Assembly (NCBI RefSeq): GCF_035582795.1
Contig: NC_134390.1
Coordinates: 789,060 to 853,059, forward strand
Length of the DNA stretch: 64,000 bases
Direction: 5' to 3'
DNA from: Mycteria americana
Lineage: Eukaryota; Chordata; Aves; Ciconiiformes; Ciconiidae
In this document: piece by piece, positions 1 through 64,000 of the stretch
Layout: every line of letters starts with the position of its first letter
Position numbering within the stretch: position 1 is the first letter of the stretch
Made by a program: the position numbers and the translations under genes
The notes under the pieces: generated by a model
Databases searched by the model: none
The model's input: only the letters and a program-made list of their open reading frames with translations
What the model was told of the DNA's origin: nothing

Positions 1-3000
1 GGCCATGGAGCTGAGCCATCCTTTGCCACGTTGGGGGGGGCTGTGAATGCGGATCCCTCCCGGTCCGAGCTCTCTGATGGCAATTTAAGGGAACGGTTTG
101 TTAGCCGCTCTGCCTGTTGTCCAAATCGCTGAACGTTTCCCATGAGGAGCCTCCCCTTCGGCTGCCGCTCTGCGAGCACACACCGCGTGTGCCGGAACTT
201 TCTTGCGCTTGCTTTCTGCTCGAGGCTAAGAGTCGGGAGGGTTTTTTGTAGCAGAAAAAGCTCCTCTGCTTCCGAGGGAGGTGAATGGAAAATAAACCCC
301 AGGTTTGCTTGGGAGGGGAGACAGGCAGCTGGTCTTCCAAACCCCTTGGGTTTTGCCACGTGTTACGGTGTGGTTCGGAGAAGGGAGTGCGTGGCGAGGG
401 GTTTCGGTAGCTGAGCTTGCACCCCAGCTGCCTCCTGGGCTCGCAGCCGCTGCGTTTCCTACCACTTCCCTGCAAATCTGCTGTAGCTGAGCTGCTGCGA
501 AGAGCTCAGCTCGGCTTCCTTTGGGGCTGACAGCCGCTCCGGTGTCCTGGCTTGGCTGCTGCCGGGCTGCGGGAAGCACATATCTCATCTCCTGAACCCC
601 GCTCCAGTCCGTGGGCAGGGGGACTCTGGGCTGTGGCTTTCAGCCCCTCGTGAGGGCTGGGGGCGAGTCGCTGACGAGATTTCTGCTGTTCACTTTCCTT
701 TCTGCAAAGTGGGGAGGGGAAAGATCCCCCTGGAGAAAATGACACCTGAAAAGGTCTTTAAAAATCAGATTTTTGCTCCTGGACGTGAGGCAGAGCCTGC
801 GCTCTGTGCAAATGTAACTCGGCCTGTGTTTGTATTAATTAGGTGGTTTGCAGGCTGCCTCCTCCCCCTCTACGTTAGATGGGCTGTGAATTAGCCCCGG
901 TGGCAGAGACATGAGAAGGTCTGTGACCGTAATGGGCTGGTATGTGGGCAAACAGGCCTTGCAGCCGGCTCTGCTGCGAGGGGAAGGCAGCCACAGAGCC
1001 AGGGAGGGGATTTCCGCGGCTGGCATTGCCTCAAAAACCCGCGCGTGGGTTTGGGTGCCACTGCTCCCCGCACAAGTGGGCAGCGGGAGTGCCTCCGGGA
1101 TGAAGGAAAGAGGTTTTGGGGGCTCTTCTGTGGGTGTAGCAGTGCTAAGGTGAGTGTTGCTACAGTCGGACACCTCGGTGGGGTCCTCGCCCCAGAGAGC
1201 AGCCTCACCCAAATGTCACCCCAGTGCCGGCCTGCTCGGGGAAGGGACGTCCTGCAAGAGGCCCCTTCGTGCGGAGGCTTTGCGGCAAGCAGGGTGGGGG
1301 TGATTTCGAGAAGTTTGCGATGCCGGGGTTTCTCTTCCCTTTTTGACCGAGCTTTAGGGAGGAGGAGAGGGACTTTTTTTAGCTCCGTATCCATATAGTT
1401 TTGCCAGCAAAGTGGCTCTGCCCCACGTACCTGTCCCTGGCAGAGTCCTGCTGTTTAGTGCTCCGTGCCTTGGAGACAGAGAGCCCTGCCTGGCTGAGGT
1501 ATGCGTTGGGTAAACAGGCGTCCACCAGTGGCTTCCCATTAGGACAGCGCTGGAGTTAAGCCCCTCATCCGAGGCCCTTGTTTTGTGCAAAACAGCCGAG
1601 CGCTAGAGGATGTTTTATTCCAGGGGAGGATGGAGCTGGGAGGGTGCGGGGGGCACTGGTGGGACTGGGGACGTGTGCCAGCCCCCAGTCATGCCCCTGC
1701 CCCGGGGGTGTTTTGGCAGGATGAGCTCTCTTTCGGGGCTCTGTCTATCATTTGGACAGAGGCTTGTGGTCAAATCGAGCAACGGGACGTAGCAAGGACA
1801 TCCTTCTGAAAGAAAAAAAAGCCTTCGTGGGGGAAGTAACCCTTTGAAATCTGTTTATCAAATGCATCCCCAGCTCTCTGCTGCGACTTTGTTCTTCCAG
1901 GGCTCTTCCCAGCCGTCGAGGCACTGACACAAAGACCTGATTGTCTCCTATTTTCTGTTTTTAAGGGAAGCTTTGTAGCAGGGCCTTGATGAGACATCCA
2001 CATGGCATCGTCTGTGGAGGGGAGGGGAAAATCGGAATCAATCTCAGGCCAGCAAGCCCTGACAGGATCTCTCCTTAACGCGCTGTAATTGTTTGTTTCA
2101 TTACGCCCATGACATCACGTCAGAAAATAATTATATTGTGAAATTTCCTTCTCTAAACTCTAGCTGGGCTGGACTTTAAATACCCTCCCGGCTTCCTTGG
2201 CTGACCTCTCTCCTTGCCATAATAAAGGGGGTGGTTCACTGAAGAAATTACACGAATCCCGAGAGATCCTGGGGCCTGCTTGGGAAAAGGGAGTGATCCC
2301 AATACAGAGCCTGTGTTATTGCAGCGCAGCTTCGTCCGGGCAAGGTTGTTCCCCGCACAAAGTTGCGGTGGGTCTGGGGCTCCATGGGGCAGCCCTGCTC
2401 CTCCTCCTCCTTCTCGAGGCCGAGGCTCAGCCGCCCGGGAATGGGAGCGAGTTGGCAGCCGCGCTGGTTGGACTGGTTGGGTGCTGCGCACCCCGTGACT
2501 CCGCAGAGGAGTTTCCTCGCCCGGCTCCGGACCGTCTCGCCGGGCCCTAATCTTCCCCTTCCTTTTATCTGTGCCGACCTCAGCCCCGCTGCCTCCTCGC
2601 CGAGGAGCGTGGTCTTTATCGCCCCTTTGCAGGAGCTGGATCCTGAGCCCCAGGAGTAGGGGTAGCTTCAGCGTGGCTCCTTTTCAGAGCGTCAGCTCTC
2701 AGGGCACTGGCTCCCACTTCGGAGAGGCTCACGCCATCCAGCCGTCTCCCCGTCCCAGCACAGGACGTCTAGGTTAGATGCCGTCAGCGATGTGGGCACA
2801 AATTCCCCCTCTCTGCAGAGGGATGTGATTAAAAACACGGGCTTTGAGGCTCGGGAAAAGCATCCACCTTTGACTGCGGCGGACGAGAGGAATACAGAGG
2901 TTCAGGTGCGGTGAGAAATGCCTGCGGGGATTTCCCCATCTCCTGGGTGTGCTTTGGGCTGGGCTCAGGCCACAGCCTTCCTCCTTGGTGGTCACGGGGA

Positions 3001-6000
3001 TCACCCTTCCCTGTCTCAGCTGGGCATTTTCCTCCTCCTGTGCTCCTCACGCATCATCAGGGACTCCTCTCTTTAACTAACCTGATTTCTTTTCTGGAGT
3101 GGTTTGGTAGGACCTGTCTATGCTATGGGGTGAAGGTGCTCTGGCTGCCGCGGCTGCCAGTTGCTGGTGGTCTGGTTTGCCCTGGCAGGGCCGCCCCAGT
3201 GAAGGTTTTGGCAGGACTAGAGGCTTCATCCCAGTTTTGCGGCAATCCAGACTGGAATTAAAAGGGCAAAGGAGACCTGCGTTTCAGTTTGCAGCGCGAC
3301 AAAGGTATTTAGCAAGTCCTGGGAGGTCAGGGATCTTGCAAATTGGACGAGGTGTCTTCCTAGCTCACCTCCGTGTCTGCCTGCACGTCACGGGGCTGGA
3401 CGGACGCAGCTCTGGCTCCCCTTGCAGCCCACCTCGCTCTTGATCCGACAGCTCCATCCTTATTTATTTCTTCTTGAAAGGAAGTGTAATTTATTGTGAC
3501 GCACAGAAGCCTCCAACAATTAAAGGATATCGCCGAACTTGCCGTGTGGCTTTTCAAGTCATTAAACTCCAGATTAAAACACAATTACTCAACGTGCTGC
3601 AGTCTGACTTCAAAACTGCACCATCTTACGCAGCCAGGCACCGTGTGTTCCCCGCTCCGCTGTCCATAACTCCGAAGAATTATTAAGCGAGAGCTTGGCT
3701 AATTTACATGAATGACTTCCTACTGCAGATTAACTCATTTTGCAAATTAGTGAGGAAATCAAACGAGATAAAAATCAAGGGGACTGCATTACAAAACCTA
3801 CTTTGTTCCTTTGTGTAGCAAGTGCAGCTTAATTGTCTTTGATCTGTCTGGAGTAGTGGTGGTGTGTTTTGGGGAGAGCACCGAGCACCGGCGAGGCAAC
3901 GCTGCTGCTCGCTGCCACCCCGGGCTTTCAGACTCTGCCAAAATAAAGAGGAGGAGGAAACGGGGAGAACTTGAGTTGTGAGCTGGAAAGGTTTGATTTT
4001 CGAGGGGTTTTTTTTTCAGGCTCATGCCTGCCGTCTGTCGTCTGCCGTGAGCGGAGATGTGTCGAGAGGTTCGGGAAGCCCCGGGGCTACGTGCCACTGG
4101 GTTTTGCTGCCCTTTCTTCTAGCCTTAAAACTTCCTCTTGCTTCTTTTCATTGCGTCTGGAAGCTGACATCGGTTTGTCGTGCGTGCCGCGCTCTGCGTG
4201 GTGACGACTAACCCCCCTCTTCCTCTGCTGCTTCTGCAGAGCTGCAGCTGCCAATGTTGCAGAGTTTGCAGAAGAAACCGTTGTGTTGTGTTTTTGGGTT
4301 TTTGGTTTTTTTTTTTTCTTCCCAGATCCTCCCTAAAAATGAACATGGAGTCTGTTTCCCCTCTCCTAAGGTCAGCTGGGGTGGATCTAAAAATGCTCCT
4401 CTCTTCTATCCACAGGGCATTTCTCACCTCGTTTTAGTTTGCTAAATAAAACGACTAAACCGAAGCATTTTTCCTCTGACGAGCAGTTAGAAGACAAGAA
4501 ACACCTTGTCTTGAGAGAAGTCGCAAGCCAAGACTCGGGTGTTTTGGTCTTTTTTAGCGTGAGACCGGCAAACGACTACCCCTCTTCTCGGGGGTCTCGG
4601 AGGTCGGTACCCCCATCCCGTACTGATGGAGCAGGGGCTCCTTCGGGCAAAGACAGGTCGAGTACAGGAGCCAGGCAGAGCAAAGCGGGGTCAGCTCCTG
4701 TCTCCTGTCTTCGCAGGCAAGTCCCTCCCAGGGTTTTCCAAGGATTAAACCCCCTCCTTGCTCTGCTATTAATATATTTTTTCAGGATTTCAATGACCCG
4801 AGCGTGGACCAGGGGCTTGGCAGTCTTTATGAAAGCTTTGGTCTTAGAAGTAATCTATATTAGTGGAGATAATAAACGTAAATTATCCAGCTGGTTTCTC
4901 TCCACCAAGCTTTCTCCTGAAACTGCAATATTCTGGAGGCTTCGGCGCGTCCTGATATGTGAAGAATGAAGCGTGTACGTACAAGATCTGTCTTCTCTTG
5001 CCGTAATTTATTTATACCTTAATTAGATGCGAGCCATAGATTACCAGAAGGAGGATTTGGGTTTTTTCCCCTCCATATGACATGCCAACAGACTATAAAA
5101 CGCTGCGTAGGCTTTTGCATGTTTGAAGATTGAAGCCATTCCAAGACATCAGGGCTGGATTCTCCCCCTCCCAAGCGTATTTTGGGGAGAGCGCGTGTGT
5201 CTTCTCCTTCCTTTTTACAACAGCTCTGCCCGGACGGCGCATACGCGACAGGGAAATATCTAATCTGTCGCTGTAATGCAAGCTGTCGTCGTTGGCTTAT
5301 AAAGCTTAAAAAAAAAAAAAACAAACCCACCTCCCTGGTTCCCTCCATGCTGGTTTTAGACTGTAAACATATGTTGCAAGAGCTGGAGGGGGGGACTGAA
5401 AAGGTTTTGTCCTAAAATTGCTAAACTTTGCAGGGAGCGCAGGAATGTTGCTGATGAGGTACGGGAGGGCCCAGCCAAGATTTCCGAGTGGGGCTGCAAA
5501 TTGCGTCCCCTTTGGGGGGACAAAAAATTTCCCTCCTCCTGCCCGGCATCGTTGTTGAATAGCCAGACCTGGCCTGGTCGCTGTCACTCGATGGCCAACA
5601 ATATTCCTCTCCACCTTGGTGTCCCGGTGTGAGGGCAGACACAACCACCGCCGTTGCGGTTATTAATGCTACCGTCACGCAGGAGCCCCGTCCTGGGGCT
5701 GAACCGGTCCGAGTGTGTTGGTCACGGGTGTTATTTGCAGCATCTTTCGGCTGTGATTCAGCCGAGCGTTTCCTCCTGCCCTGGCGCGGACTGGAGGGGA
5801 CCATGCACAGGGTTATATGGTCTTTGGGGCCGGCACCATCCTTTAACACGCCATGCTGGGGCGCGGACACGTGAGCACAGCCCCTCGCCGTAACGCGGAC
5901 GACATCCCGGCTTCTGCTTAGACAGCGGCGTGCGCCTCGTCCCGCTGCAGACGAACCGGCCCCGGCGTGACGTAAGTAGAGACGGGGCGAGAAGATGAGT

Positions 6001-8635
6001 CAGGGTTCGTTTCCTTGATTGCAACCCTTCTGTCCTGGTTGTTGGTTTGGTGCTCTGGATGTCTCAGCCATCCTTGATGGCAAAGGGCTTGGCCGACGCT
6101 GCCCTGCGGACTTGGGGGGGGGCAGAGCAGCCAGCCCTAATTTCAAGCCTCCCTGTTTGCGTGCTCCTGCCTGGGAGAGCAGAGCTCCTGTTGATGCCAC
6201 CACAGCCCGGAGGAGTGAAATCAGAGCTGTTCCTCTCGCTGGAGGAAGCCCAGACGTGGAGCGCGGCCCGGCTGCGCGCATAAATCCCCCGCCGGCCGCG
6301 CAGATCATCGGCGATGCCGCTGCAGAGCTGTTGGGCATCGCGGCCCTGAGCTGGCCGGTGCCCCAAGTAGTCAGGCATCTATTCCTGGTGGCTTTTGTCC
6401 TTTTCCTGAGCGTGGGCCCCTGCCCTGGCTCCTCCGCTGAGCTTTGCCAGGGCACCACTGACACCTGCTGGTAACAGCAAAGCCACGGGGCCCGGGGAAG
6501 GCTGCCCGCTGCCAGAAACTCTTCGTCATTCCCCCCTCGTTGTCTCCGGGTTGTGAAACTCCCGGCCGCAGGAAGAGAGCTCGGCGTGCAGCTAATGGAC
6601 GTTTCGGGCCGGCCTAAGTCTGAAGTTTATCCTTCTTCAGCGCCAGCACCTCTCCTGCGGATGCTTGGTGTGCTGTCTCCTGCCTAGAAGCTGTTACATG
6701 GAAAACCAGGTTTTTAAAGCAAAATTCACCGCTTTGCTGAAGGTACTTGTCCCAGCAGGGCTTCTCAAAAGGCTGTGCTGACCTCCTGTGGTACCACCGT
6801 CGGTGGCAGCACCTTGGTCCCTGTGCCGGGGAGGTGGCCTTCGTTCCTGCAGCCCCGTCGTGACGCGGCTCTGGAGGACACCGGCACCATGGGCTGTTTT
6901 TTGGGAATGCCGGCTTTGGAAACTGCAGCCTTGTGATGTTTGTGCTCCCCATTTAAGAAGCGGCTTCCAGGTACTGGGAAGAGGAGATGGAGTGGGGGAA
7001 CCAGCATCCCCCAGGGCACCGTGACGTCCCTCGCATCCCGGTGTCCCCGTCAGCCTTTGTCAGGGCTGGCTGGCATGGTCCTTCCCGTTAACTCATCCTC
7101 GCTGGAGCCAGCCAGGCAGCTGCTGATAAACAGCACCAGGAAAGCCCCCCAGATGGGTGTTTTTGGGGAAGACTCACCCCGACGCAGCCTCATTTCCCAG
7201 CAGTGGGAGAGGATCTCCGGAAAGAGTGGCCAAGTGCAGCGTCGTTTACTGTTGGGGACAAGCGTGTGCGCCTGTGCATGCACACGTGTTTTATCTCAGC
7301 CCCGTGTTCAAACATCACCGCGTTCAGGCAGTGATCTCAACCCTGGCTGCCTGCTTACGAGGAAGTGGTAGGAAAAAAGGTGAATTTTGGGCTCAAATCG
7401 CAGCCCGTAGCCAGCCAAGGATGCCGCCGCCCGTCCGGCGGAAGCGTCTTGGCTCTAAATCTGCCGTTAGACCTATTGGCATATGTTAATTGCAGCTGAA
7501 AAGAGATTACTCAGCCTGCCGTCTCTGCGCCCGCTCTGGCTTTTCAGCATGAAAATAATCAGGCAGCGGAGCTTGAAGGGAAATAAAACACTTGTGAAGT
7601 GTAGATGGGGTTATTGGAGAAGCAATTAGATGACAGCATAAGCGTAGAGCAATAAAATGGCAATGAAAACTGATAGGCTTAAAAACTTCCTACCCCTCAA
7701 CCCCCCCGTTACGAATGGTTTATGTTTGTCTGCATTTGGGAGCTCGTCAGCACTACCCTGCGGTTCCTACGGCTTTTATAATTGGGAATTGCTCCTCGGG
7801 AGAGGGAGGGACCACGCTCCGCAAGCAGCGCCAGATGATTTTTCAACTTTATATATATATATCCCTTTCTGTAATCGCAGTAATTAACCAGTGAGTGCGT
7901 GCCGATAATAACTTTGCTGATGGATGCTGCTGAAGACTACGGTCTTCCAGCTCGCTTTATTTATCGCTGCCTTTTTTTTTGGGGGGGGGGGTTGGCAGGA
8001 GGGTTTGCATCTGCTCGGTAGATTTGCTCCTGGATTGTTGCTTCCATCAGGTTTAAGCTGGAGAGATGCTTAAGAAGGGAAAACTGCCTCTTTCAGCCCC
8101 AAAAAACAAGAGGGGAAAAGGCACCTCGGTGAGGTCGGTAGCGAGGTGTGATTTGGAGAAGCCCGGGTTTCCCTTGGCGATGTTGTCACGCTTGCTTTAT
8201 CGCTGACACCGATTCAAGCTGGCCGGCGCTGCTCGGTTTACATTTTTCCTCTTGTTTTCTGCGCTAGGTTAGCTGAAATAGCTGAAATAGTTGGCAGGTG
8301 GCTGGAGTGACGTAGGGGGGCTGTTTTTCCTGAGAGATGCGGCTCTTACCTCTTCTCTGGACACAAATCGGAGGGCTGTGGGGGCTGTGGAGGGCAGGGA
8401 GAGCCCCAGGGAAGGCTTGGTGTGGGATTGCCAGGGCTCAAAAACACAGGAGCCCGTGGAAAGCTGAGGGCGAAGGCTGCAATTAATAACTTCCTTCGGC
8501 TCAATCAAGCTGAGACCCTCCCAGCTTTGCGGCTGCTGTGGGAAAAGGCCAGGGAAAGCCCCTCTCGCTTCCCTCTTGCTGCTCGGGGCTTTGCTGACTG
8601 AGAGCCCGCAGCAACCTCCTGGGTTTTTCTTCCAG
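1..8635 (+). other. SP1: SP1 intron upstream of the zinc-finger exons
   Basis: No convincing coding exon is seen. All open frames here are short, and none resembles the long glutamine-rich exon of SP1 that should lie further upstream. The base composition is mixed, with AT-rich islands (about 2050-2260, 3440-3830, 7440-7900) that stand out from the GC-rich surroundings and could be conserved noncoding elements. Assignment to the SP1 intron is inferred from the phase of the exon that follows and from the known SP1 exon order. Confidence 0.75.
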
Positions 8636-8804
8636 GCGACCACGGTGCTCAGCTGGGTCTTCACGGCACGAGCGGAGACGGGCTGGGAGACGAGAACGCG
8701 GCTGTAGAGGAAGGAGAGACCAGCCCGGACCCACAGCCCCAGCAAGGAAGGAAAGTGCGGAGGGAAGCATGTACCTGTCCCTACTGCAAAGATAGCGAGG
8801 GAAG
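8636..8804 (+). CDS. SP1: SP1 coding exon (pre-finger region, Btd box)
   Basis: The acceptor is cttccag and the donor is gtaagg. The exon enters with 2 nt of a split codon and leaves with 2. The translation starts DHGAQLGLHGTSGDG and ends CTCPYCKDSEGR, which closely follows human SP1. The acidic stretch DENAAVEEGETSPDP corresponds to the acidic segment before the fingers. Confidence 0.93.
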
Positions 8805-8973
8805 GTAAGGCTGCTCTGCCGTGGATCCGACAACGCCGGGCTGCCCGAGCAACCTCCGCACCCCTGGGAGCAGGCTGAAACCCCAAAAGTGCCTTGTTTG
8901 TCCCCATTCTCCCTCCCTCCAGTCAGCTGGAGCTTTCAGGGTTGTTTTAACTTTTTCCCTCGGACTCTTTCAG

Positions 8974-9173
8974 GAGCTCTGGGGATCCAGGTAAAAAAAA
9001 GCAACACATCTGCCACATCCCGGGCTGCGGGAAGGTATACGGCAAAACCTCTCACCTCCGGGCTCACCTGCGGTGGCACACCGGGGAGCGACCTTTCGTC
9101 TGTACCTGGATCCTCTGCGGGAAGCGTTTCACCCGGAGCGACGAGCTGCAGCGACACAAGCGCACGCACACAG
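8974..9173 (+). CDS. SP1: SP1 coding exon, zinc fingers 1 and 2
   Basis: The exon lies between ctttcag and gtaggg, 200 nt. It encodes finger 1 ([19 protein letters not shown]) and finger 2 ([19 protein letters not shown]) with intact C2H2 ligands and the HTGE linker. Finger 2 has Ile-Leu where human SP1 has Ser-Tyr, a position that does not contact DNA. It ends one base into the Gly of the second linker. Confidence 0.95.
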
Positions 9174-9285
9174 GTAGGGCTCGAGATGCTGCTTCCTCCG
9201 GGGTCCGTCACCTTCTTGCTGGCCTGGGTGAGAGGGGAACGGGCCCAGCCTCTGCCTGACCCCTCTCTCCCTTCCCTTCTTCCAG

Positions 9286-9605
9286 GGGAGAAGAAATTCG
9301 CCTGCCCGGAGTGCCCCAAACGCTTCATGCGGAGCGACCACCTCTCCAAGCACATCAAGACCCACCAGAACAAGAAGGGAGGCGCGGCCAACAACGTGGC
9401 CATGAACGTCTCCGCCGTCCCCATGGACACGGGGGCCTCGGCGGAGGGTAACGGCGGGGCCACCCCCTCGGCCCTCATCGCCACCAACATGGTGGCCATG
9501 GAAGCCATCTGCCCCGAGGGCATTGCCCGCCTGGCCAGCAGCGGCATCAACGTGATGCAGGTGGCCGACCTCCAGTCCATCAACATCAGCGGCAACGGGT
9601 TCTGA
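9286..9605 (+). CDS. SP1: SP1 terminal coding exon, zinc finger 3 and C-terminus
   Basis: The acceptor is cttccag. The exon completes the linker Gly and encodes finger 3 (CPECPKRFMRSDHLSKH). It then encodes the multimerisation domain with GIARLASSGINVMQVADL and the end INISGNGF, with a TGA stop. The linker after the finger is alanine- and glycine-rich and somewhat diverged from human. Confidence 0.96.
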
Positions 9606-12093
9606 GGGCGAAGCGGGACGCGGGCACCGGCGGGCGACACGGCGGCGCCGGGCGGCACGGGGCCGAGAGGCGAGCGGAGACGGAGACGGGAGCTATTTTC
9701 ACCACGAGGGCGACGTCCCTTGTCACCCTCCAGCACTAAAGCCCAGCTCCTCTTACCTGGGATCGCAGCCCTCCTTGAGCTGTCCGACCTCCGGGGCCCA
9801 GTGACCACACACGAAGGCCAGAGCTATATATATATTTTTTAATTTCGGCTTGACCTTATTATTATTATTCCCCCCCCCTCCCTCCCTCCCTGAGATCCGT
9901 CTGCCCCTCCGTAGCTAGCCTTCGACGCCATCATGCCTTGGTAAAAGTATATGATCGTTGAAATACTTTTTAGCAGAAGAAAAAAAAAAAAACCACCCCC
10001 CAAAAAAAACCAAAAAAAAAAAAAAGAAAAAAAAAAAGAAAAAAAGATTCTATATTATTATTATATATATAAAAATATAAAATGTGTTCGTTTGAGAGAG
10101 GAGAGATTTTGCTGCGACCATGGCTTGGTCTCTTTGATGCCTTATCTTGGAACAGGTTGACCCTCTGGGGCAGTTCGGACAGTGCCCGAGCTGTCCTTCA
10201 GACCTTATATTACATTTTACATTATATCTTAAAAGAAAAAGGAAAAAAAACCACCCCAACCCCCCGGTCTTTTTTGTACGCTTTGCTTTTAGGTTGTTCT
10301 TTAATTTCTTTGTAATTATTTGGGTGAGGTTTTGCCTTTTCCTGCCCCCCCCGCCTTGTAAAAACAGCTGCCCTCTCCCTGCCCTTCACTGGACTTTCTG
10401 ATCTTGTATTTTCCAGCGATCTTCTTTGCGAAGATCCTTTTCCTCCGGCTTTTCTAATCCTCGCTCTGGCGGGCTGAGCGGTGACTCTACACGTGGAATC
10501 GATTCGTAAAGGGTTTCGTGCAGGTTCACTCGAGCTATTTAGCAGAGGGTCTGGGACCCGGTGCGTTGGGGTACGGTGGGAGACGGCTCGGGAGGTCCTC
10601 CTCGGGGGAAAACGTCTATTTCTTTTTTTTTTTTTTTTTTTTTTTTTTTGGCCGCCGTTGGTCTTAAGAATAATAATAATCCTGAAAAATCAGCGCCTCC
10701 GGAGCTGGTCAGCAGGAGACGGCACTTTTCCACCCCGGAGTGATCCCGGCGGCGAGGGTGAAGCATCGGGGGGACACGGGACGGGGCCGTCGCCTCGTGG
10801 GTTTTGCCGTGACGCTGCTGGAGGTGGCTCCTTGCGCTTCCTCCTAAAAAAAGGGTGTTGGAAATAGGGACGGTTCAGGGAAAACCCTTTTGGTTTTCCA
10901 ATACCTGGCTTTTCCCACCCTGAGAGGACCGGACCGGCTCAGTCCTCTTCCGTTCTTCCTCCCACACCCTCCTCTTCCTGCTCCAGTCCAGACAATATCT
11001 GCCCTTTCCCCTCCGGCTGTAAACAGGCAGGGGCTCCCCTGCCCGCCGCAGGAAGGAGCCGTGGGGGGGCCCAGCGCCGTCCCCCCGATACCGGGAGGGG
11101 GGGGAATTTCATCTCAGGGTGATGCGGAGCACGCGGGGCAGCTTTATTTCGCCCCCGAAACAAGGCAGCGGTGGGACGTGCATCCCACCCACCCCCTCGA
11201 AGGCCGCAGGGAGCCGTTCGGTGAAATCTCTTCTCGTTTTCGAGCAGAAATTTTGGGGGTGAAATGAGCACGAAGCGGGTCCGAGCCGGAGAGGAGAGAG
11301 CCCCGCCGGGAAGCTTAGAGGAGAGCTGAGCAGAGCAGGCAGCGGCGGTTGTAGGAGCGACCCTGGGATGTGGAAACCAACCCCGGTTCGGACCTGGAGA
11401 AGGCGTTGAGCTCGTCTTAGTGGTTCGGAGAGGCGGCCGCGGCGTCCCCGGCTCGCCGGGTCGGGCTCGTCGTGTGTATCCCCTTTGCTTGCAGGGGGAA
11501 GCCGGCGCGGAGGCCAGAAGCCCCCCCGGTTTTGCTCGCCGATCTCGGATCGGTGAATCCCACCCGCCAACGGTGTCTTCCTCCCTCCCCACCCGAACAC
11601 GAGGGGTTCTGCTGTATCATTTTCTAGAAGCGTTTTCTTTTTCCCTGCTTGAGGATAACCGGGAAAATTCCCGGGATGTGGAGGGCGGCGATCCCCACCG
11701 CCGCGCTCCCCGCTTCCGGAGACAACGCCTCCCGCCCTGGGCTGCCCGGTGGGCTTCGGCATAGCCGGGACCACCGGGAAGGTGATGTTGGCTCGGGGCT
11801 GAGGTTGCCAAAATCGCTCAGGTGGGCTGGAAAGGCCTTTGGAGAGGAGTTAAACCAGCGCTGCCCAGCCGGGGCACCCCCAGATCCCCCCCCGGGAGAG
11901 CCGCTGGGGCCGAATTTTCTACTGAACCCCGAGCTCATCCATGCTCGGACGCTTCCCACGGTGGGGTGGGCTCGCCGGAGCCGGGGAACCCCCCGAATCC
12001 ACACCGGGGAACCCCCCCTGGGGCCGAACCATCGGCGGCAAAACCCAGCCAAACTGTGAAGCGCGAAGGTGTTTTTACCTTGTGGTTTTGTTG

Positions 12094-12125
<32 letters not shown>

Positions 12126-13605
12126 GAAAAAGAAAAAGAAAAAGCTCTGCAGGGAGGGAGGCGGCGAGCGTGGCGATTCCTCCGGCCGATCTTTCCGCGC
12201 TCTCTCTCTCTCTCTCTCTCTCTCGATATATATTTTTTGCATTTGTATATTTTTATATAGGAAACTTTAAGCATTTGTATTTTAATAATCTGTGAAGCAC
12301 TATGAGTTCCCCAGCGTGTCGTGTCAGTCTCCTTCCCCCCCCCCCCCCCCCCCCCCTTGATACTGGAAGCTACAAAGAATTGGTAGGAAACAGGAATTTT
12401 TTTTTTTTTTTAATTTAATTGTTGATTTTTTGGTTGGTTTTTTTTTTTTCCCTTTACCCCCACCCCGTCAAACTTAGGGGTCCCCAAGACCCCCCCCCCC
12501 CCGTGCTCGCCGGCTCCGCTCCATCCCAGCCCACCCTGCGCCCAGCGGGAATCAAGTGCCAAACCCCCATCCCAAAACTTTGCTGAGGGGACGGGCTCTG
12601 CCGTGGGGTTTTGGGGTGTCATCCCCCCCCCCCCCCCGGTGACGTTCCCTGTCATCCCTGATGGAGCTTAATTTTCCTATGGAAACGAGGCTGGGGGACG
12701 GGGCGGGGCGGGGGGGGGCCTTGGTGGGGTCCCGGGGGACCCCAGGGACGGCAGGGGTGGGCTCTGCGCGGAGCCTGGGGTGCTCGCCCTCCCCCGTGTT
12801 TCGGGGGGCTCGGAGGATTTTGGGGTGGGCATGCTGCTGGCGCTGCTCCCGGCACCGGAGGAGGGGGGGGGGGGCAGCTGGACCCGTTCATCCCCATTTC
12901 GGCTCTGTGGCACCCAGGTCCCTACCCTGCTGCCCCCCCCCCCCCCAAACACCCCCAGCAGCCCCCCAAAACACCTCCAGCCATCCCCGGGCCGGGGGGG
13001 GGGGGGACACACACACAAAAATGTGCCTTGCTAAGGGGGTGACAGGCTGGGGACGAGCCCCCGCTCCCCTCCCGCCTCCCCCAGACTTTTATATCCCCCC
13101 TCAGGGGGCTGGGGGGGGGGGAGGAGGAATTTGGGGTGTCGGGGCCGTCCCCAAGGCTTCCCCCATCTCCCAGCTTTAATCCACCGTCACCCCTTAATCT
13201 CGGGGGGGCCGGGGCCGGTCGTCTATGCAGGGCGGGGGGGCGGGGGGGTCCCGCGGGGTCCGGCCCCCCCACACTGGCAATAATTCTCTCTCCCTGTCAG
13301 GACTGTTTGATCTTGTCACGTCTGTGCTATATATTCATTTTTTGGGGTTTTTTTTTTTTGTTTTTTTTAAAAATCCGACGGCTGATGTAATAACACCCAA
13401 AACGCGTTTTGGGGGTTCGTTTGGGTTGGGGTTTTTTTTTGTTGGGTTTTTTTTTGGTTTTTTTTGGTTTTTTTTGTTTTTTTTTTCCCCAAAGTGCTAT
13501 TTTTTTGTACAAAAAGACTTAGATTCAAATGTTAGTTTTTTGGGGCTCCTTTGTAAACGGGGAACGACGATTTCTTTTTGTAATAAACACGAAGTCGCTG
13601 GCGTT
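9606..13605 (+). other. SP1: SP1 3'UTR
   Basis: About 4 kb with no other gene, which fits the long SP1 3'UTR in mammals. It is full of low-complexity sequence: poly-A with interspersed G near 9980-10050, a T run at 10620-10650, an A/AG tract at 12113-12145, a CT dinucleotide run at 12199-12225, C runs near 12336 and 12490, and T runs at 13340-13500. The end is set by the AATAAA at 13582. No earlier canonical signal was noticed. Confidence 0.75.
13582..13587 (+). promoter_or_regulatory. SP1: SP1 polyadenylation signal AATAAA
   Basis: Canonical hexamer about 4 kb after the SP1 stop and about 430 bp before the first AMHR2 coding exon. It is the best candidate for the SP1 mRNA end. Confidence 0.65.
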
Positions 13606-14019
13606 GTCTGGAAATCTGCGGGGCTTCAACTGGGGGAAGCGCGGCCGGGTCGGGGGGGGGGGAGTCAGTCCCAGGTGGGGAAACTGAGGCACGGCCCCGG
13701 GGGGGGGGGGGGGGGGGGGGGCAAGAAACCGAGGCAGGGAGCTCAATTTGGGGGGTACAGCTGTGCCTTGGGGGGGGGGTAGGTGGGTGGGGTGGGTGTT
13801 GGGGCTTTGGGTGACGCGGGGTGGGGGGGCCGAGGCCTGGCGCCCACCTGGGGCACCCCATCCCGCTCTCCTCCCCGCTGCGGGGGCAGCACCTTCCTCC
13901 TCCTCCTCCTCCTCCTCCTCCTCCTCCCCGGGGGCTGCCTCCGGCCAGGGCCCGCTTTCCTCTTCCCACCGGCCCCCGCACGCATCCTGCCAACTCCTTC
14001 CCCGCAGCCGGAGGCACCC
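13606..14019 (+). other. SP1-AMHR2 intergenic region / AMHR2 5' region
   Basis: G-rich spacer with a run of more than 20 Gs near 13699-13722 and a CTC trinucleotide run at 13895-13927. It contains the motif gggaaactgaggcacgg at 13678-13694, which recurs twice further on. The AMHR2 promoter and signal-peptide sequence must lie in or near this stretch. No TATA box or clear GC box was recognised. Confidence 0.5.
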
Positions 14020-14044
14020 ATGGGGCTGGCGCCGGGGCTGCCAG
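14020..14044 (+). CDS. AMHR2: AMHR2 putative first coding exon
   Basis: An ATG gives MGLAPGLPG before a gtgggt donor in the correct phase for the next exon. It is too short and too weakly hydrophobic for a convincing signal peptide. The same frame upstream is open and contains a leucine run encoded by CTC repeats (13895-13927) that looks like a signal-peptide core, but no nearby in-frame ATG was found for it. The true start may be on another exon or lost in a G-rich assembly gap. Confidence 0.4.
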
Positions 14045-14152
14045 GTGGGTGCTGGGGGGACCCCCCCCACCCTAGGGGGAATTTTTTTCTTTTTGGGGGG
14101 GGGGGGTGGGGGGGTGGGAGTCATCTGCCACCGTGTCCCCTCCCTCCTCCAG

Positions 14153-14302
14153 GCCCCCGCAACCTCAGCTGCGTCTCCTACAAGCACCCCAGCGTGCGGG
14201 GTGGGTTGGGGGGCACGGGGGGGACCAGGGCTGGCACCGTCCGCTGCCCCCCCCGTCAATGCTGCATCGGCATCTGGAACCAGAGCCACGCGCTGGTGCA
14301 GG
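14153..14302 (+). CDS. AMHR2: AMHR2 exon, extracellular domain part 1
   Basis: Acceptor ctccag, donor gtgaga, 150 nt, split codons at both ends. It encodes NLSCVSYKHPSVRG and then VRCPPRQCCIGIWNQS. The spacing C...C...CC-GIWN matches the activin-receptor-type fold of human AMHR2 (RCLYSRCCFGIWN). Two N-glycosylation sequons are present. The middle is a Gly/Thr-rich loop made by a GGGGG-type run. Confidence 0.92.
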
Positions 14303-14359
14303 GTGAGACCCCCCGGGGGGGCAGGGGGGGTCTCTGGACACGGCAGGGGGGGTCTGACC

Positions 14360-15025
14360 CTCTCCTGGGGGGAGAAGGGGCCTGATCCTGCCCTGGGGTA
14401 TCACTGGGGTGGAGGGGCTGGGGCCTGATCCTGCCCTGGGGGGGTATTGGGGGGGGGGAAGGGGCTGGGGCAGGATGGAGGGGCCTGATCCTGCCCTGGG
14501 GGGTATCGGGGGGGGCAGAAGGAGATGGGGCAGGATGGAGGGGCCTGATCCTGTCCTGGGGGGGGTATCAATGGGGAGCAGAAGGAGATGGGGCAGGATG
14601 GAGGGGCCTGATCCTGTGCTGGGGGTATCGGGGGGGGGGGGGCAGAAGGAGATGGGGCAGGATGGAGGGGCCTGATTCTGCCCTGGGGTATCACTGGGGT
14701 GGAGGGGCTGGGGCATGATCCTGCCCTGGGGGGGCATTGGGGGGGGGGGAAGGGGCTGGGGCAGGATGGAGGGGCCTGATCCTGTGCTGGGGGGGTATCG
14801 GGGGGGGGCAGAAGGAGATGGGCAGAATGGAGGGGCCTGATCCTGTCCTGGGGGGGGTATCAATGGGGAGCAGAAGGAGATGGGGCAGGATGGAGGGGCC
14901 TGATCCTGCCCTGGGGTATTGGTGGGGTGAAGGGGCTGGGCCTGATCCTGCCCTGGGGGGTATCGGGGGGGGCAGAAGGAGATGGGGCAGGATGGAGGGG
15001 CCTGATCCTGCCTTTAGGGCAGTTG
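14360..15025 (+). repeat. AMHR2 intron tandem array, about 60-66-bp unit
   Basis: About ten imperfect copies of a unit carrying gggcctgatcctgccctggg, a G run with gtatc, and gcagaaggagatggggcagg. Units differ in G-run length. It fills the intron between the two ectodomain exons. Confidence 0.85.
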
Positions 15026-15307
15026 GGGGGTGCTGGAAAGCCCGGACGCCTGCGTCCCTTCCCAGCTGCTGCGCTTGACCTTGGCCTTGAGAAGTAGCTA
15101 CAGCGGCGCTGGGATGGAGCAGCACCGTGGGGGGGGCTCCCAGGCAGGGGGGTCCTGGGGGGGGGGGGGGTCCCAGGCAGGGGGGTCCTGGGGGGGGGGG
15201 GTGTTCCAGGGAGGTGAGTCCCAGCCTGGGCCCCTGCCCCGTCCCAGGGCTCGGGGTCCCCTGGCCAGCACCCTGGGGTGCCCCGGTGACGGTGGCGATG
15301 TCCCCAG

Positions 15308-15508
15308 GCTGCTGGGGGGGCGGGGGGGCCGCCTGCCCCTCTCCCACCTGCACCCCCAGTCCCGCGGGACCCCCCGGCGGCACCGTCCTCGTCTGCCTCT
15401 GCCACGGCCACCTCTGCAACGGCAACGCCAGCGGGACGGGGACGGGGACGGGGACGGGGACGGGGACAGCCCTGGGGCTGGGGCTGGGGGGGCCCCGCCA
15501 CGGCCCCG
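15308..15508 (+). CDS. AMHR2: AMHR2 exon, extracellular domain part 2
   Basis: Acceptor tccccag, donor gtactg. It begins GCWGGGGAACPSPTC and contains CLCHGHLCNGN, which aligns with CSCGTDFCNAN of human AMHR2, the terminal cysteine pattern of the receptor ectodomain. After an NAS sequon, a GGGACG hexanucleotide run at about 15434-15468 encodes a Gly-Thr repeat in the stalk. The donor is usable but not strong. Confidence 0.9.
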
Positions 15509-15980
15509 GTACTGAAGGGCACTGGGGGGGGGGCACTGGGGGGCTGGATGGGATCCACCGGGAGGCCAGAGGGGCTGGGGGTCCCATGGGAGGGCCCTGG
15601 GGACCCATGGGGGAACTGGGGGGACCCATGGGGGACCCTGAGACCTTCAGGGGACCCATAGGGGGATGTGGGACACATGGGGGGGCCGTGGGGGGCTGGA
15701 GGCCCGGGGGGGGGGGGGGGTTGGAACCCATAGGGGACCCGTGGGGGACTGGGGGACCCATGAGGGGGACCTGGGACCCTTAGGGGATCCATAGGGGGAT
15801 GTGGGTCCCCCAGGGGACTGGGGGAGTGATGGGGGGGGCCTGGGACCTATAGAGGACCTATATGGGGGATGGGGAGCCCATGGGGGGGGGCCCTGGGACC
15901 CACGGGGGCCACCCCACCCCGGCCGCCTGGGTCCCCACCAGGTCTGGGGGGCCCCGTGTCACCGCAGCCCCTGTCCCCAG
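15509..15980 (+). repeat. AMHR2 intron, degenerate gggacccatggggg repeats
   Basis: Short degenerate repeats based on gggacccatagggga / gggacccatgggggac fill the intron before the transmembrane exon, with a G run near 15706-15720. No coding content. Confidence 0.65.
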
Positions 15981-16070
15981 AGCCCAGCCGTGGGGGGTCC
16001 GCGGGGACCCTGTGGCTGTGGGGTGCCGGTCCCCTCCTCCTCCTCTTCCTCACCTGCCTGGCCATCCTCG
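15981..16070 (+). CDS. AMHR2: AMHR2 exon, transmembrane helix
   Basis: Acceptor ctgtccccag, donor gtaggg, 90 nt. It encodes a short polar lead, then about 22 hydrophobic residues (LWLWGAGPLLLLFLTCLAIL). This is the expected position for the single membrane span of a type II receptor. Confidence 0.88.
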
Positions 16071-16678
16071 GTAGGGATGGGGACACGGGGGGGGGGGACA
16101 TGGGGACCCCCGGGCACAGGCCACCCCCTACCCTGTGTCCCCTGGGTGTCCCTGGGTGTGGGTGCCACTCGGTGCAGGTGTCCCCGGGTGCAGGTGTCCC
16201 CGGGCGCGGGTGTCCCCAAATGCCACGTCCCTGGTGTCCCCAGGGTGCGAGTCTCCCGCGGTATGGGGGGGGTCCCCAAGTGCCGTGTCACCCTGTCCCC
16301 GGGGCAGGGGTTCCCCAGTGTGTGGTGTGGGGCTGGGTGTGGGTGTGTCTGGGTGTGGGGGTGTCTGGGGCTGGGGACACCCATGGGTGCCTGGGGATCG
16401 GTGGGTGTGGAGGTGTCCGGGGCTGGGGACACCCATGGGTGCCTGGGGAGCCCTGGGTGTGAGGGTGCCCGGGTGGGGTGTCCCCAGCGTCCCCAGGATG
16501 CAGGAGTCCCTAGGTGCAGGGATCTCAGGGTGCCACATCCCCTGTGTCCCCAGGGTGGGGGGGGGCCCGGGGGTCCCTGGTGTCCCCAGGTCCTGTGTCC
16601 CTGATTATGAGGGGTCCCCGGGGAGGGGAGGGGGGGGGGTCCCCCGGTGTCCCTGTGTCCCACATGTCCCCCTACCAG
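16071..16678 (+). repeat. AMHR2 intron, degenerate gtgtcccc/ctgggtgtgg repeats
   Basis: Loosely repeated ccccgggtgcaggtgtcc and ctggggacacccatgggtgc elements at about 16140-16500. The second element is the core of the 52-bp family that expands in the next intron, so this looks like a diverged offshoot of it. Confidence 0.65.
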
Positions 16679-16788
16679 GGCTGCGACGGGCGAGGGCCCG
16701 CACCAGGCGGCCACCCTGGGGGTGCCGCGGGATCAGGGTCCCCCCAGAGCCCCCCAGCCCGGACCTGCCTGCGCTGCGCTTCCTGCAG
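16679..16788 (+). CDS. AMHR2: AMHR2 exon, juxtamembrane segment
   Basis: Acceptor cctaccag, donor gtgtgg, ending in phase 0. It opens with a basic stop-transfer stretch (LRRARARTRR), then PPEPPSPDLPALRFLQ, corresponding to human LQELPELCFSQ just before the kinase glycine loop. Confidence 0.85.
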
Positions 16789-17094
16789 GTGTGGGGCACC
16801 CACGGGGCGAGGGGCACCCACGGGGGGCACCCATGGGGGGATCCTGGGGGGGACACCCACGTTGGGGACACTGATGGGAGGTTTGGGGGGGGGGGGCACT
16901 GAAATGAGGGGCACTTAAGGGGGCAACACTGGGGAGGCACCCACTTGGGGGCACCCATACGGGGAGGGGACCGGGGAGCACCCATGGGGGGGGACAAACC
17001 GGGGGCAGCGGTTCAGGGGTGGGGACAAGGAAGCCCAGGGCTGAGGGTGTCCATGGGTGCCCAGGAGTGGGGCTGCTGGGTTTGGGGTGCCTGG

Positions 17095-18330
17095 GGCTGG
17101 GGGACCCTAGGGCTGGGGACACCCATGGGTGCCTGGGGATCCCTGGGTGTGGGGGTGTCCAGGGCTGGGGACACCCATGGGTGCCTGGGGATCCCTGGGT
17201 GTGGGGGGGTCTGGGGACACCCATGGGTGCCTGGGGATCGCTGGGTGTGGGGGTGAGTGGGGCTGGGGACACCCATGGGTGCCTGGGGATCCCTGGGTGT
17301 GGGGGTGTCCAGGGCTGGGGACACCCATGGGTGCCTGGGGATCCCTGGGTGTGGGGGTGTCTGGGGCTGGGGACACCCATGGGTGCCTGGGGATCCCTGG
17401 GTGTGGGGTGAGTGGGGCTGGGGACACCCATGGGTGCCCGGGGATGCCTGGGTGTGGGGGTGTCCAGGGCTGGGGACACCCATGGGTGCCTGGGGATGCC
17501 TGGGTGTGGGGTGTCTGGGGCTGGGGACACCCATGGGTGCCTGGGGATCGCTGGGTGTGGGGGTGAGTGGGGCTGGGGACACCCATGGGTGCCTGGGGAT
17601 CCCTGGGTGTGGGGGTGTCCGGGGCTGGGGACACTCATGGGTGCCTGGGGATCCTTGGGTGTGGGGGTGTCCAGGGCTGGGGACACCCATGGGTGCCTGG
17701 GGATCCCTGGGTGTGGGGGTGAGTGGGGCTGGGGACACCCATGGGTGCCTGGGGATCCCTGGGTGTGGGGGTGAGTGGGGCTGGGGACACCCATGGGTGC
17801 CTGGGGATGCCTGGGTGTGGGGTGAGTGGGGCTGGGGACACCCATGGGTGCCTGGGGATCCCTGGGTGTGGGGGTGTCTGGGGCTGGGGACACCCATGGG
17901 TGCCTGGGGATCCCTGGGTGTGGGGGTGTCTGGGGCTGGGGACACCCATGGGTGCCTGGGGATCCCTGGGTGTGGGGGTGTCCAGGGCTGCGGACACCCA
18001 TGGGTGCCTGGGGATGCCTGGGTGTGGGGGGGGCTGGGGACACCCATGGGTGCCTGGGGATGCCTGGGTGTGGGGTGAGTGGGGCTGGGGACACCCATGG
18101 GTGCCTGGGGATCCCTGGGTGTGGGGGTGAGTGGGGCTGGGGACACCCATGGGTGCCTGGGGATCCCTGGGTGTGGGGGTGTCTGGGGCTGGGGACACCC
18201 ATGGGTGCCTGGGGATCCCTGGGTGTGGGGGTGTCTGGGGCTGGGGACACCCATGGGTGCCTGGGGATCCCTGGGTGTGGGGGTGTCTGGGGCTGGGGAC
18301 ACCCATGGGTGCCTGGGGATGGGGATCCCT
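17095..18330 (+). repeat. 52-bp minisatellite in AMHR2 intron
   Basis: About two dozen copies of a 52-bp unit, each containing ggacacccatgggtgcctgg (palindrome acccatgggt) and ctgggtgtggggg. Variants swap gtgtct, gtgtcc or gtgagt at the unit boundary. Strongly G-rich on the coding strand. Non-coding despite long open frames. Confidence 0.95.
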
Positions 18331-18521
18331 GGGCATGGGAGTGCTCTGAAACGGGGGCACCCATGGGTCGCCCAGCACCGAGGGTAGAGGCTTGGGGTTC
18401 CTGGGGCTGGCACCACCCACGGGTGCCCAGGGCTGCCTGTCCTCGGGGCTGGGGTCACCCAACCCCGCACGCGATCCCCTCACCCGGGGGTGTCACTACG
18501 AGCACCCACGGGTGCCGGCAG

Positions 18522-18746
18522 GTGCTGCAGGCGGGACGCTTCTCGGCGGTGTGGCGAGGCACCCTGCAGCAGCGGCCGGTGGCCATCAAGGCCTTCGCGG
18601 CCGGGGCGGCCGCACGCTTCGCGGCGGAGCGGGCCGTGCACGGGCTGCCCCTCATGGAGCACGACAACGTGGCCCGGCTGCTGGGCACCCGGGGGGCCGG
18701 GCCCCGCGCCCGGGGGGGGCTGCTCGTCCTCCAGCTCTACCCCGCC
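18522..18746 (+). CDS. AMHR2: AMHR2 exon, kinase N-lobe
   Basis: 225 nt, 75 codons, donor gtgagt. It encodes VLQAGRFSAVWRGTL (diverged glycine loop), VAIKAFAAG with the ATP-binding lysine, the helix C region (FAAERAVHGLPLMEHDNVAR) and LLVLQLYPA at the hinge. The acceptor cag follows gcacccacgggtgccgg, which lacks a polypyrimidine tract. It lies directly after the repeat-filled intron. Confidence 0.92.
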
Positions 18747-18879
18747 GTGAGTGGCGGCGGGGAGCGGGGGGGGCTGGGGGTGCTCACGGGGGGGGGGGGG
18801 GGTGCTGGGGAGGGGCGCGCATGGGTGCTGGGCGTTGTGCGTGGGGGGGCGTGGGGTGCTCAGGGGGGGCGTGGGCCTG

Positions 18880-21400
18880 CACGGGCTGCTGGGGGCACCC
18901 ACGGGTGTTCATGGGTTGCCGGGGGGTGCACACACGTGTGCGTGGGCTGCTGGGGGGGGCAGGCGTGTGTGCAAGGTGCTGGGGGTGCACACACGTGTGC
19001 GTGGGCTGCTGGGGGGGGCAGGCGTGTGTGCAAGGTGCCGGGGGTGTGCACGGGTGTGCGTGGGCTGCTGGGGGCACCCACGGGTGTTCATGGGTTGCCG
19101 GGGGGTGCACACACGTGTGCGTGGGCTGCTGGGGGGGGCAGGCGTGTGTGCAAGGTGCCGGGGGTGTGCACGGGTGTGCGTGGGCTGCTGGGGGTGCACA
19201 CAGGCTGCTGGGGGCACCCACGGGTGTTCATGGGTTGCCGGGGGGTGCACACACGTGTGCGTGGGCTGCTGGGGGGGGCAGGCGTGTGTGCAAGGTGCTG
19301 GGGGTGCACACACGTGTGCGTGGGCTGCTGAGGTGCTGGTGTGTGCGGGAGGGTTGCTGTGGGTGTGCACACAGGCGTGCACACGGGTGTGCAAGGGCTG
19401 CTGGGGGCACCCACGGGTGTTCATGGGTTACTGGGGGGTGCACACACGTGTGCGTGGGCTGCTGGGGGGGCAGGCGTGTGTGCAAGGTGCTGGGGGTGCA
19501 CACGGGTGTGCACGGGCTGCTGGGGGGGGCAGACGTGTGTGCAAGGTGCCGGGGGTGCACACACGTGTGCGTGGGCTGCTGGGGGGGGCAGGCGTGTGTG
19601 CAAGGTGCTGGGGGTGTGCATGGGTGTGCGTGGGCTGCTGGCGCGTGTGGGAGGGTTGCTGTGGGGGTGCACATGGGTGTGCATGGGCTGCTCAGGGTGC
19701 ACACGGGCGTGCACGGGCTGCTGGGGGCACCCACGGGTGTTCATGGGTTGCCAGGGGGTGCACACACGTGTGCGTGGGCTGCTGGGGGGGGCAGGCGTGT
19801 GTGCAAGGTGCCGGGGGTGTGCACGGGTGTGCGTGGGCTGCTGGTGCGTGCGGGAGGGTTGCTGTGGGGGTGCACACGGGTGTGCAAGGGCTGCTGGGGG
19901 TGTGCATGGGCTGCTGGGGGCACCCATGGGTGTTCGTGGGTTACTGGGGGGTTGCACACACGTGTTCGTGGGCTGCTCGGGGGGGGCAGGCGTGTGTGCA
20001 AGGTGCTGGGGGTGCACACGGGTGTGCACGGGCTGCTGAGGATGCACCCAGGGGTGCACAGGCTGCTGGGGGGGCAGGCGTGTGTGCAAGACACTGGGGG
20101 TGTGCACGGGTGTGCATGGGCTGCTCAGGGTGCACGTGGGTGTGCAAGGGCTGCTGGGGGCACCCACGGGTGTTCATGGGTTGCCGGGGGGTGCACACAC
20201 GTGTGCGTGGGCTGCTGGGGGGGGCAGGCGTGTGTGCAAGGTGCCGGGGGTGCACACACGTGTGCGTGGGCTGCTGGAGGGGGCAGGCGTGTGTGCAAAA
20301 CACTGGGACCGTGCACGGGTGTGCGTGGGCTGCTGGCGCGTGTGGGAGGGTTGCTGTGGGGGTGCACATGGGTGTGCATGGGCTGCTCAGGGTGCACACG
20401 GGCGTGCACGGGCTGCTGGGGGCACCCACGGGTGTTCATGGGTTGCCAGGGGGTGCACACACGTGTGCGTGGGCTGCTGGGGGGGGCAGGCGTGTGTGCA
20501 AGGTGCTGGGGGTGTGCATGGGTGTGCGTGGGCTACTGGTGCTGTGGGGGTGCACATGGGTGTGCAAGGGCTGCTGGGGGTGTGCACGGGCTGCTGGGGG
20601 CACCCACGGGTGTTCATGGGTTGCCAGGGGGTGCACACATGTGTGCGTGGGCTGCTGGGGGGGCCGGCGTGTGTGCAAGGTGCCGGGGGTGCACACACGT
20701 GTGCGTGGGCTGCTGGGGGGGGCAGGCGTGCGTGCAAAACACTGGGACCGTGCACGGGTGCGCGTGGGCTGCTGGCGCGTGTGGGAGGGTTGCTGTGGGG
20801 GTGCACACGGGCGTGCACGGGCTGCTGGGGGCACCCACGGGTGTTCATGGGTTGCCGGGGGGTGCACACACGTGTGCGTGGGCTGCTGGGGGGGGCAGGC
20901 GTGTGTGCAAGGTGCCGGGGGTGTGCACGGGTGTGCGTGGGCTGCTGGTGCGTGCGGGAGGGTTGCTGTGGGGGTGCACACGGGTGTGCAAGGGCTGCTG
21001 GGGGTGTGCATGGGCTGCTGGGGGCACCCACGGGTGTTCGTGGGTTGCTGGGGGGTTGCACAGGCGTGTGCGTGGGCTGCTGGGGGGGGGCAGACGTGTG
21101 TGCAAAACACTGGGACCGTGCACGGGTGCGCGTGGGCTGCTGGCGCGTGTGGGAGGGTTGCTGTGGGGGTGCACACGGGCGTGCACGGGCTGCTGGGGGC
21201 ACCCACGGGTGTTCATGGGTTGCCGGGGGGTGCCCACACGTGTGCGTGGGCTGCTCGGGGGGGGGGCAGGCGTGCGTGCAAGGTGCCGGGGGTGCACACG
21301 GGTGTGCGCAAGTTGCTGGGGGTGCACACGGGTGTGCGGGAGGGCTGCTGCGGGCGTGCACAGGGGCGTGCACGGGCCGCTCGAGTCGCACACGCGCGTG
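18880..21400 (+). repeat. Complex minisatellite rich in GTGCACACACGTGTGCG, AMHR2 intron
   Basis: About 2.5 kb of interleaved units built from gtgcacacacgtgtgcgtgg, gctgctgggggggcaggcg, tgtgtgcaaggtgc and gggcacccacgggtgttcatg. They are arranged in higher-order blocks of several hundred bp that recur (compare 19660-19800 with 20340-20480). Alternating purine-pyrimidine stretches are frequent. It fills the intron between the first two kinase exons. Confidence 0.95.
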
Positions 21401-21558
21401 CGCGGGCCGCTGGAGGTGCCCACGCGGGTCGTGCCGTGGCCGCGACGCGGGGCGCTGCCGCAAAGCGGCGAGGGTGCAGCCGGGCGGGCGCGCGGGAGGA
21501 GGAGGAGGCTGCCCCGCGTCCCCCGGGCGCGTCCCCACGCGTGTCCCCGTGTCCCCAG

Positions 21559-21673
21559 GGCTCCCTGCGGCGCTTCCTGGAGCAACACGTGGGGACGTGG
21601 GCCGGCAGCGTGCGCCTGGCGCTCTCCCTCGCCCGCGGCCTGGCCTTCCTGCACCAGGAGGTCTGGCGCGACG
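21559..21673 (+). CDS. AMHR2: AMHR2 exon, kinase hinge to helix E
   Basis: Acceptor gtgtccccag, donor gtgagg, 115 nt. It encodes GSLRRFLEQHVGTW and then RLALSLARGLAFLHQEVW, matching human GSLCHYLTQY and LAQGLAFLHEERW. Confidence 0.94.
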
Positions 21674-21725
21674 GTGAGGGCGGCCACTCCTGCACCGAGC
21701 TCGCCCGGTCTCTGCAGGGGTGTCA

Positions 21726-23205
<1,480 letters not shown>

Positions 23206-23211
23206 GTGCAG

Positions 23212-23359
23212 GCGGGCACCCAGCGGTACCTGGCACCCGAGATCCTGGACGAGAGCCTGGACCTGCGGGCGTGGGGCCGGGCGCTGCGGCAGGCGGACGT
23301 CTACGCCCTGGCACTGCTCCTCTGGGAGATCCTCTCGCGTTGCCAGGCCCTCAGCCCCG
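23212..23359 (+). CDS. AMHR2: AMHR2 exon, activation-loop end and helix F
   Basis: 148 nt, donor gtgagc. It encodes [36 protein letters not shown], clearly kinase subdomains VIII-IX of AMHR2. The acceptor gtgggtgcag has almost no pyrimidine tract, like that of the first kinase exon. Confidence 0.93.
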
Positions 23360-23445
23360 GTGAGCACCCATGGGTGCCCCCTCGCTCCCCCGGGGACCCC
23401 GCACCCATCCCTGCTGACCCCCCTGCCCCCCGCTTCGCCCAGCAG

Positions 23446-23582
23446 GAGCACCCGTGCCGGCGTTTCGGCTGGCGTACGAGGCGGAGCTGGGTGCCAGCCC
23501 CACGGGTGCCCAGCTCCGGCGCTTGGCCGTGGAGGAGCGCCGGCGGCCGCTCATCCCCCCCGCCTGGCACCGCGCCCCCCAG
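23446..23582 (+). CDS. AMHR2: AMHR2 exon, kinase C-lobe
   Basis: 137 nt, donor gtcagc. It encodes [18 protein letters not shown] and [14 protein letters not shown], as in human [13 protein letters not shown] and QERRRPYIPSTW. The acceptor is a tandem NAGNAG (cagcag, 23440-23445), so a variant with one extra Ala is possible. Confidence 0.93.
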
Positions 23583-23589
23583 GTCAGCC

Positions 23590-24300
23590 CCGAGGGGCAC
23601 CCACGGAGCGGGGACTCCTGCCTGGGTGCCCAGTGGTACCCCCGGGGTGCTGAGGGTGCCCACGGGCAGGGGTGACCCAGGGGGGGTCCGTGCCCAGAGG
23701 GTCCCAGGGCTGTGCCGGGTGACCCAGGGTGCCCCGTGCCCAGGGGAGGGGGGCCCTCCCTGGGTGCCCAGGGGTGTTTGGGGGTGTCCAGGGTGCTCTG
23801 GGGTGCCCGTGCCCGGGGGGGTCCTTGCCTGGGTGCCCAGGGTTGTTTGGGGGGTACCCAGGGTGACCCAGGGTGCCCATGCCTGAGGGGGTCCCTGCAC
23901 AGGTACCTAGGGGTGTTTGGGGGTGCCCAGGGGTGTCCAGGGTGCCCTGGGGTGCCCATGCCCGGGGGGGTCCCTGCCTGGGTGCCCAGGGGTGTTTGGG
24001 GGTGCCCAGGGATATCCAGGGGTGCCCTGCTCCGGGGGGGTCCCTGCCCGGGTACCTAGGGGTGTTTGGGGGTGCCCAGGGTGCCCTGGGGTGCCCAAGC
24101 CCGGGGGGTCCCAGGGGCGTCCAGGGTGCCCAGGGTGCCCGTGCCTGGGGGGGGGGGTGTCCCTGCCCAGGTACCTAGGGGTGTTTGGGGGTGCCCCTTC
24201 CCAGGGGGGTCCCTGCCTGGGTGCCCAGGGTGGGTGAGAGTGCCTCTGCCTGGGGGGGGGGTGTCCCTATTTGGGGGTGTCATGTCCAGGGGGTCCCTGC
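23590..24300 (+). repeat. Minisatellite of ggtgcccaggggtgtttggg type, AMHR2 last intron
   Basis: Imperfect units of roughly 80-110 bp with tgcctgggtgcccagg, ggtgtttgggggtgcccagg and cccggggggtccctgcc. No gene content is seen; G-rich on the + strand. Confidence 0.85.
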
Positions 24301-24535
24301 CTGGGGACTCTCTGCTGGGGTGCAAAGGGGTCCCCCTACCCTCGGGGGGGTGGGGGGGTGGGGTGGGGTGTCCCTGCTTGGGGGTCCCCCTACCCAGGGC
24401 TTTGTCCCTGCCTAGTGGGGTCCCCGCTTGGAGCTGTCGTGCCCTTGGGGGGGTGGGGGTGGGGGGGTGTGTCCCTTCCGTGGGTTCCCCGCTGAGACCG
24501 GGGCGGGGGGGCGGGGGGGGGGGGTGTCCCCGCAG

Positions 24536-24686
24536 CCCGGGGGGGCTCTGCCGGAGCTGCTGGAGGATTGCTGGGACCCCGACCCCGAGGCCCCGGCTCT
24601 CGGCCGAGCGGGCGCTCCAGCGGCTGCAGCGCCTGGCTGCCGGCCCCCCGCAGCGGAGCCAGAGGTGGGCGCAGGAGGGAAACTGA
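24536..24686 (+). CDS. AMHR2: AMHR2 terminal exon with apparent 1-nt frameshift
   Basis: Acceptor ccccgcag. The start reads PGGALPELLEDCWDPDPEA in the correct frame. Homology (RLSAERALQRLQRL, compare human RLTAECVQQRLAAL) then continues in the +1 frame, placing one extra base at the C run 24591-24594. In the continued frame the stop is TGA at 24684-24686, giving the tail RSQRWAQEGN. Read literally without the shift, the frame runs on to 24907 through the PRR13 promoter, which is implausible. A C-homopolymer sequencing error is the simplest explanation; a true mutation cannot be excluded. Confidence 0.85.
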
Positions 24687-24724
24687 GGCACGGGGGGGGG
24701 GGGGGAGGAGGAGAAAGTGGGGGG

Positions 24725-24821
24725 AGGGGCCCAGCGTCCCGGCCCCGCCCCCGGGGAGGACCCAGGCGCCCGGCCCCTCCCCCTCTTCCTGGCGGGCGGG
24801 GCCGCGGCCGGAGCGGAGGCG
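24725..24821 (+). promoter_or_regulatory. PRR13: PRR13 promoter and noncoding first exon
   Basis: Short CpG-rich island with GC boxes (ccccgccccc near 24744, ggcgggcggggcc at 24791) followed by a good donor, gcg|gtaggt at 24821/24822. It sits 40-130 bp after the AMHR2 stop. Inferred to be the start of PRR13, whose coding exons begin 1.1 kb downstream; the exact start site cannot be seen. Confidence 0.6.
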
Positions 24822-24834
24822 GTAGGTGGGAGCA

Positions 24835-25735
24835 GACCCCCCCCGGGACCCCCGGATCCCCTCTGCACCCCCCCCTTGCACCCCCAAATCCTCCCTGCAG
24901 CTCTTAGGCACCCCCCGGTCGTCTTCTGCACCCCCAAATCCTCCCTGCAGCCCCTGTGCACCCCCCGGTCTCCTTCTGCACCCCCAGATCCCCCCTGTGC
25001 ACCCCCTGTGCACCCCCAGTCCCCCCTGCACCCCCAAATCCTCCCTGCAGCCCCTGTGCACCCCCCCAGGCCGCTTCTGCACCCCCAGATCCCCCCTGTG
25101 CACCCCCAAATCCCCCCTACACCCCCAGATCCCCCCTGCACCCTCTGTGCACCCCCAGATCCCCCCTGTGCACCCCCAAATCCCCCCTACACCCCCAGAT
25201 CCCCCCTGCACCCTCTGTGTACCCCCAGTCCCCCCTGCACCCGCTCTGCACCCCCAAATCCTCCCTGCAGCCCCTGTGCACCCCCCCAGGCCGCTTCTGC
25301 ACCCCCAGATCCCCCCCCGCACCCCCTGTGCACCCCCAGTCCCCCCTGCCCCCCCAAATCCTCCCTGCAGCCCCTATGCACCCCCCCAATCCCCTTCTGC
25401 ACCCCCAGATCCCCCCCTGCACCCCCTAGATCCCTCTGCAGCTCTTACGCACCCCCCCAGTCCGCTTCTGCACCCCCAGATCCCCCCTGTGCACCCCCAG
25501 TCCCCCCTGCCCCCCCAAATCCTCCCTGCAGCCCCTATGCACCCCCAGATCCCCCCCCGTACCCCGAAATTCCCCCTGCACCCCCAAATCCCCTGACCCA
25601 CCCTGTAACCCCCAACCCCGCACCCCCCCACCTCCCCCCCACCCCCCAAGTCCGCCCTACACCCCCACGACCCCTGCGCCCCCAAATCCCCCTGCCCCCC
25701 CCAAATGCCCCCCTGCCCCCCCCCTCCCCTTGACC
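24835..25735 (+). repeat. C-rich minisatellite, PRR13 first intron
   Basis: Some thirty short units of about 22-30 bp built from cacccccagatcccccctg, cacccccaaatcctccctgc and agcccctgtgcaccccc. The sense strand is C-rich, opposite to the AMHR2 introns. Confidence 0.9.
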
Positions 25736-25952
25736 CAGCCGGGGGGGGGGACACACACGGCTAGGCCCCCACCCCCAAAACTGCCGTGCCTCAGTTTCCC
25801 CTCGGAGGCAGCCGGGGGGGGGGGGGTCCCCACAGAGTTGGGGGGTCCCCACGGTGGTGGGGGGTCCCCAGGGACCCCTCCTGCGGTTTTGGGGGGCCCC
25901 CGCTCACCCCGTGTCGTCCCCCCCCCCCCAGGTTCCAGAGCTGTCACCCACC

Positions 25953-25971
25953 ATGTGGGACCCTGGTGCAG
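25953..25971 (+). CDS. PRR13: PRR13 first coding exon
   Basis: The exon runs from the acceptor ccccag (exon start 25932) to the donor gtaagg. The ATG in caccatgtgg has a good Kozak context and gives MWDPGA plus one base of Gly, exactly the human start MWNPNAG. Confidence 0.9.
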
Positions 25972-26111
25972 GTAAGGGGGGGGGGGGGGACGACGACGGA
26001 CACCCCCAAAGTGGGGGGGGGGGGGGGCTGCCTCGACCCCCATTTCTGCCCCCCAGGGCAGGGAGGGGGTCGGGGTCCCCCGCTGAATTTTCTCTTTCTC
26101 CCCCCACCCAG

Positions 26112-26461
26112 GGCAGCCGCCCCCCCCCAACCCCGTGTACCCCCCAAACCCCGCGTACCCTCCCCAGCCCCCGCCCCCCAACCCCGCGTACCCCCCCCAG
26201 CCCGCGTACCCCGCCCCCGGGGTACCCCCAAACCCGCTGGGGGGGCCCGGGCAGCCCCCCTACCCCCCCGGCCCCCCCCCGTACCCCTCAGGGGCTCCCC
26301 CGGCCCCCTCGGGGCCTCCCCTGTGCCCCATGGGACCCCCGGGGTGCCCCCCCCTGCAGCCCCCCCACCCCGGGGTGCCCCCCCCGTACCCCCCCGGGCT
26401 GGACAAGAAGGCAGCGAAGAAGATGAAGAAGAGGATGAAGAAGGCTCAGAAGAGGCACAAG
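26112..26461 (+). CDS. PRR13: PRR13 main coding exon
   Basis: 350 nt between cacccag and gtgagg. It encodes the proline/tyrosine-rich body with repeated NPAYPPQP units and then the basic segment DKKAAKKMKKRMKKAQKRHK. Low sequence complexity but the correct frame throughout. Confidence 0.93.
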
Positions 26462-26546
26462 GTGAGGGGGCGAGGTGGGGGACACACGGAGGGGTCACCC
26501 CTGGCCCCCCGCCCCGGGCGCTCATGGCTGTCCTGTTCCCCCGCAG

Positions 26547-26603
26547 CGCTCTTCGTCCTCCTCCTCCTCCTCCTCCTCCTCCTCCAGCAGCGACTCCGAC
26601 TGA
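26547..26603 (+). CDS. PRR13: PRR13 terminal coding exon
   Basis: Acceptor cccccgcag. It encodes Arg, a run of fourteen serines (mostly a TCC trinucleotide repeat) and DSD before TGA. The serine tail is the family signature; its length probably varies between individuals. Confidence 0.93.
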   Translation, partial: RSSSSSSSSSSSSSSDSD

Positions 26604-26639
26604 GGCCACTGGCGCCCGTCTCCTGCCATGGCCACCCGT

Positions 26640-27785
26640 GACCACCCGTGGCCTCCTGTGTCCTCCTGTGACCACCCGTGTCCTCCTGTGACCCCCCCAC
26701 GTGCCCACGACCGCCCCAGGCCACCCATGTCCTCCTGGGTGCTGTGACCATCCGTGGCCGGACATGACCACCTGGGACCACCTGTGTCCTCCCATGGCCA
26801 ACCGTGTGCCTATGACCACCCAGGACCGCTCACGTCCACCTGTGTGAAGCCATGACCACCCGTGTCCAGCTGGCACCTCCCGTGTCCATCCATGACCACA
26901 CATGACCAACCAGGACCACTCATGACCACCCAGGGACCATCCATGGTCCATCCATGACCACCTGGAACCACCCATGACCACCCGTGTCCAGCTGGGACCT
27001 CTCGTGTCCATCCATGACCACGTGTGACCAACGAGGACCACCCATGACCACCCGTGTCCAGCTGGGACCTCTCGTGTCCATCCATGACCATGCATGACCA
27101 CCCATGACCACCCATGACCACCTGTGTCCACCTGGGACCTCCTGTGTCCACCCATGACCACGTGTGACCAACGAGGACCACCCATGACCACCCGTGTCCA
27201 GCTGGGACCTCTCGTGTCCATCCATGACCACGTGTGACCAACAAGGACCACCCATGACCACCCGTGTCCAGCTGGGACCTCCCGTGTCCATCCATAACCA
27301 CATATGACCAACCAGGGCCACCCATGACCACCTGTGCCCATCCATGACCACCTGGAACCACCCATGACCACCTGTGTCCACCTGGGACCTCCTGTGTCCA
27401 CCCATGACCACGTGTGACCAACGAGGACCACCCATGACCACCCGTGTCCACCTGGGACCTCCCGTGTCCACCCATGACCACGTGTGACCACCCATGACCA
27501 CCCGTGTCCAGCTGGGACCTCCTGTGTCTACCCATGACCACGTGTGACCACCCATAACCACCCATGACCACCTGTGTCCACCTGGGACCTCCCGTGTCCA
27601 CCCATGACCACGTGTGACCACCCATGACCACCCATGACCACCCGTGTCCACCTGGGACCTCCCGTGTCCACCCATGACCACGTGTGACCACCCATGACCA
27701 CCCGTGACCACCCGTGTCCAGCTGGGACCTCCTGTGTCCACCCATGACCACGTGTGACCACCCATGACCACCCGTGAACCCCGTG
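26640..27785 (+). repeat. Minisatellite in PRR13 3'UTR
   Basis: About 1.1 kb built from gaccacccatgaccacccg, tgtccagctgggacctccc and gtgtccacccatgaccacg. The short 11-14-bp motif is organised in higher-order units of about 60-80 bp, most regular from 27000 on. Confidence 0.93.
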
Positions 27786-27927
27786 CCCACCCGTGTCCCC
27801 ATGCCCATCATGTCCTCACGCCCATGGGGTCCCCCCACGTCTCCTCACCCCATGGTCCCGGGGTGGGGGGGCCCTGGGTGCCGGGGGGGGGGGGTTGCTG
27901 TGTGCTGGGGTGCCCCCGCTGCCCCCC

Positions 27928-27933
27928 AATAAA
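27928..27933 (+). promoter_or_regulatory. PRR13: PRR13 polyadenylation signal AATAAA
   Basis: ccccccaataaagccc, canonical and the only AATAAA or ATTAAA I could find between the AMHR2 stop and PCBP2. It may therefore also end AMHR2 read-through transcripts. Confidence 0.75.
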
Positions 27934-27955
27934 GCCCTGGGACACCCCGCTGCGT

Positions 27956-28339
27956 CAGCGTCTCTTTGCGCCGTTGGGGGGGGACGCGAACCCCCATCAC
28001 ACGTCCCCTTTGGGGGGGGGGGGCTGCCCCTTTGCCCCCCAACCTGCCCCCACCCCCATGGCCCCTCCTGCCCCGATTGCCCCCCGTTGTCCCCCAATTG
28101 CCCCCCCCATTCCCCCCTTCTTCCCCCTTTGCCCCCCCACCCTTATTACCCCCATTGCTCCCCTCCAGCCCCCCACCCCCTATTGCCCCTCCTGCCCCCA
28201 TTGCCCCCCCATTGCCCCCCCATTCCCCTCCTCCGGCCCCCGTCGCCCCCCCCCCCATGCCCCTTTTTCCCCGAAGTCCTCCGAACCGCCGGCGGCGCTG
28301 CGGTCTTACGTCGCCGCTCTACCCGCTGGCCTCCCCCCC
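27956..28339 (+). other. PRR13-PCBP2 intergenic, C-rich
   Basis: Low-complexity sequence dominated by attgccccccc repeats (28060-28260). No gene is seen. Confidence 0.7.
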
Positions 28340-28676
28340 CGCCCCCCCCTTCCCTCTTTGGTGCAAGCACGGCGGGGCGGGGCGCGGGGAGGGGGGAGGC
28401 CGCTCTATCCCCGCCCCGCCGCGCCTCGCTGGTGCGCGGCGTCCGTTTCCGGGTCGGGGCGGGGTGTAAATCGGGCCGCTCCCGCCGCCCCCTCCCAGAC
28501 CCGCCGCGGCCGCCGCAGCAGGAGCAGCCGCCGCCGCCGCCTCCCGCCGCCATCCCGCCCGCCCGCCCCGGCGCGCTCCCTCTCCCCCCCCACCTCCCTC
28601 CCCTCCTCCCCGCCCTCCCTCCTCCCGCTCCGCCCGGAGCGTCCTTCTCCCGCCGCCGTTACCGGCGCCGCTCCAG
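28340..28676 (+). promoter_or_regulatory. PCBP2: PCBP2 CpG-island promoter and noncoding exon 1
   Basis: Dense CpG sequence with several GC boxes (ggggcggggcgcgggg at 28375, cccgccccgccgcgcc at 28410, gtcggggcggggtg at 28455). It is followed by a GC-rich leader with a CCG-type run (28500-28555) and a cag|gtaggc donor at 28676/28677. There is no TATA box. The start site is probably near 28470-28500. Confidence 0.7.
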
Positions 28677-31421
28677 GTAGGCCCGACCCTCCCCACGCCG
28701 CCTCCCGACCCCTTTCCCTCCCCCTCCCCCCCGAACCCCCCCCCCTCGCCGCCATCCGGCGCCGACTTCCACAACGGCCGCGGAGCCGCGGCCTCGCGTA
28801 GCGCCCCCGCGCCGCCCCGCCGCCGGCCGCGCCCTCACGCCAGCCCGCGGCCTACGTGCGGCCTAGTCGCGGCCTAGGCCGCGGCCTGCGCGCGCGCTGC
28901 GCCGCCGGCGGGGGGGGGGCGGGGGGCGCCGCCGCCCCTCCCTCCCCTCCCCGCCACCCCCCCCTCCCCCCCGCGGGGACCGGGACCGGGACCGGGGGGG
29001 GCCGGGGAGCCGCGTGCGTCACATGGCGCCGCCACCCCCCACCCACCCCCCCGCCGGTACCGGGCGGTTGCGGGGGGGCACCGGAGGGGGGGGATTTTTT
29101 TTTTTTTGCCTTTTTTGCTTCTTTTTGGGGTTTTTTTTTGCTTTAGGGTTTTTTGGGTTTTTTTGGGTTTTTTTTTTTTTTTCTCAATGGCCGGGCCCGT
29201 TTTTGCCGCCATCCCGAGTTATTTTCCCCCCGGCCCGGTTCGCGGCGCCGCCGCCGGGGGAGGGGACACGAGCCCGGCTCGGAGCCGCCACCCCCCGCCT
29301 CGAGGAGTCGGGGGTTTCCCCCTTCACCCCCCCGGGACCGGCCCGGTTTGGAGCCGCGATCCTGGGCCGGGGGTCTGCCCCCCCCCCCCCTGCCTCCGGG
29401 TGTTGGGGTGTTTTGAGAGCCCCGGAGCCGGTTCCCATCCCGGCCCGGTTCGGGGTCCAGAGCCGCCCCCCAGCTCCTCGGGACCAAGCTGGAGCTCAGC
29501 CGCGCTCCCGGGACTCGGCTGCTTTTCCCCCCTCCGGGGTCCGGGTCCACTTTAGAGCCGCGATCCCGGGACTGGGGACCCCCCCTCACCCTCCTTTGTG
29601 GACGGGCCCGATCCGGAGGCTCAATCCCGGGCCCGGGGGATCGGTTTGTGCTCCCCCCCCTCCCATTCCCTCCTGGGCCAACGAGCTGGGCTCAGAGCCG
29701 GGATCTCTGGTCCCGGACTTGTTTTTAATCCCCCCAGCCGCAGGGATGAGCCGGTTTTGGAGCCACATTTTGCCCCACCTCAGAGACAGGCTGGTTTTGG
29801 AGCCAAATCTTTGCCCCGGCAACCAGTTTCCCCCGCCAAAATGTTCCCAGTTTGGGGCCGAATCCTGAGTGGGGAGGCCCCCGGGTGGGTGTTTGATCCC
29901 AATACAGGCAGCAGGCAGGGGCCCGGCCCTCCACGTGTACTGTGGGGGCAGGTAGGGCTGCCAGATGGAGGTAAGGAGAAGTTTGGGGGAAGTTTTCCTG
30001 CGGAAGAGCCTCGCCGTGAGCCCGGAGCGGAGTGACGGCTGCCCATCGGCCTCGGCCTGCCCCGCACGGCTTCGCTTCTCACTTTGCGTAACCCCCCGGC
30101 AGGTTTGGTCAGCTCCTTTTGTCCCCAGCGGGCTGCGAGGCGGCCCCGTAACCAACCCAAGCTCGTTCGACTGGCAAAACCGCTGCTAGGAAAGCAAATT
30201 AATGCTAACGAAGGCGAACTGGGACGCTGAACTGGTGGGAGGAGGAGTGGGTTCAGAGCCGGAGAGACGGCGGCGGATGCCAGCGAGGCTCCTGCCACCT
30301 CCGGTGAACTGGGAAACTCGTAAACAACCGACTCGTGGGCTCGGGTCTAGACTCTCCTCCTCGCTCCACCGCTGCCGGGCTTGGATCCTGAGCCCTTCTT
30401 TCCAAACTAGGCAAACGGGTGCCTCTTTGAATCTGACGGGATGTCAGGCTGAGTTTTATGGAGGCCGTAACTCCTCGCTACGGCAAAAAAAAACCCCCCT
30501 TCTGTGCCAGCGGCTTCCCCTTAAAAGAGCATTCACCCGGAGTGCGGCAGCGCTGCCCGCTTGGCATGGTCCCCTGCCAGGTTAATCCCCCTGCCCTCAC
30601 CCCGGCTTCTTCTTTCCCTGGGCTTGGTTAAACTTTGATGGGGTGGTGACCAGCCGGACTGATTAAAAAAAAAAAAAAAAACACCCAAGAGCTGAAATTT
30701 AGTTTATTTAATTTGTTTTTAAAGTTAAATGGCTGACTAGCCGAGCCGGTGGCTGGTTGCGGTGTTTTGCAACTGCTGTCGACTCGGGCTGCAGGTTGTT
30801 TGAAACCTGATCGTGTGCTCATGTGGCCTTATCTGGTTTGAGTAAATCAACTTGGAAACCGGTCTGAAAGGCCTCCCCACGCAGGCTCAGGGCGCAGATA
30901 AGTTTTGGGTTTTTTTTTTTCTTTTTTTCTCGACAGCCCGGCTCCCCAAGCGGGTTAAACCAAAGGGAAACGGGGCAGTCGCTCCGTCTGGCGTGTGCGT
31001 GTCTACACGCAGCTGCGGAGGAAAGCTTGTAATCTAGATTAAGGCGTGGGGCTCGCAAGTAGAGGCAAGTTCTTTTGGAGCTGTAGGCGAAGCCTCTGGG
31101 AGGAGCAGGACTGGAAGGAGGCAGGGGATGAGCGAGACCCTCGCAGCTCCGGTTGTTGCTCGATGCTGGTGGGATCGTGCCAGTTCCGACTGTCCACCCT
31201 GGAAAATGCCTGGCAGGAGGAGCAGCCTGTTGGGGAGCCGAACTGCTGTGCATCGGCTCTCTTGATCGTTGCTTGGAGAGGAGCGTGGCCTTAAAACTGC
31301 CAGGGGGATATTCAATGGGAGAAGAAAGCGCAGTGGGGCGTGAATCCCCCTGGGATGGGTCTGAAACCGGCCGGGGAGGGTTGGCAGAGCCCCTCAAATG
31401 CAACCCCTCTCTCGTTCGTAG
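28677..31421 (+). other. PCBP2: PCBP2 first intron
   Basis: The CpG island continues to about 29080. After a T-rich low-complexity stretch (29093-29181), a degenerate tandem array occupies 29210-29890 (separate entry). The rest, to 31421, is unique sequence with moderate GC content. No coding exon is recognised. Confidence 0.75.
29210..29890 (+). repeat. Degenerate tandem repeat in PCBP2 intron 1
   Basis: About ten strongly diverged units of roughly 55-80 bp with the core ggcccggtttggagccgcga / gatcccgggactggggac, drifting to gctggttttggagccaaatc at the 3' end. Much older-looking than the arrays in AMHR2 or MAP3K12. Confidence 0.6.
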
Positions 31422-31488
31422 CTCCGCTCGCCCAGCGACCAAAGATCTGACCACTGACGAAGCCTGACTCAACCCAACGCAGCTCAAG

Positions 31489-31557
31489 ATGGACACCGGT
31501 GTCATTGAAGGTGGTTTAAATGTCACACTCACCATCCGACTACTTATGCACGGAAAG
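31489..31557 (+). CDS. PCBP2: PCBP2 first coding exon
   Basis: The exon starts at 31422 after cgtag. The ATG after ctcaag gives MDTGVIEGGLNVTLTIRLLM, the known PCBP2 N-terminus, then HGK before gtacgt. Confidence 0.97.
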
Positions 31558-32002
31558 GTACGTGTCCACGGGACGCAGGGCTGAGCCGAAGCCCCCTCGC
31601 CCGACGCAGGGGTGGCCCTTCCGGCAGGCCGGGTGGAGGCTGGGTGCTTCCATGGCAGTAAATCCTCTTGGTCGGACGTCTTGGAGCTGCCTCGTTATTG
31701 CAGCCATTAGGCAGTGGCGTTAGGAATGTGCTCTTTGGCACCCGGCCGGCTCCTGGATATCTCATGACGAGCAAGGCAGCGCTTTAAAAGCGCAGCGCAT
31801 CAATAAAAATAAGAACCTGGGACGGGGTGGGGAAAAGTGAGCTGATGGAGAGCTCGGCTGGGAGCGAGGTGTCAGTCCGCCTGGGGGGCCATATCTTCGG
31901 TCCTGAGGAACTTGTTTTGGCTGTAAAAGGGGGTGGTTTAAGCTTGGGACTCCTGGAGTTTTTTTAAGCACTGACTAATTGCTGCTTTTGTTTCCATCCC
32001 AG

Positions 32003-32026
32003 GAGGTGGGAAGCATCATTGGGAAG
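32003..32026 (+). CDS. PCBP2: PCBP2 24-nt exon (KH1)
   Basis: EVGSIIGK between tcccag and gtaagt. This very short exon supplies the start of the KH1 GXXG loop. Confidence 0.96.
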
Positions 32027-32131
32027 GTAAGTGAGCAACAATCCCACCCCCCCCCCCCCTTCCCCTGTCTCCCTCTTCCCCCTGCCCGCCGTGGCCGCAC
32101 TAATGCCTCTTCCTTCTCTCCCTCCGCACAG

Positions 32132-32164
32132 AAAGGGGAGTCCGTGAAGAAGATGCGCGAGGAG
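32132..32164 (+). CDS. PCBP2: PCBP2 33-nt exon (KH1)
   Basis: KGESVKKMREE between gcacag and gtgagt, completing the KH1 binding loop and helix. Confidence 0.96.
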
Positions 32165-32500
32165 GTGAGTCCCGGGGCTGGGAGGGTTGGGGGGGATCCA
32201 GGGGGATCTGTCGGGGCCGCGGTGGCGCGGACCTTAAAAGGAATTTGCAGGCAGTGCGGTGCCAGCGGCACCGGCAGCAGATGGGAGCCGGCAGGCGCGA
32301 GGCATGCTGGGAGGTGTAGGCAGGGCTGGGGCAGGAAGCCGAGGAGGCTAAGATGGCTGCCCTGAGCCGAGCGGAGGGAAGGAGGATTCATCGCTGGTTG
32401 CGGAACCCTGGGGAGCCCGGCTACCCCATTGCAGAACCGAGCCGGGTGCATGGACCCGCTGCTGGTTTTGGGGGTCCGAGTAGGGGGCTGGGAGCCCTGA

Positions 32501-32788
<288 letters not shown>

Positions 32789-33958
32789 TGAGGAAAAGCT
32801 CTTCCCTGGGGATGAGCAGCAGGATGGGCTTGTTCCGCATGGGCTGGCAGTGTTTTCCCTGTGGGGCCTGATCTTTGCCCGGCTGTGAGCAGGGTCAAGG
32901 TCCAGGTAGTGACACTTCTCCGTGTGCGCTCAGCCATCCTTAAGCGACTGCTCGCTGAGTGCCAGAGCCCTGCAGGGACTTTTCTGGGCTGAAAATGCCC
33001 CTTGGCCACTGGTTAAACAGCTTAAAACAGAGCAGAGCTTCGAAACTCCCCTCGTCCTCCTGGGTGGTCGTGCTGGTTCCCCTTCGGCACGCCTTGGGGG
33101 GCAGCAGGGGCTTAGCTCCATCTCCGGCCCCGCTGAGGAGGGGCCCTGGGGCTGCGGCTGCGCAGCGCCGAAGGAGGAGCTGCATTGTGCCCCTGGTTCT
33201 GTGGAATCGGTGGCTTCCGGGGGGGATGCTGATCCCGGATAACCTGGATCCTGGCTGCGGGTGTTAGAGCCTGTGGTGTCGAGGAGCTTTCCATCCTGCT
33301 CCGCGTTGTTTGGAAGGCGTGAGCGCTCCTTGCCTGGTACGGGGCAGAGCTCCGTGGCCCTCACCTTGCCTGTGGGGGTAAAAATCCTGTTTCCTTTTGG
33401 ATTTGGGACCCTTCCCTGGGAGGAGACAGCCCAGCACCAGCAGATCTGTCCCCAAGGTCCCCTCTGCTCTTGCTGCTGCCTAAAAGGCTGCTGAGCTCAG
33501 AGCTGTTTCTGCCGTACCCCGAGAGCTCCCTGTCTGAGCGTGGCTCCTGGCTGCCAGCGTTCTGAGCGCTGGGCTCGGAGTTAAAGCTTTTATTTTACTA
33601 GGTCAGTTGAGCCATGGCCTTGTGCCTCCCCTCCCCCTGCCAGCACGTGACCGCTGTAATCGGCGCCGGGCTTGTTGTTCCCCGGAGCTGCTCCTGCCCG
33701 GATCCCCCATTACAATGGGAATCTCCATGCTGAACTGGGAGCTGTGGGTGCACTGAGCCCCCAACCACTTGTCCCCCTCCAGCACTGGCACAGCCAGTTC
33801 CCGTTCGGCTGCGGTGTGACCCAGCTGGTGCCTCTGCGCTGGCTGGTGGGGGTTAAACCCCCATTTTCATGGAGACTAACAGAGTTTGGCTTCTTTCTCC
33901 TTCCCCAAAATGTGGCCGTGTCATTTCTGTGGGCTGCTAACGAAGTCCTGGGAAATAG

Positions 33959-34336
<378 letters not shown>

Positions 34337-34842
34337 TAGTAGAGACGTGGCATCATTCGACCTTTTTGGAGTTCCTTGTATTTTTAGTGCTTGTGAAACT
34401 GAGACTCGGGGCAGACCCTCCCCTTCCTGGCACTGTCCTTCACAGCAGGATGCCTGGGTTCCTGCTCCCCCCTTCCCCGGGCTATCAGTCGTCCCCCCCA
34501 GCCTTTTCCCAGTTGTCGGAGGGGGGGAAACGCGCTGCCAGGCCTGTGCTGACTTAGCACCGGGCGCTGCCGACCGTGGGCTGCTGGGGGATTAACTCTC
34601 TCCAGCTCCGCTGGCTGGGGAGATGAGCTTGACTTGGGTTACAGGGAAAGGCTGCAGCCCAGGTCCTCCTCTCCTGCCCTGGGCTCCCGATGACCGACTT
34701 ATTTCCAGCTAGGATTAAAGGACTTTATTTTTGGGGAGGGGGCGGGGGGAGGGTAAGTTTTGGCTATGTATAACCCAGCCACGGGGTTTGTTGCTGAGGT
34801 CACAGCCCTTACTGGGGTCTGACCGCCTATTTTTAACCGTAA

Positions 34843-35127
<285 letters not shown>

Positions 35128-35507
35128 TAAAGGGATAGCTGGGGATTACAGTCTCATCCAGGTGAGGCTTGGAGCTGCTTAAAACCGGGGTCAAGCCGGG
35201 CCTCTAGAGCTGCTCACCAGCTAACCATGTCACTCGTGGTTCCGTGGTGACCGGTCGTGCTGCCCAGCACGGTGACACTGAGCAGCGGTGTCCTGCTGTC
35301 CCAAGCCTCCCTCGCACGCTGCTTTGCTCCTTGGGTGTCCTCCCTCGGCCCCGTGCCCGGGATGGAGAAGAAATAGAATTGCTCTGCGTCCTCCCAAACG
35401 GCCGATTTTAAACCCAAAGCAGAGCGTTGGCATCTGGGGTGCAGGGAGGGGATTGTCGGTGCCAGCGGCACTCGGTGTCTAACCTCTCCTCTCTGCCTGT
35501 CACCCAG

Positions 35508-35582
35508 TCTCCCCCGAAGGGCGTCACCATCCCGTACCGACCCAAGCCATCCAGCTCTCCCGTCATCTTTGCAGGCGGTCAG
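35508..35582 (+). CDS. PCBP2: PCBP2 exon, linker
   Basis: 25 codons, SPPKGVTIPYRPKPSSSPVI to AGGQ. The TLSQ tetrapeptide that human adds through an upstream acceptor is not encoded in front of this acceptor. Confidence 0.96.
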
Positions 35583-37210
35583 GTAAGGCCTCTCCTCTGC
35601 TCCTGGGGTGCGGGGTGGGGAGAGGAAGGGGGTGTCTTATCGAGTTGCCACGCTGCCAGCGCACATCAGCCGCTCTGCGTGCCTGTCACCCACGCCGCTT
35701 CCTTTGGCGGAGAGTGGCTCTGCTTGGCCTTGGCCTCCCAGAGCCTGCTCCGAGCCTTCCTCACCGAGCTCGCTGAGGGATGGAAGAGGGCAGAGGTGGG
35801 ATGGGGGAGGAGGGGGGGGGGGGGCAAAAAAGCTGATTAGGGGAGGAGGGGGTGCTGGCAAACAGCTCTGGAGTTAACCAGCCAAAAAAAAAATCCCGGT
35901 GTGGTGGTGGGGGATTTGAATCAGGCCGAGACTCCAGCTGCCAAATCCAGGCTCTGCCCCTCTGCCTGGGGCTGGCTCTGAGGACTCGGCGTGACCCGTT
36001 GTGGGTGACTGGCCCAGAGGGTTGGGAGGTTCTCTGCTCTCCGGGGCTGGCTCTTGGGGTGCAAAGGCTTAGCCTGGGGTGCGGAAAGGTTTCATCTTGC
36101 ACGAGGGGAGGGTGTCAGATAGGAGTAGCCATCAGGTGATGTGGGATTTAGTCCCTCCTGCGCTGAGCTGATCCAGGGGAGTTGCTTGCTCCCTGCTGCC
36201 GAGCCAGGTTACAGGTGACAGGGCTCCCTTGGGATCCTGTCTGCTGTAAAGCCCTGAATCCCCCGGCCCTGTTTGGGGTGGGGGGTGCTGGCTGGGCGTC
36301 CTCGCCCACGGTCCCATCTAGGCCGCTGGGCAAGAGAGGAGGCTCAGGCCTGGGTGCGGGTCACCCACTCCCCACCCTGCGGTTCCCAGGGCTGCCGTAA
36401 TGCTTGGAGAAAACGCGGCGACTCGTGCAAATGCATCCGCTGCCTTCCTGCTGTCAGGGAGACCCCTCTGGGGTGGGCTCTGGCAGGGCCCGGAGCCCCT
36501 AGCCGGCCCGGGGACCCGCTCAGGCAGCGCAGGCAGGGTCTGGTGTTGTTGATGGAGGCCTCCATAGGCAGGGAAGGGGGTAGCTGCTGCCGGCCTCCCC
36601 GAGAGCCAGGCCTGACTCTTCTCTTCCCCCCTCACCCCGCCAGGCTGGCACGCCATGCTTGTTTTGGGGACGGACCTGCCGCCGTCCCCTTCCTCGCCTC
36701 GGCCCCCCCCCACCCCCCCCTTGCCCTCCCTGCCTCTTCCTCCTCCCCTCCCCGAACCCGGTCAGCCCCCCCCGCCTCTCCGACAGCTTCTCCTGCCGCT
36801 CTGCGCCCCGGGGGAAGCGCCTGGCCGGTATGTCCGTGCCCCCCCGCGCCTCTTGCAAGCGGAGGGCCGTACCGTGCGGCCCCCCCCGCGGCGCGGGAGC
36901 AGGCTGCCTTCCCCGTTAGAGCAGTGAGGAGCAGGCTTCCCACAGCCACGCATCTCTTCCCTCCCCTCCCCTTTCTTCTCCCCCCTCCTTCTCTTCCACC
37001 CCTCTCCCCTGGCCCAGGGCCGCGGCCAGCCCCATGCAGCCGTCCGGGCCCCGCTCCCGGTGGTGTTGCGCTCTGTCTTTGCAGCTCAGAGTCGTGCGTA
37101 GAGCAGGGTTAGCCCTCGAAAAGCAGAGCTAATGTCGATGTGACTTTGGTGTTAGCGGAAGGTTTCGGATTGACAGCCCTGGAGACTGAAGTCCTCTAAT
37201 TTATCCACAG

Positions 37211-37297
37211 GACAGGTACAGCAGCGGCAGTGCGAGCTACCCCCACACCGCCCCATCCATGTGCCTCAACTCTGACTTGGAGGGACCACCTCAGGAG
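37211..37297 (+). CDS. PCBP2: PCBP2 alternatively used linker exon
   Basis: 29 codons starting DRYSSGSASYPHT and ending LEGPPQE, phase 0 at both ends. The human equivalent (31 residues) is skipped in the shorter KL isoform, so this exon is probably a cassette exon here too. Confidence 0.95.
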
Positions 37298-38318
37298 GTG
37301 AGAGGGGAGTTCAGTCTCCACGGCCCGTTCAATCCTTGGCCTCTCTGAGACTGCCAACAAGGGTGGCATCCCCGTCCCCCAAAACCGTCAACGGTGGCTT
37401 TTGTGCTGTGGACTCCTGTCCACTGGGAACTGGACTCTGAGCCCACCAACCTCTCCTCACGCAGGCCACCCGGCAGCCACTGCATGGCAACGAACTTGGG
37501 CCAATTCCAGCCTGGGCTGCAGTTCTTCCGGTGACCTGGAAGTGAGGCTGTGTACCCCCCTCTCCCCTTCCTATCCCACCCACCCCCATCTGCCCGGCCC
37601 CCCCCACCCCCCCAAACCTTAGCCAGCCAGGCCCCAGCCAGTGACTCGCCCTTTCTGGGTAGCTTCAGGAGGAATCTGAAGTCTGTGGCTGTCCCTTAAC
37701 CTCAAGACATGGAATTGTGGCAGGTCAGGCACTCAGCCTTGTTACCCCCCCCCCCCCCCCCACCCCCCGAATGCCTCTCTTTTGCCTTGTCTAGCATCGG
37801 TAGCCAGCTCCAGCATTTACCTCTAGCTTGCCCGGCGACGTTTTCCTAGGCGTGCGGAAGTGACGAGAGGACTCGGAAGGGGACTTTTTTTTTTGGGAGG
37901 GGCTGCTGGGCCGGGGAAAGGAGGGGCCGGGAGCTAGCAGGGCTGGCGGGGGTGTTGGAGATCTTCCCCTGTCGGCGAGGCGGGGGGCGCAGGGCTAGAC
38001 GCATTGTCGGACTCCACCACACCATACATCTTCATCAAGATCCCAGCCGTTCTGTTTTTGTCTGCCACTTTTTTTTTTGGGGGGGACGGCGCCATACTGT
38101 CCACTCTCTCCCTGTAACCGCCATGTAAGGCCGAGTAACCGCCCGTCTAGAAACTGCTTGTTACAGCATTTATCCGTCCCCTGCCTCTCCCTGCCCCACT
38201 TCCCTCGCCCCGGAGAACTCTCCACCTTGGCTCTCTGACTTCCTGGCTAGTTGAAATCTGTCTGTCCCTGGGTGGCTGTCCGATGGTTGTTAATAGGACT
38301 GTTTTCCTCCTTTTGTAG

Positions 38319-38360
38319 GCCTATACCATTCAAGGACAGTATGCCATTCCACAGCCAGAT
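38319..38360 (+). CDS. PCBP2: PCBP2 42-nt exon
   Basis: AYTIQGQYAIPQPD between ttgtag and gtaagt. Confidence 0.96.
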
Positions 38361-39480
38361 GTAAGTTTTGTTTACAACTTCTTGTCTTGAAATCCACCCT
38401 CTTCCTCCCCCCTTCCAAAATTTTCTCCGTGCTTTCTCGACTCGAGCCGCTAGCCGTCAGCTTGGGCTGAATACTCAATCCGATCCGAACTCCCCCCCAA
38501 AAAACTCGCCTCCCTTCAATTCGCCCTCCTGCAGCCAGCTTCACCCTGTCTCAAATCTCTCCTTTTTCCTTCCCCCACCTTCTTTCTGACACTTCCCTTC
38601 CTATATATTTTTTTTTCTGACCCACCTCTCCCTGGCTTGGCATTTCACACCAGCTCCGGCTTTTCCCTTGCCCCCTCCCACCCCCCCGCCCCTTGAATTT
38701 GGCACGCAGCCCGTCAAGAGAAAACAAAAACAGCACATGATGGTTCACTGTCATGGTGGTTCTCCTGGGGCAGGGGACAGCTGGCCCAGCGAGCGGTCGC
38801 AGGTGGCAGTTGGGGGGGGGTGGGGGGGGGTTGGATCCGGCCCGGCCCAGGCTGCTGCCAGCCTGTCGGGGACCGTTTGGGCGAGGAGTGACAGTCCAGG
38901 CAGCGGCCACCTCTCCCGCCGGCGCTGTCCCGGCTTGCTGTTGGACACCACCATCCTCTGGCACCCATGCTCATCCCGTAGGCTCGTTGCAGGCTCTCCG
39001 GGGGCCGATCTCTGCTCCTGGCACCGTTAGAGCAGCGAGGGGTGGGGCTGTGACGCGCCAGGCCAGGGAGGAGAAGGGCTAGAAGGAAGCTGGGCTAAGA
39101 GCGACTCCGGGGGCTGAACCGAGCCGGGCTCCATCCCCATCTCCCTTCGTGGCACTCCTGTCCCCGCTGCTGCTCCCTGCATGGTGTGGTGTGAGCACCC
39201 TGCTGTCTCCTCTCTCCTGCTCCTCTCTGCTTCTCTCCCTGAGCTCCTTTCATACCTTGCTTCACCAGGGGGTGGGCGCAGCCCCCCCAGCCCACCTTGG
39301 CCTGGCGCCTTCCTCCTCTCTGTGTTGGAGAGGGCCGGGCCGTGTACGGAGGGGCCGGGGGGGACCCGGTGCCACTGGCAGTGTCCGTGTTGATGTGCGT
39401 GCTGTGTGAGTCCTGGCCCCCTTTGGGCTTGGGAAATGGCTAACATCAGCCTTTTTCTTTCTCTTTTTTTCCCCCTCTAG

Positions 39481-39553
39481 CTGACCAAGCTGCACCAGTT
39501 GGCAATGCAACAGTCACACTTTCCAATGTCTCATGGCAACACTGGATTCAGTG
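39481..39553 (+). CDS. PCBP2: PCBP2 exon, linker
   Basis: LTKLHQLAMQQSHFPMSHGN then TGFS plus one base of Gly, between ctctag and gtatgg. Confidence 0.96.
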
Positions 39554-40060
39554 GTATGGAAACTCCTTCTCTCTTCTGTACACTAGCGTGGGCCAAAGGC
39601 CAGACTGCGAGCCGCCGCTTGGCTCCTCTCTAACGGGGCCTCCGCTTGGGTCTCGTGCTCTCAAAAAAAAAAAACCAAACCAAACGTTCCCCCAGAGCCG
39701 AGCCCGGCCAGGTAACTATTTTTTGTCACGACGTCTCTGGGGGCGACTTGGTACCGGCCTCTGTGAGTCGCGGGGGGCCGCAGAGGGTAGAAAAAACAAA
39801 ACAAAACCAAACCACCGAGCAGGCAGGGCCTCCATGCTGCTTTCCTTCCTCTTCACCCCCATCCTCCACAGCTCTGCCAATGCACTGGGAGACCCCCCCG
39901 ACCCGCAGCACCCTCTCTCTCCCCTCCGGCTACTCCAGTCCTGAGCAGGCAACTGTTGAGTTGTACCAAATTTGCTGTAGATTTGCTAAGATGGCTAAAA
40001 TATCCATTTGGGGCTCTAAACTTGAGACAGCCAAACTCATTGTCACTTGTATCTTAACAG

Positions 40061-40099
40061 GCATTGAATCCAGCTCTCCAGAGGTGAAAGGCTATTGGG
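40061..40099 (+). CDS. PCBP2: PCBP2 39-nt exon
   Basis: IESSSPEVKGYW with split Gly codons on both sides, so skipping keeps the frame. It is preceded by about 110 bp of AT-rich intron (39945-40060), unlike the GC-rich neighbourhood, which may hold splicing signals. Confidence 0.95.
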
Positions 40100-41196
40100 G
40101 TAATGATTAAAAAACAAAATCTGTAGTTATTCTATTGTGTATTAATACTGACCGGGGTCTCGTTCTCCCTGTTAAATGCTGCCCGCCTTTGTGCACGGAT
40201 GGGAGGGGAAAGGGGGGGTCAAGGGGGAGCCTTAGAAGGGCTGGAGGTACCGACTGGCTTGGTTGTACGTGCCCCAGAAGAAGTCAGCTGGACAGTGGAG
40301 AGCAGCAGGACTTGTTGCAGGGCTCGGTCATCCAGCGCCTGACGCTGTTAGCGAGCCTTGGGCCCCCTTGCTTTACCCCCCAACCATGCGCTGCAGGGGA
40401 GCGATTTCCCCCTGCCCGAGGAGTTGCTGGAAGCGGATCACCTGCAGCGGCCGAGCCCCTGCTTGCTGCCGGTGGCAGAACCGCTGGCGAGGGGCGGGGG
40501 GGGACGGGACAGCACCACGTTAACCGCCTTGGCTGCTGCTGTCCCCCCCCAGGCTGCTTCGCCCCTGCCAAAGCCCTGGGGTTGAGGTCTTGAGGCTCCC
40601 GCTGCTCCCTGTAGCAGGGAGCGAGCTGAGGAGGGAGGGGGGGAAATATAAAAACATTTAAAAAAAATAATAATAATAATAATAATCCACTTGGCGCACA
40701 TGCGTGGCCCCATCCGAGACGTGAACAGCCTCGCAGCGCCCGCGCCGGCCGGCATAGCACTGCCCTGCCGGGGCTGCGGTGGCGAGGAGGAGGAGGAGGG
40801 GGGTAGCATAGCTCTTCAAAGCTGGTAATGGAGCGGGCAGCAGAGCCAAGCGCCCGAATGGAGCCCACGCAGTGAGAGTGCGCTGCTCTGGGACTGTCCT
40901 GACCGGAAGGAAGATCCTGTGGTGACATTGCGGGGAGGGAGAGAAGGGGGGGAAAGAAATTGGGGTGACCAAGGCGGGGAAAGCAGGCGAGCGGGGAGGA
41001 GGTGGGGAGCAGCGGGGAGGGTTGGAGTAACCTCACAGCTTGCTCTGCCCTTCCCCTCCTGTTTTAAACTGTCTTCAAGGTAGCCATGAAGCTGGCAGCA
41101 AATGCTGGCTTGACTGCTGCGGTCTGTCTGTGCTGCGCCCTCTCGTCCCACCACCTCCCCCTGAACTTCTCCCGCTTTTTCTCTGTTTCTAAGCAG

Positions 41197-41249
41197 GTTT
41201 GGATGCCTCTGCTCAAACCACCTCTCATGAACTCACCATTCCAAATGAT
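41197..41249 (+). CDS. PCBP2: PCBP2 exon before KH3
   Basis: LDASAQTTSHELTIPND between aagcag and gtgagt. Confidence 0.96.
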
Positions 41250-41624
41250 GTGAGTATCCGCATGGGATCCATCTTTTCCAGCCTGCACTGGGGAGGGGAG
41301 GGTCGTGGGCAGCGGGCAGGCAGCTGCCTGCTTGTCCTTGTGGGTCACTGGGAACTTGCCCCTCTCTTTTTTTTTTTTTTTCCCCCTAACAAAATGGGGT
41401 GCGGGGTTGCCCCTTCTCAGCTTCAAAGCTGTGGGAGGGCTTGTGGCTGCACCCCAAACTGCCTCCTTGGACCTCTCTGCTGGCACCGCATCCCTTCTCC
41501 CCCTTCCAGCCAGCTTTTAAGGCAGAAAACCCCTTTCTCTGCCCCTTAAAACCCCCCCCAGGAGGTGCCACCCTGACCCTGTGGGGGGACAGACACGTGA
41601 CAGGGGAGGAGGCGGGTGGGTTAA

Positions 41625-41849
<225 letters not shown>

Positions 41850-43046
41850 TAAGTCTCCGAGCGATCAGGCTCTGCGGGTCGGGGGGGGGCTGGCACTGCA
41901 CGCCCATGCCGTGGGGTACCGCTCCCGGGGCTGGGACCCTCCTTGTGCCCCGACGCATGAGGGAAAGGGGTTTTCTCCCCCGCCCTCCCCCCTTTTTTTT
42001 TTTTTTGTCTTCTTTCCTTTCCCCTCCCTGTGCCTGCTGTCCCATTTTCCTGGTGCGATCGCCTCCCGGTCTGTGGGAAGCTGTAGGGTAACGGACCCGG
42101 CTGGAAAGGGGTCCGGCCACGGGGCCGAGGGGAGCCCGTGGCCGCTCAGAAGCCGTGCCTGGCCCTGTCAGGCTCTCGGCGGTTAGGGCTGTGCTGTTTC
42201 GATCTGGCGCGCGCGTGGCGAGGGCTTTTCCGTGGGGTGATAGCGGAGGGACTCCCCTGGGCCCGCTCGTGGAGATCCCGAGCGTCTCCCAGCGGGATGC
42301 TGTGATCCCAGGGAGAGGAGTTGGTGCTGGCTTGGCTCCTCGGAGCGGCCGGCGAGCCCTGATGGGGACGGCTGGCTTCCCCGCAGCCCGGCACGGGGCC
42401 TGGCCGCCTGCCCGCCATGCGGCACGCTGCAGCTTGCTCTGCCGCAGCGGGGATTTAGGGCCCGACTCGGACTCCGTGCGCTCAGACCCATCTTGCTGTG
42501 GCGGCCCGTGTCCCCTGCGATGAGCGGGGCTGGGAGCGATGTCCTCCCCGGTCCTCAGCCCCTGGGGCTCGGGATGGAGGAGAAGAGCTGGGCGACCCCC
42601 AAGCCTGTGCAGGGACTTGTCGCTGCTCCGTGTCGCGTGGGTTGACGCCAGGGTGGCACGGCAGCTCCAGCCCGCTCCCAAGCGGGAGCAGAGGAGAAGC
42701 CGCCTGTGATTTATCTCTTTTGGTTTTTTTTTTTTGGCTTATTCCACTTGCTCCACACTGGTTGTGTCAAGGTGCCCGGCTCCAAGGGCGCTGGGATGGC
42801 CTTGCCGCTGAGCTGATGGCTCGGGCTCTGGGGTGCGCGGGGGGTCCTGGTGCGGCTTGGAGGCGAGGCCAAACCTCGCCGGGCACGGCTGCGGCCTCGC
42901 AGCACTCTTCCCTCCTTCCTTCCCTCCCTCCCTCCCCGAGCTCGGCTCGTGCGATTTTACGCTGTTTGTCCTGTGCTTTTTTTTGTGGTGTTCCCTTCCA
43001 CCCACCCGTATTTTTTTTTTTTTGTTCCTTTTCTCCTCTGTTACAG

Positions 43047-43374
43047 TTTAGAAAGCGCTAAACCCTCCTCCCAGGCAGCCTCCGTCACGATCCCTGACCA
43101 CCTCAGCATCAACCTCTCTCAACCCTCCACCCCTTCTTCTTCTTCCTCCTCCACCACCACCCCCTCGCTCGCCACAGCGGGGGCCTCCGAAGCACCCGCC
43201 AGCCTCCCCAACCCTCTTCCGACTGCCCCTTGTGTCTCCAGTCTGCTTGGCATGAAACCTGTCCCTCTCCTGGCTCTAAATGTTGTGTCTGCTGCTAAGG
43301 GTACCTCCGCTCCAGCTGTGCCATGTGTCACTAACAAACTGAAAGCGGAAAAGCAGAGATTTTCTCCTTACTGA
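43047..43374 (+). CDS. PCBP2: PCBP2 alternative terminal exon A (long tail)
   Basis: Acceptor ctgttacag. Joined to the KH3 exon it reads SLESAKPSSQAASVTIPDHL, a Ser/Thr/Pro-rich stretch, then LLGMKPVPLLALNVVSAA and KLKAEKQRFSPY with TGA, giving about 456 residues in total. The frame, stop and two AATAAA signals behind it (43775, 43865) make a complete 3' exon. The end resembles the PCBP4 tail (KPMPFLAL..., AERQKFSPY) as I recall it. Confidence 0.88.
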
Positions 43375-43890
43375 GTCTGCTTGTGGCCTTAGAGGACCAG
43401 CAGATCGGTGGCAGCATGGAGACCCCGTAGAGGAGACTTGGAAGAGCAATTTTTTTTCTCTCTCTTTTTTTTTTTTTTTCATTGGGTTTGGTTTTTTTGT
43501 TTTTCTCCTCCTCCTCCTTTTTACTCCAAAGTGAGCTTGTGATGTTTCTTAGAACGGAGTTTTCTTGCCGGCCGAGAGACGATTTTCCCTGTGTCCCAGC
43601 CCGGCCTGGAGTCTAGTGATCTGTTCAATTCCTTCTCGATCCTGCTATCTTGTAGCCGTTGCTTTTTTTTTCCTCCTCTTTTTTTTTTCCTTTTTTTTTT
43701 TTAGTAGCTTGGTTGCAGTCGCGGTTTTGGGGAGAGGGTGGGGAGGGGGGGTGGAGGGAGGGGTTTCGTTACCGAATAAACGAGTTGGGATTTAATTGCG
43801 TTCCTGGTGACGTTGCCCATGGGGCTCGCGGCCTCGCCTGTCTCTCTTTAATGTCTGTACCTGTAATAAAGTTGCCACGGTGAGAATCTG
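43375..43890 (+). other. PCBP2: PCBP2 3'UTR of terminal exon A
   Basis: T-rich UTR ending after AATAAA signals at 43775-43780 and 43865-43870. Confidence 0.75.
43865..43870 (+). promoter_or_regulatory. PCBP2: Proximal PCBP2 polyadenylation signal
   Basis: ctgtaataaagttgcc, the second of two AATAAA hexamers (the first at 43775) behind terminal exon A. Confidence 0.75.
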
Positions 43891-44643
43891 CTCTGCTAGA
43901 TCTGTGCTGACGGGGGGGGCTGAGCCCCGGGGAGGGGGCCTCACGGGGTGCCCTCTTGCTGGGGGGGGCTCACTGCCACCCAGATTGGGGTTGCCCCCCC
44001 CCCCCTCCAAATTGCAGGGAGGGAGACGCTTTGAGCCGCGGAGGTGGCAGCTCCTGGGGACGCTTGGTGCGGGTTGGGGGTGCTGGTGTTGTCCCTGCTT
44101 GCTCGGGGACCCCCTTTGCATTGTGTGTGTGCCCCCCCCCCCCCCCCCCCCCCATGCTCCCCAGGGGGTCCCTGGTGGGGGTACAGCCCCCCAACCCCTT
44201 GCTCTCTCCCTTCCCTGCAGGAATCGCTGCCTAATCCCTGTCTGCCCGCACCCTGGGGTGCCCAGGGCGCTTCGGGGTCCCCCTTCCCCTGGGTGTCCCC
44301 ACCCCAAAAGCTTTGCCCCGCTGGTGCGCTCGGTCTGGATGTGTCCCTCCCCGGCAGAGCTCTGGGGGGGAGCCCTCCGCCTCCACTTTGGGGGGGGCAA
44401 TCGGGGGCGGGGGGGGGCCAGCAGGCTGCACCCTCCTCCTTGCCGCACCTTCCCCGCCGCTTGTGCGCAAAGCAACCCCCCTGCACCCCAAAAACCTCCT
44501 CCCTTCCCTCCTTGGGGGGGGGTCCGTCCCTCCTCCAGGGCACTCCCTCTGGGGAAGCCCTTCCTCCCCTGCACCTCACCCCTCCTCTTCCTCCTCGCCC
44601 CCCCAAACCGGGGCCCCCTCTGACGCCCTTTTCTTCATTGCAG
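43891..44643 (+). other. PCBP2: PCBP2 last intron between terminal exons
   Basis: G/C-rich unique sequence with C runs (44131-44152). No coding exon is seen. It would be removed only in transcripts using the distal terminal exon. Confidence 0.65.
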
Positions 44644-44680
44644 GCTCTCCTCGGAGACCGGGGGCATGGGAAGCAGCTAG
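44644..44680 (+). CDS. PCBP2: PCBP2 canonical terminal exon B
   Basis: Acceptor cattgcag. The exon completes Arg and gives LSSETGGMGSS and TAG, identical to the human PCBP2 C-terminus. Confidence 0.95.
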
Positions 44681-45140
44681 GGGCCCCGACGCGGACCCTC
44701 GGCCTCACCTCACCATCCATCTGTGTAGTCCCTTAGCAGCCAGCCCCAGGTTTTAACTAGTTTGTAAATTTTTCGGTTCCTCCATGCTCTCCGCGGCCAC
44801 TCATGAGGTTTTTTTTTTTTTTTGTTTTGGTTTTTTTTGTTTGGTTTTTTTTTTTTTTTTAATTACAGCATTTTAATTCCTTTCTCCGTTCAGCTGTTAA
44901 AACGCTGAGCCCCAGATCTTAGTTTTATAAAGCTTCTCTCTCTCTCCTCCCTGCCCCTCCCCTCACCCCACCCCCCCCACCCCCCACCCCACCCCCCCCC
45001 CTTTTTTCGGCTCATGAAGTTTCTGTTTTGTCATGAAATGTAAGAGTGGAAGAGAAACATTTCAGTTTAGTTCTGTAACGTCAGGAAATTTTTCAAAAAA
45101 AAAAATTAATAAAAAGATGGACTGGAGCTTTTCCTTGTGA
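44681..45140 (+). other. PCBP2: PCBP2 3'UTR of terminal exon B
   Basis: T-rich (44810-44860) and C-rich (44960-45002) UTR ending after AATAAA at 45108-45113. Confidence 0.8.
45108..45113 (+). promoter_or_regulatory. PCBP2: Distal PCBP2 polyadenylation signal
   Basis: attaataaaaagatgg. Cleavage is expected near 45125-45140. Confidence 0.75.
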
Positions 45141-45169
45141 ATAGAAACTGGAGGATATTTTGGTTAATG

Positions 45170-45890
45170 GATCTGCCTGTCTCCGTCTTTATTTGAACTC
45201 CCCCCCCACCCCACCCTGGTTCTGCCCAGTGCTCCCAGTATGATTTGGGTTCTCTCTGGGGGTGGAATGGAGCCCCCAGGCTGGATAAACCACTCCCTAG
45301 GGGGGGTCTCTGATACTCCAGCTGCATTTTGGGGGTTTCTCTACCTCTCCCAGTGCCCTACAAACTGGTCTTTAATGGAAACCAGTATCCCAGCTGCTTA
45401 TTACTCTCTGCCTCTTCCCCCCTCCACTCCAAAATCCACCTGGGATCTTCCTTTGCTTCAGGGGGGGGAGAGCAATTGTGCCCCCCCTTTCCCCCTGGGG
45501 CTCCAGCACTGGCTCTCTATCACCACCCAGTGCTCCCAGTTCCACCAGTAAAAAAGGGGGGGACTGTAGGGGGGGCTCAGCCCCTTATAAGCCCCCCCCC
45601 CCCAAAGGATCCCCTGGCCTGTCTTGGGGAGACAGGTCCTCTCTCTGGGGTGGGGGCTATTACAGTAGGGCCTACAGAAACACAAGAGGGAGACAGAGAA
45701 CCTCTATCCCTGTTCTCCCCCCCCCCCCCCCAAATAACCCCCAGTGCCCCCTCCCTCAGTCCTGTGTCCCCCCCCCCCAGGCAGAGAGACAGCACAGAGC
45801 TTTCTGTAGAGATCGATAGATATTTATATAAATATTTGGGGCTGTACAAGTGGGGGGGTGTGCAAGGGGGTGGGGGTGGGGGGGCACAGG
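45170..45890 (-). other. MAP3K12: MAP3K12 3'UTR
   Basis: About 0.7 kb of unique sequence, ending by inference shortly after the - strand AATAAA at 45188-45193. Confidence 0.65.
45188..45193 (-). promoter_or_regulatory. MAP3K12: MAP3K12 polyadenylation signal
   Basis: AATAAAG on the - strand (tttatt on +). Its cleavage zone (about 45158-45173) lies within tens of bases of the PCBP2 3' end. Confidence 0.6.
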
Positions 45891-45983
45891 TCACAGGCCG
45901 GGGGGGGCTGTGGGCCGGGGGGGTCCCTCGCCGCTGCCTGAGTGGTCCAGCTCCGCGCTGTCGCAGTCTGAGTCCTCGGAGAC
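45891..45983 (-). CDS. MAP3K12: MAP3K12 terminal coding exon
   Basis: 31 codons including TGA, after a CCCCCAG acceptor. VSEDSDCDSAELDHSGSGEG matches human NSEDSDCDSTELDNSNS; the final GPPRPTAPPGL is diverged. Confidence 0.92.
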   Translation of the reverse strand, partial: VSEDSDCDSAELDHSGSGEGPPRPTAPPGL

Positions 45984-46129
45984 CTGGGGGGGGGGGGGGG
46001 GAGACAAACATAAAGGGGGGGTTAAACATCCTCAGAGCCTCTCCCTGCCCCCCCACAGCTGGTCCTGGGGGGCTTGGGGACCCCCCCTTCTGTGGGGCAG
46101 AGCCCTGAGAACACCCCCCCCCCCTGAAA

Positions 46130-47300
46130 ACCAGTCCTAGGGGACCCCCTCCCCATGGCCCCTGGTATTTGGGGGATCCCCTCCCCATAGTGTCTGCCTC
46201 TGGGGGCCTTGAGGCCCCTCTCCCCAAGCTGCTACATCCTGGGGGGCTTGCAAGACCCCCCCCGGCATGGTACCCAGTGCTGGGGGGACCCCCTCCCCAT
46301 GGTACTTGGTCCTGGGGGGGCTCTGGGCCCCCTTCCCCATGGTACTTGAGCTTGGGGTCTCATTCTGGGGGGGGTGGGGGGGCTCACAGGGCCCCTCCCC
46401 ATGGTATCTTGTCCTTGGGGGGGGGCTCAGGGGACCCCCTCCCCTTGTTGTGCATCCCGGGGGGGCTTTGGGGGACCCCCCTCCCCATAACATCTGATTT
46501 TGGGGGGGCCCCGCTCTCGCATGGTATCTGGTCTTGGGGGGGGCTCTGGGCACCCCTTTCCTGTAGTACAAGGTCTTGAGCAGAACCTCATGGGGACCCT
46601 CCCCATGGTACCTGGTCCTGGGGGGCCCTGGGGGACCCCTCCCCATGGTACCTGGTCCTGGGGGACCCCTCCCCATGGTCCTTGTCCCTGGGGGGGGCCC
46701 CTGGGGACACCCTCCCACTGATGCTTTATTCTGAGACCTCCCTGCCCATGGTACCAAGTCCTGGGGGACCCCTCGCCTATCGCACGTGGTCTTGGGGACC
46801 CCTGCAGCCCCCCCCCCCGGTGCTTAGTACTGGGGGACCCCTCCTCGTGGTTTCTGGTCCTGGGGACCCCCCCCTCCTCATAGTAACCATCCCTAGGGGA
46901 CTCGGGGGACCCCTTTCCCTCTGCTACCCCATGGTGGGGAGCCCTGGTGTCCATCCCTGGGGGGCTCCAGGACCCTCCTAGAAGACCCACTCCCTTGGTC
47001 TTGGGGGGGGGGTCTCTGCCCCCCCCTTTCCCCTTGTTACCTTGCCATAGGGGGCTCACAAGACTCTTCCCCATAGTACCTCATCCTGGGGGCCACTGGG
47101 GAGGCCCCCTCCCCAAGATTCCTGGTGCTGGGGAGCCCTTGAGACCCCCGGCCTATGATGTCCACCCTTGGGGGGGCCCGGGACATCACCCCCTCCCCCT
47201 GGTACTTGATCCTGGGGGGCTCTGGGGACCCCCTTCCCCATTGTAACCTGGTCCTGGCATCCTCAGTGGGACACCCCTGCCCCATGGAGGAGGACTCCTC
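46130..47300 (-). repeat. Degenerate repeats, MAP3K12 last intron, part 1
   Basis: Units of roughly 40-60 bp with ccctccccatggtacctggt and cctggggggnnctgggg on the + strand. Diverged; no coding content. Confidence 0.8.
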
Positions 47301-48780
47301 CCTCCTTCCCCTGGCTAACCCCATCCTGGGGGGCTCAGGGGACCCCTACCCCATAACACCCAGCCCTGGGGGACCCTAGGGATCCCCCCCCCCCCGCCCA
47401 TGGTACCCAGCCCTGGGGGCCCTGTGACCCCCTTCCCCTTGCTAACCCCATCCTGGGGGGGCTCAGGGGACCCCTACCCCATAATACCCAGCCCTGGGGG
47501 ACCCTAGGGATCCCTCATCCCATGGTACACAGCCTTGGGGTCCTGGGGACCCCCCCCTTCCCCTTGCTAACCCCATCCTGGGGGGGCTCAGGGGACCCCT
47601 ACCCCATAATACCCAACCCTGGGGGAGCCTAGGGATCCCCCCCACTCCATGGTACCCATCCCAGGGGGCCCCGGGGACCCCCTTTCCCTTGCTAACCCCA
47701 TGGTGGGGGGGCTCAGGGGATCCCTACCCCACAGTACCCCGCCCTGGGGGACCCTAAGGACCCCCCCAGTCCATAGTACCAAGCCCTGGGCCACCCTAGA
47801 GCCACTTCCCCTTGCTAATCCTGTCCTGAGGGGCTCAGGGGACCCCCTCCCCCATAATACCAAGCCCTGGGGGACAGATGGGACCCCCCCACCCACCCCA
47901 CCCCACGGTACCCATCCTTGCGGGCCCTGGGGACCCCCCTTCCCCTTGCTAACCCCAGCCTGAGGGGCTCGGGGACCCCTACACCATGGTACCAAGCCCT
48001 GAGGGACCCTATGGGTTCCCCCCCCCCCAGCCCGTGCTACCCAGCCCTGGGGGCCTTGGGATCCCCTTCCCCTTGCTGACCCTGTCCTGGGGGGCTCAGG
48101 GGAACCCCCACCCCATAATACCAAGCCCTGGGGGACCCTAGGGACCCCCCAGCCCATGGTACCCAGGCTTTGGGGACCCTAGGGACCCCCTACCCTATAA
48201 TACCAAGCCCTGGGCGACCCTAGGGACCCCCCCACCCCATAATACTCAGCCCTGGGGGACCCTAGGGACCCCCCAGCCCATGGTACCCAGGCTTTGGGGA
48301 CCCTAGGGACCCCCGACCCCATAATACCAAGCCCTGGGGGACCCTAGGGACCCCCCCCCACCCCCTAATACTCAGCCCTGGGGGACCCTAGGGACCCCCC
48401 AGCCCATGGTACCCAGGCTTTGGGGACCCTAGGGACCCCCTATCCCATAATACTCAGCCCTGGGGGACCCTAGGGACCCCCCAGCCCATGGTACCCAGGC
48501 TTTGGGGACCCTAGGGACCCCCTACCCCATAATACCAAGCCCTGGGCAACCCTAGGGACCCCCCACCCCATAATACTCAGCCCTGGGGGACCCTAGGGAC
48601 CCCCCAGCCCATGGTACCCAGGCTTTGGGGACCCTAGGGATCCCCCCCCCCCCCATAATACTCAGCCCTGGAGGCCCCGGGGACCCCCTTCCCCTCACTA
48701 ACCTCGTCCTGGGGGACCTTAGGGACCCCCACCCCATAGTACCAGCCCTGGGGGACCCTAGGGCCCCCCCCCTATGCTAC
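47300..48780 (-). repeat. Minisatellite with gaccctagggacccccc, MAP3K12 last intron, part 2
   Basis: About 25 units of 55-62 bp alternating cagcccatggtacccaggct, ttggggaccctagggacccc and cccataataccaagccctgg. The palindrome ccctaggg recurs in most units. Confidence 0.92.
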
Positions 48781-48871
48781 CCATCCCTGGGACCACCCCA
48801 CCCCATGGTGCCACCCATCCCTGCGGGCCTGCGGGTGCTCCCCAGCACCCACCCCAGGGTGGGGGCATCAC

Positions 48872-49133
48872 CTTGGGGCTGAGCCCCCCGTGACGGCGGC
48901 CGGGACCCTCGGGGGGGGCGGCATCCAGGGGGATCTCGGAGCCCTGGGAGAGCAGGTCCTCGGAGCGGTCGTCGGGACGCTCGTCCGTGTTGGTGCTGCC
49001 CACGTCGGGGGTGGCACTGTGCGAGGGCTCGCTCGTGTGCCCCTCGTCCCCGTCCCCGTCCCCGTCCCCGTCCGAGAAGTTCTCCGAGCTGAAGGTCGAC
49101 AGCGACTGGCGCTTGCTCATGCCTGGGGGCCAC
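48872..49133 (-). CDS. MAP3K12: MAP3K12 exon with Asp-Gly hexanucleotide run
   Basis: 262 nt, acceptor tcccag, donor gtgatg. It encodes [20 protein letters not shown] and [34 protein letters not shown] hexanucleotide run encodes [10 protein letters not shown] where human has only DGEEG. Confidence 0.94.
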
Positions 49134-49179
49134 CTGGGATGGGTTGGGTGGGGGGGGGGGTGAGGACCCACAGACCCCC

Positions 49180-50300
49180 TCCTGCACCCATCCTGAGCAT
49201 CTGGGCACCCACTGAACTCCTGCACCCATCCTGGGCATCCAACCACCCAGGGACTCCCCTGCACCCATCCCAGGCATCTGAGCACCCATGGACCCCCACC
49301 ACCACCACCCATCCTGGGCACCCAGCCACCCATGGACACTCCTGCACCCATCTCAGGTGTCTGAGCACCCATGGACCCCCACCACCACCACCCATCCTGG
49401 GCACCCAGCCACCCATGGACACTCCTGCACCCATCCCAGGCATCTGAGCACCCATGGACCCCCACCACCACCACCCATCCTGGGCACCCAGCCACCCATG
49501 GACACTCCTGCACCCATCTCAGGTGTCTGAGCACCCATGGATGCCCACCACCACCCCCCATCCTGGGCATCCAACCACCCAGGGACTCCCCTGCACCCAT
49601 CCCAGCCATCTGAGCACGCATGGATCCCCACCACCACCACCCATCCTGGGCATCCAACCACCCATGGACCCTCCTGCACCCATCCCAGGTGTCTGAGCAC
49701 CCATGGATCCCCACCACCACCATCCATCCTGGGCACCCAACCACCCATGGACCCCCCTGCACCCATCTCAGGCATCTGAGCACCCATGGATCCCCACCAC
49801 CACCACCCATCCTGGGCATCCAGGCACCCATGGACCCTCCTGCACCCATCTCAGGCGTCTGAGCACCCATGGACCCCCACCACCACCACCCATCCTGGGC
49901 ATCCAGGCACCCATGGACCCTCCTGCACCCATCTCAGGCGTCTGAGCACCCATGGACCCCCACCACCACCACCAATCCTGGGCACCCAACCAGCCAGGGA
50001 CTCCCCTGCACCCATCCCAGCCATCTGAGCACCCATGAATCTCCACCACCACCACCCGTCCTGGGCACCCAACCACCCATGGACCCCCCTGCACCCATCC
50101 CAGCCATCTGACCACCCATGGATCCCCACCACCACCACCCACCCTGGGCATCCAACCACCCAGGGACTCCCCTGCACCCATTCCAGGTGTCTGAGCACCC
50201 ATGGATCCCCACCACCACCACCCATCCTGGGCACCCAACCACCCATGGACCCTCCTGCACCCATCTTGGGCTTCTGAACACCCATGGACACCCTCCACCC
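49180..50300 (-). repeat. 83-bp minisatellite, MAP3K12 intron
   Basis: About 13 very regular copies of an 83-bp unit with gagcacccatggaccccc, accaccaccacccatcctgg and cccctgcacccatctcagg on the + strand, continuing in degenerate form to 50560. G-rich on the gene's coding strand. Confidence 0.95.
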
Positions 50301-50614
50301 GCACACATCCTGGGCTTCCAACCACCCACGGCCTCCTCCCTGCAGACATCCTGGCTGTCTGAGCACCCATGGACCTCCCCCACGCACCCATCCCAGGCAT
50401 CTGGGCACCCACCGACCCCCTGCACCCATCCTGGGCTTCCAAGGACCCGTAGACACCCCTCCTGCACCCATCCTGAGTGTCTGAGCACCCCCGGACCCCC
50501 ACCTCCACACACAGCCTGGGTGTCCAAGCACCCCCTTGCACCCACGCCAGGTGTCCGAGCACCCAGGGACCCCCAAACGGACCGAGGTATCTGGGGGAGG
50601 GGGTCAGCACCCAC

Positions 50615-50685
50615 CTCTGCCGCAGCGGCAGCTCCACCTCGCTGTCCACTTCACCCTCCTCCTCCTCCGACGAGACCCCCCGCTT
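50615..50685 (-). CDS. MAP3K12: MAP3K12 exon, acidic box
   Basis: 71 nt, acceptor cccccag, donor gtgggt. KRGVSSEEEEGEVDSEVEL, as in human KRGISSEEEEGEVDSEVEL, then PLRQ. Confidence 0.95.
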
Positions 50686-50734
50686 CTGGGGGCAGAGGGG
50701 GGGGGGGGCATTGGGGTCCTCCCACTGCCCCTCG

Positions 50735-51310
50735 GGAGGGACCCAGGGGTCCTGACCCCCCCAGGATGGACCCAAGGGTCCTGCCCCCCCCCCCTCGGGA
50801 GCGACCCAGGGGTCCTGACCCCCCCAGGATGGACCCAAGGGTCCTGCCCTCCCCTCCTCAGGAGGGACCCAGGGGTCCTGACCCCCCCAGGATGGACCCA
50901 AGGGTCCTGGCCCCCCCCCCCTCGGGAGCGACCCAGGGGTCCTGACCCCCCCAGGATGGACCCAAGGGTCCTTCCCCCCCCCCCCCGGGAGGGACCCAGG
51001 GGTCCTGACCCCCCCCGGATGGACCCAAGGGTCCTGCCCCCCCCCCCCCGGGAGGGACCCAGGGGTCCTGACCCCCCCAGGATGGACCCAAGGGTCCTGC
51101 CCCCCCCCCCCCTCGGGAGCGACCCAGGGGTCCTGACCCCCCCAGGATGGACCCAAGGGTCCTGCCCCCCCCTCTCGGGAGCGACCCAGGGGTCCTGACC
51201 CCCCCAGGATGGACCCAAGGGTCCTTCCCCCCCCCCCCGGGAGGGACCCAGGGGTCCTGACCCCCCCAGGATGGACCCAAGGGTCCTGCCCCCCCCTCCT
51301 CAGGAGGGAC
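50735..51310 (-). repeat. About 60-bp minisatellite, MAP3K12 intron
   Basis: About ten copies of a unit with gggacccaggggtcctgacc, ccccaggatggacccaaggg and tcctgcccccccc. C-run length varies between copies, so assembly may be unreliable here. Confidence 0.93.
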
Positions 51311-51449
51311 CCCTGTGTCTGACCCCCCCCTCCAAACCCCTTCCCCGAAGGCATCCGTCCCCCTCCCCACTGCTGGGATGGACCTGGGGGTCCTGTCCCC
51401 CCCCCCAGCCCCCCCCCCAAAAAGGGACCCAGGCGTCCACGGCTCTCAC

Positions 51450-51897
51450 CTGCCCACGGGTGACGGCCGCCCGGTACAGCAGTGCCGCGGGGGTGAGGTG
51501 CTGCCCGGCCCCCGCTTTCCCCCCCCGGCCGGCCCCGCTCTCCCGCTCGGGCTCACCGGGAGCCGGGGGCCGTGGCGGGGGGGACCCTTGGGTGCCCGTC
51601 GCCCCCCCAGCTCCCGCATCAGGTACCGCAGCTGGGGGGGCACCCGTAGCCTCCAAGGTGCCCCCGAGGAGGTCGGGACCGGCAGCGGTTGGAGGGGGTC
51701 CGGGCAGTCCCCGGGGGGGTCCGGCCTCAGGGCCCAGGTCCCCGCAGCCCCCCCGGGGTCCCGCTTTGCGATGGCGGCCCTTGGCCCGGCGGCTGCGCCC
51801 GGGCGAGGGGGGGCCCTTGGGGCACCCTGGCAGGGCCACCTGCGCCATGGCCGCATCCAGCTTGGGCAGCAGCACCTCCGGCTTCAGGATGTCGGGC
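51450..51897 (-). CDS. MAP3K12: MAP3K12 exon, Gly/Pro-rich region
   Basis: 448 nt, 149 whole codons. It starts [20 protein letters not shown], continues through [16 protein letters not shown], then a diverged Gly/Pro/Ala-rich middle, and ends [18 protein letters not shown]. The two ends are close to human; the middle is shorter and low-complexity. Confidence 0.93.
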
Positions 51898-51939
51898 CTG
51901 GGGGGGGGACGGGAGGGGGGGGGACATGGGGAAGGGCTG

Positions 51940-52440
51940 CGGACGGGGACCCAGGCGTCCGGGAGCCCCTGGAATACCCCCCACCCAGCCAGGAGGGACC
52001 CCCATGTCCAGACCCCCCCTAAGGACCCCCCCCTCCAAGGGACACTGGCATCTGCACCCCCAGAACATGCCCCCCTCCCCCTCAAGGGACCCCAGGCATC
52101 TGCACCCCTGGACACCCCCCCAGCCCAAAGGACCCCAGGCATCAGCACCCCCCAGAGCCCCCCCACCCTAAAGGACCCCAGCACCCCGTTTCCCAGCCCC
52201 CTGTCCCCAAAGGACCCCAGGGCACTCGAGCCCCCAGACCCCCGCCCCCCAAAGGACCCACGTGTCCAGGCTCCCAGCCCCCCAAGGACCCATACGTCCA
52301 TGTCCCCAGACACCCCCTCCCTCACCCTGGGGGACCCACACCATGCCCCCCCCCCCTTCAAAGCACCCAGGCATCCAAACCCCCAGACCCCCCCCCACCC
52401 CAAAGGACCCAGGATTCACCCACCCGCCTGCCCGCCCCCC
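51940..52440 (-). repeat. Degenerate short repeats, MAP3K12 intron
   Basis: Loose repeats of about 45-55 bp with aaaggaccccaggcatc and tgcacccccagacccccc. No gene content. Confidence 0.7.
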
Positions 52441-52467
52441 CCCGAGGGACCCAGGTGATGGGCGCAC

Positions 52468-52605
52468 CGCTTGCCGTGGGGCGAGAGCTTCTGGGGGACG
52501 TTGCGTTTCTTGATGAGGGTCTCGACGGCGTTGCCGTGCAGGAGCCCCCGTGGCGCCCGTGGCTTGAAGAGTCCAGGGTAACGCTTCTCCAGCGCCTGCT
52601 CCCGC
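52468..52605 (-). CDS. MAP3K12: MAP3K12 exon after the zippers
   Basis: 138 nt, acceptor gtggcag, donor gtgcgc. It encodes [40 protein letters not shown] and SPHGK, collinear with human. Confidence 0.95.
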
Positions 52606-52659
52606 CTGCCACGGGCCACGCGTGGGCACCCGCACCCAGGGACGCGGCATGGGGTGGCG

Positions 52660-53900
52660 TGGCCACGGCCTTGGGGTGGTGGCCACGGGGTGGGTAAGGG
52701 CTGGCCATGGGCTCAGGGTAGCCATGGGGTGGGTATATGGGTGGTCTTGGCCGTGGGGTGGATACAGGGTTGGCTGTGGCCATGAGGTGGGTACAGCGTT
52801 GGCTGTGGCCATGGGGTAGATATAGGATTGGCCGTGGCCGTGGGGGGGATATAGAGTTGGTTGTGGCCACGGGTTGGCCATGAGATGGCTATAGGGTTGG
52901 CCATGGCCATGGGGTAGATACAGGCTTGGCCATGGCCATGAGATGGCTATAGGGTTGGCCACGGCCATGGGGTAGATACAGGCTTGGCCATGGCCATGAG
53001 ATGGCTATAGGGTTGGCCATGGCCATGGGGTAGATACAGGCTTGGCCATGGCCATGAGATGGCTATAGGGTTGGCCATGGCCATGGGGTAGATATAGGGT
53101 TGGCCATGGCCATGGAGTGGCCATCAGGTGGATATAGGGTTGGTCACGGCCATGGCGTAGATATAGGGTTGGCTGTGGCCATGGGGTGGCTATAGAATTG
53201 GCCATGGCTATGGGGTGGATATAGGGTTGGCCATGGCCATGGGGTGGCCATGGGATGGATACAGGGTTGGCTATGGCCATGGGGTGGCTATGGGGTGGCC
53301 AAAGGTTTGGCCATGGCCATGGGGTGGCCATAAGGTTGGCCATGGCCATGGAGTTGGCCATCGCTATAGGTTTGGTCGTGGCCGTGGGGTGACCATAGGG
53401 TAGATATAGGATTGGCCATGGCCAGGGGTGGCCATAAGGTTGGCCATGGCCATGGAGTTGGCCATCGCTATAGGTTTGGCCGTGGCCGTGGGGTGGCCAT
53501 AGGGTAGATATAGGATTGGCCATGGCCAAGGGTGGCCACAAGGTTGGCCATGGCCATGGAGCTGGCCACAGCTATAGTGTTAGCCACAGCCATGGGGTGG
53601 CCATAGGGTAGATATAGGATTGGCCATGGCCAGGGGTGGCCACAAGGTTGGCCATGGCCATGGAGCTGGCCACAGCTATAGCGTTAGCCACAGCCGTGGG
53701 GTGGCCATAGGGTAGATATAGGATTGGCCATGGCCATGGGGTGGCCATAAGGTTGGCCATGCTCATGGAGTTGGCCATCACTATAGGTTTGGTCGTGGCC
53801 GTGGGGTGACCATAGGGTAGATATAGGATTGGCCATGGCCATGGGGTGGCTATAGCATTGGCCACAGCAATGGGGCAGCCATGGGGTGGGTATAGGGGGC
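52660..53900 (-). repeat. Minisatellite of ggttggccatggccatgggg type, MAP3K12 intron
   Basis: Short units (39-60 bp) with ggccatggccatggggtggc and catagggtagatatagg. Larger blocks of about 100-130 bp recur near 53390-53830. It stops about 35 bp from the zipper exon. Confidence 0.92.
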
Positions 53901-53939
53901 GCTGGGGGGTGCTGGGGGGCGCTGGGGGTGCCCGCTCAC

Positions 53940-54056
53940 CTGAGCAGCTCCTTCTCCTTGAGCTCCAGCTGCAGCATGAGGGCGCTGAGCTCCATGTAGA
54001 GGTTGTTGGCGCGCTCCAGCTTGCGCTCATAGTGCTCCCTGATGTCCAGCGCGTGC
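53940..54056 (-). CDS. MAP3K12: MAP3K12 exon, leucine zipper 2
   Basis: 117 nt, acceptor tgccag, donor gtgagc. It encodes [20 protein letters not shown] and [18 protein letters not shown] with heptad leucines. Confidence 0.95.
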
Positions 54057-54301
54057 CTGGCACCCGGGGCACGCGGGGCGTTGGCACGCACGGCACCCCA
54101 CGGCACCCCACGGCGCCCCACGGCGCCCCACGGCGCCCGCCACACACAAGGACAGGCACCCAACAGCCCTCCCTGTACCCCAGCACCCCCTGATACCTCC
54201 TGCCCCTGGTCCCCCCACCACGTCCCTTGATGCCCCAGTGTCCCCCTGTCCCTGGCGTCCCCCTGCCCCTGGCGTCCCCCTGCCCCGTGGACGGGCCCCA
54301 C

Positions 54302-54411
54302 CGGAGCTCCTCGCGCCGGCGGTTGATGAGCTCCTCCTCCAGCCGGTGCAGACACGTCCCCTCCGACTTGATCTTCTCGAAGTGCAGCTTCACCTCCTCC
54401 CGCCACTCCGC
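54302..54411 (-). CDS. MAP3K12: MAP3K12 exon, leucine zipper 1
   Basis: 110 nt, acceptor tgccgcag, donor gtgggg. It encodes [18 protein letters not shown] and [16 protein letters not shown], the start of the zipper/coiled-coil region used for dimerisation. Confidence 0.95.
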
Positions 54412-54419
54412 CTGCGGCA

Positions 54420-54780
54420 CACGGGCACCGGCTACCACGGGCACCGGGCGCTGGCTACCACGGGCACCGGCTACCACGGGCACCGGGCACCCCGGGCACC
54501 AGCTACAGCAGGCACGGGGCATGCTGGGCCCCGGCTACCGAGGACACCAGGCACCCCAGGCACCGGCTACCACGGGCACCGGGCACCCCGGGCACCGGCT
54601 ACAGCAGGCACGGGGCATGCTGGGCTCCGGCTACCAAGGACACCGGGCACCCCAGGCACTGGCTACCACGGGCATCAGGCACCCCAGGCAGCGGGCACCT
54701 TGGGCACCGGCTACTGGCTAGCACCAGGCACCCCGGGCACCGGCTACCAGTTAGGACCAGGCACCCTGGGCTCCAGCTAC
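54420..54780 (-). repeat. Short ggctaccacgggcaccgg repeats next to 48-bp array
   Basis: Diverged 15-24-bp units (ggcaccggctaccacggg) directly beside the zipper exon. They grade into the 48-bp array. Confidence 0.8.
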
Positions 54781-56360
54781 CTTGTGCACCGGTTGCCACA
54801 GGCATTGGGCACCCTGGGCACCGGTTGCCACAGGCACTGGGCACCCTGGGCTCCGGCTACCCTGGGCACCGGTTGCCACAGGCACTGGGCACCCTGGGCT
54901 CAGGCTACCCTGGGCACCGGTTGCCACAGGCATTGGGCACCCTGGGCTCAGGCTACCCTGGGCGCTGGTTGCCACAAGCACTGGGCACCCTGGGCACCGG
55001 CTACCTTGGGCACCGGTTGCCACAGGCACTGGGCACCCTGGGCACCGGCTACCCTGGGCACCGGTTGCCACAGGCATTGGGCACCCTGGGCTCAGGCTAC
55101 CTTGGGCACCGGTTGCCACAGGCACTGGGCACGCTGGGCTCCTGCTACCCTGGGCACCGGTTGCCACAGGCATTGGGCACCCTGGGCTCAGGCTACCTTG
55201 GGCACCAGTTGCCACAGGCACTGGGCACCCTGGGCTCAGGCTACCTTGGGCACCGGTTGCCACAGGCACTGGGCACCCTGGGCTCAGGCTACCCTGGGCA
55301 CCGGTTGCCACAGGCACTGGGCACCCTGGGCTCAGGCTACCTTGGGCACCGGTTGCCACAGGCACTGGGCACCCTGGGCTCGGGCTACCTTGGGCACCGG
55401 TTGCCACAGGCATTGGGCACCCTGGGCTCCTGCTACCCTGGGCACCGGTTGCCACAGGCACTGGGCACCCTGGGCTCAGGCTACCTTGGGCACCGGTTGT
55501 CACAGGCACTGGGCACCCTGGGCTCCGGCTACCTTGGGCACCGGTTGCCACAGGCACTGGGCACCCTGGGCACCGGCTACCTTGGGCACCGGTTGCCACA
55601 GGCACTGGGCACCCTGGGCTCCGGCTACCTTGGGCACCGGTTGCCACAGGCACTGGGCACCCTGGGCTCAGGCTACCTTGGGCACCGGTTGCCACAGGCA
55701 TTGGGCACCCTGGGCACCGGCTACCTTGGGCACCGGTTGCCACAGGCACTGGGCACCCTGGGCTCCGGCTACCTTGGGCACCGGTTGCCACAGGCACTGG
55801 GCACCCTGGGCTCCGGCTACCTTGGGCACCGGTTGCCACAGGCATTGGGCACCCTGGGCACCGGCTACGTTGGGCACCGGTTGCCACAGGCATTGGGCAC
55901 CCTGGGCTCAGGCTACCCTGGGCACCGGTTGCCACAGGCACTGGGCACCCTGGGCACCGGCTACCTTGGGCACCGGTTGCCACAGGCACTGGGCACCCTG
56001 GGCTCAGGCTACCTTGGGCACCGGTTGCCACAGGCATTGGGCACCCTGGGCACCGGCTACCTTGGGCACCGGTTGCCACAGGCACTGGGCACCCTGGGCT
56101 CAGGCTACCTTGGGCACCGGTTGCCACAGGCATTGGGCACCCTGGGCACCGGCTACCTTGGGCACTGGTTGCCACAGGCACTGGGCACCCTGGGCTCCGG
56201 CTACCTTGGGCACCGGTTGCCACAGGCACTGGGCACCCTGGGCTCCGGCTACCTTGGGCACCGGTTGCCACAGGCATTGGGCACCCTGGGCTCCTGCTAC
56301 CCTGGGCACCGGTTGCCACAGGCATTGGGCACCCTGGGCACCGGCTACCTTGGGCACAAG
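54780..56360 (-). repeat. 48-bp minisatellite, MAP3K12 intron
   Basis: About 33 copies of a 48-bp unit containing ggcaccggttgccacaggca and ctgggcaccctgggctccgg, then ctacctt. Because 48 is divisible by 3, frames stay open over the whole array without being coding. Confidence 0.96.
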
Positions 56361-57304
56361 ACACCCCAGGCACCCTGGGCACTGCATTACCTGGGTGCAG
56401 CTACTCTAGGCACTGGGATATACTGGGCACAGCTACCCTGAGCACTGGGATACACTGGGCATGGATGCCCTGGGCACCGGCTACTGTGGGCACCAGTTGC
56501 GCCAGCACCAGCCCTCACAGTCACTGGCATTTGAAGCAGGTCTCCTGTGGGGTTTGGGGGTACCAGGGTGCGGGGGGGGTCCCTGGGTGCTGGGTATGCT
56601 GGGGGTCTTGGGGTGCTGGGGCCCCGGGGTGCTGGGTACTGGGGATTTGGAGTAGGTCTCCTGCAGGGTTTGGGGGTCCCAGGGTACTGGGGGGTCCCTG
56701 GGTGCCAGGGGTCCTGGGGTTCTGGGGTCCCATGGTGCTGGGAGTCCTGGGGTGCTGGGGGGTCCCAGGATGCTGGGGGTCTTGGGGTGCTGGGTATCAT
56801 GGGGGGGGTCCCTGTGTGCCAGGGGTCCCGGGGTTCTGGGGTCCCAGGGTGCTGGGAGTCCTGGGGTGCTGGGGGGTCCCAGGGTGCTGGGGGGTCCCAG
56901 GATGCTGGGGGTCCTGGGGTGCTGGGTATCATGGGGGGGGTCCCTGTGTGCCAGGGGTGCCAGGGTTTTGGGGTCCCATGGTGCTGGGAGTCCTGGGGTG
57001 CTGGGGGGTCCCAGGGTGCTGGGAGTCCTGGGGTGCTGGGGGGTCCCAGGGTGCTGGGGGGTCCCAGGATGCTGGGGGTCCTGGGGTGCTGGGTATCATG
57101 GGGGGGGTCCCTGTGTGCCAGGGGTGCCAGGGTTTTGGGGTCCCATGGTGCTGGGAGTCCTGGGGTGCTGGGGGGTCCCAGGGTGCTGGGGGGTCTCGGG
57201 GTGCTGCGATATCCCAGGGGTCCTGGGGCGCTGGGGGTCCCAGGGGTCTTGGGGGCCCTGGGGTGCTGGGGGTCCCGGGGGGTCCCTGGGTGCTGGGGGT
57301 CCCA

Positions 57305-57340
57305 GGTGCTGGGTACCTGGGATTTGAAGTAGGTCTCCTG
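57305..57340 (-). repeat. Copy 1 of MAP3K12 exon end plus splice donor
   Basis: Identical over 36 bp to 58104-58139, the end of the kinase-terminal exon and its donor. On the - strand an acceptor-like ccctgcag precedes it and gtaccc follows, framing 21 nt (57317-57337) that would read ETYFKSQ. Confidence 0.9.
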
Positions 57341-57794
57341 CAGGGTTTAGGGGTCCCAGGGTACTGGGGGGTCCCTGGGTGCCAGGGGTCCCGGGGTTCT
57401 GGGGTCCCATGGTGCTGGGAGTCCTGGGGTGCTGGGGGGTCCCAGGATGCTGGGGGTCCTGGGGTGCTGGGTATCGTGGGGGGGTCCCTGTGTGCCAGGG
57501 GTGCCAGGGTTTTGGGGTCCCATGGTGCTGGGAGTCCTGGGGTGCTGGGGGGTCCTAGGGTGCTGGGGGTCCTGGGGTGCTGGGTATCGTGGGGGGGTCC
57601 CTGTGTGCCAGGGGTGCCAGGGTTTTGGGGTCCCATGGTGCTGAGAGTCCTGGGGTGCTGGGGGGTCCCAGGGTGCTGGGGGGTCTCGGGGTGCTGCGAT
57701 ATCCCAGGGGTCCTGGGGCGCTGGGGGTCCCAGGGGTCTTGGGGGCCCTGGGGTGCTGGGGGTCCCGGGGGGTCCCTGGGTGCTGGGGGTCCCA

Positions 57795-57830
57795 GGTGCT
57801 GGGTACCTGGGATTTGAAGTAGGTCTCCTG
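57795..57830 (-). repeat. Copy 2 of MAP3K12 exon end plus splice donor
   Basis: Same 36-bp segment, 490 bp from copy 1, again flanked by ccctgcag and gtaccc (potential 21-nt microexon 57807-57827). Confidence 0.9.
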
Positions 57831-58115
57831 CAGGGTTTAGGGGTCCCAGGGTACTGGGGGGTCCCTGGGTGCCAGGGGTCCCGGGGTTCTGGGGTCCCAT
57901 GGTGCTGGGAGTCCTGGGGTGCTGGGGGGTCCCAGGATGCTGGGGGTCCTGGGGTGCTGGGTATCGTGGGGGGGTCCCTGTGTGCCAGGGGTGCCAGGGT
58001 TTTGGGGTCCCATGGTGCTGGGAGTCCTGGGGTGCTGGGGGGTCCCAGGGTGCTGGGGGGTCTCGGGGTGCTGGGGTATCCCAGGGGTCCCAGGGGGTCC
58101 CTGGGTGCTGGGTAC

Positions 58116-58224
58116 CTGGGATTTGAAGTAGGTCTCCTGGGGGGTGGAGAGGACGTCGGCGGAGGCGATGTCGAGGTGCAGCAGGATCTGGCGGAAGGAC
58201 GGCCGGTTCCGGGGCTTGCTGTTC
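58116..58224 (-). CDS. MAP3K12: MAP3K12 exon, end of kinase domain
   Basis: 109 nt, acceptor ccccgcag, donor gtaccc. It encodes [36 protein letters not shown]. The last 24 bases of this exon and its donor are duplicated inside the downstream intron (57305-57340 and 57795-57830). Confidence 0.96.
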
Positions 58225-58359
58225 CTGCGGGGAGCGGGCACGACGCTGGGCGCAGGCGGGGGGGGCAGCTGGGTGCTAGGGGGGTGCTGAGGCTTTTTGG
58301 GACCGCGGGCAGAGAAGGGTGCACAGGACACGTGAGGTGCCCAAGGAGCAGGGGTGCCC

Positions 58360-59810
58360 GGGGTGCAGCCTGGCATGGGGTGCCCACGGGCAACACCCCC
58401 CAGGGTGGGGACACCCCCAGGGTGGGTGTCCCTATGAGCGGGGGTCCCCCCTGCACCCCACATTGGGGTGCCAATGGCAGGTCCCTCATGGTGGTCCCTA
58501 CAGTGGGGTGCCCATGGTGGGGTCCCCCATGGGATGACTCCACCCTGGCATGGGTGCCCATGGCGTGTCCCCGGGCGAGGTGTCCCCAAAGTGGGGTGTC
58601 CCCACAGGATGTCCCCAGCTGGGGTGTCTCCAGACAGGGTGTCCCCATGGTGAGGTGTCCCCATGGCGAGGTGTCCCCATGGCGTGGCCCCATGGCGGGA
58701 TGTCCCCATGGTGAGGTGTCCCCATGGCGTGGCCCCATGGCAGGGTGTCCCCAGGCAGGGTGTCCCCACAGTGGGGTGTCCCCACAGGATGTCCCCAGGT
58801 GGGGTGTCCCCAGGCAGGGTGTCCCCATGGTAGGGTGTCCCCACAGGATGTCCCCAGGTGGGGTGTCCCCAGGCAGGGTGTCCCCATGGTGAGGTGTCCC
58901 CATGGCGAGGTGTCCCCATGGCGTGGCCCCATGGCGGGATGTCCCCACGGGGTTTCCCCCTGGTGGAGTGTCCCCATGGTGTGGCCCCATGGCAGGGTGT
59001 CCCCATGGTGAGGTGTCCCTGCAGGGTGTCCCCATGGCGTGGCCCCCCCCATGGCATGGCCCCATGGTGGGATGTCCCCACGGGGTTTCCCCATGGTGCA
59101 GTGTCCCCGTGATGTGGCCCCATGGCAGGGTGTCCCCATGGCGAGGTGTCCCCATGGCATGGCCCCATGGCAGGATGTCCCCACGGGGTTTCCCCATGGT
59201 GGAGTGTCCCCGTGATGTGGCCCCATGGCAGGGTGGCCCCATGGTGAGGTGTCCCTGCAGGGTGTCCCCATGGCGTGGCCCCCCCATGGCATGGCCCCAT
59301 GGTGGGATGTCCCCATGGGGTTTCCCCATGGTGCAGTGTCCCCGTGGTGTGGCCCCATGGCAGGGTGTCCCCATGGCGAGGTGTCCCCATGGCGTGGCCC
59401 CATGGCGGGATGTCCCCACGGGGTTTCCCCATGGTGGAGTGTCCCCGTGATGTGGCCCCATGGCAGGGTGTCCCCATGGTGAGGTGTCCCGGCAGGGTAT
59501 CCCCATGGCGTGGCCCCCCCCATGGCATGGCCCTATGGTGGGATGTCCCCATGGGGTTTCCCCATGGTGCAGTGTCCCCGTGGTGTGGCCCCATGGCAGG
59601 GTGTCCCCATGGTGAGGTGTCCCCATGGCGTGGCCCCATGGCGGGATGTCCCCACGGGGTTTCCCCATGGTGCAGTGTCCCCGTGGTGTGGCCCCATGGC
59701 AGGGTGTCCTCATGGTGAGGTGTCCATGGCAGGGTATCCCCATGGCGTGGCCCCCCCACGGCGTGGCCCCATGGCGGGATGTCCTCACGGGGGGTGTCCA
59801 CGCGGGCGCG
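58360..59810 (-). repeat. Minisatellite of gtgtccccatggcgtggccc type, MAP3K12 intron
   Basis: Units of 17-50 bp (gtgtccccatggtgaggtgt, ggccccatggcgggatgtcc, cacggggtttccccatggtg) are assembled into blocks of about 100 and 235 bp. Most regular from 58900 to 59780. Confidence 0.93.
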
Positions 59811-59815
59811 CTCAC

Positions 59816-59974
59816 CAGCACTGGCGCAGCAGCACCTTGAAGCCGTCGGGGCAGCCGGAGGGGACGGGCAGGTGGAGGCTGTTGCTGCCCACCCCCCAGA
59901 TGATGGCCGAGGAGTCCACGTCCTTGTAGGGGATCTCGCCCGTCAGCAGCTCCCACAGCACCACCCCGAAGGAC
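59816..59974 (-). CDS. MAP3K12: MAP3K12 exon, kinase C-lobe
   Basis: 159 nt, acceptor cccccag, donor gtgagc. It encodes [38 protein letters not shown] and FKVLLRQC. Confidence 0.96.
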
Positions 59975-59989
59975 CTGGGGGCACCGGCC

Positions 59990-60380
59990 CCCGCGGCCCC
60001 CGTCACCCACGGCTGGACACCCCCGGTGTCTTCCCGCTGTCCCTTGGTCCCCCTTGCCCTTGCCCCGGTGTCCCCTCCCCTCCCTGCCTCTGCCCATGCT
60101 GGTGTCCCCGATGTCCCCCATCCCTGTCCCTGCAATGTCCCTCCCAGTATCCCCAGTGTCCCCATCTCTGGTCCCCCCAGTGTCCCTCATACCCCTGAGG
60201 CTCATGTGTCCCCAAGCGTCCCAGGTGTCCCCCCAGTGCCCCCTGTTCCTATTGTCCCCAATGTCCCCAGTGTCCCCATTGCCTCCCAAAGCTCCCCGTG
60301 GTGCTGTGTCCCCAGTGCCAACACAGCTCCCTGGTGTCCCTAAGGTTCCCAATGTCCTCAATGTCCCCAAGGTCCCTGTG
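59990..60380 (-). repeat. Weak gtccccagtgtcccc repeats, MAP3K12 intron
   Basis: Irregular 10-20-bp repeats around gtccccaatgtccccagtg. No gene content. Confidence 0.6.
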
Positions 60381-60387
60381 TCCTCAC

Positions 60388-60546
60388 CAGATGTCAACCT
60401 TCTCGGAGACGGGCTCGTTGCGAATGACCTCGGGTGCCATCCAGGCCACGGTGCCGGCGAAGGACATCTTGGTGCTCTTGTCAATGAGCTCCTTGGAGGT
60501 GCCGAAGTCCGAGATCTTCACCACGTCATCATAGGTGATGAGCATG
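60388..60546 (-). CDS. MAP3K12: MAP3K12 exon, DFG to APE
   Basis: 159 nt, acceptor cccccag, donor gtgagg. It encodes [38 protein letters not shown] and EKVDI. The activation-loop Ser/Thr residues are conserved. Confidence 0.96.
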
Positions 60547-60559
60547 CTGGGGGGCACCC

Positions 60560-61240
60560 GCTCAGCGCCACGCCAGCGCCACGCCAATGACACGGGCACG
60601 GCACTGCCACGGGCATGCAACTGCTACGAGCGTCATCGGGTCACGGGCACGCCAGCGCCATGGGCACAACACCATCACGGACGTGGCACCACCACAGCGT
60701 CAACGTGGACGCGGCACCACCGTGGGCATGGCACCGTCATTTGCATGCGACTGCCATGAGCATGGTCCTGTTGCGGGCACGCCACCACCACGATGCCACC
60801 ACCATGAGCGTGGCATCACCGCAGTCATGCATTGCTACGGGCACGGAACCACCGTGGGTATGGCACTGCCATGGACATACAACCGTCACGGACACGCAAC
60901 CACCAAGGTCATTGCATTGCCATGGGCACAACACCGTTGTGGACACATCAATGCCATGGACACGCAGCCACCATAGACATGGCACTGCTATGGTGGGCAT
61001 TGCGTCACCACGGGCATTGCATCACCACGGGCATAGCACGGCCACGGCACCACCAAGGACATGGCACCGCTACGGACACGGCACCATGGGCACGCAACTG
61101 TCACCGACACGCAGCCACCGAGGACAACGTACCACCACGGGTATGGCGCTGCCACGATCACGCAACTGCCACATGCACGTCCCCGCTACGGGCACGGCAC
61201 CACCATGGGCACACCACCGCCTGGGACGCCCACCCCAGCA
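60560..61240 (-). repeat. Short cacgggcacggcaccacc repeats, MAP3K12 intron
   Basis: Diverged units of about 18 bp (gccacgggcatggcaccacc) fill the intron. Older-looking than the neighbouring arrays. Confidence 0.8.
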
Positions 61241-61276
61241 CCCACGGGTGCTCCCCGAGCCCCCATCCCCGCTCAC

Positions 61277-61468
61277 TTGGGTGACTTGAGGTCGCGGTGG
61301 ATGATCTTGTGGAGGTGCAGGTAGTTCATGCCGCCGGCGATGCCCATGGACCAGTCGACGAGGAGGGAGGGGGTGACCTTGCGCCCGGCGCGCAGCACCT
61401 CGTAGAGCTGGCCCTGGGCGCAGAACTCCATGATGATGCAGTAGCAGGGTGCCTGGGTGCACACACCC
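61277..61468 (-). CDS. MAP3K12: MAP3K12 exon, hinge to catalytic loop
   Basis: 192 nt, acceptor cccgcag, donor gtgagc. It encodes [38 protein letters not shown] and [10 protein letters not shown]. Confidence 0.96.
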
Positions 61469-61539
61469 CTGCGGGCACAGCAGCACCCTCAGCACCCGCT
61501 GCCCGGTCAGCCGGGGCACCCAGCGGCACCCGGGCACCC

Positions 61540-61830
61540 AACGGTATTGGGGCACCCAACTTCACCAGGGCACTTGTGAGCACCCATCTGCACCGGGACA
61601 CTTGGCTGCACCCAGGTACCTACCAGCACCCATCAGTGCTGGAGCACCCATCTGCACCCAGACCCCCCTGTTAGCACTAGGAGCACCCACAGGCACCCCT
61701 CTGCACCCAGACACCCGGTAGCGCTGGGATACTGGGGCAACCATCTGAACTGGGGCACCCATCTGCACCCGGGCACCCATCAGTGCCAGAGCGCTGGGGC
61801 ACCCATCTGCACCCACATCGCTCTGCCCCG
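61540..61830 (-). repeat. gcacccatctgcacc repeats, MAP3K12 intron
   Basis: Diverged units of about 18-30 bp with ggcacccatctgcacccgg. The array passes into the next, larger one after a short unique stretch. Confidence 0.75.
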
Positions 61831-61979
61831 AGAGTGCCCTGTCTGTGACAAACTTGTCCCGTGTGGGGCTGTCACCTGTGTCACACGTGGGACGTGCCAG
61901 TGTGCCCCGTGTCCGTGCCGTGTCCTGTCCACCCAGGTCCGTGCCGTGCTGGTGTTCCCCATGCACATGCCGTGTTGGT

Positions 61980-63250
61980 GTCCCATGCCCATGTCCTATC
62001 CGTGACCCCTAGGCCTGTGTCCATGGCATGTCCACGCCCAACTCCATGCCACGTTCATGCTCATGCCCATGCCATGTCCGTGCCCTGTGCCCATGGTGTT
62101 CCCCAAGCCCCATGACCATGGCTTGCACATGGCATGTCCATGCCTCATGCTGCGTTCATGCCCATGGCATGTCCATGCCTCCATCCCTCATGCCCATGGC
62201 ATGTCCATGTCCATGCCCCATGCTCATGGCATGTCCATACCTCCATCCCTCATGCCCATGGCACGTCCATGTCCATGCCCCATGCCCATGACATGTCCAT
62301 GCCTCCATCCCTCATGCCCATGGCACGTCCATGTCCATGCCCCATGCCCATGGCATGTCCATGCCTCCATCCCTCATGCCCATGGCATGTCCATGTCCAT
62401 GCCCCATGCCCATGCCATGTCCATGCCTCCATCCCTCATGCCCATGGCACGTCCATGTCCATGCCCCATGCTCATGGCATGTCCATGCCCCAGACCACGT
62501 CCATGTGCATGCCATGTCCATGCCCTGTGCCCATGGTGTTCCCCAAGCCCCATGACCATGGCTTGCACATGGCATGTCCATGCCTCATGCTGCGTTCATG
62601 CCCATGCTCATGCCATGCCCATGCCCTCTGCCCATGGTGTCCTTCATGTCCACGGCTTGCCCATGGCATGTCCATGCCCCACACTATGTTCATGCCCATG
62701 GCATGTCCATGCCTCCATCCCTCATGCCCATGGCATGCCCATGTCCATGCCCCGTGCCCATGGCATGTCCACGCCTCCATCCCTCATGCCCGTGGCACGT
62801 CCATGTCCATGCCCCGTGCCCATGGCATGTCCATGCCTCCATCCCTCATGCCCATGGCACGTCCATGTCCATGCCCCATGCCCATGCCATGTCCATGCCT
62901 CCATCCCTCATGCCCATGGCACGTCCATGTCCATGCCCCGTGCCCATGCCATGTCCATACCTCCATCCCTCATGCCCATGGCACGTCCATGTCCATGCCC
63001 CATGCTCATGGCATGTCCATGCCCCATACCATGTCCATGTCCATGCTGCGTCCATGCCCCTGTGCCCATGGTGTTCTCCATGCCCCATGCCCATGGCTCG
63101 CCCATGCCGTGTCCATGCCTTGTGCCCACGGTGTTCCCCGTGACCATGGCTTGTCCATGCCGCATCCACACTCCATGACCGTGGCATGACCACGCTGCAC
63201 GCCGTGTCCATGCTGTGTCCATGCCCCTGGGCTCACGGTGTCCCCATGCC
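61980..63250 (-). repeat. 62-bp minisatellite and larger duplication, MAP3K12 intron
   Basis: Two blocks (62150-62490, 62690-63010) of a 62-bp unit with ggcatgtccatgcctccatc, cctcatgcccatggcacg and tccatgtccatgcccc. A segment near 62100-62170 reappears about 440 bp on (62545-62610), so the field grew by both unit and block duplication. Confidence 0.94.
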
Positions 63251-63304
63251 CATAGCATGTCCACGCCCCACGCCCATGCCGGTGCCGGCAGCACCCACGC
63301 TCAC

Positions 63305-63488
63305 TTGAAGGTGATGATGTTGGGGTGCTTGAGCTTGCGCAGGTGCTTGATGTCGGTCTCCTTGAGGTCCCGCACCTTCTTCACGGCCACCTCCTCACCG
63401 TGGAAGCGGCCCAGGAAGACAGCACCCTGCGCCCCGCTGCCCACCCACTGCAGGTCCAGGATCTCCTCGAATGGCACCTCCCAGGGGT
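63305..63488 (-). CDS. MAP3K12: MAP3K12 exon, kinase N-lobe
   Basis: Acceptor cccacag, donor gtgagc on the - strand. It encodes [36 protein letters not shown] and [10 protein letters not shown]. Contains the ATP loop, catalytic lysine and helix C. Confidence 0.96.
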
Positions 63489-64000
63489 CTGTGGGCACCC
63501 ACGCCCATGGCACCCCCGCATCGGCACCCCCGGTGCACCCACGCCCATGGCACCCCCGCATCGGCACCCCCGGTGCACCCACGCCCATGGCACCCGCATG
63601 CTGGCACGGCCAGGGTGCAGCCCCCCTTGGCACCCTCACCCCAGCCCTACTGCTCCCACCCTGCCCCACTGCACCCCAGCACCCCGCTCCTTGCCCCACT
63701 GCCCCATTACACCCTTCTTCGCCCCATCCCTGTCCCATTGCACCCCTTTCCCTGCCCTATGGCCGCCCCCTTTCCCTCAGCACCCCAGCACCCCTTTCCC
63801 TGTCCCACCGCACCCTCCTTTGCCCCAGTGCACCCTCCCTGCCCCATAGCACCCTCCCACCCCCATAGCATCCTCCTTTGCCCCATAGCACCCTCCCAGC
63901 CCCGTAAGCACCCTCCTGGCCCCCTTGCACCTTCCCGGCCCCCTTGCACCTTCCCAGCCCCATAGCACCCTCCCACCCCCATAGCATCCTCCTTTGCCCC
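63489..64000 (-). other. MAP3K12: MAP3K12 intron up to the window edge
   Basis: It begins with nearly three copies of a 39-40-bp unit (63493-63600: cacccacgcccatggcaccc, cccgcatcggcacccccgg), then irregular ccctgccccatagcaccctc repeats to the edge. No N-terminal exon of MAP3K12 is recognisable. Confidence 0.7.

Follow-up and report, generated by a model that had tools for sequence, protein, structure and literature searches.

A copied exon end and splice donor in an intron of Mycteria americana MAP3K12: a probable case of exon stuttering

The window examined here (the whole 64,000-nucleotide stretch of Mycteria americana DNA) contains exons of MAP3K12, and the tail of one of them, together with material at its splice donor, occurs four more times in the adjacent downstream intron. 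Judging from the sequence, the copies very probably arose by exon stuttering and would be neutral by-products that act at most as occasional decoys. Exon or sequence stuttering was described in 2026 on the dot chromosomes of chicken (Hron et al., PMC12954441). On sequence grounds the MAP3K12 case falls within this recently described and unusual class; it is no new kind of element, and it is a good test case.

The gene lies on the minus strand of the window. MAP3K12, also called DLK, is a nerve-signalling kinase, and the kinase-region protein obtained by joining the exons matched PDB chains named MAP3K12 (5cen and others) with an E value of 6.9e-194 and almost free of differences. The exon of interest, 109 nt at 58116-58224, encodes the end of the kinase domain (NSKPRN...) and ends in phase 0 at CAG/GTACCC. 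The next exon (54302-54411) encodes AEWREEV... at the start of the zipper region and opens at 54411 with GCG GAG TGG. Therefore a 21-nt insertion at this junction stays in frame, and the earlier statement that the 21 nt read as ETYFKSQ in the frame of the adjoining exons is correct. The intron between the two exons, also on the minus strand (54412-58115, 3,704 nt), is 91% tandem repeat by TRF, a coverage of 0.91 compared with 0.05 to 0.87 across the seven other MAP3K12 introns tested. A 48-bp minisatellite of 32 units with 94% matches occupies 54811-56357 within it and is separate from the copies; the exon screen described below produced no match inside this minisatellite.

The source of the copies is a 36-mer at 58104-58139 (minus strand), which consists of the 24 nt at the exon end (CAG plus 21 nt) and 12 nt with the donor GTACCC. 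Two intact copies on the same strand, each identical to the source over 36 bp, lie at 57795-57830 (copy 1) and 57305-57340 (copy 2), with candidate 21-nt exons at 57827-57807 and 57337-57317, respectively. This identity had been noticed in a sequence-only reading of the window and was reproduced here. The same reading had placed two decayed copies further down the intron, and both were found on the minus strand, at 56640-56663 (copy 3) and 56524-56547 (copy 4). Copy 3 reads ETYSKSP, has the donor context CCA/GTACCC and also gave a probe match at 56634-56660. Copy 4 reads ETCFKCQ and lacks a GT where the copied one would be; there is one a base earlier, in CCA/GTGACT.

A 27-base probe taken from the 36-mer was searched against the window with up to 3 mismatches allowed. 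It found 4 matches: the exon, the two exact copies and 56634-56660. The same probe had no match (0/100) in dinucleotide shuffles, and the 24-nt exon tail was matched at 17/24 at best in 100 introns shuffled base by base. When a 345-bp probe was searched against the bird's own genome, with 40/127 candidates scored, the six best matches were all at the MAP3K12 locus, and identity elsewhere was at most 81% among the matches listed, of 179.

The copied block extends beyond the exact match. The sequence-only reading had described a block of 36 bp, which is right for the exact identity; the full block includes about 220 nt of intron or more. The segment 58139-57897, comprising the exon end and about 220 nt of intron, aligned with three gaps to 57830-57520, comprising copy 1 and its following intron; the stretch used ended at 57520. 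The copied block spans the exon border at 58116, and the repeated unit thus consists of the end of the exon, the donor and the beginning of the intron. The unit of copy 3 is 95% identical to that of copy 1 over about 280 bases. Copies 1 and 2 are held by a 490-bp tandem duplication at 57101-58059 (minus strand), in which 57101-57569 differs from 57591-58059 at 2 of 469 positions. They have 401 identical bases in common at offset 490, and upstream of them there is 1 mismatch in 229 positions. Copies 1 and 2 are therefore not independent and go back to one recent event.

The acceptor AG of the candidate 21-nt segment had been taken for part of a new CAG placed in front of the 21-mer. It is not new; it belongs to the exon's own Gln codon CAG at 58137-58139. 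Because this codon begins 24 nt before the exon end, AG and GT automatically stand 21 nt apart in the intact copies.

Two other origins were rejected. Duplication of the whole exon, including mutually exclusive exons, does not apply since only the terminal 22-30 nt of the exon produce intron matches. A full exon copy with an internal deletion does not apply either, because the upstream flank of the copies is, by eye, minisatellite-like and unlike the intron upstream of the exon; in that flank CCCCAAACCCTG is close, again by eye, to the array's CCCCAAAACCCTGGCAC.

The published screen for stuttering was rerun in a simplified form (blastn-short with the dust filter off, gene strand only, minimum match length 20 nt, repeat elements unfiltered). 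The input was 9 MAP3K12 exons, the first and last partial and further exons left out, and the 8 introns between them. Four matches of at least 20 nt were obtained, all between this exon and its adjacent intron. The two intact copies (48.1 bits each) are above the published threshold of 42.1 bits, and the two decayed copies (36.2 bits each) are below it. Twenty shuffles gave 26.3 bits at the highest. For these 9 exons and 8 introns on the gene strand, the other 7 introns had no match and no distal match of at least 20 nt was found.

The part of the article by Hron et al. cited here (PMC12954441) reports copies of an adjacent exon in 236 introns of 115 genes, 190 of these introns being on dot chromosomes. 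The exon parts measure 20-187 bp, with medians of 36 bp for their length and 4 for the number of copies, and the source is at most 1 base from the exon border in >90% of cases. The MAP3K12 source touches the exon border, the exon part is 24 nt and there are 4 copies. As in the published cases (PMC12954441), the edge of a coding exon and its donor are repeated in imperfect direct tandem in an adjacent, repeat-filled intron. The earlier idea that a minisatellite unit had taken in an exon border was right and corresponds to exon stuttering. Unlike the cases in the part of PMC12954441 cited, the intact MAP3K12 copies also carry an AG and are bounded like a 21-nt exon. The words MAP3K and microexon are absent from the main text of PMC12954441, which states for other birds that local repeat expansions occur in some instances. 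Tandem duplication over an exon-intron border with copying of the splice signals is also known from intron gain, as in the Rogers AGGT model and the RdRp gene of potato (PMC4974935). In the potato case, as presented there, a new intron arose in coding sequence, whereas the MAP3K12 copies lie inside an existing intron.

The window belongs to a contig of 2.99 Mb (C26), at most a possible dot chromosome, along which GC and repeat content were patchy. In 20 sampled 10-kb stretches of this contig the median GC content was 0.549, and TRF coverage was ≥0.3 in 1/20. The two 10-kb stretches flanking the window had TRF coverage of 0.71 and 0.13.

A paralogue of MAP3K12, which we take to be its ohnolog MAP3K13, lies on contig C7 (71 Mb) of this genome. 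It has the same exon end (FKSQ/AEW, phase 0), a donor CAG/GTAACT and an intron of 972 nt. The paralogue is free of copies: no exon match of at least 20 nt was found with 4 exons, whose ends are partly approximate, and 3 introns. TRF coverage was 0.4% of 10 kb. An ohnolog on another chromosome without repeats is also the situation reported for PHF8/PHF2 in the cited part of PMC12954441, and MAP3K12 resembles it in having a paralogue elsewhere in the genome without the copies.

Splice sites were scored with a rough matrix of approximate frequencies rather than with a trained program. On this matrix the real donor scored -0.06, the lowest of the 8 placed in MAP3K12 (the others ranged from 0.64 to 7.23), and the donors of the intact copies, being identical to it, scored -0.06 as well. 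The copied acceptor scored 0.26 on the same matrix, above 5/8 placed acceptors including the real one at 54411 (-0.04). With the copies counted, 10/295 AGs and 28/233 GTs of the intron reached the scores of the copies on this matrix. The candidate segment has 21 nt, encodes ETYFKSQ in phase 0, is bounded by AG and GT and contains no stop, and its length is within the limit for microexons (≤51 nt) given in the abstract of PMC12064062. In the intron, no other in-frame, stop-free AG..GT segment of 3-51 nt has both scores at least equal to those of the two intact copies. The two AGs with the highest scores in the intron belong to the copied exon ends CAG/GTACCC at 57806-57807 and 57316-57317 and have GT directly after them. 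These look like recursive splice sites, an appearance that copying of the exon end accounts for, with no function required. On these scores, splicing of the copies is possible.

The intact copies might be alternative microexons of 21 nt that would insert the heptapeptide ETYFKSQ once or twice into the stretch joining kinase domain and zipper, a reading that we regard as highly unlikely. The segment has phase 0, an open frame and both AG and GT, its acceptor exceeds most of those placed, no other in-frame candidate of 3-51 nt is as good, and seven added residues would preserve the helical heptad register. Of the four TGCAG that occur among the 295 AGs of the intron, three precede copies 1-3, and TGCAG resembles the UGC element near 3' splice sites that is bound by SRRM4 (PMC5247714, in the part cited). 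In offering a short in-frame candidate segment with UGC near its 3' splice site, the copies resemble the neural microexons regulated by SRRM4. Any neuronal use of the copies would be presumptive. However, UGC is common, with TGC within 20 nt of 161/295 AGs, the donor is the weakest of 8 on the rough matrix, and a good branch point was not seen by eye. The one paper found for MAP3K12 together with microexons concerns, by its listing, SF3B1 in leukaemia. Among the matches listed for DLK isoforms and for MAP3K12 in birds, nothing concerned the junction 58116/54411.

The microexon reading also gains nothing from sequence divergence. Between copies 1 and 3, 3/24 exon-derived and 11/246 upstream flank positions differ (one-sided p for less divergence 0.97, low power). 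The corresponding values are 2/24 and 11/63 for copies 1 and 4 (p 0.24), the one pair in which the exon part diverges less, and 5/24 and 9/63 for copies 3 and 4 (p 0.86), both one-sided and of low power. Thus in none of three pairwise comparisons, all of low power, were the exon-derived 24 nt significantly less divergent than the flank. When the 12 donor-side bases were included for copies 3 and 4, the core (14/36) was more divergent than the flank (9/63), p 0.007. Copies 1 and 2 are too recent to inform on selection, and maintenance of the exon-derived part by selection finds no support in these sequences. Of the earlier proposal of potential 21-nt microexons, what stands is the possibility in the sequence; significant conservation did not accompany it, nor did a strong donor. 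Instead of functional exons, the copies might be decoy or cryptic splice sites that lower the yield of correct mRNA by donor competition, as a poison exon or as recursive-type AG/GT sites. We consider this unlikely, while giving it more weight than the microexon. The copied donors match the weak real donor exactly, and each directly follows one of the intron's two highest-scoring AGs. An in-frame TAA lies at 57837-57839 (minus strand) just upstream of copy 1. The donors of copies 1 and 2 are 309 nt and 799 nt beyond the exon end, the latter out of frame, and reading on past the exon meets the TAA ahead of the copy 1 donor, so that an extension to this donor would take in the stop. Against decoys, the scores come from a rough matrix, and copies 3 and 4 have lost the donor context. 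An error of assembly in a hard repeat would explain the intact duplicates in another way. The 401 identical bases at offset 490 fit such an error, and Hron et al. caution that local variation in introns of this kind can in part be technical (PMC12954441). The duplication contains two mismatches, and two further copies are diverged and have related flanks, so that a biological array explains the locus more simply; an error could affect no more than the count of 490-bp units. We hold this to be very unlikely.

Exon stuttering is the reading that we prefer, and it would proceed as follows. The first tandem duplication would have had its start at the CAG GAG within the exon and would have carried along the end of the exon, its donor and the first part of the intron. 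Further rounds would have spread the unit down the intron within G+C-rich minisatellite sequence. What the sequence shows is the common structure of the units, the recent 490-bp duplication, the decay of copies 3 and 4 and the paralogue's lack of copies; that slippage or unequal exchange was the cause, and that events took this order, is what we infer. Most likely the spliceosome would join 58116 to 54411 and the copies would be neutral. Rare use of a decoy donor is possible, and an exon using the copy 1 donor would presumably include the stop.

This case offers what appears to be clear stuttering in a conserved signalling kinase, for which the paralogue provides a clean control from within the genome. 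In the part of PMC12954441 cited, copying of an exon edge with its splice site is said to create potential for alternatively spliced transcripts, and 183/192 of such introns differ in length among chickens. Because the MAP3K12 copies are bounded by both splice signals, the published suggestion can be tested directly at one junction. Should the copies be silent, they would exemplify a spliceosome that ignores exact duplicate donors. A bolder generalization, to which we attach very little credence, is that stuttering converts the edge of any exon with an AG near its end into a ready cassette of in-frame microexons. Here the intact copies would then be spliced at some level and their number would vary among individuals, giving DLK with one, two or three ETYFKSQ before the zipper.

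Several features of the surrounding DNA were also recorded. Over the 3.7 kb of the host intron (54412-58115), the G-rich plus strand, which serves as the gene's template, has 18 G-quadruplex-type motifs against 0 on the opposite strand. For comparison, the two strands have 3 and 1 such motifs in 1-12000 and 12 and 11 in 30001-44000. The bias in the host intron is in line with the replication-stress idea put forward by Hron et al. in the cited part of PMC12954441. Within the window TRF coverage was 0.47 in 12001-30000 and 0.55 in 44001-64000, compared with 0.01 in 1-12000 and 0.00 in 30001-44000; stuttering-like sequence is thus patchy within 64 kb. Ten open reading frames of the window were compared with Pfam: 7 had no family and 2 were kinase pieces. 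The remaining one, at 8796-9602 on the plus strand and outside the repeat-rich part, contains a C2H2 zinc finger (PF00096, E 3.6e-6).
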